Source of the DNA: Trichoderma breve
Taxonomy: Eukaryota; Ascomycota; Sordariomycetes; Hypocreales; Hypocreaceae
DNA: 64,000 nt
Assembly: GCF_028502605.1 (NCBI RefSeq)
Contig: NC_079237.1
Location: 186,001-250,000, forward strand
Direction: 5' to 3'
The translations under genes and the position numbers were made by a program. How positions within the stretch are numbered: position 1 is the stretch's first letter; the number at the start of each line of letters is the position of its first letter. A model generated the notes under the pieces. The model had not been told where the DNA came from, ran no database searches, and worked only from the letters and a program-made list of their open reading frames with translations. Of the stretch, positions 1-64,000 are shown piece after piece.

Positions 1-3000
1 TAGGAAACCAACAACCACAGGAAAGCCTGTAGCTCTCAGGTAGTATATGTAGTCAGAGAAATCACCCTTCTGACGGGCGGTATCGTCCTCTGATAGCTCA
101 TTCAATGTTGATTCAGCTGAGTCCGGAACACTCTCTTCTTCTTCATCGACGCCAATAATATGAGAGAAGCCACGGGTTGAAGCTTTCTCGTCAGACGCCA
201 CGATCTCTTCGTTGCATGCAGAGGACGTTTTAACGTTCATGGCTTGAATGTAAGAACTGCTAGTTATTAGATCCTTTAGAGCACCTTTCTCAGAAACCCG
301 ACCGTCGGCCAAGACGACAATTTGATCTGCGTATGGAAGGAGAAGGCCTATCAAAAAGAGCGAGTCATTAGAGATTACACACATGTACTTCATTTTGGAT
401 GTAAACTTTTCCTTACTTGAGTGTGTTGTAAAAACAACGGTGGTTCTCATATTCCGAAAGAGTCCATTTGCTTCAAATAAACGTGAAGCGATCTTCTCCG
501 TGGCTGTAGCATCAACCCCACTGAACACGTCGTCAAGAATAACAACTCTGCATCGTGAGTATAAAGCCCGCGCCAAGCTCTATTCAGCTTCAATTAGTGT
601 CCGAGTCCAAAAACAAATAGTCAGACACTTGTTCCGAACTTACAATTCTTTGCTTCTGCCCACCACTCAATTTTAAACCGTTGCTGCCAACAGGTGTTTT
701 ATCACCCTGGGCAAGTCGTGATAGATCGTCTTCAATTCCGCATGCCCAGATCACTGTTTTGTACCAATCTTTGTCAAAATCCATGTTGCCAATAATATTC
801 TCACGAACCGTATGGCTCTGAAGCCATGGTGTCTGCGAACAGTAGCCAATCGTGGCAAAATTCCTCTTTGTGGAACCTTCGGTAGCCAAAGACTCTCCAA
901 GAATACTCTCCAGAAGAGTTGACTTTCCGCTGCCGACGGGACCGACGATGGCAGTAAAAGCCCCGTGCTTGATACTAAGATCGATGTTACGCAAAACAGG
1001 ATTTTTGACATCTTTCCATCCAAAGTTTTGGTTGTGAAACTCCACGAGATCTTCATGTGGGTGTGATCCTATAGATACCTTCTCAAGGTCCACAGAGGGC
1101 CCGCCGAAAGATTCCGTACTATTTACCTGTAAATCAGAAACATCAGATGCGTATGGGACACTGCAATATTCTTGCATCCTATCGAAACATCCCATGCACT
1201 GGATTACGGCGGGTATTGATTGGATAAGCGTCAAAACAGGCGTCGTTAGCAGAGCCACCAATGACAACGATGTGAAAGCCTGGGCAGCGAGTAGAGAATT
1301 GTCCTTCCGAATCAACGCAATAACTACATATAAAGTGAAGGTCGCTATTGGAGCAAGATCAGTGGGAGATTGGGCTATTTACGGTCAGTTATTCCTGGCG
1401 ATGGGTCCACCATGTTGGATAGATGGAGGTAATCGGGAAATGCTTACAGAGCACAATTCTCCAGATCAACAACTTGCGAAAAGCAGCAGAAGCCACTATT
1501 TCGGCGTGACGGAGCCCTTGAATTATAGACGACAACTTTTCAGAAAGTCCCAGCATCTTGACAGCCTTGATATTCTCTAGAACATGTGAGGTTAGGCGCA
1601 GCCGGTCTTCCACTTTTTCCACCCATAGTCGCTGCGCGGTGCTAGTAGAAGCAGAGAGTGGAAGAGTGGCACCGATGAAAACTGTATGATGCAGAAACGC
1701 AGAATTAGTTATGTCTTCCGAATTTCTCGAAAAGCTTTAGCAATCTTTACTTACCCAAGATGATGACAACAGGCATGACGCAAGCCACGCCGACCTGTCT
1801 CTCTAGAAGGTAGATTGCTATCGCGATATCGATGCAGCAAGCCCAAACTTCATGGATGTACCTGAAAGCAACTGTGATACGCTCTACATCTGTCCCCATC
1901 AAAGCGATTGCCGTGATATTGCCAAGATCCACGCTTCTGGCGCGGGCAGTTTGGCCATGGATGAGAGAGATTAGCCCACCACGCAATCGTATTACAAAAC
2001 GGATCGTGCGATACTCATACAGGGCTGTCGATATCTGCGTGCTGGTCAGTATCTAATCCCAATGACTGCAGATTCTTTCTCGTGATAGCTTACAGCCATG
2101 CCAATGTAAGTGAGAGCGGTAGCTCCTATTAGGCCCTTACCAAAGGCCATGGAGGCATCCGCAGAGCCAACCCAAGTGACAATTGCGTTAATGAGAAAGG
2201 GCTGGCAGAAGGTGAAGGCAGTGAGGCAGAGGCGTGGTAACACTCCGGATAGGAAAGGGGCAAGGTATGCATTCAAGCATACTCGAAAGAGCGCATATTT
2301 CGCAGATTTGTCTCCTAGACATTATCTGTGTCAGCGTTTATGTTCATTATGTCTTCATGGCATAATGAAGCAACAAATATGTAGCCCTTTGACATACTGG
2401 TTTTGGCCCAAGTGTTTGCCAACTCCCTCCCGATAATGCCACTATCGAGTTTTGGATCTAAGTCTGGAAGGTCTTCTACGGAGAGTACCTGAGTATAGCC
2501 GCGGCGAAAAGTTGTAGCAAGCCAGGCAAATGTGGCTTGTTTCCAGAACCCGCTGAATGGTTCCGGAGTACCTGGCTTTTTAACTGATCCTATAAGGATA
2601 TCATCCTTTTCCATTGACTCTGAGACCAATGCGATCAGAGTAAAAACGAGGCTCAGCGTGAGGACGATGCTCGAGTTCCTCGCTTCTGGGATCAGCCATA
2701 ATGTTCTTACACGAACTATATCTGCTATGGTACGCGCCGATAAATACAGGACTAGTATTGTCGAGGGACGGATTGAACGGCAGTGGTTTATGTAGGACAA
2801 GACAAGGGCGCTGAATACTGTGAGAATCTGTAAAATATCTGCTGCGAGTGAGGCAGGGGCTCGGTCATGATGAGCGCCTGATGCCCTCAAGACGAGGAAA
2901 GCAATTTGGTATGCCAACAAACATCCGATGGTTACCTGAGCACAAGGGTACCGATAAGTCAGAGTGAATCGGAAGCGTATTTAAAGAAGCAGAGGATGTA

Positions 3001-3249
3001 AATTTAAGAGTCACTGGATAAACATACGAGCTTGACAAACAACAATGTAGATCTCTTAACACAACGATGCGCCTTCCATAACTGCCATGCAGGCAATGGA
3101 AGTAGAAGCAAGAATAATGATGATGGTAAGCAAGCTAGTACAATATCTTCAAATTGTATCGTAAAGTCGAAACCGCGACAGGCAGCATTCACTCGTGGAC
3201 CGAAAGAGGCGTCGGCGCCGCTTGGACAGGTCGCTGTTATTAGGTCCAT
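1..3249 (-). CDS. ABCC-type (MRP-like) ABC transporter, 5' part, runs off the left edge
   Basis: This is a full-length-type ABC exporter of subfamily C, probably for drugs or conjugates. Only the N-terminal half is in the window. The hand-spliced exons are 3249-3028, 2935-2398, 2314-2094, 2034-1755, 1681-1448, 1374-644, 579-417 and 347 to before 1. All introns have GT..AG ends (donors GTATGT, GTAAGC, GTAAGT) and the frame stays open across the joins. The start has the typical fungal ABCC opening (CPSGADASFGP) followed by TMD0 hydrophobic segments. Further on come the first transmembrane domain, Walker A (GPVGSGKST), the signature LSGGQKQRI and Walker B (VVILDDVFSG) of NBD1, then an acidic linker and the start of TMD2. 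No break is visible. The gene lies alone, so its substrate cannot be inferred from context. Confidence 0.88.
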
Positions 3250-3904
3250 ATCTCGACTGATTCAGCAAAAGTGTTGAAAGGGTCGACCCCAGATCAATTA
3301 CATGTCTATCTATTTGACGTTGCAAATGAAGGACAGTCATTATAAAGCGAAGAACAATGCGGAACAGAGCCTGAATTAAGGCTTCTGACAGCACTTCGGT
3401 AGTATTTAATTTCGGAGTCCGAAATTCTATCTGAACCTGACATCTAATTGCATATTCACCTACATACCATTTTATATACATGAACTTCAGATACAAAAGC
3501 TATACAAAGATAAAAGGCGCAGAATAGATTCCGAATAAAGGCTTCTGATAACACTGTGGTGGCGCCTGATTTCGGAGTCCGAAATTGTGCTTCGGCCCAC
3601 CCGGTGCTACTATTCTAGCTGGAGGGACAACCACGATCACTGCATGGGATTTCGAACACGCTAGACAAGTATTTAAGGAGAAACTCGACGGACTGAGATC
3701 AGGACAGACAGAGAAATGTGTTGAAACGTAAGAAAAAGGAGGGGATACTGACCAGTACTTAGAGTCGACTATCCAGCACCCGGCGACTGTGCGAAGTTTT
3801 AAGTCTTGGAACAGAATGTAAAGGGCGGCCTCTTATTGTTTTACCAAGTACTTCTTTTATTAGTACTAAACCCAGGTAGAACTCGTAAATACTCGCTAGT
3901 TTAG
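3250..3904. repeat. Upstream region of the ABC gene with a 52-bp direct repeat ending in a CGG-N3-CCG palindrome
   Basis: No gene is seen here. Two 52-nt units (3373-3424 and 3533-3584, offset 160) share a start resembling GAATAAAGGCTTCTGATA. Both end in the same 15-base odd palindrome TTTCGGAGTCCGAAA (3410-3424 and 3570-3584). The same palindrome recurs at 11310-11324, with a variant at 7605-7619. It is a CGG-N3-CCG arrangement, the type of site Zn2Cys6 regulators bind. It could be a regulatory site in front of the transporter, or part of a small repeat that has been copied around the region. Confidence 0.6.
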
Positions 3905-5768
3905 GTATCTGCTACTATCATTACTATCATTTACTGTTAATATTATAATTAAGTATCTGCTACTATTGGTATTACATTCTAGTATCTGCTACTATTTACA
4001 TTTTCACCTAGTTTCTGCTACTAGTTGGTACTTTCTTCCAGCACCCGCTACTACCTACTAAGGTACCTAATGAGCTAACTGAGTGACCATATTGCTCAAT
4101 GTACCTACCTTGCACTCATTCATTTTGCGGTCGCGCTTTTTCTCGTCTCTGCTTGCCAGGCACTTACCCAGCAGGTAGGCACGGTGGTTGTACCTGAGGC
4201 AGCCGGAATCTGCAGGTACCTCTGAATACATGTCAACCACTGTATCCAAGTACCTAACCAACGTACTGCATGTGCAAGCAGGATTGAGTAATCTGTACCT
4301 CTAGGATACTGAGACCGAGAACATCGTCCGGTGAAGAAATTCTGCCGTGTCACGAATGTCAAGTACTACCGAAGTCTGCGCAAAGTTTTTGCCAAGTTTT
4401 GTTTTCTCTTCTCCATCGCCATCATCACCCACCGTGCATACTCTCGTCGTCATGAATTATTCAGTGTCACCGATGGATGCCAGTCAGATTTTTCATCCAA
4501 ATAACCTACCTCTCGACAGCTTGCCCTAAAGGCAATCCCGCCATGCGTAAGTTTGACGCACCCCACATGCTGCACATGCACATGGCCGACCCATTTCTTT
4601 CGGATCGCTTCCAGCCCTTGTTCCTGGATTTGCGACTACAGCCCGTCCGATCTCGTACGGTGCCTGTTTTAGGTTGTCCAATCAATCTTGTCTGGTTCCT
4701 GGCTGATCTTTGTCTTTAGCTCGTGCCGCTGCTGCTCCCACCCCTCGTGCCGTTCCCCTCGTCCACGCCGCCAACCGGCCGTAAGTCGAATGCTGTCCCA
4801 CATACCCAGCACTTATGCGCCACGAAAGCTGACAATACGGTACAAGACCACCCGCTTCCAATAGATCTGTGCGACCCTAATGTTTTAGGGCTTCCTGCTG
4901 TTCTTGGCCTGGTTCTTCCAGGCGTTTTTCGACTACAAAGTCCGGCTTCGTGCCGCGACTGGCGTTTGCCCGGCCCCGGCCCCGGCCCCAGCCCCAGCCC
5001 CCGCCACCACCACCAACGTTGCCATCACCGATGGCGGTTCTGCCGGGCGCCTTTTGGCGGAGTTTTCTTTGTCCGTCCGTGGGCTTCTTGCCCAAAATGC
5101 TGCCCCCCCTGCTGCCGCCGAGAATGGCCCCCTCCTGCCCACCCCCCCCCCCCCCCCTGCCGCCGATACTGCTGTGGTGCCCTTTGGGGCGGTGATGGCC
5201 CCTTGTCTTGGGAGTGATGGCCTCGGCCATAAATGCCTTTGCCGGCGTAGGACGCCCCGTGGCCGAGAACCAGGTAAGGCTTGTCGGCCTTATGAATTTG
5301 ATGTTCCCGAACGCTGGCCCCCTGGTGACGTTTGGCGTATGTACTCACTGCGTTTTTATTTATGTATCCTTTGTAATTGTACTAACTGTTTCATAGGCCC
5401 AAGCTTTTTATGTGTTGTTGTATGGGAGGGCCTAATGCCCTAGACGTTTCTTTGTTGTTTGACCTGGAGGGCAGTTTTTTTTTTTCGGGTTAATACATTG
5501 CTCTGTGTGGTTCGGTGTCAATCCATTCGTTTCTCAGATTTCAAGATGAATAGACCGGTAGTGATAATATCAGAACATACGGAGTACCTGTATTGAGAGA
5601 GCGGTGATAGTAGTATATACTACAGCAATATATCACTAGTAGCGGATACTAGAATATAATATAATAATAATAGTAGCAGATGCTATAGAAATATAAATAT
5701 AGTATTAGTTATTAGAGAAATATAGCTATAGTAGCAGTTACTAAAAATAGAGATATAATAGCAGATAC
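3905..5768. mobile_element. Candidate non-autonomous element bounded by opposed five-copy arrays
   Basis: The left side has five copies of a motif like GTATCTGCTACTA (starts 3905, 3953, 3982, 4011, 4041; about 29-48 bp apart). The right side has five copies of its reverse complement (ending near 5620, 5649, 5683, 5741, 5768). Between them lie about 1.55 kb with a GC-rich, proline-coding-like core (about 4720-5350) and no recognisable transposase. Opposed arrays of subterminal repeats at both ends are a hallmark of some DNA transposons (hAT-like and others), where they bind transposase. I could not fix exact terminal inverted repeats or a target-site duplication, so this is a structural call only. 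Confidence 0.5.
4972..5157. repeat. GGCCCC hexanucleotide run and long C homopolymer
   Basis: Around 4972-5005 the + strand reads as repeated GGCCCC units passing into CAGCCC units, so the - strand has at least four runs of four Gs. At about 5137-5157 there is a nearly uninterrupted run of C. Both could form G-quadruplexes on the - strand. Several overlapping long frames in this stretch are explained by this composition and are not called as genes. Confidence 0.65.
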
Positions 5769-6038
5769 TTGAAAGAGAAAGTTGTATAATTCAACGCGTG
5801 GGTGTTTATCATCTTCTCGCCCTCGGTTTTTCTGTCCTCCGCCTGCCTGTATATCGATAACACGGATCCAAACATCGCCATTGCAATCTTTTGTCTCGGC
5901 TACGATATGAATTGTGAGGAGGAGAGGAATAGGTTTGCCTAAATGGTTCATGATGTATATACCCAACGTGAGGATCTTATTCAGCAATACTTGAGACTAA
6001 TCCGTTATAGACCATCCAACCCGGCCATACTGCCAACA
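5769..6038. other. AT-rich spacer
   Basis: I see no gene in this short spacer between the array-bounded element and the dispersed repeat copy that follows. The last array copy abuts it on the left. Confidence 0.4.
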
Positions 6039-6360
6039 TGGTCTTGGATTTCATCGACAATGGCGACGACGACAACTCCAGCCAACAATCTTTCCACACC
6101 GCCAACGACTACCTGGATGGCGACGACAATGGCAGCGAATATTTGTGGCATTCGGCTCTTACCCAGTAAGTTTGCTTCCTCCTACTTCAAGGTGTAGTGA
6201 TGCTTACAGTCTAAAGGCAGGAGACCTCAGACCAGGAGAATGATGGGATCCAGGCACTTGGAATTTTGCCGTAAGTGTACCATTCCCTGTGTTTGGCGGG
6301 TAACTAACATAGAACCTAGTGTCGAAATGCCGAACCCTGATTCCCACCCCTTCTCTTCCC
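6039..6360 (+). repeat. Dispersed repeat copy A, with a possible short spliced reading frame
   Basis: This stretch resembles 10770-11045. Shared blocks include GACAATGGCAGCGAA, ACCCAGTAA, ACTTACAGTCTAAA/GCTTACAGTCTAAA, AGGAGACCTC and GAAATGCCxAACCCT, in the same order and at similar spacing. Copy A keeps an ATG at 6039 followed by a frame rich in Asp/Asn/Gly. That frame could splice at GTAAGT (6167) to an acceptor near 6211 and continue in an Arg-rich exon. It may be the first exons of a repeat-borne gene, but no family is recognised. Confidence 0.5.
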
Positions 6361-6498
6361 TCATCTTCCCCTTCTCTTCCCTCATCTTCCCCATCTTGTC
6401 ATCTATGTGTTTCCTACCTCTGCCCTTGTAACACCCTCCCCCCTATCTATCTACTACACTGATTCTCTCCTACCTCTTCCCCTCCTTCCTTTCTCAGG

Positions 6499-6760
6499 TG
6501 GCCCTTGGCACACGTTATCGTGATAAGAAGTCATGGCATGTGATGTCCGTATTCCCTCCCCCATCCTCTCTCCAGTGGCCCCTGGCTTACGCTATCGTGA
6601 TATATCATCATGGCGTGTGATGTCAGTATTCTCTCTTACCTTTCACATCCTCATCTCTGACCGCTGGCCAGCGTCTACGCGCGTTGAGTCAGTAGAGTTC
6701 CCTTTCCTTTCATCTCCCTCTGTCTTGATATATAGTGGTGGCGCGTGATGTCAATTGCTT
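6499..6760 (+). repeat. Degenerate ~75-90 bp tandem repeat
   Basis: Units begin GTGGCCCTTGGC (6499) and GTGGCCCCTGGC (6573), with a more divergent third unit near 6663. The first two contain TTATCGTGATA/CTATCGTGATA followed by TCATGGCRTGTGATGTC. A partial last unit ends in GTGGCGCGTGATGTC near 6750. The spacers are C/T-rich. It is a small decayed minisatellite with no gene in it. Confidence 0.6.
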
Positions 6761-7920
6761 TTCTCTTCTCGTATCACCCCCAATCTCCTCTACACCCTGG
6801 CTAAGGCTGTCTCGACTCTTTATCGCGGCGCGCAAAGCCAGCCCCCATATCAGCTACTAACAAGACACATAGGACGTAGATATCGAAACTAACCTCAAAG
6901 ACTTCAATGGCGGGCAGATTTTTTGATGCCGATGTTGGGTGGAATGGCGTTCTATGTAGGCGGCGATAAAGGGTACGGGAGTTGTATCGGTATATGGGAT
7001 ACGCATTGTTTCCAGTGATAGCTATTGTAAGTGCGTGGTAGGGCCGTGTGTGTCTGAGATACCAATATTTATCTGTTCATCAAGCTATTATTGTGCCTTG
7101 ATTATTACGATTGCTGCAAAGATCGACCAAGACCTCTGTAAATTTGTGTATCTAGATACCTCATATCTAAGACGCCGCAGCCCGCTTCCCTTTGTAGTCG
7201 GCACTGCCTCAGTACTTACATATATCTAGTACAAGTGCATCGTACAATATCTTTACCGATTGTAATGTCTTCAAGTTGCTCAATATCTACATTTTCTACG
7301 CATAGGAATCTATTGATAACCGGTGCTGCTGCACATATGTGCTGCAAGCATGATGCACGCAAGATGCAGGCAGGTACCGGGTATCACCAGAGGGTGAAAT
7401 GGTAGATGGCGGTGGCCTCCCGCTTAGTGCTTCATAGCCTACGGAGCTTCCAAAAGCCCTGAGATGTCCGTTGCCATAATGAGTATTAGTTATTTCAGCT
7501 AAGGACGGGACTGTTCCAAGATGCGATATTCCGTTCAGCCGCATTAACTCAGGATCATCCAAGCCTTGGCGGTCACACTCGACTGAATCTCGCCCTCGTA
7601 TCAATTTCGGAGACCGAAATTCTTGGGCACAAGTTAGAATAGCCTAGGAGGCATTCCGTATAAAGGTCTAATGGTACGCTAAATTTGCTGCACAGCAGTA
7701 CTTTACTAAGTCCCCAAAATATGGGAGCAAAATTACATATAGACCGCGCAGGAGAATGCGGTAATACATACATGTAAGTAATCAAAGGTAGAGTATTAAA
7801 TTACTTGAATGGTAGAATATGTACAATATGGACTCTTAAAAGTATGAATTGAACCTAATTTCTGAGCCATATTAATGACATATTAGCACAGTTGGACAGC
7901 TTATTTAGAGAAGAAGATAC
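6761..7920. other. Intergenic, no gene seen
   Basis: About 1.15 kb without a supportable gene. The only structured site seen is TTTCGGAGACCGAAA at 7605-7619, in the context ATCAA...TTCTTG that is shared with the copy at 11310-11324. Confidence 0.5.
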
Positions 7921-8442
7921 TCACAGTAGGGTCAGAGTGATATCTCCGTGGATCTTCGCCTTGAGTTCAATCTCTATATCGAGGTTTAGGTCCAGCCGCA
8001 ACCTTAGTGCACTATTGTCATTGCCTTTCTTTGGCTCCGGCTGCTCGTCATGCTGCTGCCGTAACTGCTGCCGTCGCCGCCGCCGTGGAGGCGGAATCTC
8101 TTGCTGGCTCAAGGCCGTCTTTGCCCCAGAATTATCCTCTTGGGTCAAGATGTCATCATGGGATCTCTGTTCCCCTTCCCATGCCAGCACAGTGGACCGA
8201 CTCTTGGTGGTTTGAGGCAATGCGGACCTAGCTTGGTCAGGGATCTCAGGCGGCTCGTCCTGGTTCTTCCCTCCATCTTCATCAGGGCTCAAATACTTGG
8301 GTCCTACATTGCTCTCGGCGCCTCCAGGATCGCTCTCTTCTCTGCCAACGCCTTTTTCCCTCTCTCTAGCTTTATCAGCTCGCGGCTGCGCTGTCTGGTC
8401 TGTATCCTGTAACAACGTGCGGTCTCTGTGTTTTTCCTCCAT
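7921..8442 (-). CDS. Small conserved fungal protein ending in LDLNLDIEIELKAKIHGD-type tail
   Basis: A single-exon frame of 173 residues with a good ATG. The first two thirds are hydrophilic, low-complexity and probably disordered (many Glu, Asp, Arg, Gln and Pro, with an RRRRRQQLRQQ stretch). The last 30 residues form an alternating hydrophobic/charged block, LRLRLDLNLDIEIELK, followed by a short HGDITLTLL end. I recognise this tail from many small uncharacterised ascomycete proteins. The variable head with a constant tail, and an uninterrupted frame in a repeat-rich area, support a real gene. Its function is unknown. A GTGAGT donor overlaps the stop codon, so a further exon cannot be fully excluded. 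Confidence 0.65.
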   Translation of the reverse strand: MEEKHRDRTLLQDTDQTAQPRADKAREREKGVGREESDPGGAESNVGPKYLSPDEDGGKNQDEPPEIPDQARSALPQTTKSRSTVLAWEGEQRSHDDILTQEDNSGAKTALSQQEIPPPRRRRRQQLRQQHDEQPEPKKGNDNSALRLRLDLNLDIEIELKAKIHGDITLTLL

Positions 8443-9107
8443 CTTATTGTAGTACTAACAGTCAGTCCAACGTGTGCGAGTAAGTTTCTACTTATAACTC
8501 TGACCTTGGGTGGCGTGGGTTGCTATGGGGGGTTTTTTTTTTTCCCCTTTGCAGAGGTGCTTGGGGCATGGGAGAATGTGGGAATGGTTCCTACCGGGAT
8601 GCAACGATAACAAAGCGGGGGTGGCTTTCCACTCTATGAACCGCGTGTTGAGCGTACGCAATGGTGTCAGGCTAGAATCAAGGCCGATACACCTAACAAA
8701 CGACGTCACCATTTAGCATCACTACGTATTAGTACTGTGTGCGGAGTAGCGAAGAAGCTGATCCTACAGCTACTTCGCCCTGCCCGCCCTATAATGCTCC
8801 TGTGCCTGAACCAGGCACCGACCCTCTCTTTTATCGCGCTCTTAAAAACGAGTCAACTTTGAACTTTGACCGCCATGTCAGTCGTTTTCCTCTTCGGCAG
8901 AATATAGTTTGGATCTACAAAGTAGCAAAATATGTATCCTCTGAGGCAGGATAGCATTTGGCCTAGCTGGCGTAATAAACTATATAATGTAAAGATTAAG
9001 AATTATTAAGATAGGCTAATATCATTCATTCCGTGTTCCTTGCAAAGTATTGTTCAATCTTGTCAAGATTCCTTATTTGCTCCTTCTCTGGCACTCCTCT
9101 TACTCTC
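8443..9107. other. Intergenic, no gene seen
   Basis: Upstream of the small conserved gene and downstream of the broken gene at 9108-9580. It contains a T homopolymer (about 8531-8541) and an AT-rich stretch (8975-9030), and nothing else recognisable. Confidence 0.4.
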
Positions 9108-9580
9108 TTACTCCTGTGAGGTTACCAACGTAGCCAACTACCTTTGGTGGCGGCCAGGCTAACCCTTCGACAGCCCTGGCGATGGTCTTGACTCCAGGAA
9201 CACATCAATTTACGTATCCGCCCTGGTCGTCCTTTCCTTGGCGCTCAGCGCGAGTCAGACCATGTTTTGATACCAAGTCTCCAGCCGATTGCAAGAGACC
9301 ACCCTGGCCAATCTGGGAAGCCCCAAGGTCGTTAACACTGTCTTGTAGGGAATCAACTTGCTCAATATTCGTGACTTTGGTCTTATCCAAGTTGCCTGAG
9401 TAGATATCAACGTTGGCGTGGGATCCATGTGCTGTTAGATGCAAGGTTTGCAGAATCCAACTCACTCTTGGTCGTGTAGCTGGCTTTATTGTCTTTCGTG
9501 AACCATCGAAGATAGATATCCTCTAGCCACGGTACCCACGACTCGTATTGCTCGTTGAATGTCTTCTTAGCCCACTCCAT
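9108..9580 (-). pseudogene. Small conserved fungal protein (WAKxTFNEQYESWVPWLED type), broken by a stop
   Basis: Starting at the ATG at 9580, the frame reads EWAKKTFNEQYESWVPWLED and then a Tyr/Trp-rich segment. After about 38 codons it must be joined across a 34-nt gap (9465-9432, GTGAGT..AACAG), which is shorter than normal introns. It then reads VTNIEQVDSLQDSVND and GLTRAERQGKDDQGGYV. I recognise this as a small ascomycete protein family of unknown function. Family members normally continue after GGY with a VPG segment. Here a TGA stops the frame at 9205-9207, and the matching CVPGVKTIARAVEG continuation is still readable in the same frame, to a stop at 9108. I therefore call it a recently broken copy. 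A very short intron with a truncated C-terminus is the alternative. Confidence 0.55.
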
Positions 9581-10307
9581 CGCGCCGATGGGAATTATTT
9601 TGGATGTGGCAGTTCTAAGATGTACTGATGTGGGAGATTATGGATTGTTTACGGATGATCCAAAGCAGGGCAGTTGACATGACATGTCGATTTCTGGTTT
9701 TATAAGTTTTTTTTAACGTCGGCAGTTTCGCCACGCCGTGTCGTCAGAGACTGGGAGTAAGCCCGCTTCACAGAACCATGTTTCTCAGAACCATAAGGTA
9801 ATTAGCATCAATCCTGTACTCGTACGTCACCATCACCTAAAGCAGCGCATGTCTCCTTAGGTCGAGCCAATCACATCTAGTGGAGACTCTCCTCCGAGTC
9901 TCTGGTAAAGTGGAACGAACCCCTAGCTTCCTTAGTTCCCGAACGCTGCGCCTGCAGCCATTTCTCTGAGCACTCGTTCAACGTGCGTCATTGAGAACAG
10001 GGACCTGCAAAGCAAACCAAATGCCGTGTAAATGGTCACCTTTAGCTAATGACTTGGGCCAATCGGTGCAACTCCGAACAGCGTCTATGCCTTTGCCACT
10101 TGAGATTGCAAAACGCTTCGTGTATCGGATCATAATGTCCAAGGATTAAAACCTAGTGCAACTGCATGTGCGTGTCGCTTGTACGGCGCGTAGAATAACG
10201 ATAAACGTTTGCTCTTCATTATCTGTCGTCTTGTTCCCACCTAGCTTTATACATATAATAGATCTCCATGCTGTGAACAGGGCAACGTGCACGAGACTTG
10301 GAGCTTC
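9581..10307. other. Intergenic, no gene seen
   Basis: About 730 bases with a short T-run near 9707-9714 and no supportable gene or repeat. Confidence 0.4.
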
Positions 10308-10709
10308 ATGGCCAATCTATCTCTTGACATAACCAATACTCTGAGCAACCTCGACGCCCATAACGTGACGTGTGCCTCTCCCTCCTGGCCTCGGCGAGCG
10401 GCCCTCTCCATTTCAGATGTGCGGCCTTCTGTCAGTTCCCTTCTCTCCAACGACGACCTGTCCCTATGTGGCTCCTTTGATGGCCATACACATAGCGAGA
10501 TCAGCCCCGATATGGCTGCGGCCACCTCGTATGAGACATGGCCGGTTTGCTGTTTGGCAAGCGACAAGAACCCTCTCCCCGCAATAGAGATAGAACTAGG
10601 CTGTGAGAAGGAAGGGAGGCTACAGGTGATGGAGAGATTTGGCACATGCGGGATATTCAAGATGAGACAAAAGGGCAAGATTACCTACATGCCACGCATA
10701 ACAAAATAA
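10308..10709 (+). CDS. Hypothetical protein, 133 aa
   Basis: A single-exon frame from an ATG at 10308 to TAA at 10709. The N-terminal half contains NVTCASPSWPRRAAL followed by a Ser-rich VSSLLSNDDLSLC segment. This resembles the start of a family of small uncharacterised ascomycete proteins, which typically open with a PSWP motif and an SDDDL-type acidic patch. The second half (EGRLQVMERFGTCGIFKM) is not recognised. There is a second long frame on the opposite strand, so the call rests on the family-like motif alone. It could be a decayed copy. Confidence 0.4.
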   Translation: MANLSLDITNTLSNLDAHNVTCASPSWPRRAALSISDVRPSVSSLLSNDDLSLCGSFDGHTHSEISPDMAAATSYETWPVCCLASDKNPLPAIEIELGCEKEGRLQVMERFGTCGIFKMRQKGKITYMPRITK

Positions 10710-10769
10710 GAGGAATTATGCCAGCTAAATGAAGATCGCATCCACGATAACGGCAGTAAAGACTCTTTT

Positions 10770-11045
10770 ATATGCCAACGTCAGCCGGGATAATAGCGAC
10801 AATGGCAGCGAAGATTCTTTTCCTTCTACCTACACCCAGTAATCTACCTCTAACTTTCTAAGCTACAGCAATACTTACAGTCTAAAACTAGGAGACCTCT
10901 AATTGATAAGAAGAAGGGATTCAATAGAGTACCTAACCCTATAGGCTTACCGTGGGATTGCCGTTCTATGTCTATGACAATAAAGCTAATTTATAGTTTA
11001 GTCTTGAAATGCCCAACCCTAATTCCCACCCCAGCTCCCTCTATT
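10770..11045 (+). repeat. Dispersed repeat copy B (pair of 6039-6360)
   Basis: It carries the same ordered blocks as copy A: GACAATGGCAGCGAA, ACCCAGTAA, TACTTACAGTCTAAA, AGGAGACCTC, GAAATGCCCAACCCT. Differences are mostly toward A/T, and the start-like ATG context of copy A is lost. This is compatible with repeat-induced mutation or simple decay. Confidence 0.55.
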
Positions 11046-12305
11046 AATCTATAGCAGTCCCATCCTCTCCTCTACAGAACTCCAAAATGTCGCGAGAGAT
11101 GCCCGTTATGATAATAGCCCTCTCAGCTAAGGGACTGTTGTTACACGCGATACTCTGTACTCAGTCAGACTAATTCATCCGTTTCTGACCAAAGAATCCC
11201 GACCAACCGACTATTCATCATCCGAGCCCCAACAGTGACACCCTCTAACAAAATCTCCACCGGCCGACCGAATCTCACCACTGGTAGTGAATGAAAGGGC
11301 CAACATCAATTTCGGAGTCCGAAATTCTTGAGCAGCCCCGCTCGAAATCGACCAACATCTCAAGCTGGAGATGCGAATCAGACCAATCAAATTGGATCTG
11401 ACATGCTCCTGGGATATGGCTGTCGCTGCCCCAGCCTCAATGAAGCGCCTAATACTCCGTACAAAGTCGACTGGACTCAAGCCATTGGCGATCGTGCCCC
11501 GGTCCGAAAGCACTAAATTGTAATTGTTACAAGGCCACCAATCATTTGGTATCGCTGAAAATTCACCGTTCAGTCGTTATCACAAGCTTGCCTCAGACGA
11601 AAACGAACTTTTGGCACGCTCTTGTCTATGGCCTAGGCACGATGGCACGGTCTGGAATAGTTCGAGTGGCATGGATTGCATATAATGTGATGCACCATGA
11701 TTCGCCACACAAAAGTACCTGACCGTGTTGCATGCCCAACACATGGTTGTCGCAAAATTACAGCTGGTGACTACAGGTACCTGCATTCGTACCGCACTAG
11801 GGAAAGTGGCCACGGGGTACTTATGTGAAGCAAGGTGCAACCAGATGAACCAAACCAAGAGCAGAAGAGAGGGATTTTTTTGTGCAAGAAAGAATTACAA
11901 TATAAAGATTGATGGCTACTATCCAATAACGCAATCCATAGGTGGAAGCAATTTGGCGGAGGAAACGCCCATCATTGCTGGCAGGTTCTACCGTACCAGC
12001 ATACATGGACGCACCTAAGTACAGGTACATGTACCAGGGGTCGGGTTGGTTTGGGCGTGCCGTCCCCTGTAGTGCGCTATCAAAAGTGGACCATCCGCGC
12101 TGTAACTCGAATCAGCTGCTGTCAACAGAAGATGGATCGAAGCCCAGATTGATGAGCCATTGGATCCCTCAAGCTCTCACCCCGCAACTTTCACGACTCG
12201 CAAGCCGTCGCGGATCTCGTCGTTCGTTATACGGTCTGTCAATTCGTTTTCCCTTTTCTTACTTTTCCCAACTTGCGGGAAGAGAAAGAGACTTGCACTG
12301 GAAGC
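11046..12305. other. Intergenic with one CGG-N3-CCG palindrome
   Basis: No gene seen. TTTCGGAGTCCGAAA sits at 11310-11324, and TACTCCGTA lies near 11453. The last 250 bases are the presumed promoter and leader of the hydrolase gene. I see no clear TATA box there. Confidence 0.45.
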
Positions 12306-14189
12306 ATGCATCTTGCATCTCAATCAGTATTGATCGCCTTGTCCCTCGCTTTGGCCGATGCAGCAACTTTCGACTGGGATACCAAGCCGAGTCGTAATTT
12401 GGAATATCACGACTGTTATGATGGATATCAATGCGCACGCCTAGAAGTGCCTCTTGACTGGACCAATAACACCGACACTCGCACTGCCGTCATTGCCATT
12501 GCCAAACTGCCTGCTGTAGTCTCTGACGATGACCCCAGTTTTGGAGGAAGCATCTTTGTGAATCCGGGCGGTCCAGGGGCATCAGGTGTTTCTTTCGTTC
12601 TCTCGGATGGGCATGATTTGCAGCAATACGTCGATAAGCCTGGTCGCCGCCACTATGAGATTTTCTCATGGGATCCCCGTGGTATCGGCCGCACGACGCC
12701 AAGCTCCAACTGCTTCCGCTCCGACATCGTGTCTCGAAGTGCGTGGCAGCTGGAGGCTCGTGGAAATGGCGGGCTCGATAAGGGCATCGACTCAATCAAA
12801 TATGGCCTCGCAATGTCAAAAGCTTTGTCTCAGCGATGCAAGGATTCAGAGAAACAGTGGGGAGATGCAATGGCGTTTGTGAATACCCCTAGCGTGGCTC
12901 GAGATATGGTCGAGATGGTGGATAAAGTCGATGAGTTGAGAAAACGCGAGGGCGTCAGTAAAGCACAGGATGACCCCCGTCAAGAGCTCAGGAAACGGAC
13001 TGAGGAAGATGATGTACCGCGGCTGCAGTACATTGGATTTTCCTACGGCACGGCCCTCGGTAACTACTTTGCAAGTTTATATCCCGGCCGTGTTGGCAGG
13101 ATGGTGCTCGATGGAGTGGTTCATGCAGATGATTATGCAAATGGTCCTGTAAGTTCATCGCGTTGTTTTCCGAGCTGCGGAATTTGATCAATTGCCATAC
13201 ATCAAACTAACCAATTCCAGGGCTGGCTTACGAATCTTCACGACACGGATGAAATCTTGGAGGAATTCTGGCGAGGCTGCCACCAAGCAGGTCCATCTAT
13301 TTGCACCCTCGCCTCTGACTCAGACGCCTCGCCTTCTGAGATTAAAACCAGATTCTGGTCTTGGGTGGCTGACCTGGACGACATCCCAATACCCGCACTG
13401 TCTTCTTCAGGCACTATAGTTGTCATTACCGGCGACGATATCCGTAAACTTGTTGGCTCTTCCCTCTACAATCCCATTCGGACCTTTAAGCTCCTGGCAA
13501 CAACGCTTCGCGAGGCCATGAAGGGCAATACGACCGAACTCGTCAGTAACTTGATGAAGTTTGGCCATGTGCCGAATCTGGACACCGTCTGCTCCGATAA
13601 TAACAGCACCAAGCCCGCTGCTATTCTCCCCGAGTCTCAATCTGCTGTTATTTGCGGTGACGGTGACGATATTACTGACAAAGATGCTGGCTGGTGGTCC
13701 AAGTATGTCCAGCGCCAAATGAGCAAGTCGAAGCTGTTTGGAAGCTATTGGTCCAATATTCGCTTCAGCTGCTCCAGTTGGCCGTTTCGCCCCAACCTAT
13801 CCTTCAAGGGCCCCTTCACAACCCCCAAAGCGCACCCCAATTTAGTTGCAGGGCATCCGGCTGCTCCTCTACTGTTTCTGAGTCCTCGTCTTGATCCAGT
13901 CACACCGCTGAACTCGGCCCGCGCAATGGCTGCTAACCACCCTGGCGCGGCAGTTGTTGTTCAAGGATCCATGGGTCATTGTGTCATTGGCACCGCTCCA
14001 AGTGATTGCACTAAAAGTATTGTGGCCGACTATTTTGAGTCTGGAACTGTTCCATCGGAGGAAGTGACATGCAAGACACAATGTGGGCCATGGGACGACA
14101 ACTGCAGTGGCTATTCTCCCGCAGCCGCAAGCACCGGCGAGTCTGCAAGTTGGCAACTCCAGGGCAATCCGCTCCTCTTTAGACAGTGA
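12306..14189 (+). CDS. Secreted TAP-like alpha/beta hydrolase (tripeptidyl aminopeptidase family)
   Basis: Two exons (12306-13148 and 13221-14189) are joined in phase 0 over a 72-nt intron, GTAAGT..CCAG, giving about 603 residues. The start was set at the ATG opening MHLASQSVLIALSLALADA, a good signal peptide. An in-frame upstream extension has no ATG. Family features: the oxyanion region NPGGPGASG, the nucleophile elbow GFSYGTALG, and a C-terminal TAP-like domain carrying the acid in LDPVTP and the catalytic His in MGHC. A Cys-rich tail follows. Members cleave N-terminal peptides or related amides outside the cell. The triad is complete, so it should be active. It has no visible link to the downstream cluster. 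Confidence 0.85.
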
Positions 14190-15287
14190 CTCAACATTTG
14201 AGAGATCTCCCGGCGTAACATAAAGAAAAAAAATTTCGTGCATCTGGTGCCGATTTCGCATCTTGGCATAGTGAACAATCGACGCCAACATGCAAACCAA
14301 GAGACATTTTCGAGTACTGGAGAGTTGGGAGACATGATACCAAAATTTGCAGTTAGTTCGAATAGAATCACAATTATGATAATCAGGCTATGCGTTTCCT
14401 TTTCTATTGTTATTTTCTTTAATTCTAGTTTGCGAATATGATCAAGCATTGCCGTCCTTCACACAAAGTTATTTCTATATGGCGAACAAGGGCGTGAAGT
14501 GAATCGGACCACTTAATCACTTCGTATTGAGAGAAGCCACAGTTAAATAATATACTAGGTGACAAGATAATTCTATTGCTGCAATACTATGGTAATAAAA
14601 TATTCCATGAACTAAGAAAATGCCTCTCAACCGTCAAGGTAAGCGCATGTCATATAGCTGCCTTGCTATCAAAGCTAGCAAGAATGCATGCATACACGGT
14701 GTGAGGCGAAATCAGTTGAATTGAAGTTCAATTGAAGTTGAGAATTCGGAATACATTTACACCAAAATAGTTTTTTGTTCAATCTTGCTGTTTGTAACTC
14801 GTAAGATCCTCCGAGTAACACGATGATGCCGTCTTAGTGCAAGGTCGCGGAGGACTTCCGGACTGCGAAACTCGCCGCACTGGCAGGATAAATGCTTGTG
14901 AACTTTGATATCTATGGGAAACAACGGTTTTGGTAAGATTATAGAAATGGCAGTTATGTGTTGATGGATTCTAGATAAGCTACTTCCGGGCTCCGAAGAA
15001 GATGTCTTCCGGATTCCGAACATGTTCCTCCGTGATGACCTCTTTCCGGATTCCGGCCAAAATAATGTATGGATCAACGGCCACTGTTCGAGTACCTAGG
15101 CGTGTTAGAAGATATCCAACTTCAAACTCAAGAAGTAGATGATCAAGGTTTGATTGCGAATGGTTTGTGACGACTCAAGTATAAATATGAATCCAGCCTC
15201 CCGTTTATTTCAGATAAAATTCACTCAACAAGCTTCCATTGACAACTCGTTCAATAAAACAATACTCTACTTACTATATACATCACA
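14190..15287. promoter_or_regulatory. Upstream region of the repeat-peptide gene: three CGG-N3-CCG sites and a TATA box
   Basis: There is no gene in this 1.1 kb. Three palindromic sites TTCCGG/GCTCCGAA-like (14984-14997), TTCCGGATTCCGAA (15007-15020) and TTTCCGGATTCCGG (15043-15056) lie in tandem. Each has the CGG-N3-CCG layout of a Zn2Cys6 dimer site. A consensus TATA box TATAAATA is at 15180-15187, about 108 bases before the ATG, followed by a C/A-rich leader (ATCACAATGG start context). This looks like a strong, specifically regulated promoter. Confidence 0.6.
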
Positions 15288-15737
15288 ATGGTGACCTCCA
15301 GTCTAATTGCTTGCCTCGTCGTGTTGGCGGGTGTCGCTGTGGCGTATCCAGGTAGGTTTCCAACCTTTGCAGCGCATCACTTTGCTAATACAACATGCTC
15401 CAAATCGCAGCTCCCCCGGTGGCTGAAAGCCACGCAGTTTTTCGACGATGTGGACCTCTTGAGGTATGCCCTGACTCAAAACTGTCAGGTGAGACTATTG
15501 TTACCGTATGGTTGAATTCAGCTGATCAATTGCTCATCTCCTTCAGCGGCGCAAGAACCTGCACCCGTTCGAAGGTGCGGACCTCTAGAGATTTGTAACG
15601 ATGCAGAGCCAGTGGCTCCTGTTCGTAGGTGCGGACCTCTGGAGCTTTGTACCGATTCAGAGCCAGTGGCTCCCGTCCGAAAGAGGTGCGGACCTCTGGA
15701 GGTTTGTGTTGATTCAGAGTCAGCAGTGGAACAGTAA
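15288..15737 (+). CDS. Small secreted precursor with four Kex2-bounded CGPLE(V/I/L)C repeats (candidate RiPP/KEP precursor)
   Basis: Three exons (15288-15351, 15411-15488, 15547-15737) have consensus GTAGGT/GTGAGA donors and CGCAG/TTCAG acceptors, both introns phase 1, encoding 110 residues. Residues 1-19 are a signal peptide (SLIACLVVLAGVAVA). The rest is four near-repeats of a dibasic pair followed by CGPLEVC, CGPLEIC, CGPLELC and CGPLEVC, each trailed by an acidic/Pro stretch (NDAEPVAPV, TDSEPVAPV). The dibasics are RR, RR, RR and KR, which suit Kex2 cleavage in the Golgi. Release would give peptides of about 16 residues starting at Cys, with two Cys five apart. This architecture matches Kex2-processed repeat proteins such as precursors of dikaritins or alpha-type pheromones. 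The core sequence is not one I recognise, and its Cys spacing (CX5C) differs from alpha pheromones. No DUF3328 (UstYa-like) gene was found nearby. Promoter features suggest strong expression. Confidence 0.75.
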
Positions 15738-16101
15738 ACGTGATACCGTATATAGAACAAGATATAGGCTAGGAAGTATTTGTTCTTGATATGGCACCAA
15801 TTATGGACTGGGTTTTATTGTAGCGTAGCAGAGTTGAAGAGAGAAGGTATGGATGCAAAGTTGTGTTTGGAGATGTTGATATTTTTATAGCTTACAGAAT
15901 GGACTATGATGGGGTAACTCTCTTGTTTTGTTCATGTTCGGCGACTTCCACAGGTGAAATACTGACTCCCCGAAACCAACCAAACACAACTACTTTCCGC
16001 ATGCCTTCGTTCTTTTATTCAACTCCATAATGCCATTAAACTTTTAGTAAAAGTTATCGTTCAATCTTATTTAGGCGTAACTCCATCAATAATCTTCCCT
16101 T
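15738..16101. other. Intergenic between convergent genes
   Basis: This is the 3' region shared by the repeat-peptide gene (+) and the acyl-CoA dehydrogenase gene (-). No further gene or clear terminator structure is seen. Confidence 0.4.
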
Positions 16102-17540
16102 TCACCACAAACTCGCCCATGGTTGGTAGTCTTCAGCCTGCATCAGCTGTTGAAGCTGCCTCCGCCGAACTCCAATGTTACCACCATCAAAGAGTGAAAA
16201 CACCGTCGCATCATTCAATAGTCTCGGAAACACTGTATCAGTTCGGTAAGATGTCCTATATGTGCATCAGCCTAATGACCTTATTGGAGGGGTAAATGGG
16301 TTGGAGAATTTGGACATCTTTCTCCCCGGGAATAACTCACATTCCCACCAACTGCATCGTGTCCCAGACAGCACTGACAGCCTGATCGGTGCAATAAATT
16401 TTGGCCTGCAAACAGGCTTCATATCGGCTGCTGTCATCTCCAGTTCCTTTTTCAACGCCATCGAGAGCCTTCCAAGCGAGGAGACGAGACGTATCAATCT
16501 TGATCTTAGCGTTGATCAACAAGTCGGCTGGGCTTTGCCTCTCTATAATCGGGACGGTGCCTCTGCGGCTGTCTTCTTTGGCAAACTTCAGGGCTGCTTC
16601 AAAGGCTGCCCGCATCGTCCCAACTGCCATAGCACCCGCTAACGCAGCGGACATGCTGAAGGCCCGCAGGATGATGGAAGCTCCAGTCCCTGGAGCCCCT
16701 AATACGTCTGCAGCCGGAACTTTGAAGTTAGTGTACCTGGTTAGTGGCCCAGAGGCCGCAGTATGACCCATAAGATTCGGTTCTGAAATCTTTTGATACG
16801 CATTGGGCTCATTCTGAGCTATCGTATCTCTTGTAACTAGAAAAACGATGATGTTTGACGCGGGATCATCGTTTGGGTCTTGAGGTCCACCATCCTCTGA
16901 CAACCGGCAGCAAAGGCAGGCGAGCGCAGCACCTTTTCCGTCCCAACCAGCGCTGTTGGTAGTCCATAACTGCGCGTAGTTGCAAAGCATTAGTGAAACA
17001 AGGAACTAATTCATTAATGAATGGGTTGGACTTTCTTACTTTGTCGCCATTTATAATGTAGTAGTCACCCTCTTTTCGCGCAGTAGTTTCCAATCCTTGG
17101 CCACCCTTTTCAAGCCAATTGGCAGTACCACCCGGTTCGGAATGGGCCAAACTAGCAAGTGGTTCACCTTCGCAAGTGAGAAAAGGAGCAAGAAACTTCT
17201 TTTGCTGCTCCGGTGTGCCGCCTAGAATCAGGGGCATTAATCCAAGTCCAGTGCCGAGCACATGAAGCATAATGCTCGAATCGATTGCATAAAGCTCTTC
17301 CGCAACAATTGCGCCATCTATAAACGACTCATTGCTTCCACCGAGTGGGACTGGGACCTGAGCTTTTACAAAGCCAGCTTTCACAAGCTTTTGGTAAAAT
17401 GGCAGAGTGGCTTGGAATCGGGATTCCTGGTCGCTGTATTGAGAATATATTTCTCTAGCAGGTAAAAGAATTTCTTGCCCGATCTTGGCAGCTCCCTCTC
17501 GAAGAGCCTTTTGTTTATCGGTTAAGCTAAATCCGATCAT
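16102..17540 (-). CDS. Acyl-CoA dehydrogenase family protein
   Basis: Three exons: 17540-17040, 16969-16341 and 16255-16102 (introns GTAAGA..GCAG and GTGAGT..ATAG), about 427 residues. The N-terminal helical domain begins GFSLTDKQKALREGAAKIGQ. A middle beta domain carries SLAHSEPGGTANW (the FAD/substrate-binding stretch). The C-terminal helical domain has MSAALAGAMAVGTMRAAFEA and a short last exon ending in FDGGNIGVRRRQLQ, a typical end of this family. It should oxidise an acyl-CoA or similar thioester using FAD. Comparison with the family suggests it is complete. Genes of this type occur both in catabolism and in secondary-metabolite clusters. Here the neighbours give no clear pathway. Confidence 0.85.
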
Positions 17541-19799
17541 GTTGAATGTTGATCAAAGAAGGAGAAGCTGTGATATCGGTTCTCAATCAGTAGAAACCAG
17601 AGATATATGGCCTTGTGGTAGAGTGACACGACATAGTCGAAAACAGAGGGAGAGGCCCTAATTAGATGTTATATACTTAATAATACAAATAGTTCTTTGA
17701 TCATTACATATGAGTGATTAATATTTTATAAGTGACTTCCCAACTTCGAAACATTACTGGGTAGCGATGTTCGAAGAGGGGCACTCTTTAAATCCTGCAG
17801 TGTTGCGGCCGCCCTCCACGAGTCAACGGTTGGGTCGGGCGGTTGGGTCGGATCATGTCGCTTATGCATCGGCTTATACACCATATTAAGAAGAATTTGC
17901 CGAAATATATTGCACTTAATATGGAAGATAGGATGTGTAGTTTGTTACTTAGTTCATGTACCAGCTATAAAACATACTGTCTTCATTTGCTTTTGTCAAT
18001 TACCTTATGCAATGGATTATCGTGTTCTATTGGATTCAAGGTTGAATATAATTGCCTGATGAAGTCCTGCAGTTTCAGATAGTAGGCTACCTTAACTAAC
18101 TCTACTGGGGAATTTGGCTTCCATTACCATACGGTCCTCTTGCCTGTCTATCTACAATTTCTTTCAGCTCAATACCCACTAAAGTAGTTGACATGCATCA
18201 GGTGAGTAGTGTGGGTGTTTCTTTGTGCTAATTACACTCTTAGTTCAACGCTATACTGACACGAACACATTAGCCACTTCGACCTGCATCTCTTGAATAT
18301 CGTCTATTCAGTGCATCTGGATGGATAAGCGTAAAATTACTGACGTAGATTAAGTTGATCAAATAAATACACCATATAAAACTTTTATTCATGTGAAATA
18401 CAGCATGAGACCTCATACATCAAAGACAGTGACTTTTAAGCATAGTCTTCAGAGCGTAAACTCGGACATACCAAACATCGTCAACCCCGCGGCTGACAAC
18501 AATGAGCCAACTACGGAGTAGACCAGAGAGAGATATGCTGACCTGACCAGTGTTACCCACTGCTTACGAACATGTATAGTCACCACCATGTGGGGTTTTC
18601 CTACTCGGCAGATAATTACGCAGAAACGATTGGTGTTCCAACAAATAGTCATGGCCTGAAGGAATGATAGTCGTGAACAAATTGCCCATTAGCGTTGCTT
18701 TCTTCTAAAAATATGTGACGAGTGGGTTGCATTCTTGAAAGCTGATTAGTGATTTCGTAGGAACAGTTGCCCACCGCTCAGCACTGACTCGTGGGAATTT
18801 TACCCCTCAATGGGGAGATGTGAACACCACACCTAATCTCTAAGAGTCTCTCAGCCAGACTATTCTTCTAAACTACCGCAATCACATGCCATCACTACTT
18901 GGCTGTGAATGCTCCCCAGAGCGCATTTACATACTCAAGACGCTGAGTAAACATGTCATCTTCAGTAAAGAGAGGCTCGTTTATGACAAGAATATGATGA
19001 TATTGCAACGTACTAACCATTCAGAGTATTGTCATACAATACAAATACTCTTGACTAGTAAGCTGGCGTTTGGTTATTTGCTGAACAGCAATGTCTTGAT
19101 GAATTAATTTTATTGAATGTATCGTGGTTTACATCGTAAATTTGATCCGGGTTGCTTGCTATTAATACCTCATACCTTTCAATGTTATGGAAAACCCATT
19201 TCTGGTCCTTCAACCACAAGTAGACAGAATCAACAAGTAACTATTGTTTAGAAAATAATTGTCCACCAATAGGAATGAATGAAGGCGATATTAGTGCGAA
19301 CTGTATCTCACTGTCCGTATTGATGCAATTGGGTTCGAATAGACGGAAACTCCCGATGTTAGATGGAAAATCCCAAACTCATCGGAATAGTACTAAGTAA
19401 AGAAATAAATCTGGTAGAGTTTGGCATTGAAAAGGCGGCGGGGAGCTTGAGAAGAGACAAACGGCCGGATCGGATTTTGGGGACTTTGCGGAACTTACCG
19501 CGGTAGTGAACGGCGATGTTATTTCGGCGTTTAGAGGTTCTTCAGGTTGCTGTGTCATCCACCCGCTAAAAAGTGCCGCATTGCCGTTTTGGGCATTGAA
19601 TGAGATGACCATAGGCGGAAATCACGTGTGCATGGTGGTATCTCTGAATATGACCGATGTATTGCGCTGCATATGGTGTAGAACCCTCACTTGGTTGATA
19701 TAAAGAGGACGTTGCCAATGGGATGATTAAATATGAAAGGAACGGATAACTACACCATATTCTACAAGAAGATTGGCACCGGCCTCATATCATCTTATA
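17541..19799. other. 2.2-kb intergenic region, no gene seen
   Basis: The region is AT-rich and without supportable genes. Near 17828-17852 a GGTTGGGTCGG segment is directly repeated. TACGGAGTA occurs near 18512. A short frame on the - strand (18449-18652) has a hydrophobic C-terminal half but no recognisable family, and is not called. Confidence 0.4.
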
Positions 19800-20809
19800 A
19801 TGTCACAGATCTTGAAGAATGTTATGCTCGTAGGGGTAGGTTGATGCTCTTGACGAGATTGTTGTTTTGTAACTGACGTGAAATAGGCTGGGGGGAATCT
19901 CGGAACACACGTGCTGCAGTCCCTTCTTGAGGCAAAATTTAATGTCTCTGTAATGAGCCGAGCATCAAGCAAAGCTACCTTCCCCGAGAATGTACGAGTA
20001 TACAAGACGGACTATTCAGAGTCATCACTTATAAGTGCACTCGAGGGACATGATGCGGTGGTGAGCACCATCAGTGGCAGCGGGCTGAAAGAGCAGCAAA
20101 AAATAATTGATGCCGCCATTCTTGCTGGAGTAAAAAGGTTCATTCCATCGGAATATGGCATTGACGTCTGCCATCCGAAAGCTATGGAAATTGTTCCCTT
20201 CTTCAACCAAAAGCAGCAAATCAATGCCTATTTGAGGAGCAAGGAATCTCAAGGCATTACGTGGACCAGCGTGGCCACAGGGCCTTTCCTGGATTGGGTG
20301 CGTTTATTAACACCATCTTTGAGAGCATTAACTTTACAGAGAAAGCTTTCTAACAAATTGAATAGGGCCTTGGCGCTGGGCTGTTTGGATTTGACTTGAA
20401 GAATCGGTCCGCCACTTTTGTTGACGAAGGCACTCAGCCATTTAGCACCACAATTCTTCCTACGGTCGGCAAAGCTATAGCGTCTGTTCTTACACACGCC
20501 TCTGACACCGAGAACAAAAGGATCTTCGTCCACTCATTCAGGACTACCCAAAAGCGGATATTGGAGATAGTAGAGAAGCAAACAGGTACACCATGGAAGG
20601 TACGACACGTACCGGCTGATGAAATGATATCTGCAGGCAGACAGAAGATGGCAAGTGGCCAAGGCGGTATATTTGAGCTTCTCCAGGCAGCAATGTTTAA
20701 GGGAGGCTGTGGATCCGATTTTGAGACTGAGTTTGAAGTGCATAATCAACTTTTGGGATTACATCCAGATAATCTTGAAGAGTCCATAGCCTCTATACTC
20801 AGCCTCTGA
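19800..20809 (+). CDS. NmrA-like / isoflavone reductase-type NAD(P)-binding protein
   Basis: Three exons (19800-19835, 19887-20297, 20366-20809) are joined in phase 0, giving 296 residues. The first intron splits the dinucleotide-binding loop: exon 1 ends MLVG and exon 2 begins AGGNLGTHVLQSL, rebuilding the GxxGxxG motif. This supports the tiny first exon. Next come VISTISGSG, the conserved AAILAGVKRFIPSEYG stretch of the NmrA/isoflavone reductase clan, and a TGPFLDW segment just before intron 2. The family includes NAD(P)H-dependent reductases and redox sensors, so the substrate is unknown. It stands alone between an acyl-CoA dehydrogenase and a subtilase. No breaks are seen. Confidence 0.85.
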
Positions 20810-21315
20810 TAGTAGTTGTAGCTGGGATGTACAACGGTTTTAACAATTGTTTCTTTTTATTTAAATTGCCCGGTTCGTACTAGTTATAAAAATATCGATG
20901 TCGAAAGGGTGGCAAGGAAAAAGGGAAATGAAAGCCATGGCTTTAACTGAACTATTTACGTTCCTCAGATTGCCATCACCCCCTTCTAGATATCTCGCTT
21001 TTGTTTCTCATTTACTATTGTTCAAATGGAAATATTAGATCATAGCCTTTGACTTGATCACGATCTCTCAGTGTTTCTCTTCTTCGTGTCTTTCTCAAAT
21101 GCAGGGTCCACTACTGGGACATTGGCCTACCGAAACGCAACACCATCAACAGTGACATAATAATTCATGAATAGAGAAACATACCCAAAGGACTGAACAA
21201 TAAATGTGAGTGCACATTTGTCCATGACACTATATATGGCCTCTTTAGATACATTCGATTGTGCCCCTCCATCTGATAAACCGTTATGAATGACCTAGCA
21301 CACAATTACTCAACT
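20810..21315. other. Intergenic between convergent genes
   Basis: Shared 3' region of the NmrA-like gene (+) and the subtilase gene (-). No gene or repeat is seen. Confidence 0.4.
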
Positions 21316-24236
21316 TCAGCGACTGGGAAATACATCTGCAGGAATATTTGCCCTTATAACTGGTCCGAGATACGACTCGTAGTCATCAGGATTAGTCTCA
21401 TTGCCATTCCACTTCAACGCGCGAGCAAGAGGTCGGTAATCTCCAGAGGTGAAGTTGTAAGTTACGCCATTGTTCGATAGCGTCGGAGTATGAAACATAT
21501 AAAAGAAGCCAGTTGCAGAAGACCCTTCAACGTCAGTCAGATTATACTCCTGAATTGTGCCATACGTTGGTACACCAAGGAAGCCAGGCAAGATTGGCTG
21601 CGGTGTGTCTTGGTAGTCAATCTTGACGGAAGGATCAAAACCATAGATGGTTGGGACAAAAGTGGTGTTAGCGGGGACAAGTTCGTAGAGAATATGTGCT
21701 GACGGCAAGCCGATATCGATTCTTAAGAATGGGATAACAGAGTCTGACGCATTTGCTTTCCAAACATAAGTGTCGATGTTGGGTGTAGTTGCCTGAGCTG
21801 AGAAGACGTTTTGTTGATCACCTGGAATAGACAAGACTTGCGGACTAGCGTAAGGTATTGTCGTCGTGGCATTCTGAGTTATCGGGCCAACAGCGTCCCT
21901 GCTGTATGGCAAGCCCATATAGGGAATTGTGTAGACGTTATTATCGCTGGAAATCTTAATGAATCCGCTATAGACCGGCGTCGAGTACGGATATTTGTCC
22001 GGCTGAGGTGTGATATGCACTGTAATAGTGGTTGACTCGCCGGGCTGAAGAGTCAGCTTGGTCGTTGAGAATTGAGCAGACGCAGGGACAGAATGCGGAG
22101 TATAGGCGCTAATGGTGTCAAAGTTTGGTTCGCCGGCCAAGTAATTTTCATGGGCTCGAAGAAATGCAGCGGGGTCGTGGCTGAAAGTGTAGTGATTTGG
22201 TTTCTTTGAATCGTTTGTTATGGTTATCTTCTGCGGTGACGGATTCGGAGAGTCCCTTAAGCTAAATTCCGAAGGACTTATTGTTGAATCAGCCTTGACA
22301 GCAGCATAAACGTCCAGCATTCCACCTCCTTGGCGAAGTGTGGAAGTGAATGGTATCGTAGAGTTGTATTCTGGGAGCGGAGAAGCAGCAGTCTTGAGAC
22401 GATCAAAGAGTTGTGCCACAGTTAGATGAGGGAATTGGCTCTTGAGAAGCGCATAGCTGGCAGCTGCGAGCGGCGTTGCCATGGATGTTCCCGATACAAC
22501 GGCATAACCACCCGCGGCAAGAGGCCATGTTGATAGAATTGTGCCTCCGGGCGAAGCGACCTTCGGATGCAATGTCATCTCGATGGTAGGACCAAGGCTC
22601 GAGAATGAGGTCACAAAATTTCCTAGTGGGTCAGCAATAAGCTGCTGAGATTGTGAAGCTGTGGAAATGAATTGCAGGCCATATGTCTCGTTAGGTGATA
22701 AGCCTTGAATAGCTTCCACAATTGCTTTTGAGCTATCGTAGGTCAAATATAATGTGTCGGGGGAGCCGTCGTTTTCAGGTTCATCTAGCTCGACGAGCTG
22801 ATCTTCGCTTGTGAGGTAAGCCATAATAGTTGTGACGCCCAAATCCTGAGCTTGAAACCAGCCAGTGCCGCAATTATCCGCCCAGGACACCAACAATATA
22901 GTTGTGTTCCAATCTATAGTTGCATTAGCCGCTGCATCCCATGCCGGCTGGTAACAGCCACTAGCGACAGTATCATTGATCGGTATTCCAAGCCCAGTTC
23001 CAAGCACGAAAATGTCCTGCTTGCTCTTTCCCGGAAAAGGCAGTACCGATATATAATCTAGCGATTTGCCTTTCTCGTCGTGAGCTTGGAAATGAGTCTG
23101 ATATACCGAATTCTCCACGGCCCCTACACTGAGCGCGTCTTGGCAAATACCAGGAATCGATGCACTATAGATCCCAGGGCCAAAGTTGCCAATGGCTGCC
23201 ACAACCGCTACTCCCTTCTGTGCGAGCTGGGTGACCACTGGGTCGAAAGGGTTGAGAGCTTCCCATAATTCGCCGATGATCCCAAGAGATATGGATAGCA
23301 CGTCTGCGCCGTCTTCAGCGGCTCGAAGCATTGCGCTTATAATAATGTCGTTGGGTGTGCCAGAGCCTGGACAGCTCAAGACTCTGTAAGCTCCTATTGT
23401 CGCATCAGGAGCCCCTCCAACAAGGCCAAAGCCTACATCGTCGGGATCTTCCATAGCCAAAATTCCTGCCACGGCGTTAGTCTTAATGCCAATATAGTTT
23501 AGAGATTTATTACTCGTCGCCAATACTTACCAAGAGTGTGAGTGCCATGTCCACCTTCAGGACATGTTGCCAGTGGATCAGGGCTAGGCATGGGAGTATT
23601 GGTGCCGTCGTAATTATCACCCACGAAATCATAACCGAAAGCAATTTTGTGGCCAGGTCCGAAGCCTCCGCCAAGTGCGGGGTGACGATAATCGACACCA
23701 GAGTCAATGATGCCGATCTGGACCCCTTTGCCTCTGATGCCTTCGTCGTGAAGCTTCTGAATGTTGACAGAAAGTAGGGGCTGGTTCACTCCGCTAACAC
23801 CTCGTAGGTTGGGCAAAGTCGTATTGCTGTTGCCAGCGGTCGATTGGCTACTGCCGCTGGCCGACTTGACTTTTGGAGTACCGTTTCTATAATATGGCTC
23901 CGGCGGAGGGACAATCGTCACATGCCAGGCGTTCTTCACTCCATTGGCCTTCCTGACAGACTCAAGGTCGACATCTGTGTGAAAGGAGACCGATATTCCT
24001 GAGAAGATATCCAAGGAATTGAATTCATGGCGAAGTTGGTAGCCCGCTTTGGTGCCTACAGGGGTTTGGGCAAAGCGTTGCTGAGGTTGCAAAGAGGGAT
24101 GGAAATCTGGCTCAAACTCAATAATGTATGCATTGGGAACAATGGTGATGTTGGGCTTCTGTGCCGGTTGCACAGTTGAGAGCGATGCCGCGCTGCCAGT
24201 TACAGCCAGCAGGCTAAAGGCGGCCTTGACCTTCAT
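21316..24236 (-). CDS. Secreted subtilisin-like serine protease (S8, minor extracellular protease Vpr-like)
   Basis: Two exons, 24236-23531 and 23465-21316, encode 951 residues. The 65-nt intron has GTAAGT, a perfect GACTAACG branch site and GGCAG. It splits the His motif so that exon 1 ends HGTHTL and the join reads LGILAMED. A signal peptide (KAAFSLLAVTGSAASL) leads into an inhibitor-like propeptide. The catalytic triad is visible: Asp in GIIDSGVDYRHPALGG, His in GGHGTHTLG, Ser in SGTSMATPLAAA. A protease-associated-type insert and a long beta-rich C-terminal region (Fn3-like) follow. Such large secreted subtilases degrade host or environmental protein. All key residues are present. The promoter region upstream is AT-rich with no assigned sites. 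Confidence 0.9.
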
Positions 24237-25085
24237 TGTTCTAGGCCAATAGGAGGCTCAGGGGAATCCAATCAGGTGAAACTGAGTTGCAAGCGAGACA
24301 ACTTAATGCCTTGTGGCTTAACAAATAAGCGCCCAGAGAAAATCAACTCTCGTTCGCTCTCATTTATATATAATATGGTACAAGAGAAAGATGGACGCGT
24401 CTAGTGACACATGCAGCGGATACTTTGGCAGAGATTTGTGATAGAATTTTGTGACACGACGCCGATCGAAATACGAGGTAGCATCACGTTTACGAGGCTC
24501 CCATTTTTGGGATCAAAATCCATCTCAGTATGTGCAAATCCACTTTTGATTGCGATGGGCGAGGTAAGTTGGGGGAAAAGTGGGCGTAATTCATGCCGGA
24601 TTGATCTTCACTGTTACAGCAACTTATCATCTTCTCCCAGAGATCACACGAAGAAAATGATAAGGAATTACCAGGAGCTTGGCAGAATCGGTGAGTTTTC
24701 CGTATCCGAAAACAGTGGCAGCGTATCAAGACTTCAAATATAGCAACACATTGCGCGGTTTGGACTCCGGGGTTCCGGAATCACAAGCGTTTTACCCCAA
24801 TATCGTCTCGTATCGGGCGCTAGCCTCATGCCGCTGACCGGCTGTTACGGTAAAATGACATTAGTCGAGTTCTGAGACTGGGATTGTGCATGATACGAAG
24901 CTTTGTACAGCTAGGATCGGAGGTATCGTCTTTTGTATCTGCTTTGGAATTAATGGAGTTATGAGATTCGAGGCTCGGGTACTTTTTTGGGATTGGATAT
25001 AAACTTCACAGCCATGTATGAGCCTGCTATTTGGCTACGTGAACAATAACTACGGATGGAATGCTTCATTTTCAGCAACATAATT
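24237..25085. other. Subtilase upstream region, no gene seen
   Basis: The presumed promoter includes an ATATATAA-like stretch near 24364-24371. Further up, TCCGGGGTTCCGGAA (about 24768-24781) is another CCG/CGG inverted pair. No gene is seen. Confidence 0.4.
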
Positions 25086-25342
25086 CATGTATTCATACAG
25101 CACAGGCTGTTGAAGTTTTCCTCCTCGAGCACTTGGTTTCTCTTCTGGAGTGGCCTCCTTACAGCCCCGATACCAACCCCATAGAACACGTCTGAAATCT
25201 ACTTTGAATTACCTTTCAAACAATATAAATGGCTGGTTTTTCCTAGTTGTGTGGCTTGAGATAAATGTATGTGTATTTGTTATGTTTTAATTCCGGGTAG
25301 CCTCAAATTACGTTTGTGCACAGACTTTTGACACCCCACTGT
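25086..25342 (+). mobile_element. Tc1/mariner transposon remnant (3' end of transposase plus right terminus)
   Basis: A + strand frame reads IHTAQAVEVFLLEHL, then LLEWPPYSPDTNPIEHV before a stop. This is the conserved last DDE block of Tc1-type transposases, with the catalytic acid in NPIE. About 110 bp further, the stretch ending GACTTTTGACACCCCACTG at 25342 looks like the right terminal repeat of such elements (inward CAGTGGGGTGTCAAAAG). No matching left end is visible upstream, so the element is 5'-truncated and dead. Confidence 0.75.
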
Positions 25343-25649
25343 GCTATTACTCAGGTTTCATGAAGAATGTGTTTTGATAGGGGAATTTGACGGGCCCGTG
25401 ATCGGTAGCGGCTAGGATAGATGACTAAACCCTGCTCGGCCTTAGTAGTACATGTATAAAGGAGGAATATTTCCTCCAGCTAGATGAAAGAAACAAGACA
25501 AGTTATCTCAACGGAATGACCCCTACCTGTGACGGCGGCTTCGTTCTAGTTGGAACAAAGCTACGGAGTACAGTAGCCAGATCGAATGGTTCCTTGAGCT
25601 TATTCTCGCGCCGTGGTCCTCGTAGTGGCTAGACGAGCTAGGTTTCTTG
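25343..25649. other. Intergenic between the transposon remnant and the pseudogene
   Basis: Nothing coding is seen. CTACGGAGTA occurs at 25561-25570. Confidence 0.35.
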
Positions 25650-28110
25650 TGATGTGTTTAGGTGTTATTGGCGAAGTTCAAATGTGTCTACTCGCAGCCG
25701 TCGTCCACGGGCCTCGCGGGAGGGGCATCGACATCCTCTGTCCAGGCGGCGGCCGGCAGCGTCACCGACAGGCTTTCGGCCATTAAAGAAACGCTGCAGC
25801 TGCTCCTCTGTCGGGCGCAGAATCTGCAGACGGGCCGGCTGCTGCCAACCATCATAGCCACGAGGACAGTCGCGGTGACGATGGCAGTCCCTCCATCGAG
25901 ATCCCTCTACCGCCTGTCCATCACAACGGAGATGGCGAGGAATTGGCGACGCCGGACGAGACGCTGTCGGGAGATGTGGAAGGCGTCATAGACGGCCTAG
26001 GCACCATGGGCGGCTCTGAACCGCATGAGGCTGGCTTCTTTGTTCTTTGGGCCGTCGTCCAACATCACCTTCTTCCGAACCGTCTCTGAAGTCGCGTCTG
26101 CTCTTCTCCAGTCCAGTGGTTCCAGCACGCTGCCCAGCGGCATCACCTCTTCCACAGTCCAGCGCTCCTCCTCCACCACCGCTGCAGGCTGGTAATCAGC
26201 CAACATGTTTTCTCTGCCTCCTCGGAACAAATCTCTCCAGCTGATTATGCTCTTCTTCTCCGATGCCAGCATCATCTTCCCCAAGGTCGACCGTCCGTCT
26301 TTCATCCAAAGGTACCACGACGCGAAGCGCAACGAGCGTAAGGCCGTTCAGAGGCCGTGACTATGTCTCCTCAACATCATATTCGCAGTCGCATCCCACA
26401 CATGTAAACCCGAGGCTTCGTCGGAGTAGAAAACCGAGTCAGAGCTGTTAATTTGGAGAGCAGAGAGTTTGTGGGAAGATACGGAACCGAGCGCTGCCAA
26501 TCGGGAGTCTGGTGAGTGAGTACCTTGCATGCACATCCAGCACTCGCGTCCCAATATATCGTTGTACTGATTGATGGACTGCTGCCCAGTGCAATCCTTG
26601 CTGCTCATGACGCACTATAATCAAGGCGCCCAACAACCGGAGCGTGCGTGGAATGCACACGGTCTTGCCGTTCGAACAGCCTACAAGATCGGCTTGCATT
26701 CCAAGGCAGCCTTGGCCGATCTGATGCGGTCCGAGATGGAGGCGCTCAAACGCACATGGCACGGCTGTGTGGTCCTGGATCGGTGAGAGAGAGAGATACT
26801 GTCTGCATCTTTGTACCTGCTCCTTGCCAGGTGATTTAACATGCGCACGTCTAGGCTGCTCGCCATGACCCTCGGCCGACCTGGCAATTCCTCCTAACCT
26901 CGTCGATATGGATCTACCCGCCTGTCACCAGTTTCCGCCAGCAGCAGAAGCCATCAGAGATGGAGAGAGCACCTCCGATAGCATTTTCCTCTTCATCGAA
27001 ACCATGTACGAGTCGGCATCGAGCGTCTGCAGTGCTACACTCATTTCTGACCTGGTTGTCTCCCGTCTTGGACAATGAGCAGACGACTATACGACATACT
27101 GGGTGACACAATCTCTGATGTGTACGGCTCAAATTTGAACAATGATATCCAACTCCTAATGTCGGACATGCTTGCTTGGATTGTAGTTCACGAACAGAGG
27201 CTCGCAGAGTGGAGGCATAGACTATCGCCTCAGCTTACATCGTAGACCGTGGGAGGCGACGGTCGATGATACAGACCCGAGGAACCTCGTCTTCGATAAG
27301 CTGAGCATCGTCATAATCTTACGATACTTCAACACTCGCATTCTTCTGCATCGACCCATTCTCAGCGCATCTCTCCATGGCATCCGCCAAGCGCAAGATT
27401 TCCCCCGGATTGTCAGGCGCCAGTGAGCCCACAGAGCAAACAGTGTCTTTTTTCTCTCGAACTGGCTGAGCTCAGCATCAAAACTTGCGAGCAGACTGCC
27501 TGCGAAATGATCAGCATCATTCACAAGACGCGCCATTCGCCGCAACGCTCGGCAACATGGTGGTTTGCTGCTTACTATGGTTCGGGAGCATGCTGCCACT
27601 TGCCATGTTATTTTGGGAGGAATTCATCCTCCCCAAAAACTCTCAGTTTCTAACCAATCCTTGGTTTGTGTAGCTTTTAATGCGTGTCTCGTTGTGTTTA
27701 GCTGTATTTTGCTCGAAGTCAACTCGTCTCAGAGGGCACCCGGCCCATCCGGAAACGAGTTGGCGAGATTGTCAAGTTAAGGTCGTACAGGAAGCTCGAG
27801 ATGCTTAGGCATCTGCAAATAGCCGCAGGGGCTCTACATGAGATCAGTGATGGCACGAAATCAGCTGTCAGGGTGCGGGCCACACTAACCAAGTACATCC
27901 AAATGTGTATGACCCTTCTTAGGGACAATCCCTTGCGCTCTACTGGCGCCATCGCCGTGGAGAAGCTGCTCGAAAGGGCCACCTATTCAAGGGAGGAAGT
28001 CCCACATGCAGAGGACAGGAATGTGGTCATGGCAGACAAGCAGAGCAAGCCCAGGATGTATTCTCGTTCGCACTTAGTGATTCCTCTGGTGATGGCCACT
28101 ATTATCTGAC
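25650..28110 (+). pseudogene. Fungal-specific (Zn2Cys6-class) transcription factor, heavily frameshifted
   Basis: Pieces of the fungal-specific transcription factor domain follow one another on the + strand in all three frames. They include DASIIFPKVDRPSFIQRYH (about 26270), then LLLMTHYNQGAQQPERAW (about 26590) with HGLAVRTAYKIGLHS and KRTWHGCVVLDR. Further on are LVFDKLSIVIILRYFNTRI (about 27290) and a C-terminal helical segment from about 27801. The order matches an intact regulator of this class. No single frame spans it, several frameshifts and stops intervene, and no N-terminal zinc cluster is visible. It cannot encode a working regulator. It faces a decayed aldehyde dehydrogenase, suggesting a small lost catabolic or biosynthetic module. 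Confidence 0.75.
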
Positions 28111-28181
28111 CACCGGGGCATGCATGTTCAATTTCTATGATGCTGACCTTCAATGGTTAAAAACGACTCATGACTATATGA

Positions 28182-29554
28182 TCAGATCATTTCCTTGCTA
28201 GGTGGTATCGCAACCAGCAATGACACGACCGGTCCGAAGCATTCCTTGTAGTAGATGTCCATGTCCTTTCGGACGCCCATGATAATGGTTAGTCGCAGCT
28301 TAGAAGCAGACTCGATACCGTGGCCCATGTCGTCGGCTAAGAGTTGAGCGCCCTTGGACAGGGCATCAGTAATAAGCTTCTTATTATTGATAACGGCTAC
28401 ATCGCTGACCAGCTGAGCTACGTCCCAGCCTTGAGTGTCGGATGAGTCCTTCAAGGCAAGCAGGAGCGCCTTGCAGAACTCCTCAGCGACCTTGGAGTTG
28501 GCCGATGATGCGTTCTGTGGACATGTAAATCTGACCCGAGTTGATAAAGGCGCCATTGACACATCCCAAATCTCACATCGCCTCGCGGCCTTGGCGAGAT
28601 CGACATCTTCACAGACAATGGCAGGGGCCTTGCCGCGGAATTCCATGGGGGTGGGATTCAGGTACTTGCCAAGCCTCGGCGGCAATGATGGATCCAACGC
28701 GGGTCGATCCGGTAAAATTGATCTTCTTGATGGCGGGGTGGGCAATCAGCTTACTGGTGATGATATGATGATACCAGTATCCTTTGGAACATGGTACAGG
28801 GTGTTGAGGCAGCCAGCCGGAAGGCCGGCATCGTGAAGAGCAGAGGCAATTCTCCACATGGTTCCAGGAGCAGCCTCGGGACCCCTGAGCACAACGGTAT
28901 TACCCCTGCAGTGTCCCTGTTAGTGAACATGAGTTGGGCCTATGGGGACATATAGCAGGACGGAATAGGTACTAGTGGACATGGTGATGAAAAAATGCAG
29001 GAGTCGAGCCTTGCTTACTTACATAGCAAGCGGCTGCAGGCAAGCCCGTAGCGCCAGGACGTGGGGAATGTTCCGGGGAGAAGATACCCAACACGACACC
29101 GTACGGCTCCTTGACGACCAGGGCACTACGACCAGAGGCAGCAATAACAGGGCTTGTTGATGTGGTGACCACTTGGATGAGGTCGGCGATGCTGCGGCAG
29201 GCGCTGGCCACGCCATGCTCGTGGTTGAACACTTCTCTATTGACACCAATCTCAGTGTGGCTAAAGTAGAACATGTCGTCGGCTCTCTCTCTCCATTAGG
29301 TCGGCCTCACGGAGGAAGATGCCTCTCCGAAAGTCCGGCTTGGTCTGAGACTAGCTCTCCAAGGCCCTCTCGGCCGAGTTGCCAGCTCGTGTCGTATCCT
29401 CCTCTGTGACAGCAGACCTATTGTAGAGGACCTGGTGGGTGACGGGAGAGACGGCGTCAAAAGTCTTGGCCAGTGTGATCTGCTTACCAACCAGGAAAAG
29501 GGGCAGCGTGGAGGTTGGGTTGAAAGTCGGCTTTGGGTATCAGATGGATCCCAT
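28182..29554 (-). pseudogene. Aldehyde dehydrogenase (vanillin/salicylaldehyde dehydrogenase-like), decayed; catalytic Cys replaced
   Basis: Reading on the - strand from an ATG at 29554, the frame meets TGA after four codons, then recovers family sequence (FNPTSTLPLFLVGKQ, FDAVSPVTHQVLYN). A TAG follows, then VNREVFNHEHGVASACRSI, an intron-like gap and GNTVVLRGPEAAPGTMWR. Next come INFTGSTRVGSIIAAEA in another frame and GKAPAIVCEDVDLAKAA. The catalytic segment reads GAFINSGQIYMSTERII, so the Cys of the usual GQICMST is Tyr (codon at 28527-28525). The sequence ends soon after YYKECFGPVVSL, so the last roughly 100 residues are missing. Stops, frameshifts, truncation and loss of the nucleophile all say pseudogene. 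Confidence 0.8.
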
Positions 29555-31274
29555 GGCAATGGTTGCTTAGATGCTCTTTAGAAAACAAAAGCTTGAGATA
29601 CCAAATTGGGAGTTGGCGTATCTATGACTCAAAGAGCTAAGAAAGGGATCTTTTTGTTGAAGAAGGGTGCTTTTTTCAAAAGATATTTTGAGCAGAGTAG
29701 TTACGTATGTGTTGTGTTTTATCAAGCGATGTTGAATGATTGTGATATTTTCCGATGATGCTTGTTAAATGATGTTGGGAACTCCATCTAGTTCAACTTT
29801 GAGTTTCCAAGGGCACAAAGCTTACCCCTTTTATGTTAAAATCCCCCTATACATGGCAAATCTGCTGCATACCCGTTTGCAAACACGTAAATCAATCTTC
29901 TACAACAAGTAGCTTTTCCGGAGCCGAAGCTTTCCATCCCGTGTTGTGCCTTCCCCCGATGGATCTCTCCCACCGAAACGGAGGTTGTTTGATATCGTTT
30001 GGCCAAAGAGACTTGACGTGGATGGTAGAATGTCTAAGGGTGCTGGCGAGCCAAACAGAGGCGGCCGGTATTTTGGATGTCTGTTTTAAAGCTCCTTGAT
30101 CTTTGTTGCAAAGAACAGACATAGATATAGTTTACAGACAAACTCTATTAAAGAGCATACTTAAAACAACCTCTTACAACGTTATTTAGTCTAGATCCTA
30201 CAATAACAACTCATGAAGTTTATCCACCTATTCGTTCATCATAACAATCTTCTCGTCTCGCGCTTTCATTAGGTGATTTCTGCCAACTATGTCGTGGTGA
30301 ATAAGCGAAAGGCCGAGGTTGACGATTTGGCCACCTCGGCTGACATGTCTGCATTATCTCTGTGGCCGACATGGTAAATGCAGCAAGACAATAAATTCAA
30401 CTGCATCACAATGCACACGCATACGCATACGGAGTAAGGCGATAACAGGTAGGGACCTGGGACTAGGCGGCTTCAGAATACCAAATGCCTCCAAAAAGAG
30501 CATGTCGTGCGAATGCTCCATAGCGAGTGTCTCACACTGGCTCACGTGCCTCCATACAAGTAACGATTTCAGTCACATATTCCTTGCATGGCCTGGCTTC
30601 TACTGTATTATTCGCATGCAAGATAGAAAGTGGGAAATCAACCTGAGACACCAAATAATGCCAACTCTTCTACATGCTCAGTGCTGATGTGTTCTACAAT
30701 ATTCATCAATTTTATAAATGGACATGTCCGGCTACTGGTAAGGTCGGGTTCAATAACCAGGTAACAGCAAGACAAATTGAAGTACTCGGTGGATTCTGTC
30801 TGTAATGATACTAATCTAATTACCCAGGTAGGTAATTGTCTCGCCAGAAGATCGGCCGGAACTGGACAGCGTAATACGACGGGAGTATAAGAGCAAGCCT
30901 CCACTCCGGTGATAGTGCGATTACGTACCTGTACGGAGCACGGAGGTCGCCGTTAAACGTCTTGTCATGGCCGCCGACCACGAATGTAGCTATCCTAAAG
31001 AGTCTTTAGCGACCTCTGCGGAGTAGCTCCATGTCCCTTGTTGATACTATTATCGGGAGGTTGCCCTTGAAACTGTAGTGCTTATAGGTAGTTTACGTTC
31101 TTACCTACTAAGGTAGGAACTTATTGCGATATAATGCATCTGTACCTTACCTACCTAGTAGTATGCATCTGTATACAGGTACCCTTGTATATGCGATAGA
31201 GGAACCCTGTTAGCCTGGAGAAAACTTTAGTCGCGACCTCCGTAGTGCGAGATCACTATGTAAATACCGTATAT
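29555..31274. other. Intergenic, no gene seen
   Basis: About 1.7 kb with no supportable gene. Short stretches of GGTAGGTA/CCTACCTA type and an ATACGGAGTA near 30427 occur, as is common in fungal intergenic DNA. Confidence 0.4.
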
Positions 31275-31433
31275 TGCGTATTCCCTCGCAAAACTGGACT
31301 GTGGGTCTCTCCAGATATGACTCCCGGCGGCTATTAATTACTAGGGGTAGTCAAGTAATCGTCTAACTCTGTGCAGTTCATTAAGCGAAGAAAGCGGACA
31401 AATCCACAGTCCGGTTTTGTGAGGGATTACGAT
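31275..31433. repeat. Imperfect 30-bp inverted repeat, MITE-like
   Basis: The left arm is 31275-31304, containing TTCCCTCGCAAAACTGGACT. The right arm is 31404-31433, containing CAGTCCGGTTTTGTGAGGG. They pair at about 25 of 30 positions around a ~100-bp centre. TA dinucleotides flank the outer ends, consistent with a small Tc1/mariner-type MITE or with transposon termini left after deletion. Confidence 0.55.
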
Positions 31434-32212
31434 CTCCCACTCCATTTTGCCATATTCATACAGTAGTACACTTTGTTGATCAAGGTTCCAATTTTCTCAA
31501 TGTGCTTGTATATCCTCATGTCATCCCTATGCTTCAGCGCAATTCTCCGATCCCTCACCTAGCCAATGCTTGGACCGGTGCCTGGTATGACGATAGTTCC
31601 CCGTTCAAGAATCGTACCTTGTGAAAGGAAGGAGATGATCGTCTTGATCCCTGGAGATCAAGGCTAGTGTAGCCGTTGGTGCTGACAAGCAGGATTCTGA
31701 GGCTTATGTACTTCGTGTTCGAATCATGCGCTGCCGCGCCATTAAGGATTCCTTGGATTACCAACTGCTCCGGGTGTCCGATAGCGCAAGGGTTGACCAA
31801 CACTAGGCCGATGGGATCGAATTCCTTGGACAAAGACCACTGGTTCTTGAACTACTGCACTGGCGCAGACATCGTTACCGCAAGTGTTGCCTAGGACGGA
31901 GTCTTCTCTGATGTGGCGCCCATCCTTCGAGATCGCAAAGGTCATATTCGGCCTCATAATCGCCCGAGCCGTCCTGGGCAATCTTGGGAATTAATAATGG
32001 TGGGATGCGGGCCGCTTATCGATCTCCGCGGCGGAATTCGGAAAATAGTGGTGGTGTTAGTGTAAAATTCTCTCGTGTTAACATCAGGGCGTACATCGAT
32101 TGAATGATCATATACATTAATTAGTGAGAGGTACAGCAAGTAGCCTCTGATGACCAGGAGGTTTCGGATCGCTCACTACTACCCCAGTTGTTATTATAGT
32201 AGGAACTTTTGC
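31434..32212. other. Intergenic, no gene assigned
   Basis: Overlapping - strand frames between 31555 and 31981 contain orderly-looking sequence (for example LVNPCAIGHPEQLVIQGI), but I recognise no family and no splice model emerges. They may be remains of a gene. Confidence 0.3.
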
Positions 32213-32526
32213 AGTTGGATCAAAGTTACGCTGTTGGACCAACGTTATACAGTTGGATCGAAGTCATCCAAGTGAATCAAAGTGATCTAGCCAGATCAAG
32301 TTCGTTGAGTTAGATCAAGTTCGTTGAGTTAGATCAAGTTCGTTGAGTTAGATCAAGTTCATTGAGTTGGATCAAAGTCATCTGGCTAGATCAAAGGCAT
32401 CTAGCTAGAACAAGTTCATTGCGTTCGATCAAAGCCATCTAGTTGGATCAATGTCATCCATCTAGCTAGATCAATATTATCCGGCGAGACCAACACCACC
32501 TCATCCAATTAAGGCCATCGAGCCAG
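32213..32526 (+). repeat. 19-bp minisatellite, about 16 units
   Basis: The core unit is GATCAAGTTCGTTGAGTTA, present as three perfect tandem copies at 32294-32350. Diverged units on both sides alternate between GATCAAGTTCATTGAGTTG and GATCAAAGTCATCTAGCTA types. The array ends about 425 bp before the ATG of the Zn2Cys6 gene. No coding potential is seen. The central perfect copies indicate recent unit duplication. Confidence 0.8.
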
Positions 32527-32951
32527 GTTATGCTTATTAAAAGAGAGATAACAAGAAAACAGTTTGTATTTTTACCAATAATTACTATGCAGGCACACCT
32601 TCCTAATGTGATTTAGCAGGGTAGTGGATTTTGACTTTGGGGTGTGGAAATCGAAGGCCCCGTTTGCCCAGGTTGCCCAAGGGAGGTCTGGATCGCAGCA
32701 ATGCATCGCGCATCTGCATTCTAATTAGGCCAAGTCTCTGTTGTCAGCATCGATATTGTCAGCCGAGTATGAGTGCAATGGCCAAAAGAAGGATCAAGCG
32801 GCTGATGTTGAATACGACTGACATGTTGTCGAAGTAGGTAGGGGTATTAATTGCAACCATGGCACGCAATCTTGCCAAGAGTATATAGGTAGGAACCATT
32901 GCCTGCCATCGGCCATGGTATTACAAGAAATGGAACCTCGTGGGCGCCTTT
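32527..32951. promoter_or_regulatory. Presumed promoter of the Zn2Cys6 gene
   Basis: No gene seen. GTATATAGG near 32881 is a possible TATA element about 70 bases before the first in-frame ATG. Confidence 0.35.
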
Positions 32952-34478
32952 ATGTTTACAGCAATGATCAGAGTTCGTGACCCATCCACTGCTGCTATGG
33001 CATCGCCCCAAATGCTACCCAAAGTCAACATGCGTTACAGTAACAGCTCGCCTCTCTCTCTACGCATGTCGTGCGACCGCTGTCGCGTCCAGAAGCTTAA
33101 ATGTTCTGTACCGGACGGAGCAAAAGCTTGCCAGCGGTGCATGCGGGCCAGAGTCTCTTGCGTGTTTGGACGACGGACGCCTTCGAAGCGCTCAAGCCGG
33201 ACAGCAACACGCCCGCCAAGTCCGCCCAGCCCGCCCACACAACATGAACAACCGCCATCCAGCCCCCAACGGGCCGTTCCCCCGGCAGTAACCTCCGGGT
33301 TGATAGCGGCATCAGCATCGGCATCGTCATCATCCACATGCTCGTCACTATCGCCAACGATAGCGCCATCCGGCTGCCAGGCTGGGACTCCAGATACGGA
33401 GCTGGATACATGTACGCTCATACATGGAGTCTCTGAGCCCATGCCGTCGGCGGCCCCAGAGCCAGAGCTCGAGCCCAGATCGTGCGATGGTCTCCATCTC
33501 CATGCCTCGTGGGATGGCTCGGCTGTGGACCTGGACCTGTACGAGTACGGTTTCGCCTCCACCATTCCCCAGCGTGATAGCGACATGGACATGGCCGGTT
33601 ACGACTGGCTGGAGCAGTCAGGATTTGCCTTGGATGACGGGAGCACGTTTGAAATGGGCCGATTGGACCTGGCGCCATGGTCCCATCTACCACCCCCGAC
33701 AGCCGAGGCGAGACGGCCCCCTGACGACATGGCCGCGATCAATAACACCTTGGCCAGTCATATCATCAGGAGCAGCAACGCTGCCACTGCCACGACCGGC
33801 CAACGACTCACAGCCCTGGTATCCGAGATCCAGCAGCAGCTACGGAGATTGGAGGAGGGTCCGTGGCACACGGACAGCACCCACAGCCTGCACGACTACC
33901 CAGTTGGCACCATTCTCGAGCTCTCGCAGCAGTTCAGCGCCATCGCAGGGTCTATCCTAAGTAGCACCGTCTGCACCAGTGGTGGGATGGAGGAGGCCGT
34001 CAGCGACGAGGACAATGACAACAGCGAGAGGACGGCTGGCTGCGCCACTGCAGACACGCCGACGATGCTGCTCATCATGTGCGGCTACATTTGGCTGGTA
34101 CGAATCTACGGCATCGTGATGGGCCACTTTCACAAGCACCTGGACCGAATGCCTACCGGCGATCCCCGCCATCTTATTAGGACAACTGCGGGTGTTATCA
34201 GCCCCATCGCCAGTGGTGTAAGCACCAAGCTTCGGCTAGGCGAACTCCCCTGTACAGATGTGGCCCTGAGTCTGCAGCAGATTCACACAGCGGTGCGCAT
34301 GCTGCTTGACGTGCTACATGAGATCGAGGGCCACTTGGGGCGTGGGGCCGTAGCAGCTTGCGACATGGCCGTGGCGTTGCTGCTTAACTCTGGGAGGCCC
34401 CAAAATGGCAGCTCCCGCGGCCTGGGCATCAAGGCAGCCGCAGTGAAGAAGCTTCTGAGGGAGAAGATGGGTCTTTGA
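32952..34478 (+). CDS. Zn2Cys6 transcription factor, AflR-like organisation
   Basis: One exon of about 508 residues. The zinc cluster is near the N-terminus: SCDRCRVQKLKCS followed by CQRCMRARVSC, giving CX2CX6CX8CX2CX6C. A basic and Ser/Pro-rich linker follows (KRSSRTATRPPSPPSPP). The C-terminal half has helical segments (LLIMCGYIWLVRIYGIVM and later LRLGELPCTDVAL, AVRMLLDVLHEIEGHLG) like those of the AflR/aflatoxin-regulator group of secondary-metabolite activators. The first ATG in frame is 32952. Later ATGs at 32997, 33012 and 33030 are also plausible, all upstream of the zinc cluster. It is the closest intact regulator on the terminal-module side of the PKS-NRPS (3.2 kb away) and may control the cluster, which is inference. 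Confidence 0.85.
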   Translation: MFTAMIRVRDPSTAAMASPQMLPKVNMRYSNSSPLSLRMSCDRCRVQKLKCSVPDGAKACQRCMRARVSCVFGRRTPSKRSSRTATRPPSPPSPPTQHEQPPSSPQRAVPPAVTSGLIAASASASSSSTCSSLSPTIAPSGCQAGTPDTELDTCTLIHGVSEPMPSAAPEPELEPRSCDGLHLHASWDGSAVDLDLYEYGFASTIPQRDSDMDMAGYDWLEQSGFALDDGSTFEMGRLDLAPWSHLPPPTAEARRPPDDMAAINNTLASHIIRSSNAATATTGQRLTALVSEIQQQLRRLEEGPWHTDSTHSLHDYPVGTILELSQQFSAIAGSILSSTVCTSGGMEEAVSDEDNDNSERTAGCATADTPTMLLIMCGYIWLVRIYGIVMGHFHKHLDRMPTGDPRHLIRTTAGVISPIASGVSTKLRLGELPCTDVALSLQQIHTAVRMLLDVLHEIEGHLGRGAVAACDMAVALLLNSGRPQNGSSRGLGIKAAAVKKLLREKMGL

Positions 34479-37284
34479 GGGAATATCGACCCACTACCAT
34501 ACTGCCCCGATACTACCTACGTGTATAGATGTCATGTTATTATAGAACCATACCTAGAGTGGCCTTGCACACCTTCCTATGGAGCGATTGTAAGCGGAGT
34601 TTACTATGTTCCAGATCTTTGAATAGAATCTTGCTATTACATTGAGTTATGAGTCAAGTTGGGGCCTGTTTATTTATTCTCCACGGTAGTGCATTTACTA
34701 TTCTAAAAAGAGAGCCTTGTGGCTCTGTATGGCTAAATGTTTATTTTGGCTAAAGAGCAAGCAAGCATGTTATGTTATAGTAGTTTATATATTAAATTAT
34801 AAAACGTTTTTCCCAAATAGAGTTATATTTTCATTAAATACCAACAGGCTATAATATTTATATAGTAAAAAGAATGTATTAAATTATAAATTTAAAATAT
34901 AGTATCAATGTACACTATGTATCTTGGAGGAAGCGGTAGTTGGAAGAACACTAGCCTAGCTTGAGTCCTAGTCAGGTACTCCTTCGTACAGTACGTGACG
35001 CTGCCGACACAACCGATCCTCGTCCATGTTGGGAATAATGTACGAGAGCAATCACCGTCGCAGATTATCAAGCCCCACAAACGTGGCATGTCTTATGGTC
35101 TTATACTATGGAACCCCAAAGTCCCTAGGCTACCATTTGCCGTAAGATAGTAGGGATCTGCAGGTCCTGCCGAGTTTGCCGTGTCGGGCCGCTCGGCAGC
35201 AATCCCGGGGTTGCGGCAACGGAGCAGTCGACGGAGCAATCGACGGCGCAGTTGACGGAGCAAATCGAGGGACGTCCGGAGATATTGTTGCTCAAGCATC
35301 CAGATCCAGTTCCCTGCCGGGGGACGTGGAGACAATGACTCGCGAGGCTCGTACAACCACGTGTTGGCCCCTCCTTGAGTGGCAACCTTCCGACAACTTG
35401 GCAGAAGCTTTCGGCCGAAAAGGACATGGAGTCTGCAGTTTTTTGTCCGTTGATAGCAGTCCGTAACCTTTTTGCCTCATGCAGTAAGCTCAACCAGCCG
35501 AAGCCCACACCCCCAAGCCCCCCTTTCTCAACTGGGAGCAAGGATAAGGATCCATGCAGGACGTTGAATCCCGCACTAATATGCACATGGCGTACGCCGA
35601 GACCTGCCAGAAAGCTTAGCTAGCCAAATCCTTAGCGGGCGCCAGTCACAGTCAGGGTCAGGAACACGCATTTTTGCAGCTGTTTAATTGGTGGGGGATA
35701 CGGTGGTGGCATTTGTGGCGAAAGGTGGTATACCGCTTGACGTGATCTGATTCCGCAAAATGGCCTCAAGGACATCCGCCATACTGGAGTTGCACTTTGG
35801 ACATATCCAACGATCGCAACAGCGTTCAACTCTGGTCGTTATTTTTCTTGCTGGCGAGCCGAGAGTGAACTCCTGCCTCTTTTCCATTCTCACCTACCGT
35901 TAGTCGTCTTTGTGCCTCTAGCTAGCGATTCATCTCACCATAACAGGTAACCCCCCTTGACTGCTTCGTCACCGATAGGTGTATGGGTAGCGCCTTGTTG
36001 TTGTTTCGAACAACTTTTGAATGAGACGGAGATGGATTGCAAGTTACCAGAGTACGACACGGAGAAGTGGAAGCCGGGAGGCCGTTATTTATAGGCTCAT
36101 GGCTGGTGAAGACTCTCTGATGGATTTGGGGTCATGTGTACTCGTCTCGTCTGTGGGTGTGCAATACTACCACGCCAATATTTGAAATGCCGCCGTTAGC
36201 CACACTAATAATAGAATGATGCGACCAACTTCACCAGTTTCGCCCGCTTCGCAGCTGAGAACCCATAGAAGATCCAAGAACCCGGACCCAGCAAACAAGC
36301 TCTCGTCACATCTACCAAACTCCCGGCCCGATTCTGCGCCTGCTGGTAGAGATGCCATGTATTTTGCGTCGAAATAACCGAAATCAGAGTGGTTAGAGGA
36401 GACCTTTCAATGGTTATCTAACGGCAAAGGTCTAAATCTCTGGAATCCGGTTTCTGGCTACCCAGAAGGTGATAGACTTCGGTTTAGAGGGCTAGCTGGT
36501 TTTGAAATTCACGATCCAAGAGACGATATGAATATTATTCAATACCTTTTATTCCTCCATCAAAGGATGGAAACTGACAGCAGCGGGTACGGCGCATAGT
36601 CAATGCTCCGGCACTCATCCGCTGAAGGCAGCGGTGTAAAAGCCGAGCCGAGCCGAGCCAGCCTCCTACTGCTCCTGTCTGATTGTTTCCTGGAGATCTT
36701 CTCATCGCGGGGAGTGGCACCGGCACTATGTGCCGTGACTCCTCTCCACGATTCCACCCCATCTGCATCGGTTACGGTGCCGAGGCAAATCCGACGCAAC
36801 TCCGTACAGGATTGCCCACTTGGAGGTGTGTGATTCTGCACGAACCATACACGAATAGGTACGTAGCGTTGTGGCAGGATACGTCCTCGGGTATACTCAG
36901 AAATGCCCGAGCCGAGAATGCCTGAATAGGGCCAAAGATGAAGTTGGTGATTCATATCCGCGGAGCATCGGGGGAGGTACGGACTTTTAGGAGGTTTTGC
37001 TATATAGAGGGAAGAATTTCACACGGGGTTTGCCCATCGTTAAGCACTTAAAAGCAAGTGGGCCTCGGTTGTAGCTGAAGAAAGCCGTATCTGAACTTCA
37101 TAATGTTACTCTCTTTGACAGCTATCCCTCCAACATGCCTGACATCGAAGCAGGTATTATGGGAGAAATACATGTAGACAACACCATGTAGACCGTCTGC
37201 TTTTCTTTTTGGTCATGATCAGGATTATAAGGAGAGGCCTAAAACATACTGGCTAGCAGATGTCAACAAGTCAGTGGTACAGCA
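34479..37284. other. 2.8-kb intergenic region, no gene called
   Basis: AT-rich to about 34900. At 35217-35270 a 12-bp unit like CGACGGAGCAGT is repeated about four times, and at about 36640-36660 GCCGA is repeated. Several short frames occur, including one with WICPKCNSSM on the - strand near 35800, without recognisable families. None is supported as a gene. Confidence 0.4.
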
Positions 37285-37426
37285 TCCCTTTGAGTGGCAT
37301 AAGGTGCCACTTATGTACCACATCCACTTATCTTCTATATTGAGGGGAGAATCTCCAATTTCTGACTCTTTGATTGGGTACGGCTGTTAATAGTACTTAG
37401 TTGGCACCTTATGGCGCTGAAAGGGA
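37285..37426. repeat. 33-bp imperfect inverted repeat downstream of the PKS-NRPS
   Basis: The left arm 37285-37317 contains GAGTGGCATAAGGTGCCACT. The right arm 37394-37426 contains TTGGCACCTTATGGCGCTGA. They pair at about 27 of 33 positions around a 76-bp centre. It is probably a small MITE-like insertion about 250 bp past the PKS-NRPS stop codon. A role in 3' processing is possible but not indicated. Confidence 0.55.
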
Positions 37427-37678
37427 TAGTAAAACAGATCTCGAATACACTCTTGTTACTACAATTTGACATTAACATGGATGACCAAAAGAAGCAACTA
37501 GAACAAGTAACAAGTAGATACACGGTGAGTGATGTAAATGGTATTAAAATATTGAAATAATTTTGCTCCGAGGGAGCCTATATATCTGTCCCTTGCCCGT
37601 TCCTACCCTGCATCAAGTCTCTATTCTATTTATTTAATTCTTTTTTTTCTTATGTAGCTGCTAACCTTCCAGACTAAA

Positions 37679-40600
37679 CTACCGCTTTGAAACAACTCTT
37701 CGCCCCTCGTCATCAGCTACTACCAATTCCTGAGAGGTAATAAACCACTCAAACAGTCCAGCGCGTTTCGCCATACCAACCCAGTGCAACGCCGGGACGG
37801 TTGGCAGCTTCAGCACAGCCTCATTCTCAGGTCTCCTAAACAACTCCTCCGCATGCGCCGAAGTGACGTCAGTTCGAAGGGTCGCTGTGCCAGGGTAGCT
37901 GATAAAGCGTAGCGCCTTCTCTTCCGACTTCTCGTGATGACCTGCGGTGACGGCGGCAGCTACAGCGGCAGCCACGTCGTTGACCGGCGCAACGTGAAAT
38001 GTGCCGCCGAGTTTGGCAAAATCGGGTCGTACACCGAGACGCAGCGAGTTGACAAGATAGGCGCGAACCAGAGCGTCTTCGCCCGGCGTCAGCTGGTCGA
38101 CCGGTGCATCACCAGCGGAGGGAGCCGGTGTGGGCCGATGCGCCGTGACCCGCAGACCGGCCCGGCGCGCCGCATCGGCGAGGTACCGCTCGGCCACCCA
38201 CTTGGACGCGACGTAGCCGTGGGCAGGGTCCGGACGTGGTAGGCCACTACTGTCGCCGTCAGCCTCATAATCCGCCAGGGCACCTGAGCTCAAGACGTGC
38301 AGCGTGGCGCCAGTGCGGAGGGCCAGCTTCGCGAGCGCCTTGGCAGAGTTCACGTTGACGGCTTTGAGAGCACCGTAGCCGTCCCAGAAATTGCGGTCGG
38401 CGGCCATGTGAAGGATGACATCGATCTCTTCCAGCTCTGAGGCGTCATCAACAGGCAAAGACGGCAGCTCGGCTTCCACCACACGTATTTTGCTCGAGAG
38501 GCCGGGGAAGAGGTTTGTCAGGTCCCTACCCTCGGCAGGCCGAGCTAGAACCAAGATCTGTGCGACGCGCTCATCAGCTACTAAATGAGGGACTACGCTC
38601 TTCCCCAGAGATCCCGTTGCGCCGGTGACCAGGACGCGGAGTCCGTGACCGGCGCTGTTTGAATCGCCTGTCCGCTGCACCGTTGCTCCGACATCATCAT
38701 CTAACAAGTCCAACGCAATCTCTTTGTCCCAATCAGGGGCGGACCCTTGGCTCTCCAGCAGTGTCGCCATGCTGCCAAGCTCAGACGCTTTCATGAGTAA
38801 GCCTAGGCGCGGTGCGTCACCAAACACGCGCTTAATGACGGATTGCAGTTTGACCAGCAGCAACGAGTTGCCGCCGACGCGGAAGAAGTCGGACTGCGAC
38901 GACAGCGGCTCGGCCGCCAAAGAAAGCTGCGGGAGCACCTCAGTCCAAAGGTCAGCAAGGCGGCGCTCGGCGGGTGTGAAGTTCTTCTGCTGCTCTTGCT
39001 GTTCAGCGCTGGACGTCTTAATCTCTGGGAGAGGGAGAGCCTGCACGGCCTTGCGGTCGACCTTGCCGTGGGCAGTAAGGGGAACCTCGTCAACAGGTAC
39101 GATGATGGCTGGGACCATGTAGTTCGGGAGGGAGTTGGACAGTTGCGTGCGGAGCTGGTTAATCGTCTTGGTAACTTGCGTCTCGCCCATGCCCTTGTTC
39201 TCGAGCACCACATGCGCAACAAGGAGTCCATCATGGTCGCCCTCGCCAGCACGCAGAGTCACCACGGCGTGGGCAAACGTGCCGGCAGCTTCCCTCATGA
39301 TGATTCCCTCAATCTCTGCCAGCTCAATGCGGAATCCGCGGACCTTGACCTGGGCGTCACCGGCGACGCGGCCCTCGATGGCGATGTAGCCGCGGGTGTC
39401 AAGCCGCCCATAATCGCCAGTAAAGTACATGCGGCCCCAACCGGTGGCCTTTTTATCCTGGGGTGCGAACGGGTCCGCGTGGAACTGCTTCGCCGTCACG
39501 TCCGGCCTGCCAAGGTATTCATTCTGGCCAACACCGGCGCCGCCGATGACAATCTCTCCCGGCACACCGATCGGCACGGGTCGCGATTCCTCGTCCATAA
39601 TGTAGACGGCGTAGTTGGGCAGGATGCGACCCGGGATGGGAACGGTCAGGTTAGGATCATGTACATCGGCAACGCCCTTCATGGTAGACACGGTCGCCTC
39701 CGTAGGCCCGTATGTGGTATAGAAGCGCAGATTCGGCAGCACACGGCTCAAGCCGCGGAACGAGTCCAGGAGACTCTGGGGCGAGCGTTCGCCGCCAAAC
39801 CAGGCAGAAGTCCAGGCCGTGCAACGGCGCAGACCATCTGGCGCAAAGCGGAACCACATGCTGTACTCGGAAGGCGTTGCTACGGTCATGGTCACGCCGT
39901 GCTCGGCCATCAGACGTGTCAGCTCGGCCGGGTCGCCGCGGGCGTCGGCGGGAGCGACAACAAGGCAGCCGCCCGTAGCGATGGCGGAGAAGATCTGCTT
40001 CAACGAGCCATCAGAGGTCAAGGCAAACTGCTGGAGCACGACGCGGCCAAGGGTGGCAATGTCCCACTCTCGCACGAAGCCCTCAACCATGGTGCGGATG
40101 CTGGCATGCTTGACAGCGATGCCCTTGGGTTCGCCGGTCGACCCGCTGGTGAAGATGATGTAGGCAGTGCGATCCTGACGGGCTACCGTTGCGATTCTCT
40201 CCGAGCTCTCATGAGCCGTGGCGGGGAGATCAGATATGTTGATGACAGCTACCCCGTCTTCAGCTCCAACCCCAATCTCCGGCGTGCGTGCTGCCGTGTC
40301 ACTGTCGGACAGGATGACCGCCGGCCGCGCCGTTTTGACGTAGCCCTTCAGGCGCGGGATGGAGACTTTCAGATCCAATGGCAGATAGACGGCACCGACA
40401 CGAAGGATAGCAATCATGGAAGCAATCCAGTCGGCAGATGGAGTCTGGAACACGCCAACAACGGACTGTTCGTTGCTTTGATCAGGCAGCTTCTCAACAA
40501 GGGCACGCGCAATGCTTTCAACCCGCTCATCCAACGCAGCGTAGGTATATACATGGCCAAAGCCATCTTTAACAGCGACGCTATCGCGGTTCTGGGCGAT

Positions 40601-43600
40601 GACCTGGTCAAGACGGTGGGCGATGGTGACAGGCCATTCGAGTGGCATGTCAGTGCCTATGTATCGAAGAAAGTTAGCCAGATGATCAAATTAGAGACGA
40701 AGAAAAAAAAAATACATATACATACCCTTGCCGAGTGTCAACGCCTTCTTCACATCAGCCTTGTCCCATTTGTCCACCTTTGCTATGTCGCCGCCCTGCT
40801 TCACAAACTCTCTCAAGACATTAACATAGCTTCGCAGGAACAAGTCCGTGGCCTCCTGGCTGTACAGAGCCCCTTGCATATGCAAAGCCAGCAAGGCTCC
40901 CTCGCCGTCATCGACAATCTCTAGTGCAATGTCGTATGGGCCTCTCGCCGCATGCCACTGGTGCTCGCCGACCCTGCATCCAGCCCAGGGCATCTCCGCC
41001 TGCTCTTTGGTAAATAGCTTATAGTCCATCAGCACTTGGAATACAGGTGGGTATGCATTGGAGCGCGGTGCGGCCAGCTCGTCCAGCAACAAATCAAAGG
41101 GTAGGGCCGAGTGTTCCAGCGCGCTGTACACGTTCTTGCGTGTCTCCTCGACGGCCTGCCCGAACGTCTGGCCGCCGGGGCTACGATTGAACACCAGGGG
41201 GAGCACGTTCAAGAAATTCCCGATGCTGCCCATGAAGTTGCTGTCGAGCCGGTTGGCGTCAGCGACACCTATGACAATTTTGTCCGTTGTCTCAGCGGGC
41301 AGCAGCCGGAACAGAAGTGCCTGTAGAATGGTCAAGTAGCCATGAAACGACGTGGCCTTGCTGCTCCGCGTGAGCTGCTTCAACTTGGCGACTGTCTGGG
41401 CGTCGAGACGGATCCGAGCAATGTTGATCTTGTAATCCTGGAGCGGCTGGCGAACTTGGGAGCGAGCAAAGGAGAGTAGCTCGATGGGACGTGCGAGGTC
41501 TACGGCCTGGAGTGTACGGCGGAAGTAATCGATGGCTGGCTGGAGCTTGCCGGTCTTGTACGCGAGGAGTTGCTGCTTGCCAAAGGAACGGGCCTGTGAG
41601 GCATCGGGCAGCGGTGCCAACGGTCGGCCGCGGTTGCTGTAGACTTGGTTGATGTCGAGCATCAGCATGTTCATGCTGTGACCGTCCATCGAGATGTGGT
41701 GTGTTCCCATGAGCAGGTAATGCCGTGTGTCAGAGAGCGAGAGCAGTCGTAGTCGAAGCTGGCCCCAATCGCCGAGATCCCACTTGTGGTCACGCATGGC
41801 GTCGAGCTCCTCGGCCGCCTGGGCCTCTGAATGGATCGTGGCTGTCTCCAGACGCACAAAGGATTTCGACAGGATACCCTGCATGGGCGTCCTGCTGTCG
41901 TCGTCGGACCAGAAGAAACGCGTGCGCAGGGCCTCGTGCCTCTGCGCTACCGACTCGACGGCCTTGGCGAGATCGTCGATGCGGATGCGGCCTGTGAGCT
42001 TGAATTGGTAGGCAATATTGAACGTAGTGGGATCATCAATATAGTGGCTCAGGAACCAGAAGCGCTTCTGCCCAAACGTCATGGGCTCGGTGTGTTCCGG
42101 CAGCTTGATGGAGGCGATGATCTTTTCGCGCCTCGCTTCTTCAAGCTGTCTCTCCAGTGACTGGGCCGTAGGTTTCTTATGGTCGACATCGTCTCCCAGA
42201 GGTGTCTCCAGAGGCGTGTCAAGCGGCGATCGGGGCGTCGAAGTGGCTGGCAGACTACCTGACTCTGAACTATACGAGGTCTCCGTCGATTTCTTGGTGG
42301 GTGGGAAAGACGCTTTAGCTGGAGCTGGAGCAGGAACAGGAACAAGAACAGGAGCAGGAGTAGGGGCAGCAGCGGTAGCAACAGGAGGATTGCCGCCGTC
42401 ACTGCCCACCTTTTCTAAGTCCAGGATGTCGGCGGGGATGCCGCTGACCGCATCATCAAGTATAGACTCGAGAGTCGACCCAGCGCCCAGAATCTTGAGC
42501 ACAGGAAGGTCGATGCTGAACTCCTGAAGGAACCAGGTGCGGACCTCAACCGCCATGATGGAGTCCACTCCCTGTTCCACGAGCGTCACCATCTCGTTGA
42601 CGCTCTCGCCTTGAGGGATCATGAGGATGCGCTTCAACCGCTCGATAAAGGCTTCTCTGATGATGCTCTTTGCCTCAGTAGCAGACTTGGCAGCAGCAAG
42701 ACGGGCGCGTGGACGCTCCGTCTTGCCAGCACCACCACCACGCCCGCCCCGGATGGCAGCGGCGTCGTGTAGCAGGAGATGGCTGAAGCAGGGGTTGGCG
42801 AGCAATGTGGCGCCCTCGCGGAAGGGCGACACGCCGGTGCACACCTCGGAGCCGCCCTTCTGACCTGGCCGGCCGGCGAGGATGCCCTCGGCGAAGAGCC
42901 CGAGGAAGTCCTGCTCAGAAACGTTGCGGTAGCCTATACGCGTGAAGTGGTCCTTGTCCAGGTGGTTGGCGTGCTCGAAATAGCCCAGGCCCTGGATGGA
43001 GCTGATGGCAATGTCAGAGCCCGCGACGCCTCTCACATTGCGCCTCTGGGCTGCGAGCGCGGCCATGAACTGGTTGGCCATGATGTAGGCCGACTGGCCC
43101 GTGTTACCAACGACGTTGGCCAGCGAGGTGAATAGGATGAAGAAGTCGAGCGGCGTGTCATAAAAGAACTCGTCTAGGACTACGGAGCCTTCAATCTTGG
43201 GCGGGGCTGTCCTCTGTAGGGACTCGAATTTCATGTCGTCAAACAGGGCGTCGTCGATCATCATGGCGCCGTTGGCGACGCCGATGATGGTCGGCAACTC
43301 GGCGCGGATCTCGTCAAGAGCCTGGCGTAGAGACTCGCGGCGTGTCACATCAATCGACATGACCTTGATAGTCGCTCCCTCAGCCGCGCACGAGTCCATA
43401 AACCGCTGGCTCACCTTGGGCCGCCGGCTAGAGAGTACCAGGTTCCGCGCCCCATGGGCTACCATCCAAGCGCACAGCGACTGGCCTAACTCGCCGGTCA
43501 GGCCGACAAGCAAGTAAGTGCCATCAGCGCGGAAGATGGTGCCATGGTCGATGGGCCGTACAAGAGCTCGCACCGATGAGGTCGTGGCCCAGTAGACGAC

Positions 43601-46600
43601 GCTGAGCTTGGTGTGCACGGCAGGTGAGGAGGCGACATCCTGGAGTGCCAATACGGGAACCTGCTCGTTTGTCGATGATGATCCTCCCTTCTTCCAAGCC
43701 TCCTTGAGCGCTCGACCGACCTGCTCCACGTCGTCTGCGTCTGCGTGGGGAGACAGGCCGGGCTGCGTACGCAAAAAGTCAACTGCCTTGGCCTTGGCTG
43801 TGTGCGGCGGGAGAGATCGGACCAAAAGGTCAGAACTGGCAGACGCAGGCTCGGGAGACAGGTCGATCAGGAGAGAGACATTGCGCGGCAAAAGCGTGCG
43901 TACCAGCCGCGTAGGGAGCTTCTCATGGATAAAAATGTACGGTGAGGAACCATTGGCATCTGCGTGATTCTTCGTCGCTGTTGTAAAGACAACTTGCAGG
44001 TCCTGTCTGGCTGCCTCTTTGACCAGGGCGTCCTTGAGGAGCTGGTCGGCCTCATGCACCAGCACAGTTCCGGAGCGTGGTGCGGTGGCGAGGATGGTCT
44101 GCGCAAGGAGATATGCGGCAACACCGCCGAGAGAGGTGCTACTATTAATATTCCCATTCTTGCTAGCCGGTAGAGGCACCGTCCATTCGGTGGGCACACG
44201 TACTCGGGACTCGACAGCAGTGTCGGCCAGCGCGAGGAGCCGTTGACCCGTCTCGGCCTCGGTGCCGACAAACAAGGTGAAATAGCCAACCTCGCGGATC
44301 TTGAGGACTTGTAGCAGCGACTGCTCGACTCGGAGAGTAACGGTATTGCCTGTAGTTGGAGGTGTGGGCAGTACACGCAGCGGCGACACGGTGGCAAGCT
44401 CGAATGACATGCCGTCAGCTGCTGGCTCGAGCACCATGGTCGTCTCGCGCGGATCGAATTCATCATACACAGCGCGGCGGTAGGTGTTGTACCGGTTGTT
44501 GGCCTCTGTGTAAGGGAGCAGTCGCGGGATGAACAATTGGCCGTTGACGTAGTGGTACTCGGGCTCGATGGTCCAGAGGACATTGGTTTCCTCCTCCTTC
44601 TTGAAGCGTGCGCCCAACTCAAGGCGCAGCAGGGCATCGGCGAGAACCTCCGACGTTGGTTCCGTGGCGGCGTCGAAGTCGAGTAACTGCAGAGTGATGG
44701 TCGGATATTCGTGGCGGAGAACACGGGACACTCCGAGGATGATGGACGAGTATGGACGCTCAGCGCGGGCCTCACGTGTGGCCCAGAGGATAGCATGGCC
44801 GTTCCGCCAGAGTGTCTTTAGGCCCTCAATCTTGGGCTCGGTTCGAGTCTCGAGGAGCTGCTCCTCCAGCTCCGTCAGGCAGAGAACAGAGCTCCCAGAG
44901 GCCAGGTCGTACCCGTCGAGTTCTTCAATAGACTCGAGGAACGTGACGGCTGCGTAGCGCGGGCTAATCAGGGCACTTACACCCTTAGCCAGCTTGGCAA
45001 TGGCTTCTGTGCGTCCGCCTACAATGACCAGCTGGCCGGTGCCCTGGGTCGGAGCGGGAGCGGCTAGGGGAGCACGCAGACTATTAACACGGTCATCGAC
45101 GGCCTGGCTGGCAAAGGCGGAGAACCATTGCAGCTTGTTCTTGCTGCCGGTGGAAAAGGGGGTGGTCGTGTCGATGCCACTGAAGCCGTGTCGGCGTGTT
45201 AGTGAATCCCAATGATCCAATGGCAGAGATGGCCCATTGCTGTCGGCCCACCACCCGGGTAGACCGCCGAGAATGGTGCTTAGGCTCAGGGAGTCGTTGC
45301 TGTTGATCTCCAACGCAACTAGATAGCCGCCAGGCCTCAGGAGCTTCCTCACATTGGCAAGCGTCTCGTCCAAGTCGACGGCGGCATGCAGGGCTGCCGA
45401 CGCCAGCACGACATCGAATGAGCCTTCCCCTAGTCCCTGCTCCGCTGGTGGTTGGTTAATATCGTATGTCGTGACCACCAAGCGATCGGCCAAGTCACGG
45501 AAACGGTGCTGGACGCCCTCCAAGGACTCGGCCGAGACGTCAGTGTAAGTGTAAGAGGAGAAGGCATCGCCAAGGGCGGGTAGGATCGAGGTAGTCGAAC
45601 CACCTCCAGTTCCCGCTCCAATCTCGAGGATATGCATGCGCGGGAACCGGTGGGCGATCTGGGCGGCAACGCGGGCGTACCACACGTTTGCGTTCTCCTG
45701 TCCCGGCTGCGCCGTCAGCTGCTGGTAGAACCGGCTCAGCAGCTCGTCCTTGGCCAGGTGCTCCAGGATGCTGCCACCAGCGCGGATCTCATCAGCCAGA
45801 TGGCTGCCCGCCACCTCCAACAGCCGCATGTAGTCGTGCTTGTGGTGCTTGGCGATGAGAGAGTTGACAAAAGCTGCCGTGTCCTTGAGCGCCTCCTGCG
45901 GCACGTAGGGATGATCCCCTCGCGAAACAGTTTCTACCGTGCGAGCAGCAAAGTCCAGCAAGTTCTGGTGATGGCCCAGGGCATCGGCCTTCTCCCACTG
46001 CGTCATAGTCTCGTGGAGGCGGCGTAGATAGAAGAAGCCCACACGCTCGGCTGCCAGCAAGGCTGTGTCGTTTTCAGATGATGACACTCCCTTATCGTCG
46101 CTCTCTTCGCCCTTCATGGCCACATTGGCATCAGGGGCAGCCAGGCGGTAGTCGTAGCGGGTGTAAATGACAGCATCGTCACGAGGTGTTGGCGCCGCAA
46201 ACGGTTGGAGCTCAACCGACTCAAACTGAACAAACGGGTGCGCTTGTGCTGACCCGCCAGAGTACACGTCAATATCAACCATCATATGGCCCTCAGGCGT
46301 CGCACGAGTGGATGTCTGGTACTGTAGGGTGCGGTCACGAGCCTCGCTAGTGTTGCAAAAGTATGGGTTTATGACGATGGAGCGGAAGGTCGTTGGCACG
46401 CAGAGAGTAAAGAGACGGTTGTCGTGCGGGTGGCTGTAGGCGGCGAAGCCCGTCTGGATGGCCGAGTCGAGCCAGCCCGGGTGGACCAAGAGCTTATCCT
46501 CCCAGCCGTTGCCAGACTCGTCCTCGATCTCGCCCATGGCCCAGCCCATCTTGCGGTGGATCGCCCGCACACCTGTGAACGGCGAGCCGTAGGTATAGCC

Positions 46601-49600
46601 CAACTTGGTGAACTGTGAGTACAGGCGTTCGGGCTCCGCCTCCACCAGGTTGATCTCGTCATGGCGAACTGCAGGCAGCGTGTCTGACCCGGCTTCGAAC
46701 AAGGTAGCCGTGATAGTAGCGCTGAAGTTGAGGGTTAACGGTGTGCCACTATCAAACGGCCGGCCAGAGTGGCAGGTAATGCGGCCGGAGAGTTCGTCGT
46801 CGGTGGACCGCACCAAGCTCAGTGTCACCTTGGTTTCCATGCCAGCACTTTCGTCATCAAACGAGAGAGCGCGGCCAATGACGGCGTTTTCAATGGAGAT
46901 GAGCCCCAGCTTGCGGCCAGCAGCAGCAGCGGCGACGGCTTCTACGGCCAAGGAGACAAAGCCCATCGCGGGGAAGACACTTTGGCCCTGTAATGCGTGG
47001 CCCTGGAGCCAGCTGTTCTCGGAGGGACGCAGGACATTGCGCCATGAGACCTCGTCGGCCGTCTCCGTCTCTACCAACCGTCGCCCCAAGAGCGGGTGTG
47101 GCAGCGCATGTAGGTGTCGGTGGGCGCCCGAGAAGCGGGTGAGCGAGTAGAAAGAACGGGAGTGGTCAAAGGGATAGGTCGGGAGGTTGGTCAGGGGCTG
47201 CTTGGGCAACGACGCAGCACCAGAAATCAGCTTCTCAAACTCGTCAAAGTTCACCGACGAGGCACCCAGGTGCGTCCAAATGAAACCGACAGCCAATGCC
47301 AGAGTTTCTACGTCGTCCTTTTTCCGGGCTAGCAGTCCCGTATAGGGAATTTTGTGCCCGGTTGCATGCTCTATCGTATCGAGGGCCGGACCCTTGAGCG
47401 CGGGATGGGGACCGTACTCAATGGCCAAGTCCATCGGCCCGGCTTCAGTGACTGCCTGCGATACGGCCGGCTCGAACAAGACGGCGTTGGCCATATTTTC
47501 AACCCAGTACTGGGGAGACTGGACGTCCTCTTTAGTCATGACACGACCGCCCTCGACGACACTGGAGAACCACTTTGTGCCGTTGCCCTCCTCCACAGCG
47601 TAGCCAGCCCTTGCGAGGCCAGCGAGATAAGGCTCCGCACACGGCTTCATGTGGGCAGAGTGGTATGCCGTGTCGACTTGTAACCGGCGCGCAAACTTGC
47701 CTTCGTCCTTGAAGATGGCGACAGCCTCGTCGATGGCATCTTCGTCACCTGATAGGGTGATGCTGGTCAGGGAGTTGCGTGCGGCGACCTGGATCCCTCC
47801 AAGAAGTTCGCAGAGCTCTTGAGCATCTTCAAACGAAGTACCGGCAGCCATCATAGCACCAGGGCCTCCAGCGCGGGCCAGCCTGGCATAGAGGCCACGA
47901 TAGTGAGCAACGCGGATCGCAGTGGCCGCCGACAGGAAGCCGGCGGCATACGCAGCGCCGATCTCGCCGGATGAGTGACCTACTACAGCACGCAACTGGA
48001 TGCCCGCGGCCCTGAGTAGGTCCACGAGTACGATCTGTACGGCTGTGCATATCGGCTGAGATATGGTTGCTTCGGACATCCGAGAGGACTTGGGGTTGGC
48101 AAGGAGTTGCCCGCTCAGCGTCCAGTCGGGTCGGTCGCCATCGGGGAGCGTGGCCAGGGCTCGCTGAAGCTCGGCAATGCGCTGGGCAGCAAACGGCGAT
48201 TCCTCTATGAGCCTTGCTCCCATTCGCGCCCACTGGGCTCCTTGGCCAGTGAACACGCCGAGAATAGAGGGCTTGGATACGTCGAAATAACGAGTAGTCA
48301 GTTCGCTACCGCCGGCATCGGCGTCGGCGAGCAGCCCATTAATCCTCTTGACGGCCTCGTTAATGTCAGCAGCAAAGATGGGCTTGCGGAAAGGGAGCGT
48401 CGACCGGCGTGTCTGTAGTGTGTAAGCCAAGTCGCGCATGTTAGTGTCCGGATTCCCCTGGAGGTAGGTCCGTAGGTCATCGAGAGTGGCGCGGATGGTA
48501 GACGAAGAAGCAGCCGAAATGGTGAGTGGCGTAAATGCTGGCACAGCAGCAGCAGCGGCCTTGTTGTTCGGTGTTTGAGGCTCATAGTACTCGAGAATGG
48601 CATGTGCATTGGTGCCACCGAACCCTGCCACGGCATAACATAAGCCGGTCAGTTCCATAACAACTCTCAACTCGCCTTTAGCTTTTATCAATCTTGGACT
48701 CACCGAAACTGTTGACACTAACTCGGCGCGGCTGGCCGGGAAGCGTACTCGGCCAGGGCGTGGCGGAGGTAGGAATCTTGAGGTTATCGTAGAACGGGGC
48801 GACTTTGTCACTTAGCCTCTTGAAATGAAGATTGGGGGGGATGATGCCATGCTGCATGGCCATGACAGAGCCGATCACACTGGCAAGGCCGGCGGCACCC
48901 TCGGTGTGTCTGTGCGAGCCCAAGGGCCAAAGTGTCAGTACATGGTGAGACGAACAGTCTTGGAGGCAAACAGTCACTTGGGACGTACCCGACAACGGTC
49001 TTGATAGAGCCCACATATAGCGTATCAGTCGGCTTGCCATGCCCGAACAAGGATCGCGCGATGGCTTCCGATTCCTGCGGGTCACCGGCTTGCGTACCAG
49101 TGCCGTGCGCGTGGAAGAACTGGGGGCGATCTTTCGGATCGTTGATGTCAAGCCCGGCACGGGCATAGGTATCCCGGATGAGCTGTGCCTGAGCGATGTT
49201 GCTGGGCATCGTCATACCTGCCGTCTTACCGTCCTGGTTTACTGTGGTGATCGAGGTGTATTTAGTACCGCGATCAAGTACATTGACAATAAATGCATTA
49301 AAGAAAAAGAAAGAAACATGATGACAGAGGAGAAGAGAAACTTACCAGCTGTCCCGCGAATCACGCAGTCAATGTGGTCGCCGTCTCTCAGTGCCGCACT
49401 AAGCGGCTTCATCACAACGGCCGCAATACCCTCACCGCGAGCATAGCCGTCAGCTGCAGCATCCCACATCTTGCTGGTGCCCGTTGGTGACAGCATGCGA
49501 AGGCTGCTCTCTTTGATAAACATGCCTATGGTGGACAAAGTCCAGCCGTGTCAGCATCAACCAGTTCCGCCTCTCGAGAATAGCATTGTGCGTAGCAATG

Positions 49601-50317
49601 CTGCCAGAAACTCACCAGGAGCCACGATCAGGTTGGCGCCGGCCGCAATGGCGATCGGGCATTCGCCATTTCGCAGGGCTGTCACACCCTGGTGAACTGC
49701 CACCAACGAGGACGAGCAGGCCGTGTCAATCGTCATGCTAGGTCCGTGCCAGTCGAAGAAGTAGGAGACCCGATTTGAGATGATGGCACGGCTGTCACCC
49801 GTGGCAGCATATGTCGGGGCCAGGTCCCAGTCCCGATTAACGATCTGAGCCCAGTCGTCACACATCATGCCAACATACACGGCTGTGTTAGATCCCCGAA
49901 GACCTTCAATGGTTTGGCCACCGGCGCACCTAGAGATGGGGGGCCAAATGGGTCAGCTAGCACAAAGAAACACTAAAAAGACAAAGCAACGTACAGAGAG
50001 TCGTAAACAGTCTCCATGACTAGGCGCTGCTGTGGGTCGATAGCCTCGGCCTCTGCTGGTTGGATGTTGAAGAAGGTGTTGTCAAACCGGGTCACGTCTT
50101 CTTCGATGAAGTACGCGTTTGGCGCGTTCAAGGCGCCGTGTTGGGAGCCATTGGTGTGGAAGAATCCGGTTGCATCGAAACGGTCAGCAGGAACACGCTT
50201 GGAGAGGTCGCGTGGCGACTGGATCAAGTCCCATAGCTTCGAGGGTGAGTCTGAGCCGCCTGGGAAGCGGCATGCCATGCCAATGATGGCGATAGGCTCC
50301 TGTTCTGACACTGCCAT
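37679..50317 (-). CDS. Hybrid PKS-NRPS, 4050 aa: KS-AT-DH-cMT-psiER-KR-ACP-C-A-T-R
   Basis: Seven exons (50317-49995, 49929-49616, 49525-49346, 49241-48989, 48909-48704, 48624-40726, 40656-37679) keep one frame of 4051 codons. KS has Cys179 (DTACSSSL), His318 (HGTGT) and His358 (VGHTEGAAG). AT has Ser643 (GHSSGE). DH has His968 and Asp1145. cMT has LEIGAGTGG at 1425. An ER-like stretch (about 1850-2050) lacks a nucleotide-binding motif, so ER is supplied in trans. KR has Ser2259/Tyr2272 and ACP has Ser2447. A Pro/Ala linker (about 2510-2530) leads to C (HHISMDG, 2734), A ([11 protein letters not shown], 3227), T (GGNS, Ser3656) and a reductase-like terminal domain (TGATGSLG, 3736). The enzyme builds a reduced polyketide, joins it to one amino acid and releases it as a tetramic acid or aldehyde. 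By hand alignment the A pocket reads D-G-K-V-A-F-T-V-S. Its Lys (3278) suggests an acidic side chain. Confidence 0.93.
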
Positions 50318-51404
50318 TTTGGGTGTGTAGGGTGGACGGTGCCTCAGTTGCGTACTATCTACGACAGGATGAGAGGGATGAAGCACCAGGAGAAGTGGTG
50401 AGAGGTCGAGGCTGAACCAGAGTCAAGTGAAAAGCCTTTGAGTGTTGAAGCCTTGTTGTGCTTAAGTGTTGAAGAAACGTGCCTCGACACTGGGCTGCAA
50501 GGATCACGGAAGCACTAACATTCGATGCTAGCTTTGACAAGCTGTCTGTCCAATCTTGGATTGGTTGGAGAGTTAAAGTTATGATTGCAAGAGCTGGGGA
50601 TGTTGATATATTGGCAACTCCAGCACGACCACTTAAAGTTAGTGATTAGATTCTGCCTGACATATTGAATCGATTGGCCTGTGGGTCATCTTCTTCCATC
50701 GGCTGTAAGACGAGACGTTGGCAGCGATCTCGGTGCTTCCCTCGTGAGCAAAATGGGCTGAGTGGAAAGGCCACGACCTGATTTCGGATACAGCTGAGAT
50801 TAACGATGATAGATCAGACGCCTACTTTTCTCGATATTTTCCGTCTTACACATGGCGGAGTGGCCTTGTGTGCCTGAACTGAACACTGGCCCTTGGCTGC
50901 TATTCGTTGGCTCGGAAAATCCTAATACCAACGCCAACCCGATTAACACCGAGTTTAAAATACCATAGTCGGGAAGGCCTGGACAGCCCATATACCGGTT
51001 CACTTCTCTGCCTTGCCTCTGAATTCTTCTCGGTGTGGCTAGAGCAGAATCGATGCAGCAGGCGAAGGAAGCCATCAGCCGGAGTGTTTCGGAGCTTTTC
51101 GGCCAACGCGGTAAGCTTGCGTTAACAACGGCATTCTCTTGAGAACAGCACGAAGAATACCTCAGTATGCATTCAATCATTTTCGTTATATGATGTAGTA
51201 AGATTTCTATGCTTGCTAGCGTTCGGTAATATTGATTAGACAGACGCAGGGTGTCGCTGAACCCATTCCCAGCAGGATGCTTCGTACTCACTAGTAGTTT
51301 ATATACCGATTTTTTAATGAATACTCGACGGAAGAAGCAACTATAGAATTTTCAACGGTTTCGACGGTGTGTTTGGACACTCAGCTGGACCATTTACAAG
51401 CAAA
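50318..51404. promoter_or_regulatory. Shared divergent promoter of PKS-NRPS and trans-ER
   Basis: The 1.09 kb between the two divergent start codons holds no gene. The arrangement predicts co-regulation of the synthase and its enoyl reductase. I did not identify a clear TATA box or a repeated regulator site here. Confidence 0.6.
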
Positions 51405-52565
51405 ATGGCGGCCACATCTACGACGCAGACGGCCTTGGTCGGTGGTCCCAAAGGCGACATCATCCTTTCCAACTCGGCTCCGCTCCCACAGGGACCGCTC
51501 CAAGACCATGAGCTGGCCGTGGCCGTCAAGGCCATCTCAATCAACCCAGTCGACACGAAAATGACGGGTCCCTACCACACCGAAGGTGCCATTCTGGGAT
51601 GCGACTTTGCCGGGCTGGTAACGGCCGTGGGGCCGATTGCCGCGGAATGGGGCTTCCGGGAGGGAGACCGGGTCGCCGGCACCGTCATCGGGCTCAACTC
51701 ATTGAGGCCTAGCGTCGGGGCCTTTGCAGAGAACACAGTGTGCTCGGCGTGGGGAGCTCTTAAGATCCCCGCCGACTGGACCTTTGCGCAGGCGGCGGGC
51801 GGCATGGGAGGACTCGCGTGGATCACGACGTCGTGGGCGCTGTTCCACGCCATGGGCTTGCCGGCCGGGCCTCAGCTGGAGCCTCTCAACGGCCGCCTCC
51901 CGCCGCCTCAGCTGGAGCCCAAGATCAACATTGTCACAGCTCACAGCTCTGGTGATGACACCTCGAAGCCGGTGACGACGGTGCTGGTCAGCGGCGGGGC
52001 CAGTTATACAGGCACAGCGGCCATCCAGTTGCTCAAGCTGGCCGGATTCACCGTCATCGCGACGTGCTCTGCACGCAGCTTCGAGTTGGTGCGCTCGTTC
52101 GGGGCCGATGCCACCTTTGATTATGCCTCGCCAACAGCCGCCGAGGAGATACGCGCCTACACAGGCAACTTGCTGCGCCTGGCCATCGACTGCGTCACCA
52201 CCCCCGAGTCGTCGCGCCTCTGCTATGCTGCCATGAGCCGCCTTGGTGGCCGCTATGTGGCGCTCGATCCCTACAGCGACGCCGTGGCAGCGACACGCGC
52301 CGTTGTTCGTCCTAGCTGGGTTTTTGGCCTCGAACCCCTAGGCGACGAGATCGCCTGGCCAGAGCCGCATACCAGGAAGCCAAACCGCATCGCCCAGGAC
52401 TTTCTCGAGGTTTGGAGTCGCACAATGCAGGGCCTCGTGGATCGTAAGCTCATCCGTTTCCACCCACAGCTGGTGCGCGATGACGGATTGGCTGGTGCAT
52501 TGGAGGGTTTGGATGATATTCGGACTGGGAGAGTCTCAGGCAAGAAGCTGCTCTACAACTTGTGA
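51405..52565 (+). CDS. Trans-acting enoyl reductase partner of the PKS-NRPS
   Basis: Single exon, 386 residues from the ATG at 51405. A 12-codon in-frame extension upstream has no ATG. It is a medium-chain (zinc-independent) dehydrogenase of the LovC/TenC type. The GroES-like N-terminal part has ISINPVDTKMTGPYHTEGAI and CDFAGLVTAVG. The NADPH domain has VLVSGGASYTGTAAIQLLKLAG (Gly-rich loop). The C-terminal part ends GLDDIRTGRVSGKKLLYNL, as usual for PKS partner reductases. It would reduce enoyl intermediates on the PKS, whose own ER region is degenerate. It is divergently transcribed from the synthase. Confidence 0.93.
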   Translation: MAATSTTQTALVGGPKGDIILSNSAPLPQGPLQDHELAVAVKAISINPVDTKMTGPYHTEGAILGCDFAGLVTAVGPIAAEWGFREGDRVAGTVIGLNSLRPSVGAFAENTVCSAWGALKIPADWTFAQAAGGMGGLAWITTSWALFHAMGLPAGPQLEPLNGRLPPPQLEPKINIVTAHSSGDDTSKPVTTVLVSGGASYTGTAAIQLLKLAGFTVIATCSARSFELVRSFGADATFDYASPTAAEEIRAYTGNLLRLAIDCVTTPESSRLCYAAMSRLGGRYVALDPYSDAVAATRAVVRPSWVFGLEPLGDEIAWPEPHTRKPNRIAQDFLEVWSRTMQGLVDRKLIRFHPQLVRDDGLAGALEGLDDIRTGRVSGKKLLYNL

Positions 52566-52682
52566 GAAGAATGAGGTTGAGATGGAGAGTGTGGAGGAAG
52601 GAGCAACGGGCAGCTCAGCGGTGGGAGAGAGAGATTGGTAACTACCTAGGTACATGTACCTATAAATGTGCAGGGTAGGTAG

Positions 52683-52764
52683 TCAAGTGGTGGACAGTAA
52701 AACAGGGACTAAAAAGTAAATCAACACACACAAAATTGTCCCTGTTTTACTGTCGCCCACTTGA
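52683..52764. mobile_element. 82-bp MITE-like hairpin with TA(G) flanks
   Basis: The arms 52683-52709 (containing TGGACAGTAAAACAGGGAC) and 52738-52764 (containing GTCCCTGTTTTACTGTC) are complementary at 25 of 27 positions, with a 28-bp centre. Both outer ends are flanked by TAG (52680-52682 and 52765-52767), as expected for a TA target duplication. It is a very short Tc1/mariner-type MITE between the enoyl reductase and the first aldolase gene. Confidence 0.7.
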
Positions 52765-53136
52765 TAGCTTAGGAACAGTCGATCTAGTAACGTATGTAGA
52801 TAGGTAGATATCATGGCCAATAACTGCGGTATCTAGCGTCGTAAAATGTAATTCTACAGGTGTATGTATCTCGGCGTAATGCCAAATTCCAAGCTGGTAG
52901 CCAAGAGATAACCATCTAGCCTGCGCGGGGCTCCATCCAAGGCTTTGCCAATTTACAACTTCTAACTGACATGTAAAACATCGAGAGGTTCCAAACGAAT
53001 CTCATAGGCCACCACTAAGGAACATATCGGAAATATGTGGTTTCCTGTCAGCTGCATAGTGCGTGGTATTGTGCATCTTTGCCAAAGGCTACTGAGAATT
53101 TCTACAACCCAAAAAAAACCCGTACAAAGCATTCCC
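52765..53136. other. Intergenic between convergent genes
   Basis: 3' regions of the enoyl reductase (+) and aldolase (-) genes. No gene seen. Confidence 0.4.
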
Positions 53137-54082
53137 TTATCTCTCTTTTTCGACGTCGGGCAGTGCAGCAATACATCTTGTAGCGCCGCTGGCAATGAGG
53201 CTCGAGTCTATTGCGCAAAGCATGTATCTGACTTGTAGCGTGTTGATGGCCCAATTCTGGATTTCGTAATTGTCATATAACCCAGCCAATCCCATTGTCT
53301 TACCATGTCGCCTACAAGCCTTACTGACCGATTCCAAAGCAGAGCGAAAAGCAGGCGTCTGGAAGCCTCCTGGAACACCTAATTCGATAGAGAGGTCGTT
53401 AGATCCGACCAGGAGCACGTCGACGCCCTCGACTGCCGCGATCTCGTCGACATTCTCAACGGCATCTTTCGTCTCTATCATCACGATGACTGACGAAGCG
53501 GATGTGTTGCTTTCCTCAATGACTCGGTCTTGCGGCATCGGTCTGAGCGAAAATACCGGCAGCTGGCCGGTCATCGATCGGCAACCCGCCGGTGGGTACT
53601 TGGAAATAGAAACGGCAGCTTTCGCGTCCTCTGGACATGGCGGTATTAGAGCTCCGAAGCCATGGTGCGGGGGATCTGGGGATACTTACGAGATGAGTGT
53701 ATATGTGGGAATATCACGCCCATCGCACCGCCATCCAGGACTCTCTGGACGAAGCCATTGCCACACTGGTGTGGGACTCGGACAAAAGGGGTGATGCCTG
53801 CGAGCAGCCCAGCAACAGACAACTGGCTTACATCGTCAATGGACAGCGTCGAGTGCTCCAAATCGATGAAAAGCGAATCGAACCCGGCATTCTTTGCTAG
53901 CTGAACGACTTGTGGGTTCGTATTAAACTTGATGCCAAAGGCCTAGGAGAACAGGTTAGAATTGATGGATGAAGAGCTGCTGTGAGAGTTCCTGTGCCTC
54001 ATTTGGCTGGGCGTTCAAGGCATACCTTGCAAAGCTGCCCGGCAGCAACCTTGGTGGCCAAGGTATTGACGCAAGAAGCCAT
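53137..54082 (-). CDS. HpcH/HpaI-type aldolase (paralogue 1)
   Basis: Exons 54082-54026, 53942-53690 and 53630-53137 encode 267 residues. The first exon is only 19 codons (MASC...AAGQLCK), then a phase-0 intron. Family residues are visible: the catalytic His49 in DLEHS, Arg74 in PFVRVP, and the metal ligands Glu156 in MIETKD and Asp182 in GSNDLS. Members bind a divalent metal and add the enolate of pyruvate to an aldehyde or 2-keto acid. In tetramic-acid clusters such as that of Sch210972, an enzyme of this family is thought to make the 4-hydroxy-4-methyl-glutamate skeleton from two pyruvates. Here pyruvate plus another 2-keto acid is possible. All key residues are kept. Confidence 0.88.
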
Positions 54083-54468
54083 TGTAAGCACCGGCAAGAC
54101 TACTATTTCGACTTACAGACACTCATCGCAGTCAACAGAAGAATAAACCAACTCGAAGTCTTTTCAATGGCTTCTTTTCCAATACTGCCGCTGCTGACTG
54201 CCGTTTTTCCGTGCTGGCGCCGGGGCCCATGTTAGAAACTGTAATCGCAGTTTATCGGTGATACTCGCAACTTGTCGCTCTCCGATAGTTATCCACCGTT
54301 TCCCACGTTTCGGGCCTCGATTTTCCTATATAAACCGTTTCCTTTGTTCCTTTGATGAAGGACATTGTATGCCCGTTTTATTTTCCCCCTTGAGAGAAGC
54401 TGTTACCTGACCCTAACAACTTTCAGCTTTGTGACACTCTCAATTAACGCTATTCCTCACACCTTGTC
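54083..54468 (+). promoter_or_regulatory. Promoter between aldolase 1 and the AHAS relic, with TATA box
   Basis: It separates the divergent aldolase (-) and AHAS relic (+). A TATATAAA element at 54327-54334 is followed by a T/C-rich leader up to the relic's ATG. The promoter of the broken gene therefore still looks intact. Confidence 0.5.
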
Positions 54469-55058
54469 ATGATGCTCCGCTCCGCCAAGACCAGCCTCGC
54501 CGTGAGGAGGACTAGCTCGCAATGCCACTCATGTCTCCCAAGCTCATCGGCCGCCTTAGCCGCGACTTCAGCTCTCAAGACGACACAGAGAGCATATTTA
54601 AATATCACGGCCCAGGGCAAATCTGCAGTAACTGAGTCGCCCGCACAGTGAGTTATAGAGGATCGAGTAGTACACACCCCTGCCTGCTAACGGTGTTCCC
54701 ACCAAATCCTAGCCGGCCATTCAATGTAAGCTCCGAAGACAAAGTCCAGCCATCTGCAAACACTCGCCCCAACGAAACGAACGAATCGTACGTTGACCAC
54801 CACCACAGCCGCCGTCATATATGGCAAGACTAACGGTGCCAGTATAGACTCATCGGGAAGACTGGGGGTGAGAGCTCCAACAATAGCATGCCAAAGAACA
54901 TTAATAGGAGTTTGGGTGTAAGCGAAAGCGTTGAGGGTCAGGTCGCCAACACCTTCAGGCGCCTTTCACCACATGTTAGGGCCAGATCTATTAGGGATCG
55001 GGAGGCATGGCTGGCTCGAGTTAACTCACAGAGAAAGCAGTGGCCTTTTGCGGACTAA
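54469..55058 (+). pseudogene. ilv2: Acetohydroxyacid synthase catalytic subunit (ILV2-like), internally deleted relic
   Basis: Exon 1 (54469-54647) encodes a mitochondrial-targeting-like N-terminus (MMLRSAKTSLAVRRTSS, Arg/Ser-rich). It has a GTGAGT donor, a GCTAACG branch site and a CCTAG acceptor (54712). Exon 2 continues RPFNVSSEDKVQP and NTRPNETNESYV, which is the segment just before the GGEIFHEMM start of the catalytic core in fungal AHAS. The core is absent and a TAA follows within 15 codons. About 110 bases on, in the same frame, MPKNINRS, a VEG and RDREAWLARVNSQRKQWPFA appear. These match the AHAS region between its second and third domains (PKNIN...W...YP in yeast Ilv2). A stop at 55056 follows, and the ThDP-binding domain is missing. 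The copy cannot be catalytic. A functional copy here would have been a self-resistance or precursor-supply gene. Confidence 0.7.
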
Positions 55059-56253
55059 GACTAAGGAATAGAGTAAACTAATAATTTTTTTTTAAAAAAA
55101 AGTTCATAAAACTACTATAATAATTTAATACATATATATATCAACCTTTCAATCTTCATTTTACTTGTAGGATATGTAACAGCGTAGTACTTGTATAATC
55201 TCTTAGGCATTATGGCAGTTACTTTGGTATCACCCCTGTAGCACTCGATGTCACATGCTCTGGTTGGTGGTATCTTAGATGGTGTTATGGCTTGTTATGG
55301 CTTGTTATGTCTTGGTACATTAGCAAGTTACCCTACGATATAGGTTCCTGGGTTTGTCAGATCATGCATCTGCAATAGCATCCATTTTCCCTGTCCTATG
55401 CGATGTGATGTTGTGAATGGAGGACTACTGCAACTAGCGCTGCATCTAATACGCTCTGGACTACCTAAGTAATTGAAGAAGAGAAGAAAGTGATGGACGC
55501 AATTTGGGCAGGCTGATAATGAAAGTAGGTCAGGATCTCTCCCCTTACAATCGGGACCAAAACGGGTTATAGATTGCATGAGAAGAGATAGACAATACTG
55601 AGCAATGCTTCCACAATAGCTGCGACAGGTAAGGAGGGACCCAGGATAGCTTCAACAGCGTCTATTAGTGGGCAATTCGAATGCTGTTTTTTTTTCGGCT
55701 CTGGGTTTTGATGCTGTGATCAGCATCCAGGCAATACTTTCTCGCTCGAAAAACCATGACAATCCCGATGGAAGAGCGGACACGATCTCTAGGCTGCCAA
55801 CATGCCCCATGGACACTACATCAAGGGCCTAGATCGAGCTCCTACACATGAATACACCCGGGTTTACTAATGCTAGCGCAGTGCATAGGACCGACGTGGA
55901 GGCGGGTTGTTGGAATTTACAGCCATACAGTACCAGGCTCTAAAGGAGTCATGTTCTATTGACGAAGTAGTCTTTTTTAAGAGCCCAATCACGAAGAGTA
56001 AAACACAACATCTACACCAAAGAGACATTTCGCAGAAACCCAAAACCGGATGCCGTACTTTGTCTCTTTATAAGAACTGGTATTTCCTCCCACACACGCG
56101 TACCAAACGGCTGCTGATGACATTTGTTGGTCTCTACAACGTTAAAACTCGATGGATGGACTCTGCCACATATTCAACGTTTCCGGTTGTCACTTGAGAT
56201 AACTAACTGTCAGCCGAGATAGACCGAAAGAAAGAAATAGTCTCAATGCGTTG
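55059..56253. other. AT-rich intergenic region, no gene seen
   Basis: It starts with a TTTTTTTTTAAAAAAAA stretch (about 55085-55101), and GGCTTGTTATG is repeated near 55286-55310. I looked for the missing AHAS core and C-terminus here and saw none. A frame at 55907-56197 has no recognisable family. Confidence 0.45.
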
Positions 56254-57744
56254 TCACTTACAGCCTGTGAACGAAAGCCGACCAGTAGGAAGAAGGTAAA
56301 CATGGAACATGTCTTTAAGGGTTGCCACTTGCTCTTGAGATAATCCTGTCATGGAGAACATGCCAATCTTTTCGTAGTTGCCAGTTAGCCTTGCATAAAT
56401 CGATACTTGAAGACCCATGGATGCTTACATCGGTCAAGAGATGCCGCCAGTTACCAGGTGTGTCTCTCATGGTTAACTCGTCGTGCAGTCGTTTTCGCAT
56501 GTCCCTCAACCGACCGCTCATGGTATTCAGGTCTTGCTGCCATTGCTTCCTCAGTTCTGGGTTTTGAACGATGGTAGCGACGACCTTGGCCCCGAAGCCA
56601 GGCGTGGAAGTAATCTCGGCGCGTGAGATCTGTTTTAATGTTGCCTCCACTTTGGCTGCGGTGTCGTGGTTGCGTGTCACAACGTGCAGAGCACCGATTC
56701 GCTCTCCATAGAGACCAAAGTTCTTGGAGAACGATTGGGCCACCGCAAACTCAATGGCGCCGTTCGAGCGGGTGGCAAAGTGACGCAGCACCCAACCGTC
56801 ATTGTCGATGTCTCCCGTTGCAAAGCCTTGACTGTCAAATGCAGGACAAGTTAGTTATCGAGCTGGCTCCCATGAGATCGCTCGTCTCATCAAATGTGGT
56901 GTGACAGACGAACTAAGCTGAATCAAGAATAGGGAACAAGCCCTTTTCCTCGCATACATTTGCGATGGCCTCCCACTGTTCCCTTGAAGGGTCCAAACCG
57001 GTTGGGTTGTGCGCGCACGCCTGGAGGACTATAACATCCCCTCTTGATGCTTGCTCCTTCATCGTTGAGATCATGCCTTCAATATCTAGCGTGGATGTTT
57101 TGTAGTCATAATAAGGGTATAAACGCTGTTCTATGGCGGGGTTTGTGTGTCTCCAGATCTTCGGGTGGTTCTCCCAGGTAGGGTTGGACAGCCATACGGT
57201 TTTGGGTTGAGCGACGTAAGTCAGGAAACGTGCAATCAGGTAGTTGGCGCCAGTGCCTGCGATCGTCTGCATCGAGGTAATACTCCGGCTACCCAACGTA
57301 TCCCCAAAGGTGATCTGCCGCGCAACGGAGACCAGATCTGGGTATCCCATCTGAGGTGAGATATCATGGTTGAGATGCGGGTCTGCCTGGAGGATTTCTC
57401 TCGCCTGAGGGAGGTCAGTGTCGTGTGACCTAGCCCATCGAACTCACAAGGCGAGATAAAGAGAAGGATAGTCTGGATTATTGGGTAATTGCAAAGGAGT
57501 AGAGGAATTCGCACGCAGGAAATCTTTCCAAGCAATCTTGGGCTTGAAGATCTGGACAGTTCTGTGATCAAGGGGGATTAATTACCTTTTTTACGGAAGG
57601 TAGAACCCATGTTTTTGCATTGTCATCGCGGTAAATACCAGGGCTTAGGTTTACTTTCTTCTTCTCAGTATCGGCTTTAAATGCTTCGATTAAGACAAAC
57701 GTGTTATCGGGCACAGCAGCTGGAATCTGTTCGAGTAATGCCAT
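56254..57744 (-). CDS. Class I aminotransferase (aspartate aminotransferase-like)
   Basis: Exons 57744-57586, 57404-56914, 56831-56429 and 56367-56254 encode 388 residues. The first intron (181 nt) joins WVLPSVKK to AREILQADPHLNHD, the normal family run. The second uses a weak GTTCGT donor but restores DSAYQGFATGD, and the third has a CTAAC branch. PLP-site residues: HNPTG (185-189), Asp214, Tyr217, Lys253 in SFSKN (Schiff base) and Arg261 in GERIG. Between the aldolase genes it most likely aminates the 4-hydroxy-2-keto acid aldol product to the amino acid loaded by the NRPS module. General aspartate transamination is the alternative. The N-terminus lacks a mitochondrial leader, so it should be cytosolic. 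Confidence 0.88.
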
Positions 57745-58496
57745 AATCAAAGCAGAGAGATATGCTGAAAGCCCACAAGAAGAGTAAACAAAGTGATGGA
57801 TGATGCTGTCAGAATATGGGATAGATTGCACTACTCTAAGCCTAGATGGACGTAAGATCCTTACTTATGCGGAATACATACAGAGCCGCGCTAGGTCGCA
57901 GGGTGTGCCCTGACCTAGGCATGACCCTCCATGCCTGTACTCTATTTTCATCAGTGGGAGCTCGATATCGGGCAAAAAGTGATAATGGATGTGCATTGCA
58001 AGATTGTGAGTAGGTGAGGATTAACTCGGCATTTCGGCATGGCCATGGCCGGACTATTTCGGTAGCGGCGCAGGTATTACTTATCACCGTGCATATTCCG
58101 ATCTTATCTGGCAAGCTGTTTTAGGAAATTGACGACTGTAGTAGACTCGTATCAACAACACAAGGTTGGCACATAGTAGGAAAATGGTTATGAACCAATA
58201 CACCGCCGGGCTTCTGAGTCGCACCGAGCAAAGACCATGAATTTTCTCTGTCAGCAGCTACAACGGGCGTGTTCCATGAATGAATCTCCGATCAAATATT
58301 GCCGGAACCGGTACCGTTTGGGTTGCATGCGAATATCTCTCCACCGAAAAGCCCCGAGCTACGACTGTAAAGAGGGTTGAGAGTTGAGAGATATTAATTA
58401 CAGAAGCAGTACTCATCGTCTCCACAAGATCACATCATTTCCTCTCCGCTATCCAAGAAGAAGTCAAACACAAAGAAAACACAAACATCAGAAAAA
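57745..58496. promoter_or_regulatory. Divergent promoter of aminotransferase and methyltransferase
   Basis: 750 bases between the two divergent start codons. The methyltransferase leader is C/A-rich with an AAAAAATGG start context. No specific site was identified. Confidence 0.45.
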
Positions 58497-59618
58497 ATGG
58501 GATCAAACACAGAAGATGCTCGTGCCCGCGTTCAACGGGCGTACCACGACATCGGCGACCCAGTCTTCTCTGCCGCTGAGTTCACACTCATCAAGGTCTT
58601 CATCGACTACAAGGGCTTCGATGCCATCCCGGATGAGGGTGACATCTCTGTGGCCGACTTGGCCGCCAAAATCGGTGGCACGCACGAAGTGATCGACCGT
58701 ATGACCACCTTCTTCATCTCCGGCAAGGTCCTCGCATCTACAGGCCCTGGCCGCGTCGCTCACACGGAAAGGTCTCGTCTTTACAAGTACGACGAGCCTA
58801 CCGCCTGGCTCTACATTCACATGTTCAACAATGTGTTCCGCTCCTTCGCCCAGATGCCAAACTTCTTCCAGAAGAATGGTTTAGCTTCGCCTCAGAGTGC
58901 CAGTGTCACACCTCTTGGCCTTAGCCACGGTTTCGAAAACCGGCCAGCTTACGAGATCCTTGTTGAAAACAAAGTCGTGCACAAGGGATTCAATGAAGCG
59001 CTGAAGGCGCTCGGAGTCATGTACTCACTGAAGGGCATCTACGATTTCGGCTGGCTGCGGGAGCCTCTTGCTGCTGGGCCGTCACGAGCGGCTATCGTGG
59101 ATATCGGTGGGAGCCACGGTCTCGCCCTGCGCGATGCAATCCGCAACAACAACTTTCTCCCCGCCGAGCGCTGCGTTCTCTTCGATCTCCCACAAGTTAT
59201 TGAGAACACCAAGAAAAATGTCGAGAAGGAACAGGACGAGGACCTGCAGAAGATCCAGATGATTAGCGGAAGCATGTTCGAGCCGTATCCCGAAAGCGTC
59301 AAGGGTGCCCTTATCTACCAGTTCCGCCGGATCCTCAACGATTTCCCCGATGAGGACGTCCTGCGGGCCTTCCATAATGTGCGAAAGGCAGTGGCTCCCG
59401 ATTCACGCATTCTTATTATTGAGGAGATGCTCAATCCAAAGCGTATCCCCATGAATGTCGGGTTGGACATCTGTCTTATGTGCGCTGCCGGCAAGAGGCG
59501 AAACGCCGCCATGTTCAGCGAATTGGCTGCGCAAGCTGGTTTCAAGCTCAATGCAGAATTCCAGCAAATTGCGGGCGAATTTGATGACTTTGGTGTGCTT
59601 GAGTTTGTGTTGGCCTGA
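58497..59618 (+). CDS. SAM-dependent methyltransferase, plant-type O-methyltransferase fold, catalytic His missing
   Basis: Single exon, 373 residues. The N-terminal dimerisation domain is followed by motif I VDIGGSHGLALRD (201-213), FDLPQV (229-234) and the RRILNDFPDED block (277-287). In O-methyltransferases of this family the last block usually reads LHDWxDE, and the His is the general base that deprotonates the hydroxyl. Here Asn281 replaces it. That fits a different acceptor such as an amide nitrogen. N-methylation is known in harzianic acid, equisetin and related tetramates. The gene sits between the aminotransferase and aldolase 2, so a role in the same pathway is likely. The acceptor is inference. 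Confidence 0.85.
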   Translation: MGSNTEDARARVQRAYHDIGDPVFSAAEFTLIKVFIDYKGFDAIPDEGDISVADLAAKIGGTHEVIDRMTTFFISGKVLASTGPGRVAHTERSRLYKYDEPTAWLYIHMFNNVFRSFAQMPNFFQKNGLASPQSASVTPLGLSHGFENRPAYEILVENKVVHKGFNEALKALGVMYSLKGIYDFGWLREPLAAGPSRAAIVDIGGSHGLALRDAIRNNNFLPAERCVLFDLPQVIENTKKNVEKEQDEDLQKIQMISGSMFEPYPESVKGALIYQFRRILNDFPDEDVLRAFHNVRKAVAPDSRILIIEEMLNPKRIPMNVGLDICLMCAAGKRRNAAMFSELAAQAGFKLNAEFQQIAGEFDDFGVLEFVLA

Positions 59619-60172
59619 GAGGCTCTATGAGTATACACATGTTGCGTGGTCCTGTACCTAACCCCAAGCTCGTGTATCAACATATAGAGTATAAAGAGCA
59701 ACAGAGGAAACAGAAGAGCTGGATTAGACCTGACAAGGTTAGCATTGAGTTAGCCAGAGTTTTTGGCCCTCTTTAGAATAGTTAGGCAAGATGTTCCAAA
59801 CATAGGTAGCTCCAATTAATGCAGTTCAGGCTCTGATGTTACAATGTCCAAGGTGAAATATGAAATCTTTTATAAAAAGTTGAGGGCATGCAAGTTAGTA
59901 CACGATAATATCAAAGCATTTGATCTCTTGATGTAATTGTAATTGTGCACATGAGTGAGACATGTACTACCGAATAATGGGCCGCTGCTCCGGCATAAAG
60001 ACAAAGGGGGGGGAATTGCATGATCACAACAAGCAGAGGAGTTCTCAAGGCCCAGCGTTGAATAAAGTCTACCTTTGTTCAATTTTCTCTCTATCTTACG
60101 AATATCTAACATGTAACGAAAACTCCTATTTCTATAACAAATGAACCCATGAATCCACCCACAATCGATTTC
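59619..60172. other. Intergenic between convergent genes
   Basis: 3' regions of the methyltransferase (+) and aldolase 2 (-). No gene seen. A G-run lies near 60006-60013. Confidence 0.4.
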
Positions 60173-61069
60173 CTAGTTATGCACAACGGTTCGATCAATG
60201 GAGGATATCCTCTCTGCACATTCCATGGCGCCGACCGAGATAAGGTTCGAGTCCACGTGAGCCAGTATCAGACGAACCCCCAAAGTGTTAATGACCCAGT
60301 CCTGGAAATCGAGGTCCTTATAGTTACCAGCCAGTCCGAAGACCTTGTTGTGGCGCTTGCATGCCATGCTGACGGCCTTGAGCGCAGCCTTGAACTTGGG
60401 TGCATCAACTTGGCCGGGGATACCCATATCACTCGACAGGTCGATGCAGCCGACTATGAGAACGTCGACGCCATCAACCGCCGCAATGGCGTCGACGTTT
60501 ATAATGCTCTCTTCGGCCTCGATCATGACGCCTACAGCCGACGCCATTGAGTTGACCTCGTCGGCCATCATCTGCATCGGCATGGTGCGGAGACCCACGG
60601 CAGCCTGCTGGAGCCACAGCGACCGCTTCCCATACGGTGGGAACTTGCACATCTTGACGGCTTCCTTAGCCTCCGCAGCCGAGACTATGTGTGGGAAGAC
60701 AACCATCATGGCCCCAGAGTCCAGGACCTGCTGGACGTAACCCATGCCGCACTGGTACGGCACGCGAACAATGGGCGTCATGCCGGCCATCATGGCCGCG
60801 CTCGCGAGCATGCTGGCTTCAGTAATGGAGTAGGTCGAGTGCTCCATCTCAACCCACACAACGTCGAAGCCGGCGTTTCTAACAAACTGGACGACGAGGG
60901 GGTTCGTCACCAGTCTGAGGACCATAGCCTGTGGTGACATTTAGCCACTTCTCTATCACCTGATCCAGGCCAATCAATGAGATGACGTTGGGATGGTCTC
61001 CAACCTGCCTACCTTACATAACTGTCCGGCGCTAGCCTTGGTGTATATAACATTCTCGCAGAGAACCAT
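60173..61069 (-). CDS. HpcH/HpaI-type aldolase (paralogue 2)
   Basis: Exons 61069-61013 and 60928-60173 encode 270 residues. As in paralogue 1, the first exon is 19 codons ending AGQLCK and the intron falls at the same codon. The landmark residues have identical numbers: His49 (EMEHS), Arg74 (PIVRVP), Glu156 (MIEAEE) and Asp182 (GCIDLS). Paralogue 1 has a second intron that this copy lacks. Overall the two are clearly diverged, so the duplication is not recent. The substrates may differ, for example in the keto-acid acceptor, or the two may form a heteromer. Its place next to the methyltransferase marks it as part of the cluster. Confidence 0.88.
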
Positions 61070-62821
61070 TTTCGACAGTTAAGTGGTTCTGTTATAACTT
61101 AGGTGATTGAATTGTATGCGTTGCCTGCTTGACAACGGGCCTTTTATTCGTCTGTTGAAGTGAATATGGCAATGATGTGGTTGGCCCGAAACGGGGAATA
61201 GTGTAGAAGAAAAGATGGGATTTTGGTCTGGAGATTGGATATTTACATGAAAATGAGAGGCAGTAAACTTTTCGATCACGATCTAGCTGCGGTGTTGCCG
61301 TTCCGACATGCCGGAGGATGTACGCCGCTTTGCATGGCACTATGTTGCAATCACGTTACGCTTACCAGCCAACTTTGAGTTGCATTACAGGGGCTTTGAC
61401 CGGAGAAGTTCGGAGGAGGAGGATTTCGGCTGACGCTCCGATACGGATACATGGCTGTTGACAACAACTCATTTACAGATTATTGACTAGAAATTCGGAA
61501 GTATGGCATCATCAGCTGCTTTCAGGGGCAGCGCTGAGTCGATCCTTTCATTGCCTGGCCAGTGGTCCTTGTCACGTCGGCACTATTAGGATGAATGAAC
61601 GGGAGGAGACTACCCGTGTGATGTCGAACGACTCATCTTAACTGCGTATTGCATTTTTAACCGATTTTAAACTCCCGCTGCAACGTTATTCTAGAATTCC
61701 GAAGAACTTTGAAAAATCGCGAAAATCACGCCGAGGCTCTAATGCAATTCACCCGAATACCTTTCAGCCGGCTGATTTACATTGCATAAAGGGACGAGAC
61801 GGCTTGAACAGTATCCGGCGTAGCATCACTACTAGTCCCACCTTTTGGAGATACTGCGCAAGCCACGAGGGATTGGGTACTTACTTGCCTACCTAAAGGC
61901 TGTCCCTTGCATGTACTACTGCGCTAGCAAGGGGCTCGTAAATGCCTGTAATTACATGTAGTCGTGTACTGGTTGGCCTCGTAGAAATCTGCTCACCTTG
62001 GGCTGTAACAGGTGAAAAATACTATACGAATGCGTTTATGGTTCTTTTCAGCCGCAACTATAAATCTTTTTTTTAAGGAAAATACGAATCGAGCTTGGTC
62101 ACAATATTGGTAATTACTTGTTATCTTCTCATAAGGCTACTCGATAAAAACAACTTTGTTTTGGCTGCTTTTTGAAAAATACCTGAAATTATAGGGTACC
62201 TAGGTAAAATCAACAACACAGAATCAGCTCTACAGCCGCCACAACCCCTGTAACACAACAAACAGCACATAGCAAAATTGGTTGCTATAGCTTTCTAATT
62301 ACAGTGATTTCTTCTCTTCTTTCTAGCTAGTTATTCACATTTTCTTATTTGTATATAATAGCCGCGAAATAACTCGTAGAAACGCATGCCGCTTTCCGTG
62401 GTGTTTCACAGGTTTTGTGACCAATAATGTGACTTCTACATACGTGCTGGTGAACATGCTTGCGACTGCGCCAATGGAGCCATATAAAAACAGATAGTTG
62501 CAAAGCTGGTTGTTGTTTGTTTTTTCTCGTCCATAGGCCATGTTCCCTCCGACTGTGTAATAGAATGTAAGCACAAGGCTGAGTATGGCCTAGTGACAGA
62601 TAATGTGTCGCTTTCCAATACCTACCAGGATCCTACCATTCATGGCCTAAAGGCTCCTCTGTCCATCCAGCCGCCCGACTCTGGGGTGTTCAGATTCATT
62701 GACAAAAGATCTGCTGTAGAGATGCTCGTTGATGAAGAGGAGCCGGGCAGGCTCGGCCCCATAAATTCGCCACCGAAAGCTGTCGTTGCTGGGAAACTAG
62801 CGATACACTCTGGAAAAAAGG
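61070..62821. other. 1.75-kb intergenic region, no gene seen
   Basis: AT-rich, with a T-run near 62068-62075. Short frames are present but none is recognisable. It separates the last biosynthetic gene from the right-edge regulator. Confidence 0.4.
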
Positions 62822-64000
62822 TCAGTCCCTGAGGCAGAACGTGTTGGTATTTGGGGCTGATGGCGAGGCACATATTAGGGTAAAAGGTTGGTAGATACCA
62901 AGGGAAAGAAGGGAACAGGACGGGCATTGGGCAATACCGCCAGGGATCATTTGGTAGTAGTAGTTCGGCAGCTTACCTTCGTATGCGTCCCAAGTGAACT
63001 GGTCAAGCGACATATCCGTGCCCTGAGGCGTGGCAGTGGCAGAGCCAGTGAGAGGCGTGCCGATATCTTGTTCCTGCAGCCCCAACATGAGACTCAGGTG
63101 GTCAATCGCCCGCCGGGCTTCCCGAGATACGGTGGGCGAGTGCAGCCAGAGGGGATACGCGTTGCGAAGCAGATTGTGAATCTTGGTGCCCGTGGCCTGG
63201 TCCAGGGAAACGTCCGGTCGGGACTTGGCCAGCTGTATATAGTAGCAGAGGATGCTTACGCCCAGCAAGAAGACGGCCCGCGGCCGCGAGGACAGGAGCA
63301 TCCACCGCGCCCACCTCGCGGGATACAGCAGCCCATCTCCCTGTGTTTCCTCCATCACTATCTGCTGGAACTCTAGGATCTTGATGGCCGCCTGGACGCA
63401 AGCGCTACGTGAGTATTGGTAGCGCGGCTGGGTATAGGGCGGCGCGAGGTACTTGCGGTGAAGCCAAATTGTCAGCCTCTGTATGGCGAGCTGGAGCAAC
63501 ACGCGGTGCATGACGACCTGGGGTGCCACCATGAAGGATTGGCTGAGAGGCTGCCATCGGAAGATTGGTGGCAGTGAGGCCTCGGCCTCTTGTAGCTTCC
63601 GGTCCAGCTCCATAATCTCCGTGTACGGGTGCTCCTGGGTGTCGTTAACGACGTCGTTGACTAGCCCCATCATCTTGTCTACCCTGCTCTTGGCCAAGCT
63701 GTAGAGCACGGGCGTGACCTCAGTCTCGGGACGCGATGGGGGCAGCTCGACGGTAGTATCATCGAAATCTGTGTCCAGCAAGTTCCGCGGCTCAGCTGTG
63801 TCGTACTGCTGCAACTTGAGTACGGATGGCAGCGCCAACTGGCTTGAAAGACGAAGATCCATCTGCACGATGATGGCCCACACCCGCCGCCGCATCTCAC
63901 CGGCAAATGGGGAAATGCTGGGGAACTTCTCGGGTTCTCGGTGGTAGCCCTGAGTCAGGGCAAGCTGCACGATGATGCCTTGTACAAGCCAGAGCCCGAT
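62822..64000 (-). CDS. Fungal-specific transcription factor domain protein, 5' end beyond the window
   Basis: The frame is open from the right edge to a stop at 62822 (392 residues visible). It starts inside the fungal-specific domain: QLALTQGYHRE, then FPSISPFAGEMRRRVWAII, the conserved segment of Zn2Cys6-class regulators. It continues through the helical middle region to a C-terminal DQFTWDAYEG. A GTAAGC donor after EG with a later ATCAG acceptor could remove a 3n intron and leave a short APNTNTFCLRD tail, or the frame may be read through. The DNA-binding N-terminus is outside the window. As the nearest regulator on this side it is a candidate cluster activator. Confidence 0.8.
   Translation of the reverse strand: MGLWLVQGIIVQLALTQGYHREPEKFPSISPFAGEMRRRVWAIIVQMDLRLSSQLALPSVLKLQQYDTAEPRNLLDTDFDDTTVELPPSRPETEVTPVLYSLAKSRVDKMMGLVNDVVNDTQEHPYTEIMELDRKLQEAEASLPPIFRWQPLSQSFMVAPQVVMHRVLLQLAIQRLTIWLHRKYLAPPYTQPRYQYSRSACVQAAIKILEFQQIVMEETQGDGLLYPARWARWMLLSSRPRAVFLLGVSILCYYIQLAKSRPDVSLDQATGTKIHNLLRNAYPLWLHSPTVSREARRAIDHLSLMLGLQEQDIGTPLTGSATATPQGTDMSLDQFTWDAYEGKLPNYYYQMIPGGIAQCPSCSLLSLGIYQPFTLICASPSAPNTNTFCLRD

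Follow-up and report, generated by a model that had tools for sequence, protein, structure and literature searches.

Harzianic acid is an antifungal compound whose target enzyme is acetohydroxyacid synthase (AHAS, or acetolactate synthase, ALS), which is also a herbicide target. A truncated AHAS/ALS gene was described in the harzianic acid (hac) cluster of T. afroharzianum by Xie et al. (2021), as cited in PMC12616698 and PMC9854587, the available parts of which give conflicting accounts of whether resistance comes from the truncated gene or from a copy outside the cluster. Homologues of ALS are also found in other PKS-NRPS tetramate clusters. One is ptsB of the pterrespiramide cluster, reported in the available part of PMC12616698 to confer resistance in yeast; another, in the sdt cluster (HB-35018), is presented in the available part of PMC12947280 as a putative resistance gene. 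As to biosynthesis, the accessible portion of PMC7421883 extends to harzianic acid the logic of Sch210972 formation, in which an aldolase and a transaminase supply a substituted glutamate to the PKS-NRPS.

The window analysed here, a stretch of 64,000 nucleotides (C6:186001-250000) from the T. breve genome (38.5 Mb, nine contigs), contains a short AHAS-like gene within a PKS-NRPS tetramate cluster, as in the two systems above, but devoid of the catalytic regions, which sets it apart from both ptsB and the sdt copy. Judging from the description of the truncated T. afroharzianum gene, a like kind of gene in a like kind of cluster, the two are very likely orthologues. A truncated AHAS in such a cluster is therefore known, but its conservation or open frame was not found in print in the openly CC-licensed literature; that is, no description was found there of the open, spliceable frame and of the truncation common to eight proteins that are reported below. 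Nothing further about the gene came from PMC12194781, PMC10735191, PMC9188596, PMC11579085 or PMC13301806.

Gene content around the short gene

The neighbours of the short gene in the window are the following:

37682..50422, minus strand: PKS-NRPS hybrid with KS-AT-DH-MT-KR-ACP-C-A-T-R domains, found piecewise
51321..52562, plus strand: medium-chain dehydrogenase (ADH_N and ADH_zinc_N), likely the trans enoyl reductase
53140..54083, minus strand: HpcH/HpaI aldolase, divergent neighbour of the short gene, with domain matches in two frames and an approximate start
56318..57443, minus strand: class I/II aminotransferase, with domain matches in two frames and a 5' end beyond these coordinates
58398..59615, plus strand: methyltransferase (Methyltransf_2 domain)
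60176..60940, minus strand: second frame of the HpcH/HpaI aldolase family, by domain match, 6 kb from the first aldolase

The PKS-NRPS, trans enoyl reductase, aldolase, aminotransferase and methyltransferase thus occur together, which is the gene set of the hac cluster according to a list that we take as its definition. On this gene content, rather than by direct match to published hac genes, the locus is predicted to be a harzianic acid cluster, in agreement with the placement proposed in an earlier note on this DNA, and the target copy inside it is truncated. The same note had considered loss of toxicity as a reason for a dead resistance copy. This is disfavoured by the PKS-NRPS, aldolase and aminotransferase frames, where the expected domains are present, and by T. 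pleuroticola, a species carrying a relative of the short gene and reported in the available part of PMC7248884 to make harzianic acid, although in another strain. An interruption of the PKS-NRPS by the stop at 40691 was ruled out, the stop being inside a predicted GT-AG intron; the T. breve protein, to which the PKS-NRPS of the window is 100% identical over the part searched, has 3940 residues. Over the part searched, PKS-NRPS proteins of Fusarium and Cylindrodendrum are 75-86% identical to that of the window. Just outside the window lies a major-facilitator transporter (C6:252103-253875; L025:3604-5376), close to a fungal transcription-factor frame running over the window end; it is a possible exporter of the cluster product.

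Structure and origin of the short gene

The short gene spans exactly 54469-55058, the coordinates given in the earlier note, and, once spliced, forms one open frame of 154 codons. Its exon/intron model was built from the intron positions of the genome's own ILV2, both introns being sequence predictions:

54329..54334, plus strand: TATAAA box, found by pattern count upstream of the gene, with promoter function inferred
54469..54647, plus strand: exon 1, with the start codon and an ILV2-like leader
54648..54712, plus strand: intron 1 (predicted), 65 nt with GT-AG ends and, like its ILV2 counterpart, in phase 2
54713..54787, plus strand: exon 2, N-terminal arm (RPFNVSS...NES), matching the ILV2 arm
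54788..54847, plus strand: intron 2 (predicted), 60 nt, reading GTACGT...TAG and, like its ILV2 counterpart, in phase 2
54848..55058, plus strand: exon 3, with LIGKTGGE, the deletion junction, the kept AHAS segment and the stop
54873..54887, plus strand: junction SSNNS, 15 bases in place of 1031 genomic bases in ILV2 (from the GGE to the MPKNIN codons, intron 3 included)
54888..55055, plus strand: kept AHAS segment, equivalent of ILV2 residues 407-461

No stops, frameshifts or lost splice sites were found in the T. breve copy. The leader, free of acidic residues over its first 55 codons, is predicted from sequence to be a mitochondrial presequence. The TATAAA at 54329, already pointed out as an intact promoter element, sits in the divergent region of roughly 386 bp that separates the gene from the aldolase. 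In the earlier note the AHAS pieces were read as lying in one genomic frame, which had to be corrected: intron 1 joins the leader to the arm and intron 2 the arm to the third piece, and the "YV" of the NESYV segment listed there is in fact the 5' splice site where intron 2 begins, the same being true of ILV2.

The short gene has in common with ILV2 of T. breve the leader, the arm, the phases of introns 1 and 2 and residues 407-461, while differing from it in length (154 against 689 residues) and in sequence, with 36% identity in the common segment. The ILV2 exons lie at 3123-3271, 3508-3609, 3734-3801, 3891-5582 and 5645-5703 of its locus (L009). The AHAS origin of the pieces, claimed previously, was borne out above all by the third one, which is identical to ILV2 407-461 at 20/55 positions (E 1e-12 against a set of just eight thiamine-enzyme loci from the genome, this being the one clear match) with an alignment score of 117, the maximum in 2000 shuffles being 50. 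When this piece was compared with all PDB chains (E up to 10), the matches came down to seven distinct sequences, all of them acetolactate/acetohydroxyacid synthases, with E values from 2.9e-7 to 0.17. The arm together with LIGKTGGE scored above all 2000 shuffles; the score of the arm alone was reached by 23/2000 and that of the leader alone by 141/2000.

Missing from the short gene are the counterparts of ILV2 residues 93-406 (314 internal residues) and 462-689 (228 C-terminal residues), so that the proposed deletion of the catalytic core stands. At the junction, a gapless alignment pairs GG[ESSNNS]M of the short gene with GG[IIHFEI]M of ILV2, and a deletion between the ILV2 GG-coding hexamers GGAGGC and GGCGGC (L009 3750 and 4766) would be allowed by the sequence. 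The ILV2 HEQGAGHMAEGYARASG stretch, which we take to hold the catalytic Glu of the N-terminal thiamine-enzyme domain, falls within the missing residues 93-406 and is absent from the short gene. The same is true of GDASFNMT...LNN, presumably the C-terminal thiamine-diphosphate motif, which is past ILV2 residue 461, the end point of the short gene. No Pfam domain was found in the window product at E up to 1, and a weak DUF1589 match (0.065) appeared in one of nine aligned family members. Because both of these stretches belong to the lost parts, and Pfam gives no match, catalysis by the short-gene product is, on the evidence of its sequence, excluded. Precursor supply by catalysis, a role suggested earlier, falls with it, no thiamine-enzyme domain being left.

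Relatives, constraint and decay

A search of 5.8 billion proteins, with 58 candidates scored, yielded eight relatives of the window product, all from Trichoderma (seven species, 14 member sequences), with lengths of 132-157 aa and E values from 1.3e-81 to 2.2e-38. They belong to T. camerunense (90% identity to the window product), T. harzianum (two, 90 and 88%), T. afarasin (86%), T. asperellum (80%), T. lentiforme (66%), T. pleuroticola (59%) and T. evansii (58%), and the source name of one is acetolactate synthase catalytic subunit. The junction is recognisable, with a few substitutions, in 8/8 relatives, which is best explained by one ancestral deletion, either predating their divergence or carried with the cluster; a shared junction would also be expected from transfer of the cluster between species, which would carry it along. 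An assembly error, by which a gene really full-length would only appear truncated, had been named as a finding that would overturn the earlier interpretation. No evidence supporting it was found. The junction recurs in annotated proteins from seven further species, and the DNA of the locus matches nowhere else in the genome, all of which makes an artificial deletion scarcely credible. Nor is there support for an unusual, freshly dead case, since the truncated form is annotated in those seven species and a truncated AHAS/ALS of the hac cluster had already been published. The description as a dead relic was half right: the product is catalytically dead, but "relic" suits less well a truncation shared by eight Trichoderma proteins, five of which match over the full length.

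These 5/8 relatives align over their full length with zero frameshifts. In the remaining three (T. lentiforme, T. pleuroticola and T. evansii; P0128-P0130) exon 1 is annotated in another frame, and two of them read on through intron 1; T. breve has a TGA at 54633 in that frame. The T. evansii relative also stops six residues early. Such off-frame first exons and the early end are possible signs of decay. At the SITDRQAW and INAQ residues, T. pleuroticola agrees with T. asperellum and T. evansii and not with the remaining sequences of the Harzianum type, which hints at transfer of the cluster or at an old polymorphism between species.

The tentatively preferred reading, held at somewhat short of an even chance, is that this non-catalytic gene of 154 codons still yields a short, predicted mitochondrial protein, kept since the common ancestor of several Trichoderma species; we infer that it would be transcribed, enter mitochondria and be under weak selection. 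The serious competitor, itself put below even probability but nearly as high, is a slowly decaying pseudogene, in which the core of a resistance copy was deleted in an ancestor and the remainder drifts, staying open through shortness, chance and annotation bias. Tests of selection, which combined the relatives' proteins with the T. breve codons and made no use of synonymous rates, bear on both. The five full-length relatives show 71 distinct changes, of which 66 need a single base substitution; the mean BLOSUM62 of these is +0.20, against a neutral expectation of -0.34 to -0.48 (p 5e-5, 6e-4 and 2.4e-3 at transition bias 1, 3 and 5). Changes so much more conservative than neutral speak against decay, as do the absence of frameshifts in these relatives and the intact intron signals of the T. 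breve copy. The same measure gave +0.28 and +0.32 for the PKS-NRPS over its first 2706 codons, whereas a small off-frame control (19 changes) gave -0.32 against -0.55 to -0.65 expected (p 0.19-0.28). Had the 71 missense changes been unconstrained, 3.5-3.8 stops should have accompanied them, and none was seen (P 0.02-0.03), an absence that is biased because annotators choose open frames. Of 28 changes within the leader's first 55 codons, none is to an acidic residue, a weak result in favour of a kept protein (P 0.19). In the window product and four Harzianum-type relatives, the kept segment varies at 7/56 sites, compared with 36/98 upstream (p 0.0014), but the contrast is lost once T. asperellum is added (p 0.17).

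Other results are closer to what decay would give. In T. asperellum alone the BLOSUM62 mean is -0.03 (p 0.06-0.15), so that neutrality is not rejected. When the regions are taken separately, the leader and the junction show a weak conservative signal (p 0.03-0.12), and invariance is not concentrated at the sites identical to ILV2 (p 0.27). The kept segment differs at 12/56 residues in T. pleuroticola and at 13/50 in T. evansii, rates near that of intron 1 read as codons (4/21 in each), and because the segment changed as fast as the intron in these two species, selection must be regarded as weak or uncertain. Over the leader of the three off-frame relatives, a manual tally found 8 first- and 8 third-codon-position distinct sites changed, an equality that favours decay; per relative, the first- and third-position changes are 3 and 7, 3 and 6, and 5 and 4. 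The short gene evolves at about three times the pace of the PKS-NRPS (in T. afarasin, 22/153 against 120/2703). Decay is also favoured by the odd gene models of 3/8 relatives, with the early end in one, and by the poor fold that AlphaFold predicts for five relatives (mean pLDDT 49; three helices are predicted, and block means >50 occur only for those at 113-149). The promoter, moreover, would survive in a decaying gene because the aldolase uses the same divergent upstream region. Taken together, the tests suggest weak constraint and do not amount to proof, the kind of substitution pointing to constraint and the rate not. A non-catalytic protein under weak selection is slightly favoured over a remnant that is dying slowly.

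In the mechanism predicted for such a protein, a full-length resistance copy would have been truncated once, and its leader, arm and helical segment might still reach the mitochondrion. There the fragment could bind the AHAS complex, through ILV2 or its regulatory subunit, and tune AHAS activity or its inhibition by harzianic acid, with most of the self-resistance presumably coming from elsewhere, by efflux or from another acetolactate synthase. In a stronger version, which is improbable, the fragment would dock on the mitochondrial AHAS complex and make the producer's own enzyme tolerate harzianic acid, thus acting as a 154-residue shield and not as a resistant enzyme. The case matters for resistance-gene-guided mining, in which a target copy inside a cluster is read as a resistance enzyme. 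An enzyme is just what the present copy cannot encode, yet several species share it. If producers protect themselves otherwise, the mining rule would point to the right target for the wrong reason; alternatively, a non-catalytic fragment would be what protects the target.

Where self-resistance may lie

With a short product that cannot catalyse, the earlier advice to seek resistance elsewhere holds good. ILV2 (C4:4103622-4106202) is the genome's only close AHAS match and, of the four thiamine-enzyme frames tested, the only one above the biosynthetic-type cut-off. It was nevertheless ruled out as the sole acetolactate synthase of the genome, since a frame on C2, at 26% identity, is of the AlsS type. 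This 568-codon stop-to-stop frame (C2:302672-304375; L010:2173-3876) exceeds the curated AlsS cut-offs (703.6 bits against 510, and 661.7 against 551.1) and has catabolic acetolactate synthases among its best solved-structure matches. It is 48-50% identical to Firmicute frames from Paenibacillus, Terrilactibacillus and Sporolactobacillus, the best of at least 80 loci in a prokaryote-only collection, from which direction of transfer and fungal spread are not readable, and it was likely acquired from bacteria.

Catabolic AlsS enzymes are not known to be sensitive to AHAS herbicides. Resistance may accordingly have been handed to the C2 enzyme, which would provide acetolactate when ILV2 is inhibited and thereby make the cluster copy dispensable; such a bypass is compatible with either reading of the short gene and, although rather unlikely, draws on the AlsS cut-offs passed, the catabolic best matches and the likeness to Firmicutes. 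It would also agree with the resistant ALS outside the cluster mentioned in the available part of PMC12616698, but that enzyme may be ILV2 or another copy. Another point against it is location, because no leader was seen on the C2 frame and its product is therefore likely cytosolic. Less probable still, and concerning only the site of resistance, is that the housekeeping ILV2 is itself the resistant enzyme. In its favour, it is the only close AHAS match and, of the four frames, alone above the biosynthetic-type cut-off; against this, beyond residue 52 it has four substitutions relative to the solved chain 7egv/7ehe, which we take to be the Trichoderma AHAS solved with harzianic acid.
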